DNA from: an uncultured Cohaesibacter sp.
Lineage (GTDB): Bacteria; Pseudomonadota; Alphaproteobacteria; Rhizobiales; Cohaesibacteraceae
Direction of reading: 5' to 3'
Assembly: GCF_963666525.1 (NCBI RefSeq)
Contig: NZ_OY762905.1
Span: 1,625,001 to 1,689,000, forward strand
Length of the DNA: 64,000 nucleotides
Made by a program: the position numbers and the translations under genes. Under the pieces are notes generated by a model, which did no database searches, was not told the DNA's origin, and worked only from the letters and a program-made list of their open reading frames with translations. This document shows positions 1-64,000 of the stretch, one piece after another (position 1 is the first letter of the stretch; each line of letters starts with the position of its first letter).

Positions 1-853
1 CCAAATTTTGAGGCGAACCGCCCCGCCGCCAGCAGCGCCGCCGCTGTCGATGAACGGACTTATAGACCCGGCCCTTTTCAGAGTCAAACGCTTTCTAAAA
101 ACTTTTTCAAACTTTTCCATCCAATTCGTTGAAAAGAACAATTATAACAATAAAAACATATACATAATAAAATTCACACCGTCACAAAACCGCAGATTTT
201 TCTCAATCCGAGGGGCAAATCAGTAGAACTACTAGGTCAAAAATCTTGCTTCTAAAACCGTCATGATTTGGCAATTTGGCTGAAATCCGCCAGTTGCTCT
301 GCGCAAGTTATATATGCTTCAAATATTCCGCGTAAGATCCCTCATGAACGCGAAGCAAGACGTTGCTTGAAATCACCGGCAAGTCTGTTTCGTGAACCTT
401 TCCGGGGAGAGGATATCGGGGATAAGCGTCACCTTTGCAAGAAACCCGCTTGATTGGTTTCCACGAAAGCGGGCTCGCGAGTCGCCATTGGTCACCCCCC
501 CCCTTTTGCGCCTATCTCATAGCCAGACAGAACGGGGGCCATCAGTTCCCCGACGCATTGTCTGAAACGGGCCCGCTCCTGGGGCTCTACCCCCTCATGG
601 CGCTCATCATCCTTTCGGCATCGCCCGCCGTTTTCCGGTTGCCATAAGGCGATATGCGGGCCATAAATCACATGCTTGGACAAAGAATTCGCGATCTCCT
701 TTTTTTGCCGCAATTGCGTGCTCTTTTCCGATGCCTTAAAAGAACTTTAAGAAGGCAGCAAGAAAACCGGGTGTTCCCACCAAATAGTACATCTGACCGG
801 AAGAGGGCAGATAAGGGCTGGGCTCAGACACTCGACAGAATTTTGAAAGCCCT
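1..853. other. Unassigned region upstream of the M23 peptidase gene
   Basis: I see no gene I can support here. Short open frames exist on both strands, but none has a recognisable motif or a convincing ribosome binding site. The stretch around 90-320 is AT-rich, unlike the neighbouring coding DNA. A hairpin at 445-473 (arms cccgctt / aagcggg) is followed on the minus strand by a short T-rich run, so it could terminate a minus-strand transcript. A run of nine C residues lies near 495-503. The region probably holds the promoter of the downstream gene. Confidence 0.5.
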
Positions 854-2875
854 ATGAGCACAACAACTCTGACCCAACCGCCCTATCTGAAAGCCCCAGT
901 CAAAAAGACCCAGCCTTCAGTACGCATTGATTCCAGCATAGATCTGGGTCAGGCCCCTGCACTGTTGACGCCATCGGCGCGCCTGAATCCACCAGACCGT
1001 CGAACGCTGAACATCCGCTGGCTGGTTGGTACCGTTCTTACCGGCTGTACTTCCATATTCCTCATGGGAGGCGCTCTGGTCGCCGGCATTCAGAGCCAGG
1101 ACAAAATGACCGAGCAGGCCTTTCTGACCCAGACAGAAGAAACGCACCCGCTAGCGCCCGGCGAACTGATCGCAGCAGGCACCAAGGGCAATCGTCTGTC
1201 GCGCTCCATCCGGCCGGTTTCGCACCGGCGAGAAATTCAGGTCAGCACCATCTCCTCTCTGGGTGACGAAAATCTGGTCACAACCAAGCCCTTCATGCTG
1301 ATCTCGGCGTCTCTGGAAACAAAGAAGACGCCGAATGTCACCTTCCCGGCGTTCGACCCGGTCCGCATCTTCTCCTCCTCTTCCGATAAGAAGCAACAGC
1401 CTGCCAGCCAACAGGATGACCAGCTCTATTCCGCAAACGTTGAAGGCGAGATGAGACTGAGAGCGGAACCGCTCAATCTGGTCAGCGATTACGAGCTGGA
1501 CGCGGGCGGCCCGAGCAATTTCGAAGTGCGGCGTCTGGTGACCCAGTCTGCGCTCTTCCTGTCCGATGACAGCAACCAGACCCAACCGGCCTTTGGCGTG
1601 ATTGACCCGGCGCGTTTCGAGTTCCCGGCGACATCGGTCGATGCGCTCGCTCCGTCCTATATTCGCATCGTCCCTGAAAACATGAGTTCCTTCAGCAAAA
1701 CCGAAGGCACCAACCAGGGCACGGAAACCGAAGAAAAAATCGTTGTGGCCGTTCAGGGCGATACCGTTCGCAACCTGTTGCTCGAAAACGAGGCGACGGA
1801 AGATGAAGCGGCAGAACTGGCTGAACTGATTGCCGACAAGGCCGGCATCGATGACCTGTCGAACAACCAGCGCATGCGCATTGTCTACGAGCTCGTCAAT
1901 GACGGACTTCGCGAGCGTTCCCCTCTGCGCATCAGTCTCTATCTCGGCGAAGAACATCAGATCACGGTTGCGCGTTCTGATCAGGGCACGTTCCAGGTCG
2001 CCGACGAACCGGTAGAAGGCGATCTGTCACTTTCGGCTGCCCCTGATTCCCTCACCACTTTGAGGACGGGCCCGCGGCTGACTGTCTATGACTCGGTTTA
2101 CCAGACAGCACTCAACAACGGCATCGAACCGGAAATGATCGACGAGATGATCAAGATCCTGTCCTTCGACGTCGATTTCAACGCGATGGTGAAGCCGGGC
2201 GATTCGCTGCAGCTCTTCCACTCCGTTCCGGAAAACGGCGACAAGGCCGAGATCATGTTCGTCGAGATCCAGCTGAACGGCACCACCAAGCGCTACTATC
2301 GCTATCGCACCCAGGATGATGGCATCGTCGACTACTATGATGAAAGCGGCCGCAGCGCCAAGAAATTCCTGATGCGCAAGCCGGTACCGGGCGCCAAATT
2401 CCGCTCGCCATTCGGTTGGCGTCGCCATCCGATCCTGAAGATCATGCGCCTGCACAAGGGTGTCGACTGGTCTGCACCGCGTGGCACTCCGGTCATGGCC
2501 GCAGGCAATGGCCGCATCATCACGCACAAGTGGGCCAGCGGCTATGGCAACTTCATCGAGATCCAGCACACCAATGGCTATGCCACCGGCTACGGCCATA
2601 TGAGCCGGTTCGAATCGGGGCTGGATGTGGGCGACTATGTCCACCAGGGCCAGATCATCGGCTATGTCGGATCCACCGGCCTGTCGACCGGCCCGCACCT
2701 GCACTACGAGGTGACGGTCAACGGTCGCCATGTGGACCCGATGCGCATCCGTCTGCCGCGCGGCCGCACCCTCAGCGGTGACATGCTGGCCAGCTTCACC
2801 CAGGAGCAGGAACGCATCAATGATCTGCTGGGCAAGTCCGGCGAAGTGAAGGTCGCCCAGAACGACACCGAATAG
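854..2875 (+). CDS. M23 family metallopeptidase, membrane-anchored
   Basis: Probable peptidoglycan DD-endopeptidase of the LytM/M23 type, 673 aa. The N-terminus is cytoplasmic, with one membrane segment at about residues 56-78, so most of the protein should be periplasmic. The middle (about 290-480) resembles the LysM/OapA-like region found before M23 domains. The catalytic domain is at about 510-625. It has the zinc motif HKGVDW near 534, the GYGH segment near 580, and HLHYEV near 615, so all zinc ligands appear present and the enzyme should be active rather than a degenerate EnvC-like activator. The start at 854 has only a weak GAAAG ribosome binding site. A strong terminator follows. Cell wall remodelling is a family inference; the exact role is unknown. 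Confidence 0.88.
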   Translation: MSTTTLTQPPYLKAPVKKTQPSVRIDSSIDLGQAPALLTPSARLNPPDRRTLNIRWLVGTVLTGCTSIFLMGGALVAGIQSQDKMTEQAFLTQTEETHPLAPGELIAAGTKGNRLSRSIRPVSHRREIQVSTISSLGDENLVTTKPFMLISASLETKKTPNVTFPAFDPVRIFSSSSDKKQQPASQQDDQLYSANVEGEMRLRAEPLNLVSDYELDAGGPSNFEVRRLVTQSALFLSDDSNQTQPAFGVIDPARFEFPATSVDALAPSYIRIVPENMSSFSKTEGTNQGTETEEKIVVAVQGDTVRNLLLENEATEDEAAELAELIADKAGIDDLSNNQRMRIVYELVNDGLRERSPLRISLYLGEEHQITVARSDQGTFQVADEPVEGDLSLSAAPDSLTTLRTGPRLTVYDSVYQTALNNGIEPEMIDEMIKILSFDVDFNAMVKPGDSLQLFHSVPENGDKAEIMFVEIQLNGTTKRYYRYRTQDDGIVDYYDESGRSAKKFLMRKPVPGAKFRSPFGWRRHPILKIMRLHKGVDWSAPRGTPVMAAGNGRIITHKWASGYGNFIEIQHTNGYATGYGHMSRFESGLDVGDYVHQGQIIGYVGSTGLSTGPHLHYEVTVNGRHVDPMRIRLPRGRTLSGDMLASFTQEQERINDLLGKSGEVKVAQNDTE

Positions 2876-2901
2876 CAACGCCGTAATAGGCGAAAGAAAT
2901 A

Positions 2902-2933
2902 AGCCCCGGCAGGTCTCTGCCGGGGCTTTTGTT
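2902..2933. terminator. Bidirectional rho-independent terminator between M23 and clpB genes
   Basis: A perfect 11-bp stem (agccccggcag at 2902-2912, ctgccggggct at 2917-2927) with a 4-nt loop is followed by TTTTGTTT on the plus strand. On the minus strand the stem is followed by TATTTCTTT. It can therefore end both the M23 transcript and the converging clpB transcript. Confidence 0.9.
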
Positions 2934-2982
2934 TGATTATCAAGGCAAAGGCAGAACGCTGCCTTGCCCTTGCGTTGGACTG

Positions 2983-5568
2983 TTACTCCTCGACACCGAA
3001 TGTCAGAGCATCATCCTTGACCAGCACATGAACACGGGACCCATCCAGAATGCCGCCCGAAAGCAGCTCCTCGGCAAGAGGATCCTGGATATAGCGCTGG
3101 ATCACCCGTTTGAGCGGTCGTGCACCATAAGCCGGATCATAGCCCTTGTTGGCCAGCCATTCGGTTGCCTCGTCGTCCAGCACCAACTCGATCTTGCGAT
3201 CGGCCAGCAGCTTGGCCAGATGCTTCATCTGAATGGCCACGATGGAAGCCATATGCTCGCGCATCAGGCGATGGAAGATGATGATCTCGTCAATCCGGTT
3301 GAGGAACTCGGGACGGAAGGCAGACCGAACCACCTCCAGCACTCGCTCCTTGTCGGCTTCCTTGAGGTCGGTTTCCTCCTTGCCAAGCAGGAATTCAGCC
3401 CCAAGGTTCGAGGTCATGATGATCAGGGTGTTGCGGAAATCAACCGTCCGCCCCTGGCCATCAGTCAACCGGCCATCGTCAAGCACCTGCAACAGTACGT
3501 TGAAAACATCCGGATGCGCCTTTTCGATCTCGTCGAACAGGATCACCTGATAAGGACGCCGCCGGACCGCTTCGGTCAGAACGCCACCCTCTTCGTAGCC
3601 CACATAGCCCGGAGGCGCACCGATGAGACGCGCGACCGAGTGCTTTTCCATGAACTCGGACATGTCGAGCCGAACCATCGCGTGCTCGTCATCGAACAGG
3701 AAGTCGGCCAGCGTCTTGGTGAGCTCGGTCTTGCCCACACCGGTCGGCCCGAGGAACATGAACGAGCCGATCGGCCTGTTCGGATCCTGCAACCCGGCCC
3801 TTGCGCGCCGCACGGCCTTGGAAACCGCGGCAACCGCATCCGCCTGCCCGATGACCCGCTGGCCAAGCTCTGCCTCCATGCGCAACAGCTTGTCCCGCTC
3901 GCCTTCGAGCATCTTGTCGACCGGGATACCGGTCCAGCGCGAAATCACATGGGCAATGTGATCGGGCTGGACAGACCGTTCGACCATGGCATTGGACTGC
4001 TGGGTACGTTCTTCGACCTGCGCCAGAAGTCCCTCCAGACGCGGGATTTCGCCATAGGCCAGCTCACCGGCCTTGGCCAGATCGCCGCGCCGCTGGGCCT
4101 GAGCCAGATGAACCCGTGCCTCGTCCAGCTGTTCCTTGATCTTGGTGGCATCGGAAAGCTTGTCTTTCTCTGCCTGCCAACGCTGGGTCAGGGCTGCCGA
4201 TTCCTCTTCAAGATCAACCAGCTCATCTTCCAGTTTTTCCAACCGGTCGCGGGAGGCAACGTCCTCTTCCTTCTTGAGAGCTTCCCGCTCGATCTTCAAC
4301 TGGATGATTCGCCGGTCCAGCTCGTCCAGCTCTTCAGGCTTTGAATCGACCTGCATGCGCAACCGCGAGGCGGCCTCGTCCATCAGGTCGATCGCCTTGT
4401 CCGGCAGGAACCGGTCGGTGATATAGCGGTCCGACAGGGTAGCCGCAGAAACCAGGGCATTGTCGCTGATGCGGACCCCGTGGTGCAGCTCGTATTTTTC
4501 CTTCAGCCCGCGCAAGATCGAAATCGTATCGGCCACGGTCGGCTCATTGACCATCACCGGCTGGAACCGGCGAGCGAGAGCGGCATCCTTTTCGACATAC
4601 TTGCGATATTCATCCAGCGTGGTCGCGCCAACGCAGTGCAGCTCACCCCGTGCCAGAGCCGGTTTGAGCAGGTTCGAGGCATCCATGGCACCATCGGACT
4701 TGCCCGCTCCGACGAGCGTATGCATCTCGTCGATGAACAGGATCAGTTCGCCACTGGCAGCCTGAACCTCATTCAATACCGCCTTCAAACGTTCCTCGAA
4801 CTCGCCACGATATTTGGCACCAGCGATCAAGGCACCCATATCAAGAGCCAGCAAACGCTTTTCCTTGAGGGATTCGGGCACGTCGCCATTGATGATCCGG
4901 AGCGCCAGCCCTTCCGCAATGGCGGTCTTGCCGACGCCCGGCTCGCCGATCAGCACCGGGTTGTTCTTGGTCCGGCGCGACAGCACCTGAATGGTCCGCC
5001 GGATTTCGTCATCGCGCCCGATCACCGGATCGAGCTTGCCGTCACGCGCATCCTGTGTCAGATCGCGGGCATATTTCTTGAGGGCGTCATAGCCGTCTTC
5101 AGCCGAAGCTGAATCAGCCGTCCGTCCCTTGCGGATTTCCTCGATGGCTCGATTGAGATTCTGCGGCGACACACCGGCCTTGCTGAGGATCTTGCCAGCC
5201 TCGCTGTCCGCCAACATGCTGATGGCCAGAAGCAGACGTTCGACAGTCACGTAGGAATCGCCTGCCTTCTTGGCAATCTCTTCGGCCTTTTCAAACAGCT
5301 TGGCCATATCGGGCGAGAGATAGAGTTGACCTGCGCCGGACCCGGAAACGGCGGGCATGGCCTTCAGCCGATCTTCCAGCAGCAGGCGCACCTGCGCGGA
5401 TTGTCCGCCAGACCGATCGATGAGCCCGGAAGCCATGCCTTCCTTGTCATCCATCAGAACCTTGAGGATATGCTCCGGCAGAAAGGCCTGATGCCCCTGC
5501 CCGATGGCATATGTCTGCGCTGACTGCATGAAGCCGCGCGCACGCTCTGTGTAGCGTTCCAAATTCAT
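2983..5568 (-). CDS. clpB: ATP-dependent chaperone ClpB
   Basis: Hsp100 disaggregase, 861 aa, the usual ClpB length. It resolubilises aggregated protein together with DnaK in the cytoplasm. Domains in order: Clp N-terminal repeats (1-145), AAA1 with Walker A GEPGVGKT at 208-215, the coiled-coil M domain (about 400-525) that distinguishes ClpB from ClpA, AAA2 with GPTGVGKT near 607-614, and a C-terminal small domain. The frame is open upstream to 5628, but I chose the ATG at 5568 because AGGAGAG lies about 6 nt before it and [10 protein letters not shown] matches the family start. Heat-shock (RpoH) control is expected for the family, but I could not place a convincing promoter. Confidence 0.97.
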
Positions 5569-5844
5569 TGTCACTCTCCTTTGTGCGCAATCCTGATCAT
5601 CCATCCATTGGCATGATCGAGACGCCACGATTGAATTTGACTATCGCACAAGCTCCTGGCCTCTTCCAGCAAGCAAGTCGACGCGTCAGTCCTCCCCCCT
5701 GCTGCATGAGCCAGAGAGGTGTCCCCCTCAATATGGTGTTGCATTTGCGCAACAAAAGAGGCAAGTATCAAATAATTTCCGATTCAGCCTACCCTGCCAG
5801 CCTTGTCCCGGGGTTGCGGCTTTTCCCGAACGAAAGCAGACCCG

Positions 5845-6603
5845 ATGACCATCTTGTTAAACGCAATCTATCGCTATCCGATCAAGGGATTCACGCCACA
5901 GAAACTAAGCGCCATTGATGTTCTGGAAGGAAAGCCGCTGCCATGGGACAGGGCCTTTGCCATTGAGAATGGTGAAAGCGGCTTTGACCGAAGCAGCCCG
6001 GCCCACCTCTCCAAGGTTCATTTTCTGATGCTGATGAAACAGCCCGAGCTGGCAGCCCTAAAGACCGCATTCGAACCGGAGACCGGCGCCCTGACGATAT
6101 CAAAAGACGGCAGGCAAGTCGCCAGCGGCAATCTGTTCGATCCGGCATCACTGCGGGACGTGCTCGATTATCTGGCCACCTACTGCAACAAGCCCCTGCG
6201 CGGTGCGCCGCGCCTGTTGCATGCTGATGGATTTTCCTTCACCGATTCCAAAACCCAGGATGTTACCCTGATCAATCTGGCTTCGGTCCGGGATATCAGC
6301 GAGAGGGCCGGCGCCGATCTCGATCCCCTGCGCTTTCGCGGCAACTTCTATATAGAGGGGGCAAAGCCTTGGCAGGAACATGACTGGGTCGGCAAGGACA
6401 TCACCATTGGCGGCCTCCGTTTCACCGTCCGCAAGCGCACCCAGCGTTGCGCGGCCACCAACGCCAATCCGGCGACCGGTGAACGGGACCAGAATATTCC
6501 CAAGCTGCTGATGACCCATTATGACCATTGCGACTGCGGCATTCATCTCATGCCGCGACAAAGCGGCCCGCTGCAAACCGGAGCATCGCTGACGGTGCTC
6601 TGA
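5845..6603 (+). CDS. MOSC domain-containing protein
   Basis: 252 aa. The N-terminal part (AIYRYPIKGF) is the MOSC N-terminal beta-barrel. The C-terminal half carries the MOSC domain, including the signature RCAATNANPATGERD with the cysteine expected to bind the molybdenum cofactor sulfur. Family members include mARC/YcbX-like enzymes that act with a reductase on N-hydroxylated compounds; there is no ferredoxin domain here. The start at 5845 replaces an in-frame one 14 codons upstream because homology begins at MTILLNAIYRYPIKG. The gene stands alone, divergent from clpB and convergent with the DUF4167 gene. The substrate is unknown. Confidence 0.85.
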   Translation: MTILLNAIYRYPIKGFTPQKLSAIDVLEGKPLPWDRAFAIENGESGFDRSSPAHLSKVHFLMLMKQPELAALKTAFEPETGALTISKDGRQVASGNLFDPASLRDVLDYLATYCNKPLRGAPRLLHADGFSFTDSKTQDVTLINLASVRDISERAGADLDPLRFRGNFYIEGAKPWQEHDWVGKDITIGGLRFTVRKRTQRCAATNANPATGERDQNIPKLLMTHYDHCDCGIHLMPRQSGPLQTGASLTVL

Positions 6604-6632
6604 CGACGGCAGACCTCAGGGCTTGAAAAGAA

Positions 6633-6660
6633 AACCCGCCGGAAGAGGCGGGTTTAAAGT
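6633..6660. terminator. Rho-independent terminator between MOSC and DUF4167 genes
   Basis: Stem aacccgcc (6633-6640) and ggcgggtt (6647-6654) with a 6-nt loop. On the minus strand it is followed by TTTTCTTTTC, a good terminator for the DUF4167 gene. On the plus strand only a short TTTAAA follows, so termination of the MOSC transcript is less certain. Confidence 0.8.
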
Positions 6661-6682
6661 CTGCAAATCAGTGAGCCAGTGC

Positions 6683-7294
6683 TCAGTCTTCAGCGGCAAC
6701 CGGCTGAGGACCATCAGCGGCAGAACCGCCTTCGCCGTCCTTGTCAGCACCAGCCGGCTTCTTGCGCGAGCGATAGGTGGTGCGGCGACGGCGGCGCGGA
6801 GCTGCCTTGCCGTCATCTTCCTTGTCGCTCTCTGCCACAACCGGAATATCGGGCTGATCAGTGTCATCGCCATCATCGTCCTGCTGCGGATCGAAAACGG
6901 CAACTTCCATCTCGACGGCCGTATCTTCATAACCGCCAATATCAGGCTGCGGTTCGTCACCGGTGATTTCAGGCATCGAAGACTTGCGGGAAGACCGCTC
7001 GATGACGGGCTGCTCGCCAGAGCCATTGACATTACGCATCTCTTCGCGGATCACAGGTTGTGCCGCCGCAATGATGCGGAGATAGTGCTCTGCGTGCTGA
7101 TAGTAGTTCTCGGCCATCACCATATCACCGGACGCCTGGGCATCCCGGGCGAGAGACTGATATTTCTCGGCGATATGGCTGGCTGTGCCACGAATTTTTA
7201 CATCCGGACCATTGCTGTCATAGGATCTGGACAGCGGATTGGAAGGCTTGCGCCCGCGACTGCGTGTCCGGCTGCTTTTCTGGCTCTGTCGCAT
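6683..7294 (-). CDS. DUF4167 domain-containing protein
   Basis: 203 aa, function unknown. The N-terminus is very basic (SQKSSRTRSRGRKPSNP). The DUF4167 core follows at about 30-80 (TASHIAEKYQSLARDAQASG, then NYYQHAEHYLR). The rest is low-complexity and acidic with many D/E/Q, and a second basic patch (APRRRRRTTYRSRKK) lies near the C-terminus. This layout is typical of the family, which is largely restricted to Alphaproteobacteria. The two arginine-rich patches suggest nucleic acid binding, which is inference. The ATG at 7294 fits the usual MRQ start; a frame open further upstream has no homology support. In other genomes of this group the gene often sits next to prmC/prfA, as here. Confidence 0.85.
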   Translation of the reverse strand: MRQSQKSSRTRSRGRKPSNPLSRSYDSNGPDVKIRGTASHIAEKYQSLARDAQASGDMVMAENYYQHAEHYLRIIAAAQPVIREEMRNVNGSGEQPVIERSSRKSSMPEITGDEPQPDIGGYEDTAVEMEVAVFDPQQDDDGDDTDQPDIPVVAESDKEDDGKAAPRRRRRTTYRSRKKPAGADKDGEGGSAADGPQPVAAED

Positions 7295-7672
7295 TGTTTT
7301 TCTCTCGTAAATAGGCCGACCAAAAGGTTCAGCAAGGCAAACTGATTGCAAGCGCCCAACGGACGCATGACTTGACCTGATCCCTCAGACCATGACACCG
7401 GGTTGTCAACCTGTTTGAAAAGTCACGAGCTTTATCGATTCAATGATCGAATGGCTTCTTTGACTGAATAAAATCTGAAATCCGCTACCGGGAACCACAA
7501 GCTTCAGACATGTCTGATCCGGACCCCGTCGCCAGCTGTACATTGCAATGCAAATCAGCCGGATTTTGCTCTTGGTGAAATCAACTTATCGACTTACGGC
7601 GCAAATTCAAGCCCATTGAGTTTTTTTGTCCAAGGGCAACAGCCGCTTTCAACAGAAGTTTGGCAAAAAGGC
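7295..7672. other. Intergenic region between DUF4167 and prmC
   Basis: 378 bp between the start of the DUF4167 gene and the end of prmC, both on the minus strand. It must hold the DUF4167 promoter. I see no protein-coding potential, no strong hairpin with a T-run and no riboswitch fold that I recognise. Confidence 0.5.
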
Positions 7673-8539
7673 TTAGATTGGGCGCGTTTCAAGCAACAAT
7701 ATGCGATTTTGGCCGCCAAGATCCTGTAAAATGTGGCAATGGGTGCCATTTTTCCCTGCGAGTCCATAAGCCTGGGCAAGGGATTTGACCGCCGATGCCT
7801 GACGATATCCGAACTCGAATGCCATCAGGGAAGGCTTCTGTTGCCAGCTTGCAATGGCTGCGAAAATGGCCTCATAGGCTTCAAGCCCCGTCACTCCGGA
7901 AACCAGTGCACCGCGCGGATCATAGTCGGCCACATCCCGTTCGATATCCGCCATTTCCGCGTCCGCCAGATAGGGTGGATTGGATATCAGGATGTCCATG
8001 CCCCCTGCAAAGGCATCGGCATAGCTCGCCTCGACAAAGGCCGTCCTCCCGGAAAGCCCCAGCCTCTTCGCATTCTCCCGTGCGACAGCCAGAGCGGAGG
8101 GAGAGATATCCGAACCGATTCCCACCGCATGGGGCAATTCGGACAGCAAGGAAAGCAGCAGGCAACCGGTGCCGGTTCCTATATCGACCAGCGTCAGTCC
8201 AGCCTTTTTGTCGGCAATGCGGTCTAGTACCCCGGCCACCAGCGTCTCGCTGTCCGGGCGCGGCACCAGCGTGTCTTTGGTGACCTTGAAATCGAGCCCC
8301 CAGAACTCCCGATACCCGAGAATATGGGCAATCGGCTCGCGCTCGGCTCGACGAGCGATCAGAGCATCAAGCCGTGACGCCTCATCTGCAGAAAGCGGCC
8401 GATCGAACTGCAGGATGATATCCGTCTCCGAAAGCGACAGGGCGTGAGAGGTCAGAAGACGGGCGTCCAGCCGCGCGGTCTCGATGCCTTCATCGGCAAG
8501 ACGCCTCGCCATTTCGGCAATCTTCTGATCAAGACGCAT
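7673..8539 (-). CDS. prmC: Peptide chain release factor N5-glutamine methyltransferase PrmC
   Basis: 288 aa. It methylates the glutamine of the GGQ motif of release factors RF1 and RF2 using S-adenosylmethionine. The N-terminal helical domain (1-85) is followed by a class I methyltransferase fold with the SAM loop VDIGTGTGC near 115 and the catalytic NPPY near 186-189. The start at 8539 is preceded by GGAGGG; an alternative ATG at 8572 is less likely. The gene is 46 bp downstream of prfA, its substrate, and probably co-transcribed with it. Confidence 0.95.
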   Translation of the reverse strand: MRLDQKIAEMARRLADEGIETARLDARLLTSHALSLSETDIILQFDRPLSADEASRLDALIARRAEREPIAHILGYREFWGLDFKVTKDTLVPRPDSETLVAGVLDRIADKKAGLTLVDIGTGTGCLLLSLLSELPHAVGIGSDISPSALAVARENAKRLGLSGRTAFVEASYADAFAGGMDILISNPPYLADAEMADIERDVADYDPRGALVSGVTGLEAYEAIFAAIASWQQKPSLMAFEFGYRQASAVKSLAQAYGLAGKNGTHCHILQDLGGQNRILLLETRPI

Positions 8540-8585
8540 CGAACCCTCCGAAGGCTGCACCGAAGACCCCATCCAGCACGGGTTG

Positions 8586-9676
8586 CTAGACGGCCCCCTC
8601 CTCGGCTGCGGCCAGCAACTGAGCCTGATTTTCAGCAATCAGCGCGTCGATCAGCTCCCCGAGCGCTTCCCCGGCCAGAACCTTGTCCAGCTTGTAGAGC
8701 GTCAGGTTGATGCGGTGGTCGGTCACGCGTCCCTGCGGGAAGTTGTAGGTGCGGATTCGCTCCGAACGGTCACCGGAACCAACCTGCCCCCGGCGTGCTT
8801 CAGACCGTTCACTGTCGGCCCGCTCCCGCTCTGCCTCATACAGGCGTGCCTGCAGAACCTTCATGGCGTTGGCCCGGTTCTGATGCTGCGATTTCTCTGA
8901 CGAGGTCACGACGATGCCGGTGGGCAAATGGGTGATGCGCACGGCCGAGTCGGTGGTGTTGACATGCTGTCCGCCAGCACCGGAAGCGCGCATCGTATCG
9001 ATGCGGATATCCTCGGGGCGTATGTCGATGTCCACCTCTTCCGCTTCGGGCAGCACCGCCACGGTCGCGGCCGAGGTGTGAATGCGGCCTCCGGATTCGG
9101 TTTCCGGCACCCGCTGCACCCGGTGCACGCCGGATTCATATTTCATCTTGGCAAACACGCCAACGCCCGAAACGCTGGCAATGATTTCCTTGTAGCCGCC
9201 AACCTCGCCTTCGCTGATCGACATCACGGAGACCTTCCAGCCATTCACCTCGGCATAGCGCTGGTACATGCGAAACAGATCACCTGCAAACAGTGCGGCC
9301 TCGTCACCACCGGTCCCGGCGCGCACTTCCAGAATGGCGCTCTTGTTGTCGGCAGCGTCCTGGGCAACAGCAGGATCTGAAGCTCGGCGGCCAGATCCTC
9401 GATCTTTTCCTCGGTCGGCTTGATATCCATCTGCGCCAGTTCGCGCATTTCCGAATCCATGTCCGGATCCTCGAGAATGTCTTCAAGATCCTGAAGCTCC
9501 TTGAGGGCGGCCATGTATTCGCGAGATTTCATGGCGACAGGCTCCAGCTCGGCATAGTCCCTGCTGAGCTTGACATAGGCATCAGGATCGGGACCAGCCG
9601 CCATCTCGGCGGACAGGGCATCAAACCGCTGGATCAGGGCTTCAACACGCCCCCTTGGAATGGAAACTCCAACCAT
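8586..9676 (-). CDS. prfA: Peptide chain release factor 1, with a one-base frameshift
   Basis: RF1 reads UAA and UAG and releases the finished peptide. The protein is encoded in two frames. The N-terminal part (from ATG 9676) runs to about 9362 and ends in the expected [10 protein letters not shown]; the rest resumes in another frame as [20 protein letters not shown]. Restoring one T after 9360 on the plus strand (gtcctggg to gtccttggg, giving a P-K-D junction) rebuilds a normal RF1 of about 363 aa. The catalytic GGQ (GAGGQHVN, near 233) and the P-x-T stop-codon-reading motif (VPET) are intact. As written, the upstream frame ends at 9245 with about 40 aberrant residues. A sequencing or assembly error is the likeliest cause, since the gene is essential. 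Confidence 0.9.
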
Positions 9677-9775
9677 ATTCTTCAGTCCTGTTGCAATCGG
9701 CCATAAGAAACGCGCCCACTGTCCATCTTCCACTCTGCCCCCAGGGACAGCGCGGACGATCCACACAGAGAGTCG

Positions 9776-12058
9776 CTAGAGATTTCCCGCCGGAATATGA
9801 ATATCGTAACGTTCTGCGAAATCCTGCAGGAAGCGTTTCACCTCATCGGCATGAACAGCTGTCGCAAGCATTTCGGTGAATTCCGCCTCAAGCTGAGCGA
9901 GTGGCAACTCGAGCAGCATGGCCTTGACCGGCCCGACGGAGGAAGGCGCCATGGAAAGTTGGCGATAGCCAAGCGCCAGCAGCGCCATCGCGCCGGTAGC
10001 CCGACCAGCCAGCTCGCCGCACACGGTTACCGGCACGCCCTTTTCCTCACCCTTGGTGATGATATGCTTGAGTGCGCGCAGGAAGGACGGCGACAGCGAG
10101 CTGTAGCGCCCGGAAAGCCGGGTGTTACCCCTGTCACAGGCCATCATGAACTGATGCAGGTCATTGGTGCCGATGGAAATGAAATCCGCCCGGTCCAGAA
10201 GCGCATCGAGCTGGAACAGCAGCGACGGCACTTCCAGCATCGCGCCAAGCTGGATCTTTTCCGGCTTCTGATAATTGTGCCGCTCCAGATGAGCCACTTC
10301 CCGCATGAACAGACCCTTGGCTTCCTCGAACTCGAACACATCGGTGATCATCGGGAACATCAGCCGAAGCGTCCGCCCCGCAGCAGCATGCAGCAGGGCA
10401 CGCATCTGGGTCCGGAGCAAACCGGGGCGATCAAGCCCGAGCCGGATGGCCCGCCAGCCCATGGCCGGGTTTTCTTCTGCCGCCATGCGCAGAAAGGCCA
10501 GAACCTTGTCACCACCGACATCAAGCGAGCGGAAGGTCACGGGCATCCCGTCGGCGCTGTCGAGCACCTGACGATAGACCTTTTCCTGCTCACGCATCCG
10601 CGGGAAGCTGGCCGCAACCATGAACTGCAGTTCCGTCCGGAACAGGCCGATGCCCTTGGCACCGGCACCGGCCATGTTCGGCAGATCCACCAGAAGGCCG
10701 GCATTCATGTAGAGGTCGACCGGCACCCCGTCCTGGGTGACGGCAGGCTTGTCGCGCAGCTTGCGATACTGTTCCTGTCGATGGGCACGGAATTTGACCT
10801 GGTCGACATAGGAAGCTTCCACATCGGCAGGCGGGCGCATGTGCACATGGCCGGTATCGCCATCAACAATGATCGGATCGCCGTCTTCACAAAGGGCGAC
10901 TGCCGTGGCAACCTGGCCGACCGTGGGAATTCCAAGCGCACGGGCAACGATGACCACATGGCTCGTCGGTGCGCCTTCTTCCAGAACCAGACCGCGGACC
11001 CTGTCCCGCCCATAGTCGAGCAGCTCTGCTGCCCCCATGTTGCGGGCAACGATGATGGCATCCGTCGGTTTCTCGCCATTCTTGTCTGTCAGCTTGTCGC
11101 CGGTCAGCTTGCGCATCAGCCGGTTGGCCAGATCGTCAAAATCATGCAGCCGGTCGCGCAGATACGGATCCGTGGAGCGCATCAGGCGGGCGCGCGTATC
11201 GCTCTGCACACGCTCCACCGCAGCTTCCGCCGTCAGGCCGGTATGTATGGCTTCCTGCATCCGCCGCACCCAGCCGCGGTCATAGGCAAACATCCGGTAG
11301 GCTTCCAGAATGTCGCGATGCTCGCCGACATGGGAAATGTCGTCTCGGTTCAGCAGGTCATCAACCGACAGGCGCAAATGCTCGATCGCCGCTTCCAGCC
11401 TCTTTTCCTCGGCCAGGGCGTCCTCGGCAATGAGATTCGTGACCACGATGCGCGGTTCATGCAGAACGACCCGCCCAAGGCCAAGCCCTTCGGCCATCGA
11501 CAGACCCTCAAGCCGCAAGGGCCTGACAAGATCCAGATCGGCACCGGGGCCCGAAAGTCCCTTCAGCTCCCCCGAGGCAATCAGTTCGGCCAACACCATC
11601 GCGGTGGTCTGCAGGGCCTCGACTTCCTCGTCGGAATAGAGCCGCTGGGTCTTGTTCTGAACGACAAGAACGCCGAGCGTCCGACCAGAGCGCAGGATGG
11701 GAACACCGAGAAAGGCGTGATAGATTTCTTCACCCGTTTCCGGGCGGTAGGCAAAGGCAGGATGTTCCTGCGGCTCCGAAAGATTGAGGATGCGCGCTTC
11801 CGACGCGATGTGACCCACCAGACCCTCGCCGACGCTGAGGCGGGTCTCGTGCACGGCCATCGGATTGAGGCCCTCGGTCGCGTAAAGTTCGAGCAGGTTA
11901 TCGGAACGAAGCACATAGACCGAGCAGACCTCGGCCACCATGTTGGCCGCGATCAATCGCACAATCTCGTTCAATCGTTCCTGCGCATCCGTCGGCTTGG
12001 CCATCGTTTCGCGAAGGCGTCGCAGCAGAATGCGCGGACCTGCCAGATTTCCCCGCAT
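9776..12058 (-). CDS. ptsP: Phosphoenolpyruvate-protein phosphotransferase PtsP (EI-Ntr)
   Basis: First enzyme of the nitrogen-type PTS, 760 aa. It moves phosphate from PEP to NPr (PtsO) and on to EIIA-Ntr, a regulatory rather than sugar-transporting cascade. An N-terminal GAF domain (about 20-165) can sense glutamine in this family. The phosphohistidine domain has its active His in GAPTSHVVI (near 366), and the C-terminal PEP-binding barrel carries GLFRTELQFM and SIGTNDLHQF. I placed the start at 12058, where GGAG precedes MRGNLAGPR; an ATG eight codons upstream has no such site. It lies between prfA and lysC, an order conserved in Hyphomicrobiales. Confidence 0.95.
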   Translation of the reverse strand: MRGNLAGPRILLRRLRETMAKPTDAQERLNEIVRLIAANMVAEVCSVYVLRSDNLLELYATEGLNPMAVHETRLSVGEGLVGHIASEARILNLSEPQEHPAFAYRPETGEEIYHAFLGVPILRSGRTLGVLVVQNKTQRLYSDEEVEALQTTAMVLAELIASGELKGLSGPGADLDLVRPLRLEGLSMAEGLGLGRVVLHEPRIVVTNLIAEDALAEEKRLEAAIEHLRLSVDDLLNRDDISHVGEHRDILEAYRMFAYDRGWVRRMQEAIHTGLTAEAAVERVQSDTRARLMRSTDPYLRDRLHDFDDLANRLMRKLTGDKLTDKNGEKPTDAIIVARNMGAAELLDYGRDRVRGLVLEEGAPTSHVVIVARALGIPTVGQVATAVALCEDGDPIIVDGDTGHVHMRPPADVEASYVDQVKFRAHRQEQYRKLRDKPAVTQDGVPVDLYMNAGLLVDLPNMAGAGAKGIGLFRTELQFMVAASFPRMREQEKVYRQVLDSADGMPVTFRSLDVGGDKVLAFLRMAAEENPAMGWRAIRLGLDRPGLLRTQMRALLHAAAGRTLRLMFPMITDVFEFEEAKGLFMREVAHLERHNYQKPEKIQLGAMLEVPSLLFQLDALLDRADFISIGTNDLHQFMMACDRGNTRLSGRYSSLSPSFLRALKHIITKGEEKGVPVTVCGELAGRATGAMALLALGYRQLSMAPSSVGPVKAMLLELPLAQLEAEFTEMLATAVHADEVKRFLQDFAERYDIHIPAGNL

Positions 12059-12277
12059 CCGGGTTTCTCCGATTTTCCGCATTTGTCACAGGGGAACCAC
12101 CACTGGGCAGCCGACCCGCAAATAAGATTTCCTGATGTCCGAAAACCCGCCACAAACCGTGTGTCAGAAAGCAGGGATTCGCGTCACGCGCAGTATGGCA
12201 TGATGCGATCAGACAGATCAATCATGCGCAAAGCTTTAGAGGAGCCAAAGGGCACTCTCTCGACAGGAAACGAAGCT

Positions 12278-12306
12278 GTGAAACGGCCGTCACGCGACCG
12301 TTTCAC
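12278..12306. terminator. Hairpin downstream of lysC
   Basis: Arms gtgaaacgg (12278-12286) and ccgtttcac (12298-12306) form a 9-bp stem just past the lysC stop codon. No clear T-run follows on either strand, so it may be a weak or rho-assisted terminator, or an mRNA end stabiliser. Confidence 0.45.
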
Positions 12307-12317
12307 AACGCAAGGAT

Positions 12318-13571
12318 CTACTTCTCGTCCAAGCCGTAAAGCGAATGCAGGGCGCGCACCGCCAGCTCCGCATATTCGGCATCGATCAGGATCGAAATCT
12401 TGATCTCGGATGTCGTGATGGCGCGAATGTTGATGCCGCGTTCAGCCAACGCCTTGAAGGCCTGCGAGGCAACACCGGCATGGCTGCGCATCCCGATACC
12501 GATCACGGAAACCTTCACGACATCGGTCGAGCCCTGCAGGACATTGTAGTTGATGTGGTGACGGGCACCCTCCAGCACGACCCGGGCGCGATCGAAATCG
12601 CCCTTGGGCACGGTGAAGGTCATGTCGGTGATGGTGCCATCTTCAGAGATGTTCTGCACGATCATGTCGACGTTGATATTGGCCTCTGCAAGAGGACCAA
12701 AAACATGCGCCGCGATGCCCGGCTTGTCTTCGAGCCGACGCAGGGAGATTTGCGCTTCATCCTTCGAGAAGGCAATTCCGGTTACAACCTGTTTTTCCAC
12801 AATCTCATCCTCATCACAGATCAAAGTTCCCACGGGCTGGTCCGAATTCATCAGCTCGGGAGCATCCGGCTCGACGAAAGAAGACCGCACGAATGTGCGA
12901 ACATTGTGCACCATTGCCATCTCGACAGAGCGCACCTGCATAACCTTGGCACCCAGGGATGCCATTTCCAGCATTTCCTCGAAGGAAATCTGATCCAGCC
13001 GTCTTGCTTCGGGAACGATGCGCGGGTCAGTGGTATAGACACCGTCCACATCGGTATAAATATCGCAGCGATCCGCATTGATGGCAGCTGCAATGGCAAC
13101 CGCGCTGGTATCGGAACCACCGCGCCCCAAAGTCGAGATCCGGTTGTCGGGAGCGATCCCCTGGAACCCTGCGACCACTGCAACCTGGTTCATTTCCAGA
13201 CGCTCGATCAGAACTGATCCATCGATTTCCTCGATGCGAGCAGCGCCGTGTACACCATTGGTTTTAAAGGGAATTTGCCATCCAAGCCAGGACCGGGCAT
13301 CAACGCCCATATTCTGCAGGGTCAAGGCAAGAAGACCCGATGTAACCTGTTCGCCAGAGGACACAACGGTATCATACTCGCGAGCATCATAAAGGGGAGA
13401 AGCCTCCTGGACCCAACCAACCAGCTCGTTGGTTTTGCCAGCCATCGCAGAGACTACGACGGCCACCTGATTTCCCGCGTCCACTTCACGCTTCACGTGT
13501 CGGGCGACGCGTCTGATGCGCTCGATATCCGCAACAGACGTACCGCCGAACTTCATGACAAGACGAGCCAT
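12318..13571 (-). CDS. lysC: Aspartate kinase
   Basis: 417 aa. It phosphorylates L-aspartate, the first step toward lysine, threonine, methionine and diaminopimelate. The kinase domain begins with the family signature KFGGTSVA (7-14) and includes the GRGGSDTSAVA segment. Two ACT regulatory domains occupy about 265-410 (DGTITDMTFTV and SVIGIGMRSHAG), so feedback inhibition by lysine and/or threonine is expected. No riboswitch-like leader was recognised in the 260 bp separating it from divergent ubiG. It is a stand-alone kinase, not fused to homoserine dehydrogenase. Confidence 0.97.
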   Translation of the reverse strand: MARLVMKFGGTSVADIERIRRVARHVKREVDAGNQVAVVVSAMAGKTNELVGWVQEASPLYDAREYDTVVSSGEQVTSGLLALTLQNMGVDARSWLGWQIPFKTNGVHGAARIEEIDGSVLIERLEMNQVAVVAGFQGIAPDNRISTLGRGGSDTSAVAIAAAINADRCDIYTDVDGVYTTDPRIVPEARRLDQISFEEMLEMASLGAKVMQVRSVEMAMVHNVRTFVRSSFVEPDAPELMNSDQPVGTLICDEDEIVEKQVVTGIAFSKDEAQISLRRLEDKPGIAAHVFGPLAEANINVDMIVQNISEDGTITDMTFTVPKGDFDRARVVLEGARHHINYNVLQGSTDVVKVSVIGIGMRSHAGVASQAFKALAERGINIRAITTSEIKISILIDAEYAELAVRALHSLYGLDEK

Positions 13572-13831
13572 TCACTATCGCTTTCTGTCACTGGTTTTCC
13601 GTTTTAAGCGGCTCAATCATAAGGGCAGATTGACCTTGCCGCCGGTTGCGCATAGTCATACTCGGCAGACGGCGCGCATGCAAGCATTCTCGGGCTTGAC
13701 TTTTCCTCTCGCGGAAAGAAGTTATTGAAAACTGCATCACGATGGCGTTTTGACGATCAATCCGGCAACAAATCCGGGGGCAGACCCCAACCGTATATCC
13801 CCAAAGGCAGAGCGGGAGCAAAGGGCAGACA

Positions 13832-14584
13832 ATGACATCCCAGACCAATCCAAAGGCAACCACCGTCGATGATGCTGAAATTGCGCGCTTCTCGGCGATG
13901 GCCCAGGAATGGTGGAGCCCGACGGGCAAGTTCCGTCCCCTGCACAAGTTCAACCCGACCCGCATCGCCTATTTGCGGGAGAAGCTGCTCGATCATTTCA
14001 GCCGTGACGCTCACGCCCGCCAGCCTCTCAAGGGCCTGACTATTCTGGATGTCGGCTGCGGTGGCGGCCTTTTGTGCGAGCCACTGTGCCGCCTCGGCGC
14101 AGAAGTGACCGGTGTCGACGCCTCGGAAACCAATATCGGCATTGCTTCCACCCACGCAAGGGAAAGCGGCCTTGCCATCGACTACCGCGCCACAACAGCC
14201 GAAGCACTTGGTGCCGAAGGCCGGTCCTACGATGTGGTGCTGACAATGGAAGTGGTGGAACACGTCGCCGACGTCGACCTGTTCCTGTCCGAATGCGCCA
14301 GCATGGTCAAGCCGGGCGGGTTGATGGTCATTGCAACGCTCAACCGCACTCTGAAGTCTCACGCTCTGGCCATTGTCGGGGCAGAATATATTCTGCGCTG
14401 GCTTCCGGTTGGCACCCATACCTGGGAAAAATTCGTCACTCCGGACGAATTGGAACGCGCCCTAGCACCGACGGGTCTGGAGATCATTGAAAAGGTTGGT
14501 GTCAGCTACAATCCGCTATTCGACAAGTGGTCGCGCTCAAGAGATCTCGACGTCAACTACATGTTTCTTTGCCAGAAGAAATAG
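13832..14584 (+). CDS. ubiG: 3-demethylubiquinol / polyprenyl-dihydroxybenzoate O-methyltransferase UbiG
   Basis: 250 aa. It carries out both O-methylation steps of ubiquinone synthesis. The SAM-binding motif [12 protein letters not shown] (about 72-84) and the UbiG signatures FSAMAQEWW near the N-terminus and FNPTRIAY are present, as is the membrane-associating insertion region ([16 protein letters not shown]). It is divergent from lysC, an arrangement common in Alphaproteobacteria. Confidence 0.96.
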
Positions 14585-14939
14585 TCTTGGCATAGCCTTC
14601 CAGACCACTTTCGAACCTGCACACTCCCTTCGCGGCGAAGTATAAGCGTCAGCAATGCGATGGGAAAATAAACGTATGCGCGAATTTCCTCGCGCAAACA
14701 ACCAAAGTCTTTGCGCAAAATCAAACCCAAAAACCAAGTATATCTGCATAACACTTTTGCACTAGACGTTACAAAATAATACTTTACCCCGTTTTAATAC
14801 ATCAAATTCATTATCAACTATACGTTCCGGATAGAATAGGTCTGTCCAGAATATAGAAAAACAAATCCGGCCGCCAAGTGTCCGGGCAAATCAGTCGTAT
14901 CACCGCTATTCTGAATGGCACTCAACAAGGTTTTGCATT
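14585..14939. other. AT-rich intergenic region upstream of a chemoreceptor gene
   Basis: 355 bp with no supported gene. It is AT-rich, especially 14745-14870, and probably contains the promoter and leader of the chemoreceptor that starts at 14940. I could not assign a definite -35/-10 pair. Confidence 0.5.
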
Positions 14940-17126
14940 ATGAACCTCCACTCCATTCGCGTTCGCATCGTCGCCTTTACAGCCATCTGTGTCATTGGCT
15001 CAACCGGCATCATTGTTGGATATAACCTCTGGTCAGCCAGAAACAATGCAACCTACGTTTCGTCGAACGTGGGCGAATTGCTTGACAGCACAGGCCAGAA
15101 ATCCCTGTCCAACCTCGCGGCAGCTCAGGCTGGCATTATCAAGTCTGAAGTTGAAACAGCATTTTCCACGGCGCGAAGCATGGCCAAGGCGCTTGAGACG
15201 ATCGCCATGCCCGAAGGAGACGGAGGATCACCCAAAGCAATCCGGCGTGGCCAGCTCAACGAACTTCTGCACCGGTCCCTCAACGACAACCCGCTTTTCA
15301 ATGGCACCTACAGCGCGTGGGAGCCGAACGCGCTTGACGGTATGGATGACAGCTTCCGTTCCGACGCCAAGGTTGGCTCGGACAAGACCGGTCGCGCTCT
15401 GCCCTACTGGACGCGCGATGGCAGCAAGATTGCCGTACAGCCACTCGTCGAATATGACAGCTCCGACAAACACGCGAACGGCCTGATCAAGGGCGGCTGG
15501 TTCCTCGGCCCGCAGGCCAGTGGCAACGAAAGCATTCTGGCACCCCTGCCCTATGTCGTGCAGGGCAAGGCCGTGTATCTGGCCACCATGTCCGTGCCGA
15601 TCAAGGTCAATGGCAAATTCGCCGGGGTCGCTGGCGCCGACTTTGATCTGTCCTTCGTGCAGGAACTGGCCAACAAGGTAGACAACAGCACCTTCAATGG
15701 CAGCGGTTCGGTTGAAATCGTCACCAACGACGGTCTCGTTGTTGCCTCCAGTGCCAACCCCAAACTGATCGGCGGCAAGTTTGAAGCTGATCCGGACAAT
15801 ATTCAGGCTGAAACGGCAGCCCTCAGTCAGGGGCAGCCCAAGGTCTTCGTCAATGAAGGAGACGACACTCTGCGCGTCTTCTCTCCAATCGCACTCGGCC
15901 GTACCGACAAGAGCTGGTCGGTGGTCATCGACGTGCCCCGCTCCGTCGTGATGGCAGAATCCATCGCCATGGGTCAGGCCATGGAACAGCGCAACAACAA
16001 CGATCTGTTCTGGCAGCTCGCCGTGGCGCTTGTTGTGGCAATCGCAGCCATGGCAGCCATGGCATTCGTTGCCCACAATATTTCCTCTCCGATCGTCACC
16101 ATGGCAAACATCCTGCGCCGGATCGCCTCCGGAGATCCGGTTGACCGTGTCGACGGGGCTGACCGCAAGGACGAAATCGGCGAAATTGCCAAGGCCTCTG
16201 AAGTGCTGCGCACCGGCCTGCAGGAAGCGGAAAGACTGCGCAAGGAAGCCTCGGTGCGCGAAGAAGCGGAACGCAAGCTTCTGGATCGCCGGGCCAAACT
16301 GGCTCAGGATTTCGTCTCCCGCATGCAGGCGCTGTCTTCGGGCATCGCCTCCTCTTCCAGCGAAGTCGCCAGTGCCGCTCAGGACCTGTCTGAAACGGCC
16401 AAGGAAACCACTCGTCAGTCGCAGTCCGTGGCCGTGGCCGCCGATCAGGCTTCTGCCAACGTGCAGACCGTCGCCAGCGCCACCGAGGAAATGTCTGCCT
16501 CTGTTCGGGTCGTCAATGATCAGGTCATCCATTCTGCCCAGGTCGCCGACAAGGCCAATGCCGAAGCCGACGCTGCCAACCAGCGCATCCAGTCGCTGGC
16601 AGCAGCAGCGGCAGCCATTGGCGATGTCATCGAGCTGATCAACGGCATCGCTGCCCAGACCAACCTTCTCGCCCTCAACGCCACCATCGAGGCGGCCCGC
16701 GCAGGGGAAGCTGGCAAGGGCTTTGCCGTTGTAGCTGCAGAGGTCAAGGAACTGGCATCCCAGACCGCCAAGGCCACCGAGGAGATCGGCCAGAAGGTCG
16801 CCGAGATCCAGCAGGCGACAGACGGCACCGTCAAGTCGGTTGGCGAAATCGCTCAGGTCATTGCCAGCATCAAGGAAACCGCATCCCAGATCACGGTCGC
16901 CGTGGACGAACAGGGATCGGCAACCGCTGAAATCGCAAGCAACTGTCAGCAGGCAGCAACCGGCACCGATGAAGTGACAAGAAACATCGGCGGCGTGAGC
17001 CTGGCAGCAGAACAGACCGGCACCGCTTCGATCCGGCTGCAGGACCTCTCCAAGGGCCTCTCCGATCAGGCTGGAGACCTCAGCAAGATCGTTGAAAGAT
17101 TTGTCGAAGACTTCGCAGCCGCTTAA
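14940..17126 (+). CDS. Methyl-accepting chemotaxis protein with periplasmic Cache domain
   Basis: Transmembrane chemoreceptor, 728 aa. Membrane segment 1 is at about 8-30. A periplasmic double-Cache-type sensor (about 35-345) contains the conserved aromatic and ligand-pocket pattern ([22 protein letters not shown]-like GGWFLGPQ). Membrane segment 2 is at about 360-382, followed by a HAMP domain, coiled coil and the signalling hairpin tip [18 protein letters not shown] near 573. There is no CheR-tethering pentapeptide at the C-terminus. It is a single-gene unit with its own terminator. The ligand is unknown; Cache receptors of this layout often sense amino or organic acids. Confidence 0.93.
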
Positions 17127-17145
17127 CAACGATCACCAGAAACGA

Positions 17146-17187
17146 AAAAGCCAGCTTCGGCCAGTGTGCCGGAGCGGGCTTTTTCCT
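17146..17187 (+). terminator. Rho-independent terminator of the chemoreceptor gene
   Basis: A long stem pairs aaaaagcc-(a)gcttcgg (17146-17161) with ccggagc-gggcttttt (17170-17185), with one G-U pair and a T-run. The A-run on the 5' side lets it work in both directions, so it may also serve the minus-strand DUF1178 gene. Confidence 0.85.
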
Positions 17188-17243
17188 ATTGATCGATCAG
17201 GTCAGAGCCTTCCAGCCCTGAGGCGCCTCTCTGAAGAAAGTGG

Positions 17244-17801
17244 TCAGTTCTGGTCTTCAGGCAACACGGGCATCGGCAGGCAATCGATCCCGTCTTCCGA
17301 GAGCGACTTGATCTCGTCGATGGTTGCCTCGCCATAGATGCCGCGCTCTTCCGTCTCGCGGAAGTGCATCTTGCGGGCTTCTTCGGCAAACTTGTCACCG
17401 ACATAATCGGCATTGTCGACCACATGCTGGCGGAAGGCCCGAAGCATCTGCTGGATCTGTTGCGGGCTGGGTCTTTCCCCAGCCTCGGCACCGGAAGCAG
17501 GAGCAAGCATTGATGCGGTAGCCGGAACGACAGCTTGGCCACCAGATCCACCGGGCATCTGTCCCGGACCGACTTCACCGGGGCGGGTTGGCAGCCCCCT
17601 GCCCTGGCTCCTGTCCTGTCCCTTGTCCTGGGTACGAGTTCCCGTCACGCGTGGAGCCATCAGGGACTTGGCAATCGACGTAGAGGCGCAATAGGGGCAT
17701 TCCACCCGCCCATCACGGGTCTGTGCCTCGCAATCATCACTATTGCGAAACCAGCCTTCAAACACATGATCATGATCGCAACGCAGCGAATACTTAATCA
17801 A
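17244..17801 (-). CDS. DUF1178 family protein
   Basis: 185 aa, function unknown. The N-terminus has the family pattern CDHDHVFEGWF followed by CPYCAS, a likely zinc ribbon resembling regulatory FmdB-like domains. A Gln/Gly/Pro-rich linker follows, then a helical C-terminus containing NADYVGDKFAEEARKMHF and ERGIYGEATIDE, the conserved part of DUF1178. It is the last gene of a minus-strand run comF-grxC-nitrilase-like-DUF1178, a grouping often seen in Hyphomicrobiales. Confidence 0.88.
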   Translation of the reverse strand: MIKYSLRCDHDHVFEGWFRNSDDCEAQTRDGRVECPYCASTSIAKSLMAPRVTGTRTQDKGQDRSQGRGLPTRPGEVGPGQMPGGSGGQAVVPATASMLAPASGAEAGERPSPQQIQQMLRAFRQHVVDNADYVGDKFAEEARKMHFRETEERGIYGEATIDEIKSLSEDGIDCLPMPVLPEDQN

Positions 17802-17932
17802 GTCAGACCTCTAAGCCATATCTAGGTTACAGTGACACCCTCTTGCCATTCGGCGCGGCCGACAGAAAATGTCAGTTCGCGCACATTGGCAAGAGAAAAA
17901 ATTTCTTCTCTCTAAATATAAGCTATCTGGCG

Positions 17933-18763
17933 TCAGATTTCAAAAGCCCGATCATGCTGCAGCGACGGAATGGCCTTGCGACACCCCTCGACCCGCGTCA
18001 TGTCGATGTCGGCAGCGATGAAGCAGGGCTCTTCTCCAGCCACCGCCAAAACGGTGCCCCATGGGTCGACAATGATCGAATGCCCATAGGTCTCGCGCCC
18101 GTTTTCATGCTTGCCGCCTTGCGCAGCAGCAATCACGAAGGCGCCATTCTCGATGGCCCTCGCCCGCATCAGCACTTCCCAGTGCGCCTGCCCTGTGCGT
18201 TTGGTAAAAGCGGCAGGAATGGCCAGGATGGTGGCACCCTTCTGCTTGCAAAGCGCCCGATACAGATAAGGAAAGCGCAGATCGTAGCAGATTGTCAACC
18301 CCAAGGTGCCCCACGGTAGGATGCTGCTGACCGCCTTGAGCCCCGGCACGAAACTCGCCGACTCCCGGTAGCTTTCACCGCTTTCGAGATCCACATCGAA
18401 CATGTGGATCTTGTCATACTGGGCAGCAATGCGGCCAGTTGGTGTGATCAACAGGCTGCGATTGACTGCCTTGACCTCATCACAGGTCCGTACCAGAAAG
18501 GACATCGACCCGATGTGCAGCCAGATGTCCAGCTCCTCGGCCAACGCCTGCATACGCTTGACACCCTCGTCATCATCCTGTGCGGTGATGACATCCATCA
18601 TCGCCTTGCGGTTCATTTCCATGGTCGCGGTCTGCTCGGGCGTCTGGATATAGTCGGCTCCATCCCGCCGGGCATCTCGGATCAGACGCTCGGCTTCATC
18701 CAGATTATGCTCCGGATTGCGACCGGATCGCAGTTGAACACAGGCAGCACGAAAGGACGTCAT
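17933..18763 (-). CDS. Carbon-nitrogen hydrolase family protein (Nit1-like)
   Basis: 276 aa nitrilase-superfamily amidase. The Glu-Lys-Cys catalytic triad is visible: Glu in TPEQTATM (residue 43), Lys in QYDKIHMFD and Cys in LTICYDLRFP. Nit1/NIT2-like members repair deaminated glutathione or hydrolyse omega-amides; a link to glutathione is plausible because glutaredoxin grxC is the next gene upstream. I chose ATG 18763, preceded by GGAG, over a frame open 15 codons further upstream. Confidence 0.9.
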   Translation of the reverse strand: MTSFRAACVQLRSGRNPEHNLDEAERLIRDARRDGADYIQTPEQTATMEMNRKAMMDVITAQDDDEGVKRMQALAEELDIWLHIGSMSFLVRTCDEVKAVNRSLLITPTGRIAAQYDKIHMFDVDLESGESYRESASFVPGLKAVSSILPWGTLGLTICYDLRFPYLYRALCKQKGATILAIPAAFTKRTGQAHWEVLMRARAIENGAFVIAAAQGGKHENGRETYGHSIIVDPWGTVLAVAGEEPCFIAADIDMTRVEGCRKAIPSLQHDRAFEI

Positions 18764-18918
18764 GACACACTCCGGATTGTCTTGGATCTCTCGACCCGAC
18801 GGGGTCAAACGGGATCATCCGTCGAGTCTTACCCAAGCAGCACCCTTCTGACAAGAAGGCAATGCGACCCCATCCTCAAACCATTGCCCCCGAACCAAAG
18901 GCCTCAAATCAAGGCCCC

Positions 18919-18974
18919 CAGACCACAAGCATCAGACCACAAGCATCAGGACAAAAACATCAGACCACAGACCA
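18919..18974. repeat. Four imperfect tandem copies of a 14-bp unit
   Basis: Units cagaccacaagcat at 18919-18932 and 18933-18946 are identical. A third, cagGACAAAAACAT, follows at 18947-18960, and a fourth, cagaccacagacca, at 18961-18974. The repeat lies in the 229-bp gap between grxC and the nitrilase-like gene, inside the presumed operon, and is not coding. Confidence 0.75.
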
Positions 18975-18992
18975 GATAGCACCGGTCAGGAA

Positions 18993-19247
18993 TCAGGCAG
19001 CGAGCATCGGATCGAGCTTGCCAGCCTTATCGAGGGCAAACAGGTCATCACAGCCGCCGACATGTTCTTCATTGATGAAAATCTGCGGGAAGGTCCGGCG
19101 ACCGGACTTGGCAATCATTTCCTGCTTGAGATCGAAATCGAAGGTCGCGTCCAGTTCGCGGAACGCCACACCTTTGTCGCTCAGCAGCTTTTTGGCAGCG
19201 GTGCAAAAGCCACACATCTTGCGCGTATAGATAACAACTTCAGCCAT
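18993..19247 (-). CDS. grxC: Glutaredoxin 3
   Basis: 84 aa, full length for GrxC. It is a glutathione-dependent thiol-disulfide oxidoreductase. The active site is CGFC (Cys12, Cys15), with the cis-proline motif TFPQIF and the glutathione-binding VGGCDDL. CGFC replaces the more common CPYC. The start at 19247 follows AAGGAGA; an upstream in-frame ATG lacks a site. It lies between comF and the nitrilase-like gene. Confidence 0.96.
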   Translation of the reverse strand: MAEVVIYTRKMCGFCTAAKKLLSDKGVAFRELDATFDFDLKQEMIAKSGRRTFPQIFINEEHVGGCDDLFALDKAGKLDPMLAA

Positions 19248-19335
19248 TTCGGTCTCCTTGCGAACCAAACCGGGCATTGTGCCTTGACGGGTGCAGACCA
19301 TCCGTTCAGTTTGGATTTGTTCAAAATTTCATGAT

Positions 19336-20181
19336 TTATATGGTCATTTCCTCGCCAGCGGCAACCCGTGCAAAAGTGATAATGCAAATTTCTCCTGCAT
19401 TGGATCGCCTCAAAACCCTGCAACAGGCCTCCAGCGTCGCCCCTGTCGTCCAGACATCGTCAACCAGCACCACCGTCCGCCCGGTCAGCGACAGCCGGTC
19501 CGGCAGATTGAGCTGAAAGGCGCCTTCCACATTCATCCGCCGCTCGGCTTCATTCAGCCCGACCTGCTGACGGGTGGGCCGCGTCCGCACCAGAAGATCG
19601 GGCATGAAGGCCAGCCCGGTCTCATCCGCCATGACCCTGGCAAGCAGAGCCGACTGGTTGTAGCGCCGTCGCCACAGGCGTCGGCGATGCAACGGAACCG
19701 GCACGATCAGAGCCTGCGGATCGGTGAGGCAATCCGCTCCCGCCCGCACCATCCAGCGCCCCATGACACCGGCAAGGTCGGTGCGGTCCAGATACTTGAG
19801 CCGATGCACCATTCGCCGGGCCGTCGAGCCGAACAAAGCCACCGAACGGGCGCGGTCATAGACGGGTGGATGGGCCAGCACCTCCGGACTGACAAGTCTG
19901 TTGCCCAGATCATAGGAAAAGGGCAGCCCGGAAACAGAACAATAGGGTTTTGCAATCCAGTCCATGTCCGCCCAGCAGGTGCCACAAAGGCTGTTGGCGT
20001 CCTGAACGATCTTGCCGCAACCAGCGCATCGTGGCGGGATGACCAGATCCTGAACAAGCCGCGCCAGAAAACGCAACCGTCTGCCTGCGCCCCGGCCAGC
20101 ATCCGCAAGAAACCATCCGCCTTGCGGCTCCTCCCCGGCGACTGTGGACAGCGAGCCGGTGTTCTGCCAGAGATGTTTCAT
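19336..20181 (-). CDS. ComF family protein (phosphoribosyltransferase fold)
   Basis: 281 aa. A four-cysteine zinc-ribbon-like N-terminal segment (CAGCGKIVQ, then CGTCWADMDW) is followed by a type I phosphoribosyltransferase domain with the PRPP loop VVLVDDVWTTGAT near 234. ComF proteins take part in DNA uptake or in recombination-linked processes; in Alphaproteobacteria the role is mostly undefined. It is first in the run toward grxC and divergent from a methyltransferase gene. Confidence 0.9.
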   Translation of the reverse strand: MKHLWQNTGSLSTVAGEEPQGGWFLADAGRGAGRRLRFLARLVQDLVIPPRCAGCGKIVQDANSLCGTCWADMDWIAKPYCSVSGLPFSYDLGNRLVSPEVLAHPPVYDRARSVALFGSTARRMVHRLKYLDRTDLAGVMGRWMVRAGADCLTDPQALIVPVPLHRRRLWRRRYNQSALLARVMADETGLAFMPDLLVRTRPTRQQVGLNEAERRMNVEGAFQLNLPDRLSLTGRTVVLVDDVWTTGATLEACCRVLRRSNAGEICIITFARVAAGEEMTI

Positions 20182-20315
20182 TCTTGACTCCCCAAACCCG
20201 CATCCCCAGCTAATCCAGACAGAAAGACCGATGGTAACAATGCATCAAGCAGGGCTATCATACAAGGGACGCGAGGCCGCGCCGCCCGCGCGATAAACCG
20301 GAAAGCATCAGCACC

Positions 20316-21200
20316 ATGAGCGAAATACCCCGCCTTTTTGACACGGACCTGCTGGCCCGCCGCCGTGTTCGTGCCTTGCGGACCCACGGGCAGGACGGGG
20401 ATTTTCTGCTGCGGGAAGTGGTCGAGGACATGCTGGACCGCCTATCGATCGTCATGCGCCCATTCCCCAGAGTGGCCGAGCTGGGAGGACACACCGGACT
20501 GCTCGCCAGCGCCCTTGCACATCGTCAGGGCACCGAAGCCGTCATTCGTCTGGAACAGCACCCAAGCCTGTTTCATGACGGCGAGCAAGCCACCCTGTTT
20601 GATCCGGAGAACCTGCCCCTCAAACCACAAAGCTGCCACCTGCTGGTTTCGCCGCTGTTCCTGCACTGGATCAACGACCTGCCCGGCGTCCTAATACAAA
20701 TCCGTCAGACGCTGATGCCAGATGGCCTGTTTCTGGCCACACTGCTTGGCCGCGACAGCCTTTCGGAGTTGCGGCAGTCCTTTCTGATTGCCGATAGCGA
20801 GATGTCCGGCGGCGCCAGTCCGCGGGTTGCCCCCCTGCCAGATCTCAAGGATATGGGCAGCCTGATGCAGCGCGCCGGATTTGCCCTGCCGGTCGTCGAT
20901 CATGACACCCTGACCGTGCGCTATGCCTCGCTCTTTTCCCTGATGCAGGATCTGAGGCGCATGGGAGCAACCAATGTGCTCCATGACCGAAGTCGCCGTC
21001 CCCTGCGGCGGGACACACTGATGCGCGCCGCCGAAGTCTACCAGCAACGCTTCTCCGATCCGGACGGGCGAATTCGGGCCACTTTCCAGATCATCTCCCT
21101 GTCAGGCTGGGGCCCGGACGCAAGCCAGCAAAGGCCACTGAAGCCCGGCAGCGCAAAGATATCCCTCACCAGCGTTCTGGGAGACAAGTCCGCTTCCTGA
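20316..21200 (+). CDS. SAM-dependent methyltransferase (NDUFAF5/BioC-like)
   Basis: 294 aa. It starts MSEIPRLFDTDLLARRRVRA, as do alphaproteobacterial relatives of mitochondrial NDUFAF5, a complex I assembly hydroxylase. The usual glycine-rich SAM loop appears as VAELGGHTGLLA, and SCHLLVSPLFLHWINDLP matches the family. A role in respiratory complex I assembly is inferred from homology; annotation as BioC-like is the common alternative. It is divergent from comF. Confidence 0.85.
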   Translation: MSEIPRLFDTDLLARRRVRALRTHGQDGDFLLREVVEDMLDRLSIVMRPFPRVAELGGHTGLLASALAHRQGTEAVIRLEQHPSLFHDGEQATLFDPENLPLKPQSCHLLVSPLFLHWINDLPGVLIQIRQTLMPDGLFLATLLGRDSLSELRQSFLIADSEMSGGASPRVAPLPDLKDMGSLMQRAGFALPVVDHDTLTVRYASLFSLMQDLRRMGATNVLHDRSRRPLRRDTLMRAAEVYQQRFSDPDGRIRATFQIISLSGWGPDASQQRPLKPGSAKISLTSVLGDKSAS

Positions 21201-21308
21201 TAAAGCGGTGGCCACTCCTGCAGCCCTTTGAGCAAGGAAAAGAAGGAAACGTCAGTAACAGCCTTGCACCATCAGCCCCGGGGCCAAAGGCTCGCTTGCG
21301 TCATATGC

Positions 21309-21482
21309 TCAGGGCATGACCCCATTCAGCACGCTGCCAAGATACGCAAAGGCAGCCTCGATCCGGGTGACCAGGTCCCCTAGGGCTGCAACAATGACGA
21401 GGCCGATCAAACCGGCCAGCAAGCCATACTCCAAAGCGGTGGCTCCACTGTCATCGATCAGAAAGGAACGGAACTTGGGCAT
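21309..21482 (-). CDS. Flp family type IVb pilin
   Basis: About 57 aa. It carries the class IVb prepilin signature DDSGATALEYGL, with cleavage expected between Gly and Ala, followed by a single hydrophobic helix (LLAGLIGLVIVAALGDLV). Flp pilins assemble through the Tad system into adhesive pili. The start is uncertain: no good ribosome binding site precedes ATG 21482, and an ATG at 21518 is an alternative. No tad/cpa genes are nearby, so it is an orphan copy within this window. A 7-bp inverted repeat (21523-21542) lies just upstream. Confidence 0.85.
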   Translation of the reverse strand: MPKFRSFLIDDSGATALEYGLLAGLIGLVIVAALGDLVTRIEAAFAYLGSVLNGVMP

Positions 21483-21682
21483 CGCGATGATCCAGACGGT
21501 TGCGTGAAGCGACAACATCGATCCAGCCAACCCTCTGGCTGGCAATTTGATGACCGAATGAATCAAATTTACAGAAAAATATGAAAAAATCTCATAAAAA
21601 GAGACGATAGCCCGGCCCTTCATGAAAGAATGGCAACCAAAAGCTTAAGGCGACATGCGACAAATTGCCGAAGGCTGGGCAA

Positions 21683-22120
21683 TCAGGCGCCAAGTAGATC
21701 CACGAGAGGCGCAATCAGCGGCAGGTCTGCCGGAGGCATGGGAAAGTCGCGCAAGGCGCCTGCCCGCACCCATTTGAGCGCCTGCCCTTCTTGCGACTGA
21801 GGCACCCCTTCCCAGCGACGGCAGATATAGAGCGGCATCAGGAGATGGAATTCGTCATAGGCGTGGCTGGCAAAGGTCAACGGCGCCAGGCATGCTTCCT
21901 TGGTCTTGATGCCCAACTCTTCTTCCAGCTCGCGAACAAGAGCCACCTCAGGCCGTTCACCAGCTTCCAGCTTGCCACCGGGGAATTCCCAAAGGCCTGC
22001 GAGATTCTTCCCCTCGGGCCTCTGGGCAATCAGAATGCGGTTGTCTTCGTCCACCAACGCGACCGCGACCACGAGCAGGAGCCGAACCGGAGAATGGGTC
22101 TTGTCTTCTGGTGCGCTCAT
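21683..22120 (-). CDS. mutT: 8-oxo-dGTP diphosphatase MutT
   Basis: 145 aa Nudix hydrolase that removes oxidised guanine nucleotides from the pool. The Nudix box is complete at about 48-70 (GGKLEAGERPE... RELEEELGI). PEGKNLAGLWEFPGG is the typical MutT segment. It is 12 bp downstream of argJ and probably in the same transcript, an arrangement common in Alphaproteobacteria. Confidence 0.92.
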   Translation of the reverse strand: MSAPEDKTHSPVRLLLVVAVALVDEDNRILIAQRPEGKNLAGLWEFPGGKLEAGERPEVALVRELEEELGIKTKEACLAPLTFASHAYDEFHLLMPLYICRRWEGVPQSQEGQALKWVRAGALRDFPMPPADLPLIAPLVDLLGA

Positions 22121-22132
22121 GCGAAGGGGTCC

Positions 22133-23377
22133 CTAGCTGCGGTAGTCGCCATTGATGGCGATATAGCCGTGGGTGAGGTCACAGGTCCAGACGGTTGCCT
22201 TGCCTGAGCCGATCCCCAGATCGGCGCGGATCTCAATTTCGTCATTCTTCATGTATGCGCTGGCGACCTCTTCGGAATAATCCGGATCACGCATGCCATC
22301 GACGGCCAGACGGAATGGCCCGAACCAGATGGCAAGCTTGTCACGATCGGCCATTTCGCCAGCCTTGCCGACAGCCGCCACGACACGCCCCCAGTTGGCG
22401 TCTTCTCCGGCAGCTGCCGTTTTCACCAGCGGGCTGTTGGCAATGGCCAGAGCCACACGCTTGGCAGCCGCGTCATTTTCGGCACCCGAGACGGTGATTT
22501 CGAGGAACTTGCTGGCCCCTTCGCCGTCACGCACGACCATCTTGGCGAGATCCTGCAGCAGCGCACTCAAGGCATTGGAAAAGGCTTCCAGACGGGCATC
22601 ATCGGCCTTTTCGATCACCGGGCAGCCGCGCCCTTTGCCAGCGCCGGAGGCAAAGACCATCAGCGTGTCGCTGGTCGAGGTATCGCTATCAACGGTGATG
22701 GCGTTGAAGGAGGTGTCCACATGGCGGGAAAGCAGGGCCTGCAAAGCTTCCGCCGCAACCGGCGCATCGGTGAAGACAAAGCCGAGCATCGTCGCCATGT
22801 CCGGTGCAATCATGCCCGATCCCTTGGCGATGCCGTGGATCGTCACCGTGGTACCGTCGATATCGGCGCTGGCAGTTGCAGCCTTGACGAAGGTGTCCGT
22901 CGTCATGATGGCTCTGGCGGCATCCATGAAGGAAGCATTGGTCTTGTCGGAATCAAAAAGGGTGCCAAACAGCGAGGTGATCGGGGCCGGATCCAGAGGT
23001 TCGCCAATCACGCCCGTAGACGCCATGAAAACCTCGGAAGGCTTGCCACCACAGGCCTCAGCCGCCGCATTGGCAACAGCCGTGGTGGTCTTGACCCCGG
23101 CCGAGCCGGTAAAGGCGTTGGCGTTGGAGGCGTTGACCACCAGAGCACGGGCGCTGCCGCCTGCAAGATGGGCCTTGCACCAGTCTACCGGAGCAGACGG
23201 GCATTTGGAACGGGTATAGACACCGGCAACGGTCGTGCCTTCGGCCATCTCCACCACCAACAAATCGTTGCGGCCCTTGTATTTGACGCCGGTTGCAGCA
23301 ACGCCAAGGCGAAAACCGCCAATCGCATCAAGCTCGGGATAGTCTGTCGGGGCGAAGGGAGAAGGTTTGAGATCCAT
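22133..23377 (-). CDS. argJ: Bifunctional glutamate N-acetyltransferase / N-acetylglutamate synthase ArgJ
   Basis: 414 aa. It transfers acetyl from N-acetylornithine to glutamate in arginine synthesis and may also use acetyl-CoA. The self-cleavage site is present in [16 protein letters not shown] (Thr near 190), splitting the protein into alpha and beta chains. The start at 23377 follows AAGGA; two upstream ATG codons in frame are less well placed. The parvulin gene and then secA lie upstream in the conserved alphaproteobacterial order. Confidence 0.95.
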
Positions 23378-23519
23378 TGCAAGCATCCTTCCAAGAAAAA
23401 AGAGGGAACACATCGTAGCTCTCGGGCCGGATCGATGCGTTCCCTCTCCTTAAACTGTGAACTTCACAAATGCCAGTGCATTTTGACACTTATGCGCCAG
23501 CATGCACGAGATCAGCCCC

Positions 23520-24344
23520 CTATTCAGGGATATCGATCTTGGCATCCTTGCGCAGGTCATCCAGCAGCGACTGGAACTTCTTCTGCGCCACAAAGGCGCG
23601 CAGCTGATCCTTGACGGAATCCAGGGTTGGCTTGGGGGCTTCCCGCTTGTCTTCCACCAGAATGACATGCCAGCCGAAGTCGGTTTTCACAGGCTTGTCA
23701 GTGTATTTGCCCTTGTCCAGAGCGAAGGCAGCGGCCTCGAAGCTAGGCACCATCTGGCCCTGGCCGAAATAGCCCAGATCCCCACCCTGCGATCCGGAAG
23801 GACCGGTGGACTTGGCTTTGGCCAGCTCGGCAAAATCGGCGCCGCCGTCAAGCTCCTTGATGATGGCGTTGGCTTCGTCTTCGGTCTTGACCAGAATGTG
23901 ACGGGCCTTGACTTCCTGACGAACAGGCAAAGCAGCGATCTGCTCGTCATAGACAGCCTGCAGATCGGCGTCGGTGATGGCTTCATCCACATTCTTGCGG
24001 AAAAACTCTGTCTGAAGAGCCCGCTTTTTCATGAATTCGACCTGTTCATTGAAGGAATCGGTCTTGTCCAGCCCCTGCTTCAGCGCAGCCTGAGACACCA
24101 GTTCCATATTGACGAGCATCTCGGTCAGGGTCTTTTTCTTCTGTTCGGCAGGCATCTGCTGCGTCTGCTGACCGAGCTGATCTGCAATGAAATCAAACTC
24201 GCCTGCGGTGATTGCCTTGCCATTCACGGTGGCAACGACGCTATCGGCTGCAGCGTCCTGGGCGAGTGCGCCATAGACGCCGCCAATCAGAAAAAGAGAA
24301 GTCGCTGCTGCCAATGCAGACCGCTGGAAATAGGCACGAACCAT
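23520..24344 (-). CDS. Peptidylprolyl isomerase, parvulin type, exported
   Basis: 274 aa. A signal peptide occupies residues 1 to about 29 (hydrophobic AALAAATSLFLIGG, then ALAQD). A SurA/PrsA-like N-terminal helical region (35-125) is followed by a parvulin rotamase domain (about 130-225) with ARHILVKTEDEA and GGDLGYFGQGQMVPSFE. It should fold outer-membrane or secreted proteins in the periplasm. It lies between argJ and divergent secA, a position that is conserved and functionally sensible. Confidence 0.92.
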   Translation of the reverse strand: MVRAYFQRSALAAATSLFLIGGVYGALAQDAAADSVVATVNGKAITAGEFDFIADQLGQQTQQMPAEQKKKTLTEMLVNMELVSQAALKQGLDKTDSFNEQVEFMKKRALQTEFFRKNVDEAITDADLQAVYDEQIAALPVRQEVKARHILVKTEDEANAIIKELDGGADFAELAKAKSTGPSGSQGGDLGYFGQGQMVPSFEAAAFALDKGKYTDKPVKTDFGWHVILVEDKREAPKPTLDSVKDQLRAFVAQKKFQSLLDDLRKDAKIDIPE

Positions 24345-24616
24345 CTGTATCTTTCCTATCGTTGTTCACTTTTGGAACGAAAAAAACTTAAAAACTGCCT
24401 CTCATGTGACCTACCCGCCTTTCTTGGCGTTGACAAGACAAAGACCCAATCTTATCTGTCAGCCGAGCAGTTTATTGCCAACTTAGGGTATCTGGCTGTT
24501 GACATTCATGTTGAAGCCGAGGCTTGTATCACTACGACCCTAGTCTCGCCGCAATTGCGTTACAAATAAGGCCGTCACAAAAATGTGGGGGCATTTTTCA
24601 AGGAAGGATCCGGTCT

Positions 24617-27295
24617 ATGGCTGGTCTTGGAGCTATCGCCCGCAAACTCTTTGGAACGGCAAACGATCGTCGCATCAAGGGGTATCGTCCCACAGTCGCC
24701 GCCATCAACGCGCTGGAAGATGAATATTCCCAGCTTTCCGATGAGGCCTTGCGCAACAAGACCGTGGAGTTTCGTGAACAACTGGCCAACGGGGAAAAGC
24801 TGGACAAGCTGCTTATTCCCGCCTTTGCCACCGTCCGCGAAGCCGCCAAACGCACCTTGGGCCAGCGTCATTATGATGTTCAGCTGATCGGCGGCATGGT
24901 CCTTAATGACGGCGCCATCTCCGAGATGCGCACCGGTGAAGGCAAGACCCTTGTTGCAACATTGGCCGGTTACCTCAACGCGCTTGAAGGCAAGGGCGTT
25001 CATGTGGTGACGGTCAACGACTATCTGGCAAAACGTGACTCCGACTGGATGGGTCAGGTCTACCGCTTCCTCGGCATGACCACCGGCGTCATCGTCCATG
25101 GCCTCAACGACATGGAGCGCAAGGCCGCTTACGCAGCAGACGTCACCTACGGCACGAACAACGAGTTCGGCTTCGACTATCTGCGCGACAACATGAAGTA
25201 TGATCTGGAGCAGATGGTCCAGCGCGGCCACAACTTCGCGATCGTCGACGAGGTCGACTCCATCCTGATCGACGAAGCCCGCACGCCGCTGATCATTTCC
25301 GGCCCGCTCGACGACCGCTCGGAAATGTACAACACCATCGACACCTTCATTCCGCAGCTCAAGCCGGAACACTATGAGATCGATGAAAAGCAGAAGACGG
25401 CCACCTTCACCGAGGAAGGCACCGAATTCGTCGAGCAGATCCTCAAGGCGGCAGGCATGCTGCAGGGCGAGTCGCTCTATGACATCGAGAACGTGACGAT
25501 CGTTCACCACCTCAACCAGGCCCTGCGCGCCCACATGCTGTTTGCGCGCGACAAGGACTATATCGTCAAGAACAACGAAGTCGTCATCATCGACGAGTTC
25601 ACAGGACGCATGATGGAAGGCCGCCGCTATTCGGACGGTCTGCATCAGGCACTGGAAGCCAAGGAACATGCAGCCATCCAGCCTGAAAACCAGACGCTGG
25701 CCTCTGTGACCTTCCAGAACTATTTCCGCCTCTACAACAAGCTCTCCGGCATGACCGGCACGGCCCAGACCGAAGCGGAAGAATTCATGGACATCTACAG
25801 CCTCGAGGTCATCGAGGTTCCGACAAACCTGCCGATCCAGCGCGCGGACGAGGACGACGAAGTCTATCGCACCCTGCGCGAGAAGGACGATGCTCTCGTC
25901 GCCCTGATGAAGGATTGCGTCGAACGCAACCAGCCTGCACTCGTCGGCACCACCTCGATCGAACGCTCCGAAGAACTGTCTGCGCGCCTCAAAAAGGAAA
26001 AGATCCCGCATCAGGTACTGAACGCCCGCTTCCATGAACAGGAAGCTCTGATCGTCGCTCAGGCAGGTGCGCCGGGAGCAATCACCATCGCCACCAACAT
26101 GGCTGGCCGTGGTACGGACATTCAGCTCGGCGGCAACCTCGACATGCGCATTTCCCAGGAAATTCCGGAAGAAGTGCAGGGCGAGGAACGCACCAAGAAG
26201 ATTGCAGAGATCAAGGCCGATATCGAAGCCAAGAAGGAACAGGCTCTGGCAGCCGGTGGCCTTTACGTGATCGGCACCGAGCGCCATGAAAGCCGCCGCA
26301 TCGACAACCAGCTGCGCGGTCGTTCCGGCCGTCAGGGTGATCCGGGGCGCTCGAAATTCTTCCTCTCGCTGGAAGACGACCTGATGCGCATCTTCGGCTC
26401 CGACCGCATGGACGGCATGTTGCAGAAGCTTGGCCTCAAGGAAGGCGAAGCCATCATCCACCCTTGGATCAACAAGGCCCTTGAAAAGGCCCAGAAGAAG
26501 GTGGAAGCCCGCAACTTCGACATCCGCAAGAACCTGCTCAAGTTTGACGACGTGATGAACGACCAGCGCAAGGTGATCTTCGATCAGCGCGTTGATCTGA
26601 TGAAGGACGACAGCGTCGCCGATACGGTCGTAGACATGCGCCACGAAGTCATCGAGGACATCGTCGCCAAGCACATCCCGGAACGGGCCTATGCCGAGCA
26701 GTGGGATGTCGAGGGACTTCACAACGAAGTTCAGGAAATCCTCAACCTTGATGTTCCGGTCAAGGACTGGGCCAAGGAAGAAGGCATCGCCGACGAGGAA
26801 ATCATCGAGCGCCTGACCAGGGCTGCTGATGAGTCCGCAGCGGCCAAGACGGCCAACTTCACTCCCGACCTGATGCGTCAGGTCGAGAAATCGGTGCTGT
26901 TGCAGATTCTCGATCACCTGTGGCGCGAGCATCTGGTCGCCCTTGACCACCTGCGCAATGTCATCGGCTTCCGCGGCTACGGCCAGCGCGATCCGTTGCA
27001 GGAATACAAGACCGAAAGCTTCGAGTTGTTCCAGGCCATGATGGACAACATGCGCCGTCTGGTTACCCAGCAGCTGGCCCACGTGCAATTGCGCCAGGAA
27101 GAGCCGAACCCGTTCGAGCAGAACGAACTGCCAGAAATGCACGAGCAGCATGCAAACCCGAACACAGGCGAAAACGAAGTCGTTCCGAACGAGGAATCAG
27201 CTCCGCACAACGCCTTTGGCAAGGTGCAACGCAATGCGCTGTGCCCATGTGGTTCTGGCAAGAAGTTCAAGCATTGCCATGGCAAGCTGAGCTGA
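24617..27295 (+). CDS. secA: Preprotein translocase subunit SecA
   Basis: 892 aa ATPase motor that drives preproteins through SecYEG. Walker A is in [12 protein letters not shown] (about 103-114). The DEAD-like Walker B segment is [16 protein letters not shown] near 209. The preprotein crosslinking, helical scaffold and IRA regions follow. The C-terminus has the zinc/SecB-binding motif [14 protein letters not shown] (near 877). The frame is open 31 codons upstream, but [13 protein letters not shown] preceded by AAGGA is the family start. Confidence 0.97.
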
Positions 27296-27321
27296 CGGCA
27301 CCACCAAGACTAGCAAGACAC

Positions 27322-27357
27322 ATCCCGGTTGGGCCCCTGCCCCGCCGGGATTTTTTT
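27322..27357 (+). terminator. Rho-independent terminator of secA
   Basis: Stem atcccgg (27322-27328) pairs with ccgggat (27345-27351), followed by a run of seven T residues. The loop is GC-rich and 16 nt long. Confidence 0.85.
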
Positions 27358-27688
27358 GTTCTTCTTGCCATCACCAGAGCGCCCTTGCCGAGACCAACGA
27401 AAACCTTCAAATCTCAAGATATTCAAATGTATTATAAGCATTGGAAATGTGAATATTTACAACAATCAACCTGAATTGAGAACAAAAACAACGAAATTCA
27501 ATTACAGGTTGGGTAATACTGATGTTTTTACCCATCAATCAGTAAGCGTTTCTACTGGGTGACAATATATAAAATTGCAATTCTCGCGCATCAATACTCT
27601 GTTAAGAGCCGAATGCTAAAAGTTTTTATAGTAATTTCAAAAATATACGCAAGTCGCAGGGTTTATAAGACCTTGTGCTGGAGCGACA
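27358..27688. other. AT-rich leader region upstream of the PAS/MCP pair
   Basis: 331 bp with no supported gene, strongly AT-rich. It contains an imperfect 13-bp inverted repeat (27467-27511, listed separately) and the shorter dyad gggtaa...ttaccc at about 27511-27533. The ribosome binding site GGAG just before 27689 is clear. Promoter elements for the PAS gene must lie here, but I cannot fix them. Confidence 0.5.
27467..27511. repeat. Inverted repeat upstream of the PAS gene
   Basis: caacctgaattga (27467-27479) is nearly the reverse complement of tcaattacaggttg (27498-27511), with one bulged base and an 18-nt A-rich loop. There is no T-run after it. It could be a regulator site or an RNA structure in the leader. 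Confidence 0.6.
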
Positions 27689-28213
27689 ATGTCAAAAAAT
27701 ATCGCCTTGACGGGGACCGAGCGATTTTTTGAGGAATCTGAAATCATTGTTTCAAAGACAGATCTCAAAGGGCGCGTCACCTATTGTAACAAAACGTTTG
27801 TAGATATCTGCGGCTATTCCGAAAAGGAGATGCTGGGCCAGCCGCACAGCATCATCCGTCATCCGGACATGCCACGCTGCGTTTTCGAATTGATGTGGGA
27901 GACACTTCAGAACGACGAGGAAATCTTCGCCTATGTCGTCAACCGCTGCAAAAACGGGGACCACTACTGGGTCAACGCCCACATCACACCCAGCAAAGAC
28001 CAGTCGGGAACAGTCGTCGGCTATCATTCCAATCGCCGGGTTCCGGATCGGACCATAGTCAACACTGTGATCATCCCCCTCTACAAACAGCTGATGGCTG
28101 AAGAGAATGCCCACGCCAACCGCAAGGACGGCCAGAAAGCCTCAAGGGCAATGCTCGATGGAATTCTGAAATCCAAAGACATCACCTATCACCAGTTCAT
28201 CGCAACACTGTGA
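27689..28213 (+). CDS. PAS domain protein, Aer-like redox sensor
   Basis: 174 aa soluble protein made of one PAS domain (about 12-125) and a helical tail. The PAS closely follows the Aer type: IVSKTDLKGRVTYCN, IRHPDMPRCVFELMW and NRCKNGDHYWVNA, the segments around the FAD pocket of Aer. It lacks membrane, HAMP and signalling parts, which are found in the separate gene 55 bp downstream. I infer that it binds FAD and reports redox or oxygen state to the adjacent receptor protein. A GGAG ribosome binding site precedes the ATG. Confidence 0.88.
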   Translation: MSKNIALTGTERFFEESEIIVSKTDLKGRVTYCNKTFVDICGYSEKEMLGQPHSIIRHPDMPRCVFELMWETLQNDEEIFAYVVNRCKNGDHYWVNAHITPSKDQSGTVVGYHSNRRVPDRTIVNTVIIPLYKQLMAEENAHANRKDGQKASRAMLDGILKSKDITYHQFIATL

Positions 28214-28268
28214 CACATGACACGAGCCCGGTCTGCACGCGATCAGGGCAGCAACAGAGATCGAGATA

Positions 28269-29420
28269 ATGCTGAAGAACCAGTATAAGTCCGCCGTCGT
28301 GAAAGCCATTGATGTCTGCGAAGCCGCAGCCAAGGGCGATTTTGAAAAGCGTATCATCAACATCACCGAGAAGGGGGACGCCGCCCGTCTGCTCCACGCC
28401 ATCAACGACCTGATCGACCGGTCGGATGCCTATCTGCGCGAGTCTAGCGCTTCACTGCAATATGTCGCTCGTAACAAATATTATCGGCGCATTTCCGAGA
28501 AGGGCATGAGCGGCAGCTTCGCCATAGCCAGCCGCACGGTAAATGATGCCATGGACGTCATGTCGAACAAGGTGAATTCATTCTCCAAAGCTGTTCAGGA
28601 CTTCGAAGACCAGATGAGCAGCATCGTCCAGATCGTTGCCGCCGCTGCGGTCGAACTCGAAGCCTCCGCCGGTTCCATGGGCCAGATAGCCACCGCCTCC
28701 AGCAATCAGGCCGGCATCGTCCAGCGCGCGTCGCAACAGACCTCAAGCAACGTCAGTGCCGTGGCAGCAGCGACAGAGCAACTGACCAATTCCATCAGCG
28801 AGATCAATCAACAGGTCATGCGCTCTGCCGAGCACAGCCAGAATGCCGTCAATGAAGTGCGCCAGACCAGTGAAGACCTCAAGGGCCTGTCGCTCGCGGC
28901 TGACAGCATTGGTGCCGTCATGTCGCTCATCGCCGACATCGCCGACCAGACCAACCTCTTGGCACTCAACGCCACCATCGAGGCCGCAAGAGCCGGAGAG
29001 GCAGGCAAGGGCTTTGCGGTGGTAGCCAATGAGGTCAAGGCGCTCGCAACTCAGACCACAAAGGCAACCAGCGACATCGGCCAGCAGATTGCGCGCATCC
29101 AGGCAGCCAGCCAGAATGCCGTAAGCTCCTTTGACGGAATCGAGCGTACGGTCGCCAACACCAAGGAAATAGCGGTAGCCATCGCAGCTGCAGTCGAGGA
29201 ACAGAGCGCTGCTTCCAACGAAATTGCCCGCAGCATCGAAGAAGCCTCCATGGGCAGCACCGAGGTCAGCGACAACATCGCCTCTGTCAGCAACAGCATT
29301 GTCGAGGCTTCCCATGCGGCCCAGGACGTGCACTCGGCCTCGCAAGAGTTGGCCCTCAATGGCGAAAAGCTCAAAAGCGGCATCGACAGTTTCCTGCACG
29401 AGGTGCGCAAGGTCGTCTGA
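28269..29420 (+). CDS. Soluble methyl-accepting chemotaxis signalling protein
   Basis: 383 aa with no membrane segment and no sensor domain of its own. The first 110 residues resemble HAMP-type helices ([26 protein letters not shown]). The rest is the MCP signalling domain with tip [19 protein letters not shown] near 226. It follows the PAS gene in another frame after 55 bp, so the two together match one Aer-like receptor cut into sensor and signaller. The next upstream stop in its frame is at 28218, so a simple recent frameshift does not explain the split. The terminator at 29444 closes the pair. Confidence 0.9.
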
Positions 29421-29443
29421 GACCTCACCTCAAGCCCAAACAC

Positions 29444-29475
29444 AAAAAGCCCCGGATCGCTCCGAGGCTTTTTTT
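29444..29475. terminator. Bidirectional terminator between the MCP and FIST-MCP genes
   Basis: aaaaagcc-ccgga pairs with tccgaggcttttttt (29444-29475), giving a long stem with an A-run on one side and a T-run on the other. It suits both converging genes. Confidence 0.85.
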
Positions 29476-29538
29476 GTCGTTCATCAAGTGGGCCGCGGGC
29501 CCGACAATCTTTGTCAGACAGCCTGCGCGCAGCCTCTG

Positions 29539-31536
29539 TCAGGCTGCGTTTGCGCCCAGACGAGCCAGCTTTTCCAGCTGCTTTTGTACCAGATCCGCAG
29601 TTTCAACCTGCGCCTCGACGATGTCCCCCAGTTCGTTGAGCGTCTTGTCGATGCCATCCGGATGGGCGATCATGTCGTCGATCTGCCGGATTGTCGCTTT
29701 GTACAGATCCCCTTCATCGACAAATTTCTGCCGTGTCTGCTCGATCAGTTGCCCAAGCGCTGCCAGTGCCCCTTCCATGTCACCAATGGTTTCCTCGGTA
29801 TGCACAAGGGTGGACTTGGTATCACCTGCCAGCTGTTTGACCTCGGAGGCCACAACAGCAAAGCCGCGCCCGGCCTGCCCTGCCCTGGCAGCCTCGATGG
29901 TAGCATTGAGCGCCAGAAGGTTGGTCTGCCCGGTAATGCCGTCGATGACGCCAAGGATGTCCCTTAGGCCCTTCATGGCCCCGGACAGATGCTCGAACTG
30001 ATAGGATAGATCCGCAGCATCATCCGATTGTTGCGAGGCAGTCCCCGGCTCGCCACCGTTCACACCGGAAATCGAGGATCTGATCTCATAGAGCGAATCG
30101 CGCATTTGCCGCGTGTTGGCCAAAACGCCCTGAATGTCGCCCACATGGCTGAACTGTTCAGACATTGTATCGATAATCTTCGACCGCACCAGATTGATCA
30201 TCTGGGCGCTGGCCAGACGACAACGGGTGAAATAGTTGCTGAAGCGGGAATAGTGAATCGTGAAATTCTTCAGATACTCATCTTCATAGCTGCCAGCTTC
30301 ATCTTCAAAGAAGACGATCGCACTCAGCGTTTCGTTGACATTGATCCCGAACAGCTCGCCAAAAGTGGAGAAACCGGCAACCGGCATTTGCCAGGTATCT
30401 GACAACGCCGCCGTAGAGGAGGCGTTATTGAGGCGCCGCAGGATGCAATCGTTGAGGATCGCTCCCAAGGGCTTCGGCTTGCCTCTCAGAAAGGCCCCAA
30501 GATCACTCTTGGTCTGTTGCGCAAAGTCAGTTGCCTCAAGCAGAAAAAGCTCGTCCCCGGGATTGACGTCGCAATAAAAGGCCACCTCTCCTTCACCGGC
30601 CTTGATGGCCGCCACAGAGCGCACAAAGATCTCGCCATCGATCTCGATGCCGAAACTCTTTTTTGCGAGGCTCTCGCCGACCTTCTCGGTAGGCACCCTG
30701 AAGTGTCGGGCCAACCGGTCCACAAACGGTTCGACATCACCGGACGTCGGATCAACCACGCTACGCACGACCCTGAGGTTGGGATCCGCATCAGCGATCA
30801 GGAAAGAAGCGTTGCTCTTCTTGAAATTCTGGCTTTTGAAGACACCGTATTTGCGCCCTCTTGCCATTCTCACAAAAGCGATGATCGCATGGTTCTGCAA
30901 TACCTGCGTACCCTCGGCGATCTTGGTCTGGACAAAATCAAGTTTGCCGCCGGCAGATCCGCCAATGAACAGGCAGGGGAACTTGCCGCTCTGATAAACC
31001 CCTTCCATCAGATAGTTTTCTGAAGCCGACAGACCATCGATAAAGGTGAGGGCGAAAACCTGTTCCGGCCGGATCGAGAAGGGCACGTTGATCCGCTTGA
31101 GATCCTGCGTGATCCTGGCGATGCGCTGTTCCCGGCTCTGGTTGGTCTTGCCAGACCGAATATCCTCGTTATGCAGATGCACCTTGTGCACGGAGACATC
31201 GGCCAGCATATCTGGCGGAAAAATCTGAATTGTCAGGGTATTCCATGCCCCTGAAGCATTGCGATAGAGGGAGCGGTCCGAACAGTTGCACAACTCGCCC
31301 GCAGTCATGACACTGATCAGCTTTGTTCGGCCAGCCAGATCATTGAGGCGGCGTACGACGGCATCAAAGTCAAGATGAGGAGAAATATAGGCAATGGCCA
31401 AAGATGCCGGCCTGCCTTCAAAGACAAATGCTTCGGCGCTGATCTTGGCGAGCCCACCATCACTTTCGATAACCCTGATCATCTCCGATGATTTTTGATG
31501 CAATTCTTGTGAGTCGATTTTATTATAGCTATCCAA
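29539..31536 (-). CDS. FIST domain chemoreceptor (FIST-N, FIST-C, MCP signal)
   Basis: 665 aa. FIST-N (about 35-245, including [17 protein letters not shown] and [14 protein letters not shown]) and FIST-C (about 250-395, including [14 protein letters not shown]) form a predicted sensor for small ligands, possibly amino acids. The C-terminal part is a short MCP signalling domain with tip [18 protein letters not shown] near 535. No membrane segment or signal peptide is visible, so the receptor should be cytoplasmic. The stretch after the tip is shorter than in typical receptors, so adaptation sites may be few. It converges on the PAS/MCP pair, making a cluster of soluble receptors. Confidence 0.88.
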
Positions 31537-32001
31537 AACACCACCTCGATAGACAGACCTCAGTTTTCAAAAATACTCAAATATAAGTGATAATTTTCAT
31601 TTAATGAATGTTCGAAACTTGCCGAACAAAGTCCAAGTGAATAGACAAAACTGTAATTTCAAACAATGAGTATACGATTGATTATACTTTAGACTTAAAG
31701 AAACAAATTAGCCAAATCTTCAAAATCAAATCTGTTGGTCCGCAGAAGCATTGGCATGAAAGGAAGTCGGTGGGGAAGTTGCGCCATGGACCCAAACGCT
31801 CGGCAAGATCCCTGGCACGAACAGGCTGCAGCTTCAATATACACAAGGACGTCAAATGCCCCCGCTTTTCGATTGCACCGACCCGATGCATAAGCTAAGA
31901 AAGCCGTCATATATCGTGCTTGTCTCGATTTTGCCACGCGGCAATCGATCAAACAGATTGCAAGGCCCACTCAATTGGTCCTTCTCGCAGCCAAGCACCA
32001 G
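31537..32001. other. Intergenic region between the FIST-MCP gene and tRNA-Arg
   Basis: 465 bp. The part next to the receptor start (31540-31700) is AT-rich and should hold its promoter. Between 31682 and 32079 overlapping minus-strand open frames exist, but their products have no recognisable domain and one runs through the tRNA gene, so I do not call them. Confidence 0.5.
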
Positions 32002-32078
<77 letters not shown>

Positions 32079-32258
32079 ATATCTAACTGAAATTATTGGT
32101 GTTTTCAGAAGATCATTATTTCTATTGGATCGAGAAAATCGTCAGATTATGCTCAAATGTTCTGTGATTCCGTACAAATCGCGTACAGTAAACTGAATTG
32201 CCCCCACCAAAGCCGACCCAATCCCACCACTCACTAGGCGACATCTGTGGCACAATAT

Positions 32259-32288
32259 TGAATTGCCCCTAGAATTGTAGACACCTTG
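32259..32288 (+). repeat. IS3-family terminal inverted repeat, left
   Basis: Begins tgaattgcccctagaattg and ends gacaccttg. It pairs with 33530-33559, differing at four positions. Confidence 0.88.
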
Positions 32289-32293
32289 GGGCT

Positions 32294-33188
32294 TCAAGTT
32301 TTCGGTCGCTCGTATTCGGTTGGCGAGAGCATTCCGTTTGTAGCGTGTTTGCGTTTTGGATTGTAGAACATTTCGATGTAGTCGAAGATATCTCGCCTCG
32401 CATCAGCTCTTGTTTTGTATACTCGACGCCGGATGCGTTCTCTCTTGAGCAGGTTGAAAAAGCTTTCAGCAACAGCATTGTCATGGCAGTTTCCACGCCT
32501 GCTCATGCTGTGTTCCAAATTGTGCTGACGAAGGAATGCGGCCCAATCAATACTTGTGAATTGTGAGCCTTGTTCCATTGACCGGCAGGCAAGCGGAGCG
32601 CCGCCGAGAGGTGGAATGGATCAGAACCTTCTGTTTGGGCTTGCGTCGCCAGACCGCCATCAGCAGAGCTTGCAAAACAACATCTGTTGCTTGTCGCTGA
32701 CGCAATGACCATCCGACAACCTTACGGGAGAACAGGTCAATCACGACAGCCAGATAGGCAAAGCCCTCCTGCGTCTTGATATATGTGATGTCCGTTACCC
32801 AAACCATATTGGGAGCCTCGACTTCGAACTGCCGGTTCAAGTGATTGTCGACCACAAGGGACGGCTTGCCACCAGATTTGCCAGGCTTTCGCTTATAGCC
32901 AATTTGAGCCCTGATTCCTGCCAAACTGGCCAGCCGGGCAACACGGTTGGGGCAGCTGCTCTCTCCCATGTCCAGAAGATCATCATGGATCTTGCGATAG
33001 CCATAGACTTTACCACTATCATCCCAAACTTGTCGGATCAGATCCGTTTGCCTCTAGTCTTCAAGCGCTCTGTTGCTCAAGGGCTGCTTCAGCCAGGAAT
33101 AGAAACCACTGGGATGAATGGACAGACATCGGCACATAGCGCGGACTGAAAAAACCGGCCGATGCTGGGCGACGAAGGCGTACTTCAT
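32294..33188 (-). pseudogene. IS3-family transposase OrfB, inactivated
   Basis: Remains of a DDE integrase-core transposase. Reading from ATG 33188 gives a normal start (MKYAFVAQHRPVFSV, later HPSGFYSWLK). A TAG stop at 33054-33056 interrupts RALED-RQTDL. The frame then continues with KVYGYRKIHDDLLDMGESS and the first catalytic Asp in WVTDITYIK. After KVLIHS a 36-bp palindromic element (32577-32612) replaces the expected DQGSQ, removing the second Asp and shifting the frame. The tail resumes as GSQFTSIDWAAFLRQHN with the catalytic Glu region NCHDNAVAESFFN. At least two independent lesions are present, so no active product is expected. Confidence 0.9.
32577..32612. repeat. 36-bp palindromic mini-element, copy A
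   Basis: It starts attgaccggcaggc and ends gccgagaggt, with a GC-rich core that can form a short stem (gcgg/ccgc). It matches copy B at 33191-33226 in both arms while the core differs. It sits exactly where the second catalytic Asp codon of orfB should be, so it is an insertion into the transposase gene. Confidence 0.75.
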
Positions 33189-33500
33189 TCATTGACCGAC
33201 AGGCGATGCTTGCATCGCTGAGAGGTTTGCATCCTTTGCGAAGTACGCCGTTGCCTTTTTTAAGATGTCGCGCTCCTCGGTAACCCGAGCCAGTTCCTGC
33301 TTCAGGCGTCTAATCTCGGCAGCTTGCGCATCGGTCGCCTTGATCTCTAAGTTGGGTTTGCCATATCGCTTCTTCCACGCATAAAGCGAATGGCTGCTGA
33401 CACCAAGCCGCTCTGACACTTCTGCAACGGAGTACCCTCGCTCGGTGATCTGCTTGACTGCTTCAATCTTGAATTCTTCGGTGAAATGGGAATTGGGCAT
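33189..33500 (-). CDS. IS3-family transposase OrfA
   Basis: 103 aa. It has the helix-turn-helix of IS3 OrfA (FTEEFKIEAVKQITERGYSV, then SERLGVSSHSLYAWKKRYG) followed by a leucine-zipper-like helix (AAEIRRLKQELARVTEERD). A good ribosome binding site (AAGGAGA) precedes ATG 33500. The last dozen codons and the stop come from palindromic element copy B, which lies at the orfA/orfB junction, so the native end and the usual programmed frameshift site may be lost. Confidence 0.88.
   Translation of the reverse strand: MPNSHFTEEFKIEAVKQITERGYSVAEVSERLGVSSHSLYAWKKRYGKPNLEIKATDAQAAEIRRLKQELARVTEERDILKKATAYFAKDANLSAMQASPVGQ
33191..33226. repeat. 36-bp palindromic mini-element, copy B
   Basis: It starts attgaccgacaggc and ends gctgagaggt; the core gcgatgcttgcatcgc is a perfect dyad. 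It shares its outer arms with copy A. It lies at the orfA/orfB junction of the IS and encodes the OrfA C-terminus. Confidence 0.75.
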
Positions 33501-33529
33501 CGTAGTCTCCTTGCCTCATTTTTAGGGGA

Positions 33530-33559
33530 CAAGGTGTCTGCAATCCTAAGGGCAATCCA
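33530..33559 (-). repeat. IS3-family terminal inverted repeat, right
   Basis: Reverse complement reads tggattgcccttaggattg and ends gacaccttg, matching the left repeat at 26 of 30 positions. Confidence 0.88.
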
Positions 33560-33694
33560 ACTGGCTCATTGTTGATGATGAAGAACAGGCAAATCGCAAT
33601 CCCTTGATTGCATGACGAGAAGAAGCGTTTGAGTAGTTTCTGCTTGCTTGCCGACCATGCACAGAGAATGCCCCCACGCTCGACTGAGGCAAGC

Positions 33695-33721
33695 GTCCCT
33701 GCGAGGCAATCCCGCAGGGAC
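33695..33721. terminator. Hairpin at the end of the sugar operon
   Basis: gtccctgcg (33695-33703) and cgcagggac (33713-33721) form a perfect 9-bp stem with a 9-nt loop, about 30 bp past the epimerase stop codon. There is no T-run, so it could be a rho-dependent end, a stabiliser, or another mobile palindrome. Confidence 0.45.
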
Positions 33722-33753
33722 AATCAGTTGATGCCTTTCACGCATAAGAGCCG

Positions 33754-34626
33754 TCAGCAGCCCGCCAGCACGAAGCGGGAAAACCTCAAAGACTCACGCG
33801 CATCGATATCCATCTGCTCGTCTGAGGCATTGTTGCTGAGATCGCGCCAGACACGGATGTCTCGTCCGACTTCGCCACCGGTTTTGACAAATGGCTCCAT
33901 GACCACGGTTCCGTCATAGCCGATTTCCCGCAAGGCTGAGCCGATTTCATGCCAAGGGAGCATCCCCTTGCCCGGAACCCGACGATTGTTTTCTCCGGTA
34001 TGGAAGTGCCCCAGAAGCGGACCAGCCGTGCGTATCGCGGAGCTGAAGCTATCTTCCTCGATATTCATGTGGAAGGTATCCAGCATGACCTTCACGTTGG
34101 ATTTGCTGGTTTCGGTTACAAATCTAACGCCTTCTTCGGCTGTATTGATCACATGGTTCTCGAAGCGGTTGAGCACTTCGATACACAGGTTGATGTCAAG
34201 ATCTGCAGCAAAGTCAGCAAGACTGGCGATCCCTTCGACACCACGCGCCCAGTCGCCCTCCTTGTCCAGCGGTTTGTTGAAGTCAACCGGCCAATAGGAA
34301 TGCAGTGCGCCGCCAATGCTATGAATATCCAGCTTGGCGATATTGCTCAGGGTTTCCTCAAAAAATGCCCGCCCGGCCTTGCGTACGTCCGCATCCGCTG
34401 AGGACAGATTGCAGGTTTCCTTCGGTCCAAGCCCTGCGGTCATGATGATGCCGTTGTCACGAGCACAACGCCCGATGTCATCCAGATGGGCGGGGCTGAA
34501 GCTGTTGACGTGGTGAGCGGCTATTTCGATCACATCAAAACCCAGCTTCGCCACCCGCTCGATATAGGGAAGGCAGTCAGCCCCCCAGGAATTTTCCCAG
34601 TAAGAGTAGTAAATTCCAAAATTCAT
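33754..34626 (-). CDS. D-psicose (D-allulose) 3-epimerase
   Basis: 290 aa TIM-barrel sugar epimerase that inverts C3 of ketoses such as D-psicose/D-fructose and D-tagatose/D-sorbose. It follows the characterised Agrobacterium enzyme along its whole length (GIYYSYWE, VEIAAHH-like IEIAAHHV, LSNIAKLDIHSIGGALHSYW). The metal ligands fall at Glu150, Asp183, His209 and Glu244, the numbering I recall for that enzyme. The start at 34626 has GGAGG upstream. It is the last gene of the ABC transporter operon, 158 bp after the kinase gene. The natural substrate is not certain: members are promiscuous and also act on pentuloses and deoxy-ketoses. Confidence 0.92.
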   Translation of the reverse strand: MNFGIYYSYWENSWGADCLPYIERVAKLGFDVIEIAAHHVNSFSPAHLDDIGRCARDNGIIMTAGLGPKETCNLSSADADVRKAGRAFFEETLSNIAKLDIHSIGGALHSYWPVDFNKPLDKEGDWARGVEGIASLADFAADLDINLCIEVLNRFENHVINTAEEGVRFVTETSKSNVKVMLDTFHMNIEEDSFSSAIRTAGPLLGHFHTGENNRRVPGKGMLPWHEIGSALREIGYDGTVVMEPFVKTGGEVGRDIRVWRDLSNNASDEQMDIDARESLRFSRFVLAGC

Positions 34627-34784
34627 GAGTTCCTCCATGTAAGCGGCAATCTTTCGGCACAGCGCTCCGGTCCGAGCTCACTCCAATACTGGAATGCATG
34701 TTTTTCCGTGCCGCAGTTGGCCTCTTGGTATTGTTGACGAGGGCACCCCCTCAGGAATGGCATCGCCACTGCTCATTCCACTTT

Positions 34785-35432
34785 TCAAGTTGCCAGGTAG
34801 CGAATGTCCGCATCCCGGCTTTTCGCGATCACCAGATGGCCATTGGGGAGATCATTACTCTCCAGCTTGCGGGTGACTTCTTCCTCAGGAAGCCCGAAGC
34901 CTTGCCATCTGGCAGCTAACCGCCGTCGAAGCTCCGCTTCGGGAACCTCGACAAACACAGTCAGATCAAAATAGGGTGCAAGGCTGTTCCACGGACCTTG
35001 ATCAAGCAGCAGATAGTTGCCTTCCACGATGATCAGCTCGACCTCCGCCGGAATGATCCTTGCACTCCCACGGGAAATTTCCAGTTCCCGATCAAAAACC
35101 GGAACCGCAACCGCGGATTCGACCCCATCCTTGAGGCGTTGCAAGATAGAGCGCAGTCCGCCGACATCGAACGTATCTGGTGCCCCTTTCCAGGGAAGAC
35201 GATCCATTTCGCGCAAGACCGCATCATCAAAGTGGAAGCCATCCATTGGCAAGATAGAAACCTTGCCCGGATGCAGTGCGTTCAAGGCTTCAAACAAAGC
35301 CTCCGCAGTTGTGCTCTTGCCAGAGCCGGGAGCGCCGACAATGGCAAGAAAGGTTCTCTTTCCACCTTTTTCGCCCATTGCCTTTTGGGCCATGGCCACC
35401 AAATCGGAAAGGTGGTCAATTTTGCTGGTCAT
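34785..35432 (-). CDS. P-loop sugar/nucleoside kinase (FrcK/YggC-like)
   Basis: 215 aa. Walker A is GAPGSGKST (33-41). The fold is that of uridine kinase and pantothenate kinase, with the family segment PMDGFHFDDAVL and the Walker-B-like LIIVEGNYLLLD. A member of this family, FrcK, is encoded with the fructose ABC transporter frcBCA in Sinorhizobium, and here the gene again follows sugar ABC permeases. If the 3-epimerase makes D-fructose from D-psicose, this kinase could phosphorylate it; that is inference. Confidence 0.8.
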   Translation of the reverse strand: MTSKIDHLSDLVAMAQKAMGEKGGKRTFLAIVGAPGSGKSTTAEALFEALNALHPGKVSILPMDGFHFDDAVLREMDRLPWKGAPDTFDVGGLRSILQRLKDGVESAVAVPVFDRELEISRGSARIIPAEVELIIVEGNYLLLDQGPWNSLAPYFDLTVFVEVPEAELRRRLAARWQGFGLPEEEVTRKLESNDLPNGHLVIAKSRDADIRYLAT

Positions 35433-35513
35433 CGTTCAGATTCACCCACTTGTCATTGGCTCTGTTGTTTTCTCCGGCCACTCCCCTCTTCCAGGCCATG
35501 CCGGGTCTTGGAA

Positions 35514-35547
35514 CTTTCAGGGCTTCGACAGGTCGAAACCCTGAAAG
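35514..35547. other. Intra-operon hairpin between permease and kinase genes
   Basis: ctttcaggg (35514-35522) and ccctgaaag (35539-35547) form a 9-bp stem, and the inner bases (ttcga/tcgaa) extend it. It lies right after the permease stop codon in the 119-bp gap before the kinase. It may protect the upstream mRNA or reduce read-through. Confidence 0.6.
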
Positions 35548-35551
35548 CATG

Positions 35552-36559
35552 TCAACTTCTGGCTTTGTTACGCCTCAGGAAGCTTATGAACATCCTGACC
35601 AGATCCGACCGCAACACCATCACGGCAACGAGGAACAGCCCCCAGACCGCTGTTGCCAGATGTTGGTTGGCTCCAACGAGATTGAGGCCTGATGAAAGGA
35701 TCTGGAGAATGAACAGGGAAATGATCACAGGGATCACATTGCCCTTGCCACCGAATGGATCGATGCCGCCGAGGAAGCACGCCAGCACGGTGATCAGCAA
35801 CAGGGCTTCCCCATGCCCCACACGCACCGAGTTGAACCGGGCAGCCATCAGGATGCCGGCGATCGAGCACAGGAAACCTGAAAGGGCATAGATCAGAACG
35901 AGTGTGCGCTTGGTATGCAGGCCGGCATATTCGGCGGCCAGCGGGTTGGACCCGGTCATGTAGACCGAAAAGCCATGCCGTGTACGTTTCAGCAGGACAT
36001 GCCAGATAAAGGCAATGACACCGAAAAGAATCATCGGCACCGGCAACCCCAGCAATGTTCCATGCCCGATTACGCGCATGTAGTTGGGAAAGCCGGAGAT
36101 GTCGCCCCCCCGGGTCAGAAATTCCCCAAGCCCCTGCAGGAAGACCATCATGGCAAGAGAGACCAGAATCGGATGCGCTCCGACATAGGCGATGATAAAG
36201 CCGATGATGGCTCCGGCAAGCACGCCGACGCATATTGCAAACAGGCACCCCAGAATAAAGGCGCCGATCCCGGCATCCTGTCCGCCAAACTGTATGAGGG
36301 TCCAGGCAAGAGCCAGACCGGACATGTTTGCGGTAAAGACAACGGCCAGATTGAAGCCACCAGATATGATCGGGGCCAGCATGGCAAGAGTCAGAAGCCC
36401 GAGAAGTGGCATCTGAAAGCCCATGGAATCGAGGTTCGCCAGTGTCAGGAACTGTGGTGAAGCAAGGCTGAATGCGGCCGCCACGACAATCAGGATCACA
36501 ATCAGCCCCGAGGTTTCCTTATCCATCTTTTGCAAGAATGCAGGTCGCCAATTACTCAT
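35552..36559 (-). CDS. Sugar ABC transporter permease
   Basis: 335 aa inner-membrane protein of the RbsC/XylH type (BPD_transp_2) with about ten hydrophobic helices and the EAA-like region GANPLAAEYAGLHTKR-type (here GSNPLAAEYAGL). It pairs with the second permease to form the translocation channel. Its start overlaps the end of the upstream permease gene by 4 bp, indicating translational coupling. Confidence 0.92.
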   Translation of the reverse strand: MSNWRPAFLQKMDKETSGLIVILIVVAAAFSLASPQFLTLANLDSMGFQMPLLGLLTLAMLAPIISGGFNLAVVFTANMSGLALAWTLIQFGGQDAGIGAFILGCLFAICVGVLAGAIIGFIIAYVGAHPILVSLAMMVFLQGLGEFLTRGGDISGFPNYMRVIGHGTLLGLPVPMILFGVIAFIWHVLLKRTRHGFSVYMTGSNPLAAEYAGLHTKRTLVLIYALSGFLCSIAGILMAARFNSVRVGHGEALLLITVLACFLGGIDPFGGKGNVIPVIISLFILQILSSGLNLVGANQHLATAVWGLFLVAVMVLRSDLVRMFISFLRRNKARS

Positions 36560-37551
36560 TGTCCACGCTCCTGTCTACGTCCGAACAGGTTGGAAAGATC
36601 CATGTTCGAGGTGGAAATAGCGATGACAATCGCAGCACCGATGATCATCTGGAAAGCGAATGGCGAAACGCCAAGCAGGTTCAAGCCATTCTGGGTGATC
36701 GCCACGAACATGACGCCGAAGACACAGCCCAGAATGGAGCCCTTGCCACCACCCAGACGTGCCCCGCCGAGAACCACTGCGGCCAGCACATCAAGGTTCC
36801 GTGTGAAGAGCGCGTTTGGCACAACTTCCTGCACGATATTGATCTGCATGAGCCCTGCGATACCGGCCATCAGCCCCATCCAGCCAAAAGCAAGCGCCTG
36901 CATCGCGGCAATGTTGACCCCGGCACGCGCCGCCCCTTCAGGATTGTCGCCAAACGCATAGAGCTGCCGCCCGAGATTGGTCCGGCGCAACAGGAACCAG
37001 GTCGCAAAGACGCAGACCAGCATGACGCCCACAGCCAGATTGAGCTCGGCCCAGGAGCCATCCGCAGACTGATGTTCGAAAATGAAGATACGATCGGTTA
37101 CCCAGTCGGGCAGATCATAGATCGAACGGCCGCGCGTGAAGAACATCAGAAGACCGAAATAGGCATTGTAGGTCGCAATTGTCACCACGATGGTCACGAT
37201 ACGGAAGGTGTGGATCAGATACATGTTTATCAGACCCAGAAAGATGCCGATCACGCCGCAGACTAGGAAACCGAGAACCCAGTTCCCTCCCCCCATGCTG
37301 AACATCAGCTCCATGCCGACATACTGGACAACCGAGGAGGCAACGGCGAAGGAAATGTCGATGCCACCGGCAATCAGCACCACCAGAAGCCCGACCGCCC
37401 AGATCAGGTTGATCGCATTGTTGTTCAACAGGGACGCCAGATTGCTCAGCGTGAAGAACTTGTCCGTACTGAAGGCAAGACCGATGCAGATCAGCAGAAG
37501 GACCACCCCCACACGAAATTCAATCTTGTTGTCGCGAAAGAAGCTACGCAT
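36556..37551 (-). CDS. Sugar ABC transporter permease
   Basis: 331 aa, about ten membrane helices, RbsC-type, with the cytoplasmic loop motif FGDNPEGAARAGVN. It is the partner of the neighbouring permease, and its start overlaps the ATPase gene by 8 bp. Two distinct permeases rather than a homodimer match the LsrCD and RhaPQ layout. Confidence 0.92.
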   Translation of the reverse strand: MRSFFRDNKIEFRVGVVLLLICIGLAFSTDKFFTLSNLASLLNNNAINLIWAVGLLVVLIAGGIDISFAVASSVVQYVGMELMFSMGGGNWVLGFLVCGVIGIFLGLINMYLIHTFRIVTIVVTIATYNAYFGLLMFFTRGRSIYDLPDWVTDRIFIFEHQSADGSWAELNLAVGVMLVCVFATWFLLRRTNLGRQLYAFGDNPEGAARAGVNIAAMQALAFGWMGLMAGIAGLMQINIVQEVVPNALFTRNLDVLAAVVLGGARLGGGKGSILGCVFGVMFVAITQNGLNLLGVSPFAFQMIIGAAIVIAISTSNMDLSNLFGRRQERGQ

Positions 37552-39049
37552 AGATCCGCTCCTCGAGCTGGGGCACCGTCACCTCGCGCGGGTTGTATTC
37601 GCCCACGATGCGACCTTCTGCCATGTGAAGGATACGGTCGGAATGGAACATCACTTCCGTGACTTCATCGGAGATCAACAGGATGGCGAGGCCGTTTTCA
37701 GCCAGATTCTGAACGATCTTGAAAATACCCGCACGCGCACCGACATCAACACCGACCGTGGGGCTGTCCAGAATGAGCAGCCGGGGCTCCGTCGCAAGCC
37801 ACTTGGCCAGAACCACCTTCTGCTGGTTGCCGCCCGACAGGCTCGAGATGGGGTCTTCCTGATCGCCGATCTTGACGCCAAGATCCGCAATCCACTTGTC
37901 GACCAGATTCTTCTTCTTCTGATTGGACAGAAGCGGAATGCCCATGAGGAGCTTCTGCAACACGGAAATCACCGTGTTGTCGGCGATGGACTGCTTTTGC
38001 AACAAGCCCAGCGTCAGGCGGTCTTCCGACACATAGGCCAGCCCTTGACGGATCGCATCGCGGATGGATCTGGGCGAATAGGGTTTGCCGTCGAGCCGCA
38101 TCGATCCCTTTGAAGGATGGCGCATGCCCATGAGCACATGCGCAAGCTCGGTGCGCCCGGACCCGATGAGACCAGTCAGCCCCACCACTTCGCCCGCGCG
38201 AATGACAAAAGAGACATCCTCGAACTCACCGGATCGGCTCAACCCATCGATTTCGAAAACTGGGTCGGCATTGCTCATGTCTCTCGAGGAAACTTCATTC
38301 TGGATGAGCTTGCCGGTCATCAACTCGCCAAGGCGGGCCTGTGTCATGTCTTTGGTGTCGTAAACGCCCACCAGCTTGCCATCTCTGAGGACAGTTACGC
38401 GGGAAGCGATTTCCAGCACCTCGGCAAGGCGATGGCTCACGAAAACCACGGCGACGCCATCAGCAGACAGTTTGCGCACGATTTCCAGAAGTTTGTCGGT
38501 TTCCGATTTCGTCAGCGATGCCGTTGGTTCGTCCATGAAGATCAGACGCGCATCATTCATCAGCGCACGTGCGATCGCGACTACCTGTCGCTGGGCGATG
38601 GGCAACTCTTCAAGCGGGATCGTCAAGTCCAGCTCGACACCCAGACGCTTGAGAACAGCCGCCGCCCGTTCACCCATTTGCCGGGTCTGTATCGGGCGAA
38701 TGGCCAGCCCGACCATATCGTCAAACGTGATGTTTTCCTGAACACTCATATGGGGGAAAAGGGCAAGATCCTGCCAGATCACCGACACGCCCATGGCGCG
38801 GGCTCTGGTAGGGGTGATCGAACTGAGCTTCTGGTCGAACAGCTCAATGAGCTCGGCACGTTCGGGCTGATAGACACCCGTTATGACTTTTATGAGAGTG
38901 GATTTTCCGCATCCGTTCTCTCCCGCGAGGCAATGCACCTCTCCCGCCAGAACTTCAAAATTCACATTATCGAGCGCTTGAAGTCCGCCAAACGCCTTGG
39001 AGACACCTTTGAGGCGCAGAGCAAACCGCTCCGTCTTGGCATTGGTCAT
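37544..39049 (-). CDS. Sugar ABC transporter ATP-binding protein
   Basis: 501 aa with two nucleotide-binding domains, as in RbsA, XylG and LsrA. The first Walker A is GENGCGKST (43-51). The second domain has the degenerate GLIGSGRTE typical of this class. The second signature motif is LSGGNQQKV. It energises uptake through the two permeases. It is separated by 75 bp and a hairpin from the binding-protein gene. Confidence 0.94.
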   Translation of the reverse strand: MTNAKTERFALRLKGVSKAFGGLQALDNVNFEVLAGEVHCLAGENGCGKSTLIKVITGVYQPERAELIELFDQKLSSITPTRARAMGVSVIWQDLALFPHMSVQENITFDDMVGLAIRPIQTRQMGERAAAVLKRLGVELDLTIPLEELPIAQRQVVAIARALMNDARLIFMDEPTASLTKSETDKLLEIVRKLSADGVAVVFVSHRLAEVLEIASRVTVLRDGKLVGVYDTKDMTQARLGELMTGKLIQNEVSSRDMSNADPVFEIDGLSRSGEFEDVSFVIRAGEVVGLTGLIGSGRTELAHVLMGMRHPSKGSMRLDGKPYSPRSIRDAIRQGLAYVSEDRLTLGLLQKQSIADNTVISVLQKLLMGIPLLSNQKKKNLVDKWIADLGVKIGDQEDPISSLSGGNQQKVVLAKWLATEPRLLILDSPTVGVDVGARAGIFKIVQNLAENGLAILLISDEVTEVMFHSDRILHMAEGRIVGEYNPREVTVPQLEERIYA

Positions 39050-39072
39050 TTTTTTTGAACCTTCGAAAGATA

Positions 39073-39109
39073 AGGCGCGCGCGACAACTTGAAAACGGCA
39101 CGCGCGCCT
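39073..39109. other. Intra-operon hairpin between binding-protein and ATPase genes
   Basis: aggcgcgcg (39073-39081) pairs with cgcgcgcct (39101-39109), a very stable 9-bp GC stem. Such hairpins after binding-protein genes stabilise the upstream message, so that the binding protein is made in excess over the membrane complex. That role is inferred here from position. Confidence 0.7.
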
Positions 39110-39124
39110 GCTGGGAGGAGAGGT

Positions 39125-40117
39125 TTACAAGCCCATATCGGCCAGTCCGTCCACGGTATCTTTGTTCACTTCAAGCAAGTTGTCGGTGATGATGTCACGA
39201 CCTTCCACGTCCGGATGAATGACACCAAGTCCCGGAATGTCCATGCCATCTTTGACTTCTTCGCCACTGGCAAGCATCTTGCCCATGGTTACGAACACTT
39301 CGCCAGCCTGTGCCGGGTTCCACATAAAGCCACCGGTCAGGATGCCTTTGTGAACCATCTTGCGGCCCTGTCCCGGAGAGAACGGCCCAAGCACGAAGAT
39401 TTCGCCAGTCTTGCGGCGTTCCTCGATTGCGCGGGCAGCCCCGATCGGACCCTGACTACCGAAGGCAAGGAAGCCCTTGAGATCAGGATTGGCGGCAATC
39501 AGATCGAGCGCGGTGGAACGGCTGTCGTCAACGTTTTCAGCAACGCCATAGCGATCGCCGATCAGTTCGACATCCGGACGGTTTGCTTTCATCCATGCGA
39601 TGGCAGCATCAGCCCAGGCATTGTGAAGCGGCACAGTGAGAGATCCAACATAGACCGCATATTTGCCAGGGCCCTTGATGTTTTCTGACAGAAGCTTCGC
39701 GTGCGCTTCGCCAAACCCTTTTGCAGATGCCAGCTCGAAGTTCCAGTCCACATTCTTCAGGCCAGGGCCTTCGTGCGATACGACGATAATGCCTGCATCG
39801 CGAGCTTTCTTCAAAACCGGCTCCAGAGCGGACTCATCGTTCGGCACAACGCCAATCACATCGACGCCCTTGGCGATCAGATCCTCGATTGCCTGCACCT
39901 GCAGCGCCGGATCAGCGGAAACCGGGCCGATCATCTCGGCATCAACGCCAATTTCGGCAGCCCGCTTCTTGATACCCATTTCCATGGCATTGAACCAGGG
40001 GATGCCACCAATTTTCACAACGACACCCATCGTCGGATTATCAGCTGCACACACGCCACTGATCATACCAAAGGCCATGGCGGCCCCGGCGATACAACTT
40101 AAAAGTTTATTTTTCAT
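39125..40117 (-). CDS. Sugar ABC transporter substrate-binding protein
   Basis: 330 aa periplasmic protein, first gene of the operon. The signal peptide spans residues 1 to about 24 (cleavage near VCAAD). The mature part is a type I periplasmic-binding fold close to LsrB/RhaS-type proteins (MGVVVKIGGIPWFNAMEMG, GVDVIGVVPND, FLAFGSQGPIGAARAI). The ribosome binding site GGGAGGA precedes the start. The ligand is presumably a ketose or deoxysugar handled by the clustered enzymes, not necessarily autoinducer-2, although the family resemblance leaves that open. Confidence 0.92.
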   Translation of the reverse strand: MKNKLLSCIAGAAMAFGMISGVCAADNPTMGVVVKIGGIPWFNAMEMGIKKRAAEIGVDAEMIGPVSADPALQVQAIEDLIAKGVDVIGVVPNDESALEPVLKKARDAGIIVVSHEGPGLKNVDWNFELASAKGFGEAHAKLLSENIKGPGKYAVYVGSLTVPLHNAWADAAIAWMKANRPDVELIGDRYGVAENVDDSRSTALDLIAANPDLKGFLAFGSQGPIGAARAIEERRKTGEIFVLGPFSPGQGRKMVHKGILTGGFMWNPAQAGEVFVTMGKMLASGEEVKDGMDIPGLGVIHPDVEGRDIITDNLLEVNKDTVDGLADMGL

Positions 40118-40172
40118 AGCTTAATATCCTCCCAGATGTAAGCGCTGGCCTCAACTCTCCCAGAGGCCAATT

Positions 40173-40184
40173 ACAATCGATTGT
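40173..40184. promoter_or_regulatory. Probable LacI-family operator 1
   Basis: Perfect 12-bp palindrome acaatcgattgt centred on CG, as in LacI/GalR operators. It lies 55 bp upstream of the binding-protein start and 135 bp upstream of the regulator start. On the minus strand it reads tgcacaatcgattgt, matching operator 2. Confidence 0.75.
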
Positions 40185-40247
40185 GCAACTTGAACAGAGT
40201 TCGCGCCTCCACCTCCAATGGCGAGCGCACACAAAATTCTTCCTCCT

Positions 40248-40259
40248 GCACAATCGATA
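40248..40259. promoter_or_regulatory. Probable LacI-family operator 2
   Basis: tgcacaatcgat at about 40247-40258 repeats the left half and centre of operator 1 (minus strand); the right half is degenerate (atttc). The two sites are about 75 bp apart, roughly seven helical turns, which would allow looping and control of both divergent promoters. Confidence 0.65.
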
Positions 40260-40319
40260 TTTCACATCAAGCCAAAAATGCTCTAGAATGTCAACATTGT
40301 TTGTACCACAATCAGAAGT

Positions 40320-41345
40320 ATGATGATGAAGCGCACGCCGAAAAGCACGATTTATGACATTGCCCAGAAGGCGAATGCCTCACCCTCGACGGTGAGCGCA
40401 GCCCTGAACGGAACATGGAAAGCGCGCAGAATCCGCGCAGAAACAGCGGAACGAATTATAAAGATTGCTCAGGATTTCGGGTATTCAACCAACCTGCAGG
40501 CAAGAGGGCTGCGAACGGCGAAGTCCGGCCTCACCGCGTTGCTCATGCCCGACTACAATCGCTTTTTCTCCAGCCTCGCCGAGGCATTTTCTTCCAAGGT
40601 TAGACAAATGGGCCTATGCCCGGTGATTGTTTCCACAGACCGTGACCATGACGAAGAGCTGTCAACTGTGGAAAAACTCGTCTCCTACGCGATTGATTCC
40701 CTGTTCATTGCCGGGGCCTCCTGCCCTGAGGAGATCAGCCAATACTGCCAAAAGGCCCAGATCGACCATATCTTCATCGACCAGCCCTGCGCACTGGCAG
40801 CCTCCGTCACGACAGACAATGTCTGGGGGGCGCGCCAGCTCACCACCGAGATCCTCGCATCGCGCACACCATCGGGCGACCCCAGACGGGACGAACCCTA
40901 TTTCATCGGCGGAGACTGTCATCTGCCCGTGACGGCGGGGCGCATCGAGGGCTTCAGAGAGGAACTGCAGAGCCGGCTGGGCGCTTCGCATGATCACCAG
41001 ATCATCGCATCGAGTTACGATACAGACTACGCGGAGCAGGCGATCAAATCGCTCTACGGCCAGATCGGCGGCCTGCCCAGTGCTCTCTTTGTCAATTCGA
41101 TCACTTCATTTGAAGGGATCTTGCGGTTTCTTCTGACCCTTCCGGAGGAAGAGGTACGAGCCTGTTCCATGGGATGCTTCGACTACGAACCGTTTGGCGA
41201 GCTGCTACGCTTTCCCGTGCACATGATACGCCAACGCCATCGGGCCCTGATCGCCACGGCATTCGAGCTTCTGGAGACAAAAGCGGGGCCCGGCACGCTG
41301 ATAAAGGTCGAGCCCAAGCTCTTCAGTGCCCACCACAGACAATGA
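40320..41345 (+). CDS. LacI family transcriptional regulator
   Basis: 341 aa. The N-terminal helix-turn-helix and hinge are typical (STIYDIAQKANASPSTVSAA, LQARGLRTAKSGL), followed by a periplasmic-binding-like effector domain. Three consecutive ATG codons (40320-40328) make the exact start uncertain; AGAAG lies just upstream. It is divergent from the ABC operon with two operator-like palindromes between them, so it very probably represses that operon until the sugar or an intermediate binds. Confidence 0.92.
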   Translation: MMMKRTPKSTIYDIAQKANASPSTVSAALNGTWKARRIRAETAERIIKIAQDFGYSTNLQARGLRTAKSGLTALLMPDYNRFFSSLAEAFSSKVRQMGLCPVIVSTDRDHDEELSTVEKLVSYAIDSLFIAGASCPEEISQYCQKAQIDHIFIDQPCALAASVTTDNVWGARQLTTEILASRTPSGDPRRDEPYFIGGDCHLPVTAGRIEGFREELQSRLGASHDHQIIASSYDTDYAEQAIKSLYGQIGGLPSALFVNSITSFEGILRFLLTLPEEEVRACSMGCFDYEPFGELLRFPVHMIRQRHRALIATAFELLETKAGPGTLIKVEPKLFSAHHRQ

Positions 41346-41368
41346 CGGCCCGTGAGGCCATCATTGTC
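41338..41368. terminator. Hairpin between converging lacI-type and fucK genes
   Basis: gacaatgacggcc (41338-41350) pairs with ggccatcattgtc (41356-41368), a 13-bp stem with one G-U pair, overlapping the regulator's stop codon. It lacks a T-run but sits where both converging transcripts end. Confidence 0.55.
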
Positions 41369-41379
41369 GAAAAGGCAGA

Positions 41380-42795
41380 TCAAGTCTCGGGCAGAGTGAT
41401 ATGGCAGGGTGGATTGAAGGCCCGCCGCGCATCATCGGCAGACGCATAAAGGCCCGCTCCCGTCAAGGCAAACATGGAAGCGCCAAGCACCGTCGTCTCG
41501 GCTTCATCCAGTACATTGATCGGAATGCCCAGCGCATTGGCCTTGAGCTGCGTCCAGAACTGGTTTCGCGTTCCCCCGCCGACCATTGTCAGCTGCGAAG
41601 CCTTGAAATTGCCAACCTGCTCGAGAATGGACAGGCCATTCTGCAGCTTGACCACCAGACCGTTGAGCGCTGCACGAACCAGAGAGCCCCGATCCACATC
41701 CAACGACAGTCTGGACATGGTTCCATTGCCAATGAGCATGTCGGGATCGATAACCACGCCATGACAATCTTCGGGCGCTTCCATCGCTTCCCTGATCATC
41801 ACCTCATAGACATTGCCCCCGGACACACCGCTATACATCGTGCGTGCGAACCATTCGATGACGGCCGAGGCGATATATTGATAGCCCGGATTATAGTGAC
41901 CGCGCATCACATCCCACTCGCAGGTGAATGGCGTCTTGAAAATTTCGCTTGTCGGAATCTCGATGGTCGGGCAGCGGGCCATCAGGATTTCCCATGTCCC
42001 CGAGGAAAGAACAGGCTGCTCGGGCGTGGCCCCCGCACCAAAGATGGCAAACTGCGTATCATGGCCAGCTGATATCACCGGAGTACCGGCAACCAGGCCC
42101 ATCATGTCGGCGCTCTCCTTCAGCAGAGGGCCGACCACCTCGCCGGGAAAGATGGTCTCGGGAAACAGCGATTTCTGCACGCCGACAGCATCCAGTATTT
42201 CCTGGCTATAGTCCTGTGTCCTGTAATCGGTCAGTTGCGACGTGCCCACCATCGTCGCATCATTGGTAAAGCGGCCGGTCAGCAAATGCGTAAAAAGCGA
42301 GCTGACAAACATGAAATGGCTGGCACTGTCCAGCAGCTCCGGATGGTTCTCGCGAAACCAGATGAATTTGTTGAACGTGTTGAAGGAGAAGAATCCCACG
42401 CCGCTGATCGCACTGACCCGTTCAGGATTGATATAGCGATCCATATAGCTCATGGGTTCGATCGTCCTTGAGCATTTCCAGCTGATAATGGGATAGATCA
42501 ACTTGCCTGACGCATCAAGAAAGGTGCCATCGGCACCGAATGTGGTTACCGTGACCGCCCTGATCCGATCGGGAGCGACAACCTTGATGACCTCCCGGGC
42601 ACAGCGAAAGAGCTTTTCACACAGGGCCTCAAATGACCAGTAGTGCCAGTCCTCATGATCGGGATCTGGGTAGGTCGTGTTTTTCTCCGATGCGCGGGCG
42701 ATCACCTTGCCGCTCGCGCTGACCGCAATGGCCCGCACATTGGTGCTGCCGCAATCCAGCACCAACACCGCTTCTTCTCTTGTCTCGTCGTTCAT
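41380..42795 (-). CDS. fucK: L-fuculokinase
   Basis: 471 aa FGGY kinase. It phosphorylates L-fuculose at O1; the E. coli enzyme also accepts D-ribulose. Similarity to E. coli FucK runs throughout: VLDCGSTNVRAIAV (12-25), TVTTFGADG, YPIISWKC, SAGHDTQFAIFGAGA and LSSGTWEILMARC. The adenosine-site segment is MVGGGTRNQFW. It is in a minus-strand position downstream of the fucR-like gene and beside fucA. No fucose isomerase or fucose permease gene is present in the window. Confidence 0.92.
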   Translation of the reverse strand: MNDETREEAVLVLDCGSTNVRAIAVSASGKVIARASEKNTTYPDPDHEDWHYWSFEALCEKLFRCAREVIKVVAPDRIRAVTVTTFGADGTFLDASGKLIYPIISWKCSRTIEPMSYMDRYINPERVSAISGVGFFSFNTFNKFIWFRENHPELLDSASHFMFVSSLFTHLLTGRFTNDATMVGTSQLTDYRTQDYSQEILDAVGVQKSLFPETIFPGEVVGPLLKESADMMGLVAGTPVISAGHDTQFAIFGAGATPEQPVLSSGTWEILMARCPTIEIPTSEIFKTPFTCEWDVMRGHYNPGYQYIASAVIEWFARTMYSGVSGGNVYEVMIREAMEAPEDCHGVVIDPDMLIGNGTMSRLSLDVDRGSLVRAALNGLVVKLQNGLSILEQVGNFKASQLTMVGGGTRNQFWTQLKANALGIPINVLDEAETTVLGASMFALTGAGLYASADDARRAFNPPCHITLPET

Positions 42796-42862
42796 TTTCC
42801 TCCCCCTGTCTGCATCTAGCCTGCAGCTTAAAACGAATACGACAGCAGCGCCTTCTCCCCGT

Positions 42863-43588
42863 TCACGAACTTCGCTTCAAAGCTCCATGGATGCCCTTTT
42901 CATCCACCCTGCAGTGGATGCTGTTCATTTCATTGATGAGCATGAATCCGCCCCGCCCAACCTTGCTCGTATCACACAACAGGGCATGGGTATTGCTGGC
43001 TCTCAGCATGGCCTTTTTCACACCCACATTCAGGGCGTTGCTGTCCCATGCCCCGCTTTCCGGCAAAAACCCGGCGCATGAGTGGAAGCAGACGTCGGCA
43101 TGAAAATCGAGAATATTGCTCACGGTTATCGAACCGAGGAACGCCCCGTATTTTTCATAATACCGCCCACCGATGCCAATCACCTCGACATTGGATTTCT
43201 GCACCAGATCAAACACGATCCGAACCGAATTCGTCATCACGGTGAGAGGGATATCTGGCAAGGCACGGGCCAGATACCAGCAGCTTGAACTTGGATCGAG
43301 AAAGATCCTGTCGCCCTCCCGGATGAGGGGAATCGCCCTTTCCGCCATCCTGATCTTGGCATCCGCATTCTCGGATTGACGGGATCCGAAGGCCAGCACC
43401 TCATCGTTGTCAAGCAGTGAGCTGGCTCCGCCATGGGTGCGCCGCAGATAGCCGGCCTCCTCCAGCACCCGCAGATCCCGGCGGATCGTCTCGACAGCCA
43501 CACCAAACTGCTCGGACAGCTCGTTCACACTGACAGATCCAAGATGGTCGACGCGATTTACAACAGCCTTCAATCGATCAGATAACAT
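42863..43588 (-). CDS. DeoR family regulator, FucR-like
   Basis: 241 aa. An N-terminal DeoR helix-turn-helix (SVNELSEQFGVAVETIRRDL) is followed by a sugar-phosphate-sensing domain with LDPSSSCWYLARALPDIPL and SGAWDSNALN, both close to E. coli FucR. The frame is open to 43681, but ATG 43588, preceded by GAGGG, gives the normal domain start. It is upstream of and co-directional with fucK, 67 bp apart, and divergent from fucA, so it likely controls both in response to a ketose phosphate. Confidence 0.88.
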   Translation of the reverse strand: MLSDRLKAVVNRVDHLGSVSVNELSEQFGVAVETIRRDLRVLEEAGYLRRTHGGASSLLDNDEVLAFGSRQSENADAKIRMAERAIPLIREGDRIFLDPSSSCWYLARALPDIPLTVMTNSVRIVFDLVQKSNVEVIGIGGRYYEKYGAFLGSITVSNILDFHADVCFHSCAGFLPESGAWDSNALNVGVKKAMLRASNTHALLCDTSKVGRGGFMLINEMNSIHCRVDEKGIHGALKRSS

Positions 43589-43846
43589 AAAATCCCTCAA
43601 ACGGGCATATTCGGTCACAACAAACTGAATTCCGGTGACCTTCCCTGAAACAAGACTGCCAGCAATTTGAACGACATTCAATTGGAAATGCGCATATATT
43701 GGAGATAATTGTGGCTCAAATCCACGAAATCATGAATTCCTTCCGCTTCAACCAATGTGTCGCACAAACGCCAATTTCCTTGCCTCCGGTCAACGGCGGT
43801 GCTAAAACGGTCATAATCAGTCATTGGACATTTGTGGGGGGCAACC

Positions 43847-44497
43847 ATGCACGACACTCTTGAAAACCGTCAGGCAATTATCGATGCCTGCATCGAAATG
43901 AACGCAACAGGGCTCAACCAGGGCACGGCAGGCAACATAAGCCTGCGCTGTGGTGACGGCATGCTGGTGACACCATCCGGTATCGCCTATGACCAGATGA
44001 AACCTGAAGACATCGTCTATGTCAGCGCAAACGGCGAATACGGGCAAAATCAGGTGCCATCCAGCGAATGGCGCTTTCATCTCGCCTCCTATGAGACAAG
44101 GCCGGACGCCAATGCTGTGGTTCACAACCACGCCATCAACGCAACCTGCGTTTCCATCCTGAACCGGCCAATTCCTGCCATTCATTACATGGTTGCTGTC
44201 GCTGGCGGATATGATATTCCGGTCGTCGACTACGCAACCTATGGCACACAGGAGCTATCGGATCTGGTGGCAGGGGGCCTGAAAGACCGGGCCGCAATCT
44301 TGCTGCGCCATCACGGCATGATAGCGACCGGAGAAACCCTCGCGAAAGCCATGTGGCTGGCCAATGAAGTGGAAGCCCTTGCGAAAATGTATCTGAACCT
44401 GCTGCAGGTCACCGACACGCCTCCGCTGCTGTCGCACGATCAGATCGATACGGTTCTTGAAAAGATCAAAGGCTATGGTCTGCGCGAAAAGGCCTAA
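43847..44497 (+). CDS. fucA: L-fuculose-phosphate aldolase (class II)
   Basis: 216 aa. It cleaves L-fuculose 1-phosphate to dihydroxyacetone phosphate and L-lactaldehyde. It aligns end to end with E. coli FucA: GLNQGTAGNISLR, LVTPSGI, SSEWRFH, VVHNHA and RHHGMIA. The zinc ligands and base are visible as Glu74, His93, His95 and His155/156. The start at 43847 has a G-rich site upstream. It is divergent from the fucR-like gene. Confidence 0.92.
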   Translation: MHDTLENRQAIIDACIEMNATGLNQGTAGNISLRCGDGMLVTPSGIAYDQMKPEDIVYVSANGEYGQNQVPSSEWRFHLASYETRPDANAVVHNHAINATCVSILNRPIPAIHYMVAVAGGYDIPVVDYATYGTQELSDLVAGGLKDRAAILLRHHGMIATGETLAKAMWLANEVEALAKMYLNLLQVTDTPPLLSHDQIDTVLEKIKGYGLREKA

Positions 44498-44541
44498 AGA
44501 GCACGCTCGCTTCCACATGCCCTTATCGGGCTTCAGGCAAG

Positions 44542-44600
44542 GCAAACTTGCAATCCGGAACCATCGCCAGACGGCCTCCATCTGAAGATTGCAGGTTTGC
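44542..44600. repeat. Long inverted repeat downstream of fucA
   Basis: gcaaacttgcaatc (44542-44555) and gattgcaggtttgc (44587-44600) pair at 13 of 14 positions with a 31-nt loop. It sits between the converging fucA and LysR genes, with no T-run. It may be a transcript end or the remnant of a small mobile repeat. Confidence 0.6.
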
Positions 44601-44719
44601 GCACCGCCATTCCAAATCCAGCAAGCCGAAAGCTCTGCCCTCGAAGGCGGAACGGCATCGCAACCGCTTGCCCTATCGTAGCACCTCGGCGACGACGCCC
44701 CAATATCGCATGCGAGAGG

Positions 44720-45604
44720 TCAGAAGCCCTTCAACGTCGCCCCCAAAAGCCGCGCCAGAGCACGCACGGTCGGGTTGACATGTCTACCTGCGGCTGAGAA
44801 GCACAGACCCAACGGAATGGTCCGCGTGCTTTCCGGTCCGATGTCGAGCGGCACCAGACTGCCCTCGGCCAGATAGGGCTCGATCTCGTGGCGCGGAATA
44901 CGCCCAAATCCGATGCCACGACGGATGACCTCAATGGCACTTTCCACGGTATTCATCCGCCAGATCTTGCCTTCCTCGGCAATCGCCTCGCCCCCTTCCT
45001 CAAACCCCTGCATCTGGATGCGGGCATAGCGCGACAACAGTGTCGGGGCAATCGGTCCCGGCAGCTTGGCCAGAGGGTGGCTTTCGTGCGCCACGGTAAT
45101 CAGCGGCGCTTCGACCAGCACCTCCGACCAGAGCGTCGAGGCTCCCATCATCAGGATGGCCAGATCGAACTGTTTGCCATCCAGCGAGCCGATGGGTTGC
45201 CGCACCACTTCCCTGAGATGGATGTCAACGCCCGGATACTCGGAATTGAACCGGCCCAGTGCCTCGAACAGCAGGGACTTGGGATAGAGATAGTCCACCA
45301 CCAGACGGATGGTCGCCGGCTTGCCCTCGGCAATGGACCGACTGCGGCTCTCCAGATAGCGCAACTCGTCAATCAACGGGATGGCCTCATTGAGAAGCGC
45401 TCGCCCCGCCTCGGTCAAAACCGCCCGCCGCCCCTCGATGGTCAACAGCGGCACGTCCAGAACTTTCTGCAGTTGCCCAATGGCATAGCTGACCGAAGAC
45501 TGGCTGCGATGCAGCGCCTCGGCAGCTTTGACATAGCTACCCGTCTCGACGACAGCGCGCAAGACACTCCATTGCTCGATCGTGGAATAGGGAACGCGCT
45601 CCAT
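44720..45604 (-). CDS. LysR family transcriptional regulator
   Basis: 294 aa. The N-terminal winged helix (SVLRAVVETGSYVKAAEALH, then SQSSVSYAIGQLQ) is followed by a substrate-binding domain. The start at 45604 follows GAGGTGAT. It is divergent from padC with 142 bp between them, so it is the likely activator of phenolic acid decarboxylation. The intergenic part 45650-45700 is AT-rich and may hold the T-N11-A site, which I could not fix. Confidence 0.9.
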   Translation of the reverse strand: MERVPYSTIEQWSVLRAVVETGSYVKAAEALHRSQSSVSYAIGQLQKVLDVPLLTIEGRRAVLTEAGRALLNEAIPLIDELRYLESRSRSIAEGKPATIRLVVDYLYPKSLLFEALGRFNSEYPGVDIHLREVVRQPIGSLDGKQFDLAILMMGASTLWSEVLVEAPLITVAHESHPLAKLPGPIAPTLLSRYARIQMQGFEEGGEAIAEEGKIWRMNTVESAIEVIRRGIGFGRIPRHEIEPYLAEGSLVPLDIGPESTRTIPLGLCFSAAGRHVNPTVRALARLLGATLKGF

Positions 45605-45746
45605 GGTTATCACCTCGCTATTGGACCCGGTGACTGCCAAACATATCTAAATTTCCGATAATAAAAAGTGAAATTGAAAAATATTATTCGGTAAATCTGA
45701 TTGATAGGATCACACCAATCAGACCCATACCAACCAAGAGGCTTCC

Positions 45747-46265
45747 ATGTCCGACGAATTTGAATCCACGAAACCAGAAGAATTGACCGCTTTCGTAGGC
45801 AAGCACCTGATCTACACCTACGACAACGGTTGGCAATATGAGCTGTATGTGAAGAACGAGAAAACCATCGACTACCGCATTCACAGCGGCATGGTCGGCG
45901 GCCGCTGGGTGCGTGATCAGGAAACCCATATCGTGCGTCTGTCCGACAATGTCTTCAAGATTTCCTGGGACGAGCCGACAGGCACCTGCGTCAGCGTTGC
46001 AGTCAATCTCGCCGAACGGAAGCTGCACGGTGTAATCTTCTTCCCGCGCTGGATTGCCAACGATCCAAAGCTTACGGTCTGCTACCAGAATGACCATCTC
46101 GACCAGATGAAATCCCTGCGCGACGCTGGCCCGACCTACCCCAAGCTCGTCATAGACGAATTCGCAACCGTCACCTTCGTGGAAGACTGTGCTGCCAACG
46201 ACGAAACCGTCGTCAGTTGCGCTCCTTCCGACCTGCCAGAGGGTTACGCCGCCCGCCGCAACTAG
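45747..46265 (+). CDS. padC: Phenolic acid decarboxylase
   Basis: 172 aa, the normal PadC length. A cofactor-free beta-barrel enzyme that decarboxylates p-coumaric, ferulic or caffeic acid to vinyl phenols. The family core is clear: IYTYDNGWQYELYVKNE, TIDYRIHSGMVGGRWVRDQ and VCYQNDHLDQMKSLRDAGPT. The catalytic Tyr, Arg and Glu lie in these segments. Control by a divergent LysR differs from the PadR repressor known in Gram-positive bacteria. Confidence 0.95.
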   Translation: MSDEFESTKPEELTAFVGKHLIYTYDNGWQYELYVKNEKTIDYRIHSGMVGGRWVRDQETHIVRLSDNVFKISWDEPTGTCVSVAVNLAERKLHGVIFFPRWIANDPKLTVCYQNDHLDQMKSLRDAGPTYPKLVIDEFATVTFVEDCAANDETVVSCAPSDLPEGYAARRN

Positions 46266-46366
46266 GATCTGCACGAACGAGCGTGCTCGTGACAAGCAGA
46301 TAATTCGGCAGCCAGCCTGCTGCCCGGTCTCCCGATCCTCCCCGTTTGAGGGAGACAGAGGGCGCG

Positions 46367-46396
46367 CCATCGCCAGACGGTCATCTGGCGATGGTT
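46367..46396 (+). terminator. Probable terminator downstream of padC
   Basis: Perfect 11-bp stem ccatcgccaga (46367-46377) and tctggcgatgg (46384-46394), 6-nt loop, followed by a short TTTCTC run. Confidence 0.65.
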
Positions 46397-46438
46397 TCTC
46401 CCGATCAGGGGCAACCATGAGGCATGCCCTCTTTCAGC

Positions 46439-47386
46439 TCAGTCGAAGACGATGACCTGCTTCTGGCTGGCCTTTCCCGAGCTCAGGCTGGCGTAGGCCT
46501 TGCGCGCATCCTCAATGGACAAAAGGGAATAGGGCGCGGGCGTCAATGCGCCACTTTCGAAGCCGGGACGGAGGTCGTCAAGAATGGAGGCGATCTCGAT
46601 ACCGGTCAGCTTCATGGTGTCCACGCCGATCAGATGCAGTTGGCTGTGATAGTAGTCCATCAAGTCGAATTCGACCCGTCGCATGCCCGCACTGGTGATG
46701 GCAACCTGCCGTCCGCCCTGACGTAGGGTCTTGAGCGCCGGCTCGAACATCGGGCCACCAACCGCATCCAGCACCATGTCAACGCCCCGCCCGCCTGTCG
46801 CTTCTGCCACGGCGGCTTGCAGATCCTCTTTGCTGGTGTTGATGGCAACGTCGGCTTCAGACGGATGATCCGAACGTCCAACGGCGATCACCCGCGCTCC
46901 TTTCCAGCGAGCAATCTGGATGGCCGCGCGGCCAACCGCCCCGTTGCTGCCGGTGATCAGCACCGTTTCGTCAGAGCGTATATCACCGGCCCGAACAAGC
47001 GCCGTCCAGGCGGTCACATAGGGCACACCAACCGTGGCTGCCTCGGGCTGGGAAAGGTTGGCGGGCATTTCCGACAGCCAGTTGGCTGACAGGCAGAGAT
47101 ATTCGCGCTGCGCGCCGTCACGGATCACGCCGAAACCGGCACCGCTCCCCCAGACTGCCTTTCCTTGCCATGCCCCTTCCGACACCACGGTTCCTGCAAA
47201 ATCACGGCCGGGCGTGCGCGGCAGAGTGGCGGAAAACAAACCGGCGACATTCTTGACGTCGCTGGGATTGATGGCTGCGGCAGCAACTCGCACGAGGACC
47301 TCACCAGGGCCGGGGGTTGGCAGTTCCATGTCAGCCACCTGCAGCACGTCGGGCTGGCCATATTCGTTGAAACGCAATGCTTTCAT
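46439..47386 (-). CDS. Zinc-independent alcohol dehydrogenase / quinone oxidoreductase family protein
   Basis: 315 aa medium-chain dehydrogenase/reductase of the quinone oxidoreductase type. The N-terminal GroES-like domain (MKALRFNEYGQPDVLQVAD, GRDFAGTVV) lacks the structural zinc cysteines. The Rossmann nucleotide-binding motif is ITGSNGAVGRAAIQIARW, and NADPH preference is typical. The frame is open far upstream, but MKALRF at 47386 with AAGGA before it is the natural start. It lies last in a minus-strand group after the SDR and metallo-hydrolase genes, beyond a terminator. Confidence 0.88.
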   Translation of the reverse strand: MKALRFNEYGQPDVLQVADMELPTPGPGEVLVRVAAAAINPSDVKNVAGLFSATLPRTPGRDFAGTVVSEGAWQGKAVWGSGAGFGVIRDGAQREYLCLSANWLSEMPANLSQPEAATVGVPYVTAWTALVRAGDIRSDETVLITGSNGAVGRAAIQIARWKGARVIAVGRSDHPSEADVAINTSKEDLQAAVAEATGGRGVDMVLDAVGGPMFEPALKTLRQGGRQVAITSAGMRRVEFDLMDYYHSQLHLIGVDTMKLTGIEIASILDDLRPGFESGALTPAPYSLLSIEDARKAYASLSSGKASQKQVIVFD

Positions 47387-47403
47387 GAGTGCATATCCTT
47401 GAA

Positions 47404-47460
47404 ATGAAAAAAAGCCCGCCGCAGCCGTCCCGAAAATCGGGACCGGGAATGCGACAGGCC
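47404..47460 (-). terminator. Terminator between metallo-hydrolase and oxidoreductase genes
   Basis: On the minus strand the region folds into a two-part stem: an outer arm gcctgtcgca/tgcggcgggc (with G-U pairs) and an inner gtcccga/tcgggac (47427-47433 and 47437-47443). It is followed by a run of seven T residues. It should stop most transcripts from the metallo-hydrolase gene before the oxidoreductase gene. Confidence 0.75.
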
Positions 47461-47477
47461 AGGCAGAGGAGAACTGC

Positions 47478-48605
47478 CTAAAGGAAAAAGCCTTCAGGGT
47501 GATGACCATCACGCTGGACGTAGCCATTGTGTGACTGTTCCAGACGGATCTTCTGGATCATCGTGTAGGCGTTGTTCTTGGTCATGACGTCGGCACCGTT
47601 AAGGCGCTCGGCCCAACGCTGACCGTTGGAGGTGGTTACCTCGAGCACATTCTTGGTAACGAGGTTGGTGATAGCAGAGAAGTAATTCTCCTCTGCGGCT
47701 CGGAATGCTCCCTTGTAGGTGCCGCCCAGCTCTTTCAGGAAATATTCCAGTTCCACTTCCAGCAGGGCTTCCCGCGAGAAGCGGATGATGTCGTGGGTAT
47801 ATTCGCGGGCGGTCAGAACATCTTCACGGGTGCCGTAACGGGAAACGTGGCCGCAAATGATGGCGTCGAAGTCATAGTCCAGAATCTGGTCGTGCGCATC
47901 GATCCAGCCGGTGATGTTTTCCGACGAGTCGCAATCCTTGAAGGCAACCCAGCCCGGAGCCAGAATATCGATGGCAGTCAGCACCTTCTGCTTGGGAGCA
48001 TAGATGAAGATATTGCCTTCACTGTGATTCTGCCCCTTATAAGAGAGGTCCAGCTTGACACCATTCACATCGAGTGTCGCATCCTTGGAGAAGGTCTCGG
48101 TCGGAACCGGGCGATACTTGTCCGGGAAACGCGTCAGCAATTCTGCGGTCTTCTCATGGGCAATGCGCTTGATGTTCGGGCCGAACATGGAGGCTGCACC
48201 GACATGGTCGGCGTGCCAGTGACTGTAGACCATGTGGGTTACAGGTTCATCGGTCACGCTGGCAATGGCGTCCAGCAGGTGTTCTCCAAGAGACGGAGGA
48301 GCATCAACCGCGATCACGCCATTGCCGGTGCACACGAACATGCAGTCATACCAGCCGCCGGAAACCCAGTAGACGCCATCATTCAGTTCCTTGATGTGAT
48401 AGCCATTCTTGATGCGATCCGGCAAGAACAGGCTGCCGTAGGATTCTTCTGGCGGAACCGCATAGTCCTCTACCTTGCTGTATGGAAGACCGACCTGGCC
48501 GAGATTGTCGATAAACCATTTCGGAATGCAGTCACACACGCCATTGGGGTGGGCATGGTGATGATGATGGTGGTCATGATCATGGTCATCTTTTGAGTTT
48601 GACAT
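47478..48605 (-). CDS. MBL-fold metallo-hydrolase with histidine-rich N-terminus
   Basis: 375 aa. Residues 6-19 are DDHDHDHHHHHHAH, a natural metal-binding stretch. The metallo-beta-lactamase fold follows, with the metal motif HWHADH (129-134), a further His in GQNHSEGN, Asp in TAIDILAPG and His in CGHVSRYG. CVCDC-like cysteines (GVCDCIPKW) follow the His tract. No signal peptide is seen, so it should be cytoplasmic. Reaction unknown; lactonase and thioesterase are options. Its neighbours are an SDR upstream and an oxidoreductase downstream. Confidence 0.87.
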   Translation of the reverse strand: MSNSKDDHDHDHHHHHHAHPNGVCDCIPKWFIDNLGQVGLPYSKVEDYAVPPEESYGSLFLPDRIKNGYHIKELNDGVYWVSGGWYDCMFVCTGNGVIAVDAPPSLGEHLLDAIASVTDEPVTHMVYSHWHADHVGAASMFGPNIKRIAHEKTAELLTRFPDKYRPVPTETFSKDATLDVNGVKLDLSYKGQNHSEGNIFIYAPKQKVLTAIDILAPGWVAFKDCDSSENITGWIDAHDQILDYDFDAIICGHVSRYGTREDVLTAREYTHDIIRFSREALLEVELEYFLKELGGTYKGAFRAAEENYFSAITNLVTKNVLEVTTSNGQRWAERLNGADVMTKNNAYTMIQKIRLEQSHNGYVQRDGHHPEGFFL

Positions 48606-48685
48606 GATGAATTGATCCTTTTGTCTTTATTTTTCAATTCCAGTGAAACTGCGGCCTCCGGCGCGTAAACCGGGGTCGCAAATCC

Positions 48686-49450
48686 TCAATGTGCAGTCTG
48701 CCCGCCATCGGCGAGATAGACCTGTCCGGTGGTGAAACTTGCCATCGGAGAGCAGAGGAACAGCACGGTCCCGGCGATTTCCTCGGGGTCGGCAGCACGA
48801 TGCATTGGGCTGCCAGCAAGTAGGTTTGCCGCGAAAGCTTCGTCCTGAAGCCAGCGCTCGATCATCGGCGTGCGCACGATTCCGGGGGCCAGAGCATTCA
48901 CACGGATTCCCTGTTTTGCATAATCGAGCGCGGCGGCCTTGGTCAGACCGACAACGCCATGCTTGGCTGCGGCATAGGGCGCCATGCCCGGATCGGCGAT
49001 CACACCGGCCACCGAGGCGGTGTTGACGATGGCACCACCGCCGGTCTTCAGCATCTCAGGGATCTCGTATTTCATGCTGAGAAACACGCCCCGAAGATCG
49101 ACGTTGATGACGCTGTCGAAATCCTTTTCCGTCATCTCGGCAAGCGGTTTGGTCGGCGGCAGGATGCCGGCATTGTTGAAGGCGCAATCCAGTCGCCCGA
49201 ATGCGTCGATCGTGGCATTCACCAACGCTTCCACCGATGCGGCGCTTGTCACATCGGTTGGTACAAAGATCGCCTCTCCTCCGCAGTCGCGGATCTCCTC
49301 GGCGGCATCCTTTCCCGCCCCGGTCGGATTGCCGATGGCAACCCGGGCGCCCTGCCGGGCAAAAGCCAGAGCCGTGGCTCGGCCAATGCCGGTGCTCCCT
49401 CCTGTGACGAGAACGACCTTGCCGGCATAATCGAGCAGTTTTTCAGTCAT
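48686..49450 (-). CDS. SDR family oxidoreductase
   Basis: 254 aa classical short-chain dehydrogenase. The cofactor motif is TGGSTGIG (16-23), with NNAG, a Ser in NTASVAG and the catalytic YAAAK. The C-terminus ends in GQVYLADGG, typical of the family. ATG 49450 follows AGAGGC. It is first in a minus-strand group with the metallo-hydrolase and divergent from a LysR regulator, so it is probably LysR-controlled. Substrate unknown. Confidence 0.9.
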   Translation of the reverse strand: MTEKLLDYAGKVVLVTGGSTGIGRATALAFARQGARVAIGNPTGAGKDAAEEIRDCGGEAIFVPTDVTSAASVEALVNATIDAFGRLDCAFNNAGILPPTKPLAEMTEKDFDSVINVDLRGVFLSMKYEIPEMLKTGGGAIVNTASVAGVIADPGMAPYAAAKHGVVGLTKAAALDYAKQGIRVNALAPGIVRTPMIERWLQDEAFAANLLAGSPMHRAADPEEIAGTVLFLCSPMASFTTGQVYLADGGQTAH

Positions 49451-49681
49451 GATGTGCCTCTTGTTTTTTATTATCTGCACTGGTTCTTTGGCCTGCCCAG
49501 CGCATCACATCGCTTCGCGCTGACAAGCCCATCATTGAGAGCCGCACAATACAAGTTGCATTAAATGATATAAATATCTAAGTTTTAACTTCATAATTTA
49601 CTATCATGCACCAATTGAAAATCCTCCCGCGCCCGGCACATGGCATTTCGGCCAAGACGCGGAACCAAAGGAACGTTACCC

Positions 49682-50596
49682 ATGACAATGGATGTCTTCA
49701 AAGGCATGCAGGTCTTCACCAAGGTCGTGGAGCTGAAGAGTTTCGCCAAGGCCGCCGATACCCTTGGCATGTCGCGCGGAATGGCATCGCGCTATGTCGC
49801 CAACATTGAAGAGAATCTCGGCGTGCGACTGCTCAACCGCACGACGCGGCAGCTTTCGATCACGGAAGCCGGCAACACCTACTATCACAAGTCTATGCAG
49901 ATCCTCGCGCTGGTGGCAGAAACCGAAGAGGACGCCGCCAGTGACACGGCGAAGCCGCGGGGCACGCTCCGCATCAGTTGCTCGGTCGCCTTTGGCGGCA
50001 CGCAGTTGAGCAAGGCCATCGCCGCCTATCTGCTGCGCTACCCTGATGTGAAGATCGAAGTGGTGCTGTGCGAACGCATCGTCAATCTGGTCGAGGAGGG
50101 CTTCGATCTGGCGTTGCGCGTTGCCAACGACCTCTCCCCCGGCCTGATCGCCCGCCGACTGACACCTGTCCGGTTTGTCGTCTGCGCCGCACCGGACTAT
50201 CTGCTCAGGCACGGCCACCCTCGGGAACCGGCAGACCTTGCTGACCACGAATGCCTGATCTTCTCGGAATCGGACGCCATCGGGGAATGGCGCTTTCGGC
50301 GCGATGGCTCCACCACCCGCGTGAAGGTGCATGGCAAGCTGCACGGCAACAACGGCAACATGCTGTGTGATGCAGCCGCCAGCGGGCTGGGCGTCATCTA
50401 CCAGCCGACCTTCCTGACCTATGACCATCTGCGCAACGGACGCCTCGTGCGACTCTTGCCGGAGTGGGAAACCGACACCTTCTGGGCCTACGCGGTTTAT
50501 CCCCACCGCCAGTTCCTGCTCCCCAAGGTGCGGACCTTCATCGATTTCATGGTCGACTATTTTGGCCCTCATCCTTTCTGGGACACCGAGCTTTGA
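49682..50596 (+). CDS. LysR family transcriptional regulator
   Basis: 304 aa. The DNA-binding domain (MQVFTKVVELKSFAKAADTL, RTTRQLSITEAG) and effector domain are of the type often found next to SDR and oxidoreductase genes. I chose ATG 49682, with AAGGA about 10 nt upstream; 49688 is also possible. The 231-bp divergent gap to the SDR gene is AT-rich (49560-49600) and is the likely control region. Confidence 0.92.
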   Translation: MTMDVFKGMQVFTKVVELKSFAKAADTLGMSRGMASRYVANIEENLGVRLLNRTTRQLSITEAGNTYYHKSMQILALVAETEEDAASDTAKPRGTLRISCSVAFGGTQLSKAIAAYLLRYPDVKIEVVLCERIVNLVEEGFDLALRVANDLSPGLIARRLTPVRFVVCAAPDYLLRHGHPREPADLADHECLIFSESDAIGEWRFRRDGSTTRVKVHGKLHGNNGNMLCDAAASGLGVIYQPTFLTYDHLRNGRLVRLLPEWETDTFWAYAVYPHRQFLLPKVRTFIDFMVDYFGPHPFWDTEL

Positions 50597-50642
50597 ACCC
50601 GAAGACATCACCTCGACGGCTCGAGCCGGCATGACAACAACA

Positions 50643-50675
50643 ACCCGGCCAGCGGAGATACCCCACTGGCCGGGT
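50643..50675. terminator. Bidirectional hairpin between LysR and dctM genes
   Basis: acccggccag (50643-50652) and ctggccgggt (50666-50675) make a perfect 10-bp stem with a 13-nt loop between two converging genes. T-runs are weak on both sides. Confidence 0.65.
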
Positions 50676-50699
50676 CAAGTCTTGCATCACACCATGTGT

Positions 50700-51971
50700 C
50701 TAGAGATAGGTGAGGATCATCACCAGCGACGGGAAGGCAACCGTGGCGATGAGCGCCAGCGTCAACACCAGATAGAAGGGGAACTGGTGGCGCATCACCT
50801 CGCTGACCGGACATTTTGCAATGGATGCGGTGATAAACAACAACAAGCCGACAGGTGGGGTCACGTTGCCATAGACCAGCGACAGGCACATGATCACGCC
50901 AAAATGGACCGGGTCGAAGCCATAGCTGGCGCCCAGCGGCGCAAACACAGGAACAAGAATGATCACAGCGGCGGTCACATCGACCACGCATCCGACCGCA
51001 AGGATGAACAGGACGACGAGTAGCACGGCGATGCTCGGGCTCGTTGTCACGCTCTGCACCCAGTCAACAACCATCTGCGGCACCTGTTCCAGCGCCAGAA
51101 CCCAGCCAAAAATGCCCGCAGAAGCGATGATCAGGCCCAGGATTCCGGTGGTCAGAGCGGCATCGAGAATGACCTTTGACAATTGCCGAAAGCCGATTTC
51201 GCGATAGAGCCCAAGGCTGACGATGCAGGCATAGACCACCGCGACCGCCCCCGCTTCCGTGGGAGTGAAAATACCGCCCAGAATACCCCCCACGATGATG
51301 ATCGGCGCCAGCAACGCCGCTGCGGCGTGCTTTGCAGCAATCATGCGTTCCCTGGCTGGCGTTTTCGCCCCGCCACCCCAGCCATGACGGCGGGCCATGA
51401 TGGCATTGACGATGAACAGTCCGATGGCAATGAACAGCCCCGGCACAACGCCGGACAGGAACAGCGACCCGACCGAGACCCCGGCCAGCGACCCATAGAC
51501 CACCATGATGATCGACGGAGGAATGATCGGCCCGATGGCGGCGCTCGAAGCCTGCAAAGCGGCAGCATAGCCTGCCGGATAACCGGTGCGCTTCATGGCC
51601 GGAATGAGAACCGATCCCGTCGCGGTGGCGCTGGCGGCGCTGGAGCCGGTGAGTGCCGAGAAGATCGTGCTCGCCAGCACCGAAACCTGGGCAAGCCCGC
51701 CCCGCCAGTGGCCCACCATGGCCTCGGCAAAACTGATCATCCGCTTGGCCATTCCCCCCTGCTCCATGATGGCTCCGGCGAGAATGAAAAAGGGAATGGC
51801 CAATAGCGAGGTGCTGTCCAGCAGCACGAACACGCGCTGCGGCACCACGGCAAAGGGGATGTTCATGTCTGATGTCAGCAGGGCGAACGCCCCGGAAAGC
51901 CCCATGGCTGCAGACACGGGGATGCGCAGGATCAGCAAGACAACAAAGGATATGAGCAGATAGGGAAGCAT
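50700..51971 (-). CDS. dctM: TRAP transporter large permease DctM
   Basis: 423 aa, about 12 membrane helices; the sodium-coupled translocation subunit. Family segments include FSALTGSSAASATATGSVL, IGPIIPPSIIMVVYG and TPPVGLLLFI. The start at 51971 is one base after the dctQ stop, with AAGGAGCC upstream, so the two are translationally coupled. Confidence 0.93.
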   Translation of the reverse strand: MLPYLLISFVVLLILRIPVSAAMGLSGAFALLTSDMNIPFAVVPQRVFVLLDSTSLLAIPFFILAGAIMEQGGMAKRMISFAEAMVGHWRGGLAQVSVLASTIFSALTGSSAASATATGSVLIPAMKRTGYPAGYAAALQASSAAIGPIIPPSIIMVVYGSLAGVSVGSLFLSGVVPGLFIAIGLFIVNAIMARRHGWGGGAKTPARERMIAAKHAAAALLAPIIIVGGILGGIFTPTEAGAVAVVYACIVSLGLYREIGFRQLSKVILDAALTTGILGLIIASAGIFGWVLALEQVPQMVVDWVQSVTTSPSIAVLLVVLFILAVGCVVDVTAAVIILVPVFAPLGASYGFDPVHFGVIMCLSLVYGNVTPPVGLLLFITASIAKCPVSEVMRHQFPFYLVLTLALIATVAFPSLVMILTYL

Positions 51972-51972
51972 G

Positions 51973-52464
51973 TCAGGCTCCTTCGTCGACAGCTGCGTCT
52001 TCAAGCGCGATCGGTTTTGCGCGAAGCTCGGCGATGAGATGTTCGATGGAGAAAATCACCGTGAAGGCGCCGAACAGTGGCAACGCCAGCTGCACCCAGG
52101 CGATGGGCAGCCCGGTGGCAGGCGATGTCGAGGTCCAGTTCAGCTGCATCAGTTGCCAGCCGCCAATTCCGATCACGGCGGCAAAGATGATCATGCCCAG
52201 ATCGGCAAGGATCAGCAGCACCCGCTGCCCCCGGCCATCCAGTATTTCTTCCAGCAGGGTAATGGCCATGTGCGTTCCGCGGCGCGAACACACGGCAGCA
52301 GCCAGAAAGACCATCCAGATGAAACTGTAGCGGGAGATTTCGTCGATCCATCCAAGGGAGTTCGAGAAAAGATAGCGCAAGAGCACCTGCAGGAAGGTGA
52401 TCGATACAAAGAAAACGAAAAGGGCGGTTATGACCCAGCAAACGAACCGGTCAAGAAAGCGCAT
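51973..52464 (-). CDS. dctQ: TRAP transporter small permease DctQ
   Basis: 163 aa with four membrane helices. The family motif is in SLGWIDEISRYSFIWMVFLA. It scaffolds the large permease. I chose ATG 52464, preceded by AGGAGAA, over a frame open 19 codons upstream. The genes lie in the order dctP-dctQ-dctM. Confidence 0.92.
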   Translation of the reverse strand: MRFLDRFVCWVITALFVFFVSITFLQVLLRYLFSNSLGWIDEISRYSFIWMVFLAAAVCSRRGTHMAITLLEEILDGRGQRVLLILADLGMIIFAAVIGIGGWQLMQLNWTSTSPATGLPIAWVQLALPLFGAFTVIFSIEHLIAELRAKPIALEDAAVDEGA

Positions 52465-52523
52465 GGTGAATTCTCCTAATGACAGGCCAGCAAACGTCCG
52501 GCTCGCTGGCCTGCCCGACAAAC

Positions 52524-53537
52524 TTAAGCCTGCAGCAGTTTGATCAGCTCCTGACCTTCCGGACCGAGGTCCTTGGTCAGGTCCTGCCAGACCGGCTGCA
52601 CGATCTCGCGCAACGGATCCGTGTCCACATCGTTGACTGCCAGACCGGATGCCTTGAGCTGTTCCAGAGCGGCCGCATTGTCATCGCGGGCGGTCTTGCG
52701 CTGGTTGCGGAATGCGTCGCGAGCCGCCAGTTCGACAGCGCTCTGTTGTTCCTTGGAGAGTTTGTCATAGGCAAACCCGCCGATCACCAGATGGATCGGA
52801 TTGAACAGATGGCGGGTGAGGGAATAATATTTGGAGACCTCGTTGAACTTCTGCTGGATGACCACCGCAGGCGTTGCCTCGGCACCATCGACGACGCCGG
52901 TCTGCATCGCGGTGTAGACCTCGGAATATGGGATCGGCGTCGGAGAAGCGCCGAGCGCCTTCATTGGCACGAGATGGAGCTTGGCTTCCGGAACGCGCAA
53001 TTTCAACCCCTTGAAGTCGTCGGCGGTAGTGATCGGCTGGACCGTATTGAAAACCGAGCGCCAGCCCAGTTCACCCCAGCCAAGAATACGCATGCCGGCC
53101 TGCTTGAACATCGCTTCGGACAGACGGGCGGAGAACTCGCCTTCCAACAGCTTGTCGACATGGGCATCGTCACGATAGGAATAGTAAAGGGCGGCGGTCA
53201 CCATGATGGGAGCCAGATTGGCGCTATAGTCCGGCCCGCATGACGTGATGTCGACCGAGCCCAGCTTGAGCCCTTCGAACAGGTCGCGCAGATTGCCCAA
53301 CTGCCCCGCCGGGAAAACCTTCACTTCCACAGCCCCACCGGTGGCCTCCTTCACCAGCTTGGCAAACTCCAGATACCCCTTGTGCGTGGCGCTTTCGGTC
53401 GATTCGATATGAGCGGCTCTGAGGGTCACCTTTCCCTTGGCCGAAGCGATCGCAGGAGCCCCCAACAGAGCCGCTCCCGTAAGGCTTGTCTTGAGAAGCT
53501 GGCGCCGCGTCAGAGCCATTCTTGTGCTATTCGTCAT
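52524..53537 (-). CDS. dctP: TRAP transporter substrate-binding protein DctP
   Basis: 337 aa periplasmic protein. The N-terminus has a twin-arginine-like signal (LTRRQLLKTSLTGAALLG) with cleavage near ASAKG. The DctP fold shows the conserved arginine region KGLKLRVPEAKLH, expected to bind a carboxylate. The start at 53537 follows GGAGGAG. It is divergent from an enolase-superfamily enzyme, so the ligand is probably a sugar acid or other carboxylate degraded by that enzyme. Confidence 0.92.
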   Translation of the reverse strand: MTNSTRMALTRRQLLKTSLTGAALLGAPAIASAKGKVTLRAAHIESTESATHKGYLEFAKLVKEATGGAVEVKVFPAGQLGNLRDLFEGLKLGSVDITSCGPDYSANLAPIMVTAALYYSYRDDAHVDKLLEGEFSARLSEAMFKQAGMRILGWGELGWRSVFNTVQPITTADDFKGLKLRVPEAKLHLVPMKALGASPTPIPYSEVYTAMQTGVVDGAEATPAVVIQQKFNEVSKYYSLTRHLFNPIHLVIGGFAYDKLSKEQQSAVELAARDAFRNQRKTARDDNAAALEQLKASGLAVNDVDTDPLREIVQPVWQDLTKDLGPEGQELIKLLQA

Positions 53538-53618
53538 CTCTATTCTCCTCCTAGATAACCACCGCTCCGTTGGAACAGTACGACTGTAGACTTGACAAAG
53601 AAAGACGCAGATGTCAAC

Positions 53619-53645
53619 AAATTGGTTGGACCGGTAGACCAATTT
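53619..53645. promoter_or_regulatory. Probable GntR (FadR-type) operator
   Basis: aaattggt (53619-53626) and accaattt (53638-53645) are perfect 8-bp arms. The interior tggaccggtag adds nested GGT...ACC half-sites. It lies between divergent dctP and the enolase gene, ending 19 bp before the latter's start. GGT/ACC half-sites suit FadR-subfamily GntR proteins such as the one encoded at 54814. A TTGACA at 53592-53597 could be a -35 element, but no good -10 was found. Confidence 0.7.
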
Positions 53646-53663
53646 TTTCAATGGGAGGCTTCA

Positions 53664-54827
53664 TTGACCCAGATATCCAAACAGACCCGGATCGCCAATA
53701 TCGACGTGTCCGCATTTCGGGTTCCCCTAAAGAAACCTTGGGTTTCTGCGGCTCACGCCATCACGCACCATGAACATATTCTCATTGAAATCGAGCTTGA
53801 GAGCGGGGCGAAAGGGATCGGCTGGACGTCCACAATGGGCAATGCCGGTCTGGCCGTCGCCGCGCTGGCGCGGTCCTATCTGGCGCCCATGCTGATCGGA
53901 CGGAGCATCTACGAACATGAGACCCTGTGGAACGCGATCTGGCGTCGCAGCCACCAGCCCGGCCCCGGAGGCATTGCAGCACTTGCCGTTGCCGGATTTG
54001 ATCTTGCGCTATGGGACCTGCGTGGCAAGCTGGCCGGTCTGCCTGCCCGCAACCTGATTGGCGGCGAGGCGAGCCGGATCGAAATCTATGCCAGCGCCGT
54101 CAACCTTCATCTGAGCGAGAAGGCACTGGTTGAACAGACCAGAGAATTTCTCGAGCTGGGCAACAGGCGCTTCAAGATCAAGGTCGGCAGGGAGAGCCTT
54201 GAGGAAGATCTCTCCCGCATCGCCGCCGTACGCGCCGTGATCGGTGACCGACCGTTGATGCTCGATGCCAACCAGCGGTTCAAACCCGGAGAAGCCCTGC
54301 AGCGCATCAAGGCCTATGCCCGCTTCAATCCGGTCTGGATGGAAGAGCCGATGGCATCTGACGATGCCTTAAGCCACGCCCGCCTTGCTGCCAATTCGCC
54401 AGTGCCGATTGCTCTGGGTGAGGAAGTCTCGACCCGGTTCGAATTCTGGAACTATGTCAGCGCCGCCGCAGTACACTACCTGCAGCCCAACGTGCTGAAG
54501 GTCGGCGGCATCAGCGAATGGCTGAAACTGGCCCATCTGGGCAACTGTGCCAACCTGTTCATCGCACCGCACGGGGCACTCGAGGCCTCGGTCATCGTGG
54601 CGCCCGCCATCCCGGGCTGCTACGCTGTGGAGAATATCGATGGCGGCAGTTTCGTCGATCAGGGAATTGCCTTTGAAACCATGAAGATCGAGAATGGCAC
54701 CGTCACCTTGCCGGATCTTCCCGGCCTGGGCGTAGAATTTGACATGGACACCCTCGCATCCTATCGTTCCGATCCAAACGCGGAAATACCTCTGGCGGAT
54801 CCCAAGAAGTTCTATGACAATGAATAA
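53664..54827 (+). CDS. Mandelate racemase/muconate lactonizing enzyme family protein
   Basis: About 387 aa enolase-superfamily enzyme, probably a sugar-acid dehydratase or racemase. It has the KxK base in FKIKVG (near 169), metal ligands in LMLDANQ (near 198), WMEEPM (near 224) and GEEVS (near 251), and a C-terminal His in APHGALE. I place the start at a TTG (53664) because GGGAGG lies 5-6 nt upstream and the longer frame would read through the operator palindrome. The substrate cannot be read from sequence. It is co-transcribed with the GntR gene and divergent from the TRAP transporter. Confidence 0.85.
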   Translation: MTQISKQTRIANIDVSAFRVPLKKPWVSAAHAITHHEHILIEIELESGAKGIGWTSTMGNAGLAVAALARSYLAPMLIGRSIYEHETLWNAIWRRSHQPGPGGIAALAVAGFDLALWDLRGKLAGLPARNLIGGEASRIEIYASAVNLHLSEKALVEQTREFLELGNRRFKIKVGRESLEEDLSRIAAVRAVIGDRPLMLDANQRFKPGEALQRIKAYARFNPVWMEEPMASDDALSHARLAANSPVPIALGEEVSTRFEFWNYVSAAAVHYLQPNVLKVGGISEWLKLAHLGNCANLFIAPHGALEASVIVAPAIPGCYAVENIDGGSFVDQGIAFETMKIENGTVTLPDLPGLGVEFDMDTLASYRSDPNAEIPLADPKKFYDNE

Positions 54828-55506
54828 ACGCCGAATTGCTGCTCCTGTTCGTGTCTACCGGCAAGTGGCCGATGATCTGGAAGCGCGGATTGTTGCCGGA
54901 GAATTCCCCATCGACAGCCGCCTTCCGAATGAACGAACTTTGGCAGTGGAATATGGGGTGTCGCGCACCTGTGTGCGCGAGGCTCTGCTTGCGATGGAAA
55001 TTTCCGGGCGGGTTTCCATCCGCGTCGGCTCCGGCGCATTCGTACTGCCGCCAAGCGATCCGATCGTTACCGACGAACGAAGCCCCAGCGAAATACTGGA
55101 GGCTCGCCTCTATATCGAGCCGGAAATCTGCGCCCTTGCGGCTGCCCGCGCAACCGATGAGGAAATCGACGCCATCGCCAAAAGCTTGCAGATGATGCGC
55201 GAAGAGCAATCCATGGGCACCGAATCCGAGCAGGGTGACCGGGAGTTCCACCGCCTGATTGCTCATGCCGCCCGCAATTCCATGCTTTATGACGTTCTGG
55301 TGAGCATCTGGAAGGAGATGGAGGATCCCATGTGGCAGGCGCTGCAAAAGCACATCCGCAACCCATCCCTGCGTCTGGAATGGATCTCCGACCACGATGC
55401 GATTCTGGTGGCGCTGCGGGAAAAGGACAAACGCAAGGCAAGAGCCGCCATGAAGGCCCATATTGCCAAGGTCACCGACACCCTTCAAAAAGGCAAGTTC
55501 CTGTAG
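54814..55506 (+). CDS. GntR family regulator (FadR subfamily)
   Basis: 230 aa. The winged helix (VYRQVADDLEARIVAGEF, then VEYGVSRTCVREALLAME) is followed by a helical FCD ligand domain. The start overlaps the end of the enolase gene by 14 bp (ATG 54814; 54820 also possible), so translation is coupled. It probably represses both divergent units through the palindrome at 53619-53645. Confidence 0.9.
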   Translation: MTMNKRRIAAPVRVYRQVADDLEARIVAGEFPIDSRLPNERTLAVEYGVSRTCVREALLAMEISGRVSIRVGSGAFVLPPSDPIVTDERSPSEILEARLYIEPEICALAAARATDEEIDAIAKSLQMMREEQSMGTESEQGDREFHRLIAHAARNSMLYDVLVSIWKEMEDPMWQALQKHIRNPSLRLEWISDHDAILVALREKDKRKARAAMKAHIAKVTDTLQKGKFL

Positions 55507-55549
55507 GCTGGTGCTTTTGCCCCTTCGATTACCACGCAGGGCAACCCCG

Positions 55550-57550
55550 CTACTCGCTTGAGAGCGCTACCACTGGATCGAGCCTTGAGGCATTGCGAGC
55601 TGGCAGATAGCCAAAAGCGATACCGATGAAGCAAGAACACAGCACAGCAGCTACGATGGATGTGGTCGAATAGACCAGACTGAAGCTGGAGTTGAGGTGG
55701 GAAAAGGCAACGCCAAAGCCAAGCGCAGTGCCAATACCGACGATCCCTCCCACCAGACAGACAAGGATGGCCTCGATCAGGAACTGTCGCAAGATGTCGG
55801 CCTGACGCGCACCGACAGCCATCCGCACCCCGATTTCCGCAATGCGCTCCGAGACCGAAACAAGCATGATGTTCATCACGCCGATTCCCCCGACAATCAG
55901 CGAAATGACGGCAATCGAGCCGATCAGGATGGACATCGTCTGGGTGGTACTGGTGATCGATTCGCGGATATCGTCGGTGTTGAGAATATAGAAATCCTTC
56001 GAACCATGTCGCTGGGTGAGAAACTGGGTCACGGCGTTCTGCGCATAGTCCATGTCAAAATCATCCCGGACACGCAAGGTGATGCTGCGCAGCGTGCTGT
56101 CCCCCAGAAAACGAGCCTGCACCGTCGTATAGGGCAGATAGAGCGACAGCCTCTGGCTTGAACCAAAGCCGCTTTGCTTGGCCTTGGTCACCCCGATGAT
56201 CCGCAAAGGCACAGTGCCGACGAAAACGATCTTCCCGAGCGGCTCGACATTCCCCTCATCGAACAGCGCCTTTCTGGTGTTGTCATCAATTACCACGTCC
56301 TGCGCATAGCTGTGCACACTCTGCGCATCGAAAAACTGCCCCTTGGCCAGCACCAGCCCCTTGGCGGAAAAATACTGTTCGCTGACCCCGTTCACCTGCG
56401 CATTGGATTCAATTGCGCCATAGCGGATCGTCTCCTGGGTCGACACCGTCGGAGTGACCGCCATGGCATAGGGCAGCTTTGCCATTTGCGTGGCGTCATC
56501 GACGACCAGTGTAGTTATCCGTCCGGAGCGCACATCCCCGAAGGTGCGCCCGGCGAAGATTTCCAGCGAGTTGGTACCGAGGCTGGATATATTCTTGAGC
56601 ACCTTCTGCTGAGACCCCTGCCCGAGCGCCACGACACTGACCACCGAGGCGATGCCGATGATGATGCCGAGCATCGTCAGGAAGGCCCTGAGCTTGTGCG
56701 CCCACATCGAGCGTGCCGCCATCCCGAAGGCTTCCATCAGCGGACCGAGCACCCCTGTGCGTTTTGGAGCCTGAAACCGGCCAGACGCCAAGTCGTCTTG
56801 CCCTGGTGTCCGGGCCTTGCTGGCCTCGCTGGCCTCACCAGTCTCGTCACATGTCTCCGTCTCGGGCTTTCTGGTGTCTGACAGAATCCGGCCATCACGG
56901 ATTTCAATGATGCGGTCAGCCCTTGCGGCAATCGAGGGGTCATGGGTGACAATGATCACCGTGCGCCCCTCCTGTTGCAATTCTCTCAGGATGGCCAGCA
57001 CTTCATTGCCGCTGTTGGTATCCAGCGCTCCGGTCGGTTCATCGGCCAGAATGATTTCCGCGTCATTCATCAGCGCCCGCGCAATTGAAACGCGCTGTTG
57101 CTGGCCACCGGACAGCTGATTGGGCCGATGATGGGCGCGGGTTTCCATGCCCAGGCGTCCAATCAGCCGGGAAGACCGTTCATCCCGCTCGCTGGCCGAG
57201 ATTCCGGCATAAACGGCAGGGATCTCGATGTTGCCCTTGGCAGAGAGCTCCGACAGCAGATGATATTTCTGGAAGATGAAGCCGAAATACTCCCGCCGCA
57301 GCCCAGCCAGAGCATCGGCTGAAAAGCCGCTGGCTTCCTCGCCACAGATCTTGTAGCTGCCCGACGTTGGCCGATCGAGGCAGCCAAGAATATGCATCAG
57401 GGTCGATTTGCCCGAACCGGAAGCGCCAATGATCGCCACCAACTCACCGCTCTCGATCGTCAGATCGATATCCTTGAGTGCAACAACGGTGCTGTCTCCG
57501 GATCTGAATTCACGACGCAGCTTTTCAAGCCGTATCAGTGCTTCGCCCAT
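55550..57550 (-). CDS. macB: MacB-type ABC transporter, ATP-binding/permease protein
   Basis: 666 aa. N-terminal ATPase (Walker A GASGSGKST near 42, signature LSGGQQQRVSIARAL), then a Glu/Thr/Ser-rich linker (about 225-270), then four membrane helices around a large periplasmic MacB domain, ending in the FtsX-type core. MacB works with MacA and an outer-membrane channel to expel macrolides, peptides, siderophores or toxins. It starts 2 bp after macA ends. No TolC-like gene is in the window, so the channel must be encoded elsewhere. The cargo is unknown. Confidence 0.92.
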   Translation of the reverse strand: MGEALIRLEKLRREFRSGDSTVVALKDIDLTIESGELVAIIGASGSGKSTLMHILGCLDRPTSGSYKICGEEASGFSADALAGLRREYFGFIFQKYHLLSELSAKGNIEIPAVYAGISASERDERSSRLIGRLGMETRAHHRPNQLSGGQQQRVSIARALMNDAEIILADEPTGALDTNSGNEVLAILRELQQEGRTVIIVTHDPSIAARADRIIEIRDGRILSDTRKPETETCDETGEASEASKARTPGQDDLASGRFQAPKRTGVLGPLMEAFGMAARSMWAHKLRAFLTMLGIIIGIASVVSVVALGQGSQQKVLKNISSLGTNSLEIFAGRTFGDVRSGRITTLVVDDATQMAKLPYAMAVTPTVSTQETIRYGAIESNAQVNGVSEQYFSAKGLVLAKGQFFDAQSVHSYAQDVVIDDNTRKALFDEGNVEPLGKIVFVGTVPLRIIGVTKAKQSGFGSSQRLSLYLPYTTVQARFLGDSTLRSITLRVRDDFDMDYAQNAVTQFLTQRHGSKDFYILNTDDIRESITSTTQTMSILIGSIAVISLIVGGIGVMNIMLVSVSERIAEIGVRMAVGARQADILRQFLIEAILVCLVGGIVGIGTALGFGVAFSHLNSSFSLVYSTTSIVAAVLCSCFIGIAFGYLPARNASRLDPVVALSSE

Positions 57551-57552
57551 GA

Positions 57553-58773
57553 CTAGAACCCCATCGGCGGCGGGCCACCCGGTCCACCCCGGTCGGCGGC
57601 AGAATCACTGCCCGTTTTGGCAACCAGCTCGCCTGCGACGACCCTTTCGCCCAGCGTCAGACCCGAGAGGACTTCGACAGAAACCTTGTCATTGAGACCA
57701 ACCTCGATCTCCCTTTGGCTGACCTGCCCCTTGTCATCGACCACCCGCACCACATCATGCCCCTCGGCCGTTTTCGGACCAAGAGCCGAAGCGGGGATGG
57801 TCAGGGCGTTCTTTGCCTCGCCCAACACGATATGGACCTCGGCCGTCATGTAGGTCAGCAGGGCACCATCCGGATTGGGAACGGTGAAATTGCCGTAATA
57901 ATAGATAGCAGAACTGGAAGAACTGCTGCTGGAACTCGATGAGCTCGACGACGCCAGAGCACTGTCGCTGGTGATCGACGCAGGTGCCGGCTCGATGCTC
58001 GCCAACTTGCCGTGATGGACATGATCCACATCGCCGAGAACAGTGAAATAGACATCCATGCCCGTCTTCACCTTGGTGATGTCCACTTCGGAAATCTCGG
58101 TCCGCACGGTCATCTGATCCAGTTGCCCCAGAACCACAATGGTCGGCGCAGATTGGGTCGCATTGACCGTCTGCCCCTCCTGCGCGACGATGGCCAGAAC
58201 CGTACCATCGACAGGCGCAGTGATCCGGGTGCGATCAAGCGAGATCTGCGCCGAATCGACCGCCACCTGCGCCTGAATGATCGAGGCTTCAATCTGCTTG
58301 ATCTGCGCTCTGGTGGTGTTGACATCGGCAAGGGCGCTGTCGAAATCCGACTGCGAGGAAGACGCCTTGATCAGAAGCTCCCGCTGCCGCGCAAGAGTCT
58401 TCTCATAAAGATCCAGATTGGCCTGCTTTTCCTCCAGCTGCCCTTCGATGTTGCTCAGGGCCGCCTTGCTGGTCTTGAGGCTGTTTTCCTGTGTCTGGTC
58501 ATCGATCCGGGCGATGAGATCACCCGTCTGCACCGTGTCGCCCAACTCGACCAGCATGTCCGTGATGCGGCCAGATGTCTGCGACCCGACGGCAACCAGA
58601 CGCACCGGCCGCAAGGTGCCATTGGCGAGCACGGTCTGCTCGATGTCCTGCCGCTTTACTGTGGCGGTCACATAAGCGGCCTCCGGCGGCTTGGCAAGGC
58701 TTTGCCAGCCCCAGTATCCGGAGCTTGCGAAGAGAACGACAAGGAGGCCTGATGTCAGAGGCCAAATGCGCAT
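57553..58773 (-). CDS. macA: MacA-type periplasmic adaptor, HlyD family
   Basis: 406 aa. One N-terminal membrane segment is followed by beta-barrel, lipoyl (GTLRPVRLVAVGSQTSGRI) and a coiled-coil hairpin (about 95-165), then the second lipoyl half (TRITAPVDGTVLAIVAQEGQ). An unusual run of 14 serines (about 270-283) interrupts the beta-barrel domain just before AIYYYGNFTVPN. The C-terminus is Gly/Pro-rich. ATG 58773 is used; a GTG three codons upstream is possible. It should bridge MacB to an outer-membrane channel. Confidence 0.92.
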   Translation of the reverse strand: MRIWPLTSGLLVVLFASSGYWGWQSLAKPPEAAYVTATVKRQDIEQTVLANGTLRPVRLVAVGSQTSGRITDMLVELGDTVQTGDLIARIDDQTQENSLKTSKAALSNIEGQLEEKQANLDLYEKTLARQRELLIKASSSQSDFDSALADVNTTRAQIKQIEASIIQAQVAVDSAQISLDRTRITAPVDGTVLAIVAQEGQTVNATQSAPTIVVLGQLDQMTVRTEISEVDITKVKTGMDVYFTVLGDVDHVHHGKLASIEPAPASITSDSALASSSSSSSSSSSSSSAIYYYGNFTVPNPDGALLTYMTAEVHIVLGEAKNALTIPASALGPKTAEGHDVVRVVDDKGQVSQREIEVGLNDKVSVEVLSGLTLGERVVAGELVAKTGSDSAADRGGPGGPPPMGF

Positions 58774-59208
58774 GGCTTTCACCGCTCAGCTTTTGATTGC
58801 CATCTTCAACGCCATCCTCTGCCTTGCCATCGCAGGCATGGGCCATTGTTTTCGGAGAGCCGGACAGCGAAGACGTAGACAGGGAAATGACATGATCGGC
58901 CAGCGACAAAATCAGAGCCGGATCATTTGGCTGCGTGCGTCATGAGACAGCAGATCTCGGGATTGAATGTACTTTGAATTTTCAAATAGTATCAACAATT
59001 CAACATGTAAATACAAAATTTATTGAATAATATAGCCAAACATGTTCCGTTATTTCGGTCGATTTCAGCGCAGAAACAGTTACACTTAAAATATATCTGA
59101 CACCATGATTACTTTAAAGATATTTTAAATCAGACATCACCCGATCAAACACTCAGGTGAAACAGGCAGAGCAAACTACAAAGCTTGCCCTGCCTCCGTT
59201 TCAGGCTC
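58774..59208. other. Intergenic region between macA and opgC
   Basis: 435 bp without a supported gene. 58950-59150 is strongly AT-rich and probably contains the macAB promoter. The opgC stop codon lies at the right end; no clear terminator was seen. Confidence 0.5.
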
Positions 59209-60414
59209 TCACAGGGCATCTGGCCCGAACGAACGCACGCTCAGCGAACCGGGAACCTCAAGCGACAGGCGCTTCAGGCGATCGCCCCGGCTCTTCTTTG
59301 CCCCCAGAGCCCGTCGGGCAAGGCCATATTGCACCGCCATGCCGACCAGCAGGAGCACGGTATCAAGCGCGACATCTTGCGGGACAACGACCCGCATCAT
59401 TTGCAGGAAAGCTGCAAGAAGAGATCCGGTAACGAACACGGTAAGGCTGGCCTGTCCGAGCACGGCAGAGAAGCGGAAGAAAGACCGCTCCAACAGCCAC
59501 CCGATCATCCTGCCATGGGCAACCACATAGGCCAGAGCAAAAATATGCACGAAGCGCACAAAGGCCAGATTGCCCTTGTCCATATCATAGACAAAGTCAG
59601 GAACAAGCTCGAAACGAGGAAAATCCGGGCGTCCAGACAGCTGCCACAACAGGCTTGCTGCCAGATAGGCAACACAGACACCATAGAGCCAGACGTTATA
59701 CGGCACCAGCTTGCGCCCCTGCTTCTTGCGGATGCCGATCATCAGCCCGACCACGAACAGCAACTGCCACCCGAACGGGTTGAGGAACCAGCGGGCACCG
59801 GAGGGCCAACCGGGCACATAGAGACCGAACAGATGGCTGACGAGCCAGAGACCCGCAGACAGAAACAGCAACACGTCCAGTCGCCACCGGGCAATCCACA
59901 ACAGCGCCGGCAGCACCAGCAGCAACGCACAATAGAGCGGCAGGATATTGAAGTAGCCCAACTGATAGGAGAGGGAAAACAGGCCGGCGACCGCTTTGAC
60001 GGGATTGGCAAGAAACGGCACCACATTCAAATCCCTGATGAGGGTTTGCAGCGGCCAGACCAGCGAAAGCGTCAGAAGAAGGGCCATCACCACGACAGTT
60101 GCCATGACATGGGCACTATAGATCACGCCGGCACGGTGCCAGATCTTCAGGCTGGCCTGTCTGACACTCCCTTCAAAGAAGGTGCGGGAATAGGCAAGCC
60201 CGGCAGCGATACCGGACATCAGCACAAAAGCCTCGGCAGCATCGGCAAAGCCGAAGTGACCCATGGTGTAGTCGGACCAGGGCGTATAGGGCGCGTGGTT
60301 GATGAAAATCGTGATCAGCGCCAGACCGCGCAGCACGTCAATCCTGATATCACGTCCGGCATTGGGAGCCCCATGGGCCGTCGACATTGCACTCACACCA
60401 TCATCCTTTTTCAT
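59209..60414 (-). CDS. opgC: OpgC domain-containing membrane protein
   Basis: 401 aa integral membrane protein with about ten helices, of the OpgC family related to acyltransferase-3. OpgC adds succinyl groups to osmoregulated periplasmic glucans. The start region RIDVLRGLALITIFINHAP is characteristic, followed by GFADAAEAFVLMSGIAAGL and the conserved ARWFLNPFGWQLLFVVGLM. I chose ATG 60414, with AAGGGG upstream; ATG 60387 is possible. It is divergent from an AraC-type regulator. No glucan synthase gene is nearby. Confidence 0.85.
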   Translation of the reverse strand: MKKDDGVSAMSTAHGAPNAGRDIRIDVLRGLALITIFINHAPYTPWSDYTMGHFGFADAAEAFVLMSGIAAGLAYSRTFFEGSVRQASLKIWHRAGVIYSAHVMATVVVMALLLTLSLVWPLQTLIRDLNVVPFLANPVKAVAGLFSLSYQLGYFNILPLYCALLLVLPALLWIARWRLDVLLFLSAGLWLVSHLFGLYVPGWPSGARWFLNPFGWQLLFVVGLMIGIRKKQGRKLVPYNVWLYGVCVAYLAASLLWQLSGRPDFPRFELVPDFVYDMDKGNLAFVRFVHIFALAYVVAHGRMIGWLLERSFFRFSAVLGQASLTVFVTGSLLAAFLQMMRVVVPQDVALDTVLLLVGMAVQYGLARRALGAKKSRGDRLKRLSLEVPGSLSVRSFGPDAL

Positions 60415-60712
60415 CCGCGACACCCCTTCCCCCGGAAGGGACCAGCCAGCCTTTGCTTTGGCGGTCTGCTGCGATAGAGGAGAAAAGCGACGCAAAAATG
60501 GAAAAAGAGAGGCAACACACAGATTCCGCACGGCATGGATGTATACCTCCGTACGATTGACACCGCTCTTCTGGCCCGACCCAAGGCCAATCGAACCGCA
60601 GGGTCAGCAGGCAACAGGCCATTGGAATTCGCCTGATTGCCCTTTTCTCCAACGCCTTTTCTGTGGCACCGTGCAGCGACGGCCCTGCCCCACCAAGCCC
60701 ATCGGAGATACC

Positions 60713-61753
60713 ATGCCGACCATCCCTCTCCCCTTTATCGCCACCGGTGTGCTTCTGACGGTCATCGCCACTCTTTGGCACCGAGGGATGCGCAATCGCT
60801 GGTTTCTGATCTTCCTGGCAGTTGCGGCCCTTCAGACCGCCATCGTCGGGCTTAGATGGAGCACGGACCTCAGTTGGCTGCGCTCCATGCAGCCGGTGCT
60901 AGCATCCTTGGTTCCACTCTCGGCTTTCCTTGCCTTCTCGGATCTCGATGGCAACCGCCTCTCATGGCGCCACATGATGTGGCCTCTGGCCATGATCACT
61001 GCTCTCCTGTGGCTGCCGGTGATCATAGACATGCTGCTGAGTCTGGAATTTCTTTTCTACGGTTGGCTCATCTACACAGGTAAACCTGTCGATGGGGTCT
61101 CACACAACGCACGCTTTGGCAGCGAGGCAACCATCGCCCATATGCGAAAGGGTGTGGTGGTGGCGCTGATCCTCAGCGCCGCCTCTGACGTGGTTGTCTC
61201 GGCAGTCCTCAACCTTGGCTACACCAGCCTTGCCGCCCCGGTGGTCGCCACGACCCTCAGCGCCGTGCTGCTTGCCCTCATCGGCGGACTGTTGGGACGG
61301 ACCGGGCTGGAAATGCCTCCCGAGACACAGCCTCGCACACCGGAAGCAGAGCCCCCGGAAACCATTGCGCCGCACGCCTTCTCAGAGGAACCGGCCACCT
61401 CTGCTCCGCTCCTTGCCGAGGAAGAAGCGCGCGAGACCCTTGCCACCGTGGAAGCCCTGCTGCGGCAGGGGCTCTACAAGGACCACGACCTCACGCTGAC
61501 GCGGCTGGCGCGTCGTGCCCATATCCCGGCCCGGACCATTTCCCGGGCCGTCAATCAGGTCCACGGCATCAGCATCACCGATCTGGTCAACCGCTATCGC
61601 GTCGAGGAAGCAAGGCGATTGCTGAAAGGATCGGACTTGCCCGTCACCGAGATCATGCTGGACGCCGGCTTCCAGACGAAATCCAATTTCAATCGCGTCT
61701 TCAAGGAACTTGAAGGGCAGACACCAACTGCGTTCCGGCAGTCAGGAACGTGA
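60713..61753 (+). CDS. AraC-type regulator with N-terminal membrane domain
   Basis: 346 aa. About six or seven hydrophobic helices occupy residues 1-205. A Pro/Glu-rich linker (about 205-240) is followed by an AraC helix-turn-helix domain (about 245-345: LTRLARRAHIPARTISRAV, EIMLDAGFQTKSNFNRVF). GGAG precedes ATG 60713. Membrane-anchored AraC proteins of this layout often sense envelope or lipid signals; the target here may be the adjacent opgC or the convergent hydrolase. Its 3' end overlaps that hydrolase gene by 53 bp on the opposite strand. Confidence 0.9.
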   Translation: MPTIPLPFIATGVLLTVIATLWHRGMRNRWFLIFLAVAALQTAIVGLRWSTDLSWLRSMQPVLASLVPLSAFLAFSDLDGNRLSWRHMMWPLAMITALLWLPVIIDMLLSLEFLFYGWLIYTGKPVDGVSHNARFGSEATIAHMRKGVVVALILSAASDVVVSAVLNLGYTSLAAPVVATTLSAVLLALIGGLLGRTGLEMPPETQPRTPEAEPPETIAPHAFSEEPATSAPLLAEEEARETLATVEALLRQGLYKDHDLTLTRLARRAHIPARTISRAVNQVHGISITDLVNRYRVEEARRLLKGSDLPVTEIMLDAGFQTKSNFNRVFKELEGQTPTAFRQSGT

Positions 61754-62717
61754 CGATCGTCTCGGCAATGCGCCGGTGCAATTGCTCCCGTGGCGCCGTC
61801 TCCCCCTGACAAACATAGGCGTCCTCCTCCAGCAACTCGACAGCGCCCGGCTTGCACTGACTCATGAAGCTGAAATGCGTTGCACCGATGACCTCGGCAT
61901 AGCGGCTGGTTGCAGCTGGCAACAGCGCCGCTTGTTGCCGTCCCTCCCAGCCAAGCGGCAGAGCCGGATCCTCAACCCCCGATACCAGCGCCAGCACCGG
62001 GATACCGATGCCCTTGAGGCTCTCCGGCGCAAACGCCCGAATGCCCTCCATGTCAAGCAACACGATGGAAGCGACGCGCGGATCAGCAGCAGAAACGGAG
62101 GCCATATCGCGGCTGAGACCACCCTTGCGATAGACCGTGCAGACAAGCTTGCGGCTGTCATCACCACAGGCATCGAGCAGGAGTGCTGGATCGAACACAC
62201 CTCCAGCCAGCAGGAGCGCGGTCGATCCCCCCAATGAATGCCCGATCACCGAAACCCGTTGCGCATCGATAGCTGGTGCAAGGTCTCCGTCAGCAAGCAG
62301 GGCGTCAAGCACCCGTGAGACCTGGGCGGGCCGCCGATGCAGATCCTTTGCCCATGACGGGTCCATGCTGCCAAAGCTGGTCCCGACGTGGTTGAACGAC
62401 GCCACAATATAACCCGCCCGGGCCAGATACCCGGCCAGCCACGCCTGATTGCGCCAAAGCCCGCTATAGCCGTGAGACAGGATGACAAGAGGATGGTTCA
62501 CGCCGGACACGGGAGCATCCCGAATGACGTCAACCCCGAAAAAGACTTTGTTGTCCGCAACCGTGGTGACAGGCGCGTCCCGTGCAGTGGGATACCAGAC
62601 CATGACAGGGCCATCGGCAAGAACGATCTGACGAAAGCCCGTCGCCTCACTGGCTGTTGCCGGGCCGCCAGCCCAGCCTGTGATAAGAACAACAAAGAGA
62701 AGTGCGAATAATTGCAT
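61701..62717 (-). CDS. Alpha/beta hydrolase (PAF-acetylhydrolase-like), exported
   Basis: 338 aa. Signal peptide at 1 to about 23 (LFALLFVVLITGWAGGPATA). The nucleophile elbow is GHSLGG, the oxyanion segment is ILSHGYSGLW, and a C-terminal His lies in GATHFSF, so a Ser-Asp-His triad is likely. The layout resembles platelet-activating factor acetylhydrolase-type lipases and esterases. GGAGG precedes ATG 62717. Its 3' end overlaps the convergent AraC gene. Confidence 0.85.
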   Translation of the reverse strand: MQLFALLFVVLITGWAGGPATASEATGFRQIVLADGPVMVWYPTARDAPVTTVADNKVFFGVDVIRDAPVSGVNHPLVILSHGYSGLWRNQAWLAGYLARAGYIVASFNHVGTSFGSMDPSWAKDLHRRPAQVSRVLDALLADGDLAPAIDAQRVSVIGHSLGGSTALLLAGGVFDPALLLDACGDDSRKLVCTVYRKGGLSRDMASVSAADPRVASIVLLDMEGIRAFAPESLKGIGIPVLALVSGVEDPALPLGWEGRQQAALLPAATSRYAEVIGATHFSFMSQCKPGAVELLEEDAYVCQGETAPREQLHRRIAETIVTFLTAGTQLVSALQVP

Positions 62718-62772
62718 GGTGCCTCCAGACAAACATGAAGATGATGTGATGGAGGTACTGTTGGTGATTTTT

Positions 62773-62810
62773 CCGGCGTCCGAGACCTGAAACACGATCA
62801 AGGACGCCGG
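62773..62810. other. Inverted repeat between hydrolase and unknown gene
   Basis: ccggcgtcc (62773-62781) and ggacgccgg (62802-62810) form a perfect 9-bp stem; TTTT follows only on the plus strand. It may be a transcript end for the upstream minus-strand gene or a regulator site for the hydrolase gene. Confidence 0.5.
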
Positions 62811-62865
62811 TTTTGAGGAAACTCACAGGACCGGATGGGAGGATGGACACCCGGCCCGCAAGCCC

Positions 62866-63204
62866 TCAGTCCTGCTCGATCCCTTCCAGCAGACGCGCCC
62901 TGACGAACCGTTGGGCTGCCTTGTTGTACATCTCGTCCCACGAGCTGAACGTGCTGTGGCCTCTGACAAGTTCGTCCCAAAGCGAATCCGGGATGGCATC
63001 CAGAGCCTGCTCGCTGACTTCTGATTGCCCGGCCAGAGCAAACAGCGCCTCGATGTCCTTCACCGTGCAATGCTCCCGCATGAACGGCTCGTCAAGAAGC
63101 GTCACAAGAGAGACGGTTTCAAGCGCCTGCAAACGTTGGGAGTTCCTCATGATGGCATCGATGTTGCCGTAGATCAGATCGCGAGCCTTCGCCGCACTGT
63201 TCAT
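62866..63204 (-). CDS. Hypothetical protein
   Basis: 112 aa, not recognised. It is predicted to be helical and soluble, rich in Ala, Leu, Glu and Asp, with no signal peptide, membrane segment or cysteine motif. An AGGAG site 6 nt before the ATG supports translation. It lies 83 bp downstream of the SDR gene at the window edge and is probably co-transcribed with it. No function is suggested by the sequence. Confidence 0.7.
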   Translation of the reverse strand: MNSAAKARDLIYGNIDAIMRNSQRLQALETVSLVTLLDEPFMREHCTVKDIEALFALAGQSEVSEQALDAIPDSLWDELVRGHSTFSSWDEMYNKAAQRFVRARLLEGIEQD

Positions 63205-63287
63205 GTCCAGCTCCTGTTATACTGAAGGGTCCAAAGCGCGGGCTGGGCTGGACCGACAAGGGTCGATCAGACCAACCCGAAAGGGCC

Positions 63288-64000
63288 TTACCGAATTGTG
63301 AGGCCACCGTTGACGTCGATGCTTTCGCCATTGACGAAGTCATCCTCGATCAGGAACTTGATCGCCAGAGCAATATGCTTGGGATAGCCATTGCGCTTGA
63401 GCGGGTTGCCTTCGGCCCAGGCCTTCATCTGGTCAGGCGTCGAAACCTTCTCGTGGAACGGCGTGTCGATCACGCCCGGGCAGACCGAGTTGGCGCGAAT
63501 GACAGGAGCCAGCTCCTTGCACAACCCGCGCGTGAAAGTGTCGACCGCTCCCTTTGCTGCACCATAGATCGTCGCCGTCGGACCACCATGGCGCACCACG
63601 ACCGATGTCGTGTTGACGATGTTGGGATTGACGCCCTTGCGCAGCAGCGGAATGGCAAGAGAGGTGATCTTCATCAGCGAGAAGACATTGAGGGCAAAGA
63701 CCTCCTGCATCAGCTGCCATTCGAGGGCATCGGCTGCCTGACGGCGAACCAGCCCACCGGCATTGTTGACCAGCACATCCAGACTGTCGGTCAATTCACC
63801 GATCTGGTTGAACAGATCGATGCAGGCGATCTCGCTGGTGATGTCGCACTGGAGCATATGGGTCGTGGCTCCGAGTTCCTTGAGTTCCTGCTCAAGCTTT
63901 CTGGCCTTTTCAACCGACTGATTATAGACCAGAAACAGTTCGTTTCCTGCAGCCAGCATGCGGGCTGTTTCCGCTCCGATGCCGGTACTTGCCCCCGTGA
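63288..64000 (-). CDS. SDR family oxidoreductase (5' end outside the window)
   Basis: Short-chain dehydrogenase, 237 residues visible; its N-terminus lies beyond 64000. The open frame includes TGASTGIGAETARML at the edge, the cofactor motif, so only a few residues are missing. NNAGG, the catalytic Ser region NTTSVVVRHG, YGAAK and PGVIDTPF are present, and it ends NGESIDVNGGLTIR. An ATG at 63957-63959 within the motif is not the real start. Substrate unknown. Confidence 0.9.
   Translation of the reverse strand, partial: TGASTGIGAETARMLAAGNELFLVYNQSVEKARKLEQELKELGATTHMLQCDITSEIACIDLFNQIGELTDSLDVLVNNAGGLVRRQAADALEWQLMQEVFALNVFSLMKITSLAIPLLRKGVNPNIVNTTSVVVRHGGPTATIYGAAKGAVDTFTRGLCKELAPVIRANSVCPGVIDTPFHEKVSTPDQMKAWAEGNPLKRNGYPKHIALAIKFLIEDDFVNGESIDVNGGLTIR

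Follow-up and report, generated by a model that had tools for sequence, protein, structure and literature searches.

Ketose 3-epimerases are produced for the manufacture of allulose, and as far as we are aware they have for the most part not been assigned a role in nature. The epimerization of a ketose in catabolism also takes place in the galactitol/D-altritol pathway of Agrobacterium, which, like the locus described here, contains a ketose 3-epimerase. AlsE, the allulose 6-phosphate 3-epimerase, works on the 6-phosphate, unlike the epimerase of our locus. D-allulose is the presumed food sugar in both cases, and the AlsE route is mentioned in the accessible text of PMC13209645. In S. meliloti, SupABCD together with smb20488 is predicted to import D-psicose (D-allulose) into an epimerase route, and the deletion mutant B163 has a D-psicose phenotype, with its missing genes unnamed in the accessible part of that account (PMC4961836). 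SupA is also described, in the accessible part of another source, as induced by potassium and required at high potassium (PMC4581636), which counts against a psicose module. According to excerpts of two further sources, T. thermophilus FucA served in the synthesis of D-psicose from dihydroxyacetone phosphate (DHAP) and glyceraldehyde (PMC3869271, PMC8467252); this synthesis runs via D-psicose 1-phosphate, and FucA yields L-tagatose from L-glyceraldehyde too (PMC3869271). Among the matches listed in a search of titles and abstract starts of CC-licensed literature, there was no description of a 3-epimerase, fucK and fucA as one pathway.

The window analyzed here is a stretch of 64,000 nucleotides from an uncultured Cohaesibacter sp., and the block of interest (33754-44497) comprises ten genes, all of them open frames according to the ORF list and to NCBIfam and Pfam profile searches. 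These searches bore out the gene inventory of the preliminary description (importer, 3-epimerase, P-loop kinase, fucK and fucA), which had left the LacI and DeoR/FucR regulators out of its reasoning. The importer genes lie on the minus strand and encode a substrate-binding protein of the SupA type (39125-40117; PF13407; 71% identity with its S. meliloti counterpart encoded on pSymB), an ATPase (37544-39049; PF00005 in two stretches) and two SupABCD-type permeases (permease 1, 36556-37551; permease 2, 35552-36559; both PF02653), the last three being 60, 62 and 60% identical to their counterparts in S. meliloti 1021. Among the matches listed for the ATPase, the NCBIfam sugar ATPase models stayed below cut-off. 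On the same strand follow a P-loop kinase of the PRK09270 group (34785-35432; NF006746, 254.5 bits, cut-off 250), which we would guess to be a fructose kinase and whose relatives accompany 3-epimerases at other loci, and the D-psicose (D-allulose) 3-epimerase PsiE (33754-34638; NF051856, 435.8 bits, cut-off 300; PDB 2hk0, 486.5 bits), the start of which may be Met5. A LacI-family regulator (40320-41345, plus strand; PF00356) scores 147.7 bits with the fructose/sucrose repressor model TIGR02417, under the cut-off of 389.55. The second unit consists of FucK of the L-fuculokinase family (FGGY; 41380-42795, minus strand; TIGR02628, 538.1 bits, cut-off 470.9), a DeoR-family FucR-like regulator (42863-43681, minus strand; PF00455, PF08220) and FucA of the class II L-fuculose-phosphate aldolase family (43832-44497, plus strand; PDB 1fua, 276 bits). 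The top NCBIfam match of the DeoR-type regulator is the fucose activator model NF007720 with 144.4 bits, under the cut-off of 259, and its true start is probably Met32, near 43588. FucA, which probably starts at Met6, passes the subfamily model NF005984 (319.6 bits, cut-off 264) and remains under the cut-off of the equivalog TIGR01086 (312.2 bits, cut-off 400.25). An IS3-type transposase remnant adjoins the block.

The S. meliloti locus, which we take to be SMb20484-20488 from gene order and from Thr27, which matches the reported phosphosite of SupA, also has a divergent LacI gene and, except for the P-loop kinase of our block, the same gene order through the 3-epimerase. It is likewise followed downstream by an FGGY kinase and a FucA-like aldolase with presumably equal roles; in S. 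meliloti 1021 nothing interrupts the series of importer, epimerase, kinase and aldolase genes. In contrast to our block, the S. meliloti epimerase is of another type, here called EpiX, to which PsiE is only 29% identical, the kinase is an FGGY member of a different cluster and the aldolase is 45% identical. FucK, the P-loop kinase and the FucR-like regulator had no match in 25 kb of the S. meliloti 1021 locus. EpiX, which takes the place of PsiE in part of the family genomes described below, aligns along its whole length with the solved structure of D-tagatose 3-epimerase 7dz2 (512 bits), so that the role of epimerase is kept with a different gene.

PsiE is identical to the D-psicose 3-epimerase of A. 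tumefaciens at 209 of 289 residues (72%) and keeps seven of seven checked active-site residues, E150, E156, D183, H186, H209, R215 and E244, among which we presume E156, H186 and R215 to belong to the active site of D-psicose 3-epimerases. Judged by its sequence, PsiE is a member of the D-psicose (D-tagatose) 3-epimerase family. E150, D183, H209 and E244 are named as D-psicose 3-epimerase residues, and the A. tumefaciens enzyme was renamed owing to its high specificity for D-psicose, as stated in the accessible text of the source (PMC3869271). FucA keeps E73, H92, H94 and H155 of E. coli FucA. We assume these to be the catalytic residues of the E. coli enzyme; the residues of FucA do not separate psicose-1-phosphate from fuculose-1-phosphate as substrate. 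Residue 131, Phe in E. coli and Tyr here, was considered as pointing to a polar aldehyde and discarded, since Tyr is also present in the fucI-linked FucA of the genus. For the binding protein, the AlphaFold model has a mean pLDDT of 89.9, and the titles of the nearest solved structures, 3d02 and 9i1m (AauA with substrate), name no sugar.

A fucose isomerase was claimed to be missing from the block, and TIGR01089 in fact finds no FucI in the whole 5.18-Mb genome. The FucI and FucU of a family member with a complete fucose operon (G017) had no tblastn match within the window at 1e-5, and this FucU had none in four other loci (G013, G004, G015, G009) either. The looser model PF02952 gave four matches in the genome, two of them above cut-off, and the best of the four was examined further. 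This FucI-like gene (C1:2802323) was rejected as the missing isomerase: its neighbours are AptAB relatives and a different kinase in an apiose-like locus, and its sole NCBIfam match is a sulfoquinovose isomerase with 102.6 bits versus a cut-off of 700.

FucK is present in eight of 20 family genomes. Three of these (G011, G014, G017), the only ones of the 20 with FucI by TIGR01089, carry fucA-deoR-fucI-fucK-fucU together with another importer. This fuc operon resembles our block in FucK, FucA, the FucR-like regulator, the divergent fucA and similar operator sites; the block differs by the absence of fucI and fucU, by its importer and by the additional epimerase and P-loop kinase. In all five FucK genomes without fucI, a Sup-type importer, LacI, FucK, DeoR and FucA are adjacent, accompanied by PsiE in two and EpiX in three, and the five blocks occupy four different neighbourhoods. 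FucK, FucR and FucA are open in the four further fucI-less genomes and 66-97% identical. Because FucK-FucA adjoins importer and ketose 3-epimerase in every fucI-less FucK genome of the family, this is no chance neighbourhood. A fucI gene elsewhere or a lack of co-occurrence of the two halves in relatives had been set beforehand as refuting the single pathway, and inside the genus neither point refutes it. In the FucK tree, the split has low support (61/85; 57% of bootstraps).

PsiE occurs in four of 20 family genomes and is also found away from FucK: G010 has PsiE with FucK absent at the threshold used, and in G011 PsiE is far from the fuc operon. In both, PsiE and a P-loop kinase (50-52%) lie together outside any block that joins FucK and the importer, which argues against a single module. 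The same applies to G270 and G338, where the importer and FucK-FucA are neighbours, 20 kb contain no epimerase and FucI is encoded at a separate locus.

To look beyond the family, we compared importer loci from 32 order-level, 80 named and ten hand-picked plasmid loci, with a run defined as genes on one strand with gaps below 500 bases. Among the matches listed, the importer module is mostly found in Alphaproteobacteria and in a few Gammaproteobacteria. The importer followed by an epimerase, a P-loop kinase, an unrelated FGGY kinase and a FucA-like aldolase was found in two of 32 order-level and two of 80 named loci. A like run lacking the P-loop kinase is present in three of the 80 named and two of the ten plasmid loci, in one of which (L119) the kinase gene is broken into two frames. 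This qualifies the preliminary description, which had regarded the combination as new: the kinase-aldolase arm is undescribed in the literature found, but the same roles are also combined in other bacteria. The genome contains six class II aldolase (PF00596) matches, so that, if other genomes are similar, such a gene is expected in about 2% of random 20-kb stretches. A FucA-like gene (at least 42% identity) in nine of the 32 order-level loci, which were retrieved around this importer, is therefore more than chance. The aldolase is optional to the importer, as 52 of the 68 named loci for which 4 kb downstream was available are without a FucA-like gene. Three of the ten plasmid loci have importer, EpiX, P-loop kinase and PsiE, with neither FGGY kinase nor aldolase in the chain. 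The rhizobial operon of this type (Neorhizobium NCHU2750, A. larrymoorei, Sinorhizobium B11) shares importer, P-loop kinase and PsiE with our block; unlike it, the operon combines two epimerases in a chain without FGGY kinase or FucA.

We assume, with a probability of roughly 0.5, that the whole block serves as a single module for the catabolism of a rare ketose. The most likely sugar is D-psicose, which is favoured because the importer is a SupABCD relative and FucA of another species makes D-psicose via the 1-phosphate. The SupABCD-type importer, under LacI control, would carry the ketose into the cell, and the 3-epimerase would join (3S,4R) ketoses like D-fructose with (3R,4R) ketoses like D-psicose. 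In one arm, PsiE would convert D-psicose to D-fructose, which the P-loop kinase may then phosphorylate. In the other, FucK would phosphorylate a (3R,4R) ketose at C1, for example to psicose-1-phosphate, and FucA would cleave the product to DHAP and an aldehyde, D-glyceraldehyde in the case of D-psicose; both arms may run together. That a hexulose such as D-allulose takes this second arm, with FucK acting at C1, FucA splitting the product to DHAP and glyceraldehyde and the allulose/tagatose 3-epimerase supplying or depleting the pool, we propose more tentatively. With regard to origin, FucK, FucR and FucA would be the fucose-operon genes of the genus in a lineage without fucI and fucU, joined by importer and epimerase, and would fill the slot of the unrelated FGGY kinase and FucA-like aldolase of other bacteria.

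Control of the two units points in part to a different solution. The importer-LacI gap contains two putative LacI operators, at 40169-40188 (an imperfect copy of TTGCACAATCGATTGTGCAA) and 40246-40265; the exact half site TGCACAATCGAT has two copies genome-wide, both within this gap, and LacI likely governs the importer-epimerase unit. The FucA-FucK unit has putative FucR-type sites at 43602-43617 and 43808-43823 (both plus strand), derived from an alignment of the DeoR-FucA gap of 10 genomes and a motif scan, which resemble those in fucose operons and recur in the other fucI-less FucK genomes. A LacI operator common to both units was sought upstream of each and not found. Different regulators and putative operators leave room for two separate pathways, in which importer, PsiE and P-loop kinase would use D-psicose via D-fructose, and FucK-FucA would serve another ketose such as L-fuculose or D-ribulose, coming from elsewhere in the cell or through another import system. 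This is in line with the three plasmid loci in which the epimerase-kinase arm stands alone, since an arm sufficient for D-psicose would free FucK-FucA for another sugar, and with the second locus of G270 and G338 that carries FucI. The adjacency of the halves in five genomes and four neighbourhoods, the genome without FucI and the equal roles in one-strand runs elsewhere speak against such a division, and we consider it possible but rather doubtful. The single pathway of the preliminary description keeps the adjacency of its halves in its favour, with separate control and the G270 and G338 arrangement against it.

Its preferred substrates fared less well. Import of 6-deoxy-L-sorbose or D-xylulose, epimerization to L-fuculose or D-ribulose and completion by FucK-FucA, or the near variant from L-sorbose to L-tagatose, would fit by reasoning the stereochemistry from 3S,4R to 3R,4R, and FucK scores above the L-fuculokinase cut-off. 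XylB-type or pentulose-type kinases, which lie near some importer relatives, would suit a pentulose, and the L-tagatose formation by FucA would agree with the variant from L-sorbose. The importer family is instead tied to D-psicose in the accessible text of PMC4961836, and the enzyme nearest to PsiE is described as highly D-psicose-specific (PMC3869271, in part), so that these substrates appear unlikely. Very improbable is a decayed fucose locus, with FucK-FucA left over as relics beside an unrelated importer after the loss of fucI. Missing fucI and fucU and the transposase remnant would agree with decay; the open and similar FucK, FucR and FucA genes in four more fucI-less genomes, the recurring FucR-type sites and the kept catalytic residues of FucA contradict it.

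Both epimerase subfamilies, PsiE and EpiX, occur in one recurring import module, and within one genus close relatives differ in whether their set of fucose genes includes the isomerase. If the D-psicose reading is true, the FucK-FucA route would provide a natural function for the epimerases used in industrial allulose production, and a fucose operon would have been rewired by exchanging the isomerase for an epimerase and an importer. The epimerase role and the C1-phosphate route of allulose are directly testable in tractable strains, e.g., S. meliloti 1021.

The D-apiose pathway was also considered, as it would combine an importer, a TIM-barrel isomerase, an FGGY kinase and a class II aldolase. 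It was rejected: the epimerases match D-tagatose/D-psicose 3-epimerases, and by reasoning the C3-C4 retro-aldol cleavage required by FucA is not available in apulose phosphate. No transketolase (AptA/AptB) match was obtained for the ten block proteins with NCBIfam and Pfam; relatives of AptA and AptB (63 and 57%) are encoded at a separate locus of the genome (L005).

The ten open frames at window positions 33754-44497 fall into two divergent arrangements. Unit 1 runs leftward from about 40117 and encodes binding protein, ATPase and two permeases of a SupABCD-type sugar importer, a P-loop kinase and a D-psicose 3-epimerase (PsiE), with a LacI-type regulator divergent from it, and unit 2 consists of a FucR-like regulator and FucK, read leftward, and FucA, read rightward. 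In the family profile search, FucK and PsiE scored above their equivalog cut-offs, and FucA above the subfamily and below the equivalog cut-off. PsiE shares 209 of 289 residues with the D-psicose 3-epimerase of A. tumefaciens and retains all seven active-site residues checked, four of which are named in PMC3869271. Directly next to the psiE end (32002-33520) lie a tRNA-Arg(ccg) and, after it, a disrupted transposase region of the IS3 family (ORF 32547-32969, NF033516, 127.8 bits, below the cut-off of 160). At the FucA end, a LysR regulator lies divergent from a phenolic acid decarboxylase (44720-46265; PF05870, 280.8 bits), and we take both to be outside the sugar block.

The preliminary description had pointed to FucK and FucA accompanied by a 3-epimerase and no fucI in the block, and this unusual arrangement is real, as the genes are present and TIGR01089 (FucI) has no match in the genome. 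FucK occurs in eight of 20 family genomes (E 1e-90 or better). Three of them (G011, G014, G017), the only family genomes with full FucI matches, carry FucK within fucA-deoR-fucI-fucK-fucU, accompanied by genes for a different importer, for an aldo-keto reductase and for a lactonase-like protein. FucI was not found genome-wide in the other five (the window's genome G000, G013, G004, G015 and G009), nor was FucU at their FucK loci; all five combine importer, LacI, FucK, DeoR and FucA with a 3-epimerase, which is PsiE in two and a different ketose 3-epimerase type, EpiX, in three. Four of these loci also encode the P-loop kinase, for which the G009 locus gave no match. The two halves thus co-occur in 5/5 cases and in four neighbourhoods, since only G004 and G015 have flanking genes in common, besides a single match of 33% that links G009 to the window. 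FucK of G000 and G013 is 97% identical, yet no flanking gene is common to both within the stretch compared, so the block seems to have changed place as a whole. In a FucK tree of 13 rows, one branch weakly separates importer-linked from fucI-linked FucK (61/85; 57% of bootstrap trees).

PsiE was detected in four family genomes (G000, G013, G010, G011; 4/20, E 1e-60 or better) and is independent of FucK, because in G010 and G011 it lies beside a P-loop kinase (52% and 50%) without adjoining FucK or SupABCD-type importer; the fuc operon of G011 is located elsewhere. EpiX is likewise a 3-epimerase: it aligns over its full length with the solved D-tagatose 3-epimerase 7dz2 (512 bits) and retains all seven residues. 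As EpiX, P-loop kinase and PsiE are consecutive in three of ten hand-picked plasmid loci (Neorhizobium NCHU2750, A. larrymoorei, Sinorhizobium B11), the PsiE-only type of the window and the EpiX-only type of G004 may represent losses from an operon of this kind.

A rare-ketose route was proposed previously with 6-deoxy-L-sorbose or D-xylulose epimerised to a FucK substrate; the direction holds, but D-psicose is the more likely sugar. D-psicose, L-tagatose, D-ribulose and L-fuculose have the same C3-C4 arrangement, which FucA makes or breaks, and epimerisation at C3 relates them to D-fructose, L-sorbose, D-xylulose and 6-deoxy-L-sorbose, respectively. T. thermophilus FucA has been used for D-psicose synthesis via the 1-phosphate, and L-tagatose was made from L-glyceraldehyde with FucA (PMC3869271, PMC8467252). 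Given this shared stereochemistry and these syntheses, a FucA step on psicose-1-phosphate is chemically sound, and FucK and FucA of the block may form a putative route through this intermediate. The S. meliloti 1021 locus (L205) holds importer, EpiX, an FGGY kinase of a cluster other than FucK (c11) and a FucA-like aldolase uninterrupted on one strand; its record lacks locus tags, and the gene order and Thr at residue 27 of its binding protein lead us to regard it as the locus that starts at SMb20484. Thr27 is the SupA phosphosite reported in PMC4581636. Psicose was predicted as cargo of SupABCD (Smb20484-20487) and smb20488 to convert psicose to fructose, and deletion mutant B163 has a D-psicose phenotype, with the deleted genes not named in the text available (diCenzo et al., 2016, PMC4961836); the importer-epimerase part of the combination was hence already predicted in print. 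For the P-loop kinase, D-fructose is our guess by analogy, because PsiE precedes such a kinase and a transaldolase in Bartonella sp. HY328. On this plasmid (L225, 7052-10674), SDR oxidoreductase, PsiE, P-loop-type kinase and transaldolase are consecutive, perhaps a route from a polyol via psicose to fructose 6-phosphate.

Within the order, the binding protein matched in 45 of 397 genomes (E 1e-60) at 51 places, and surroundings were covered for 39 of them: five from the genus, G270, G338 and 32 more. Among these 32 loci, 21 have an epimerase match, nine a FucA-like gene (at least 42% identity) and eight a c11 kinase alongside it. In the best 80 of 574 candidates from named genomes, a set that overlaps with the order-level set in some genomes, an epimerase was found in 73 of 75 judgeable loci. 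The 68 of these best 80 with at least 4 kb downstream contained c11 plus a FucA-like gene (15), FucK plus FucA (one, L139), c11 only (two), a pentulose-type FGGY kinase (13), a P-loop kinase only (14) or none of these genes (23). On one strand with gaps below 500 bases, importer-EpiX-P-loop-c11-FucA runs occur in L085, L092, L159 and L163, and importer-EpiX-c11-FucA runs in L117, L119, L155, L185 and L199, with importer-c11-FucA in five additional loci of the order-level set; therefore, the gene roles divided between the two halves of the block are joined in single runs elsewhere, with kinases and aldolases of other clusters or of lower identity to those of the window. Among the loci examined, a FucK-type kinase accompanies a SupABCD-type importer only in the genus of the window, G270, G338 and L139, the last probably the same genome as G270. 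The FGGY kinase that follows the epimerase in S. meliloti RCAM1750 (L119, 15468-16869) is distributed over two reading frames; its counterpart in strain 1021 is uninterrupted. Among Gammaproteobacteria, Vibrio penaeicida (L202, L204) and Granulosicoccus (L142, L146) likewise carry importer and EpiX, and in the two Granulosicoccus loci the opposite strand encodes a c11 kinase and a FucA-like aldolase.

Two palindromic sites lie in the intergenic stretch that separates LacI from the binding protein and are conserved across the five fucI-less genomes, and the exact half site TGCACAATCGAT has two copies genome-wide, both in this gap. Between FucR and FucA lie separate repeated sites (gap alignment and motif scan), and the scan found no LacI site there; of the three fucI-linked operons, L036 and L038 gave similar gap sites in the scan, and those of L037 were recognised only by visual inspection of the alignment. 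This separate regulation speaks for caution on a single pathway. Because regulators of the DeoR type commonly respond to phosphorylated intermediates, the FucR-like regulator would fit the second step of one pathway, and two independent pathways equally. Further points count against a single pathway: conversion of D-psicose to D-fructose followed by the P-loop kinase could function without FucK and FucA, and a FucA-like gene is absent nearby in 52 of the 68 named loci (among the best 80 of 574). Furthermore, G270 and G338 combine the importer with FucK-FucA without an EpiX match and encode FucI at a separate locus with its own FucA-like gene, and SupA is reported as potassium-induced (PMC4581636).

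The genome has a second sugar locus (G000:C1:2793000-2812500, positions 9300-18724 therein), whose AptA/AptB-type transketolase halves are 63% and 57% identical to those of the E. coli SE15 apiose cluster (FGGY kinase 39%, binding protein 47%). It differs from that cluster in a FucI-related isomerase beside the transketolase halves, which may be a D-apiose isomerase from a different family.
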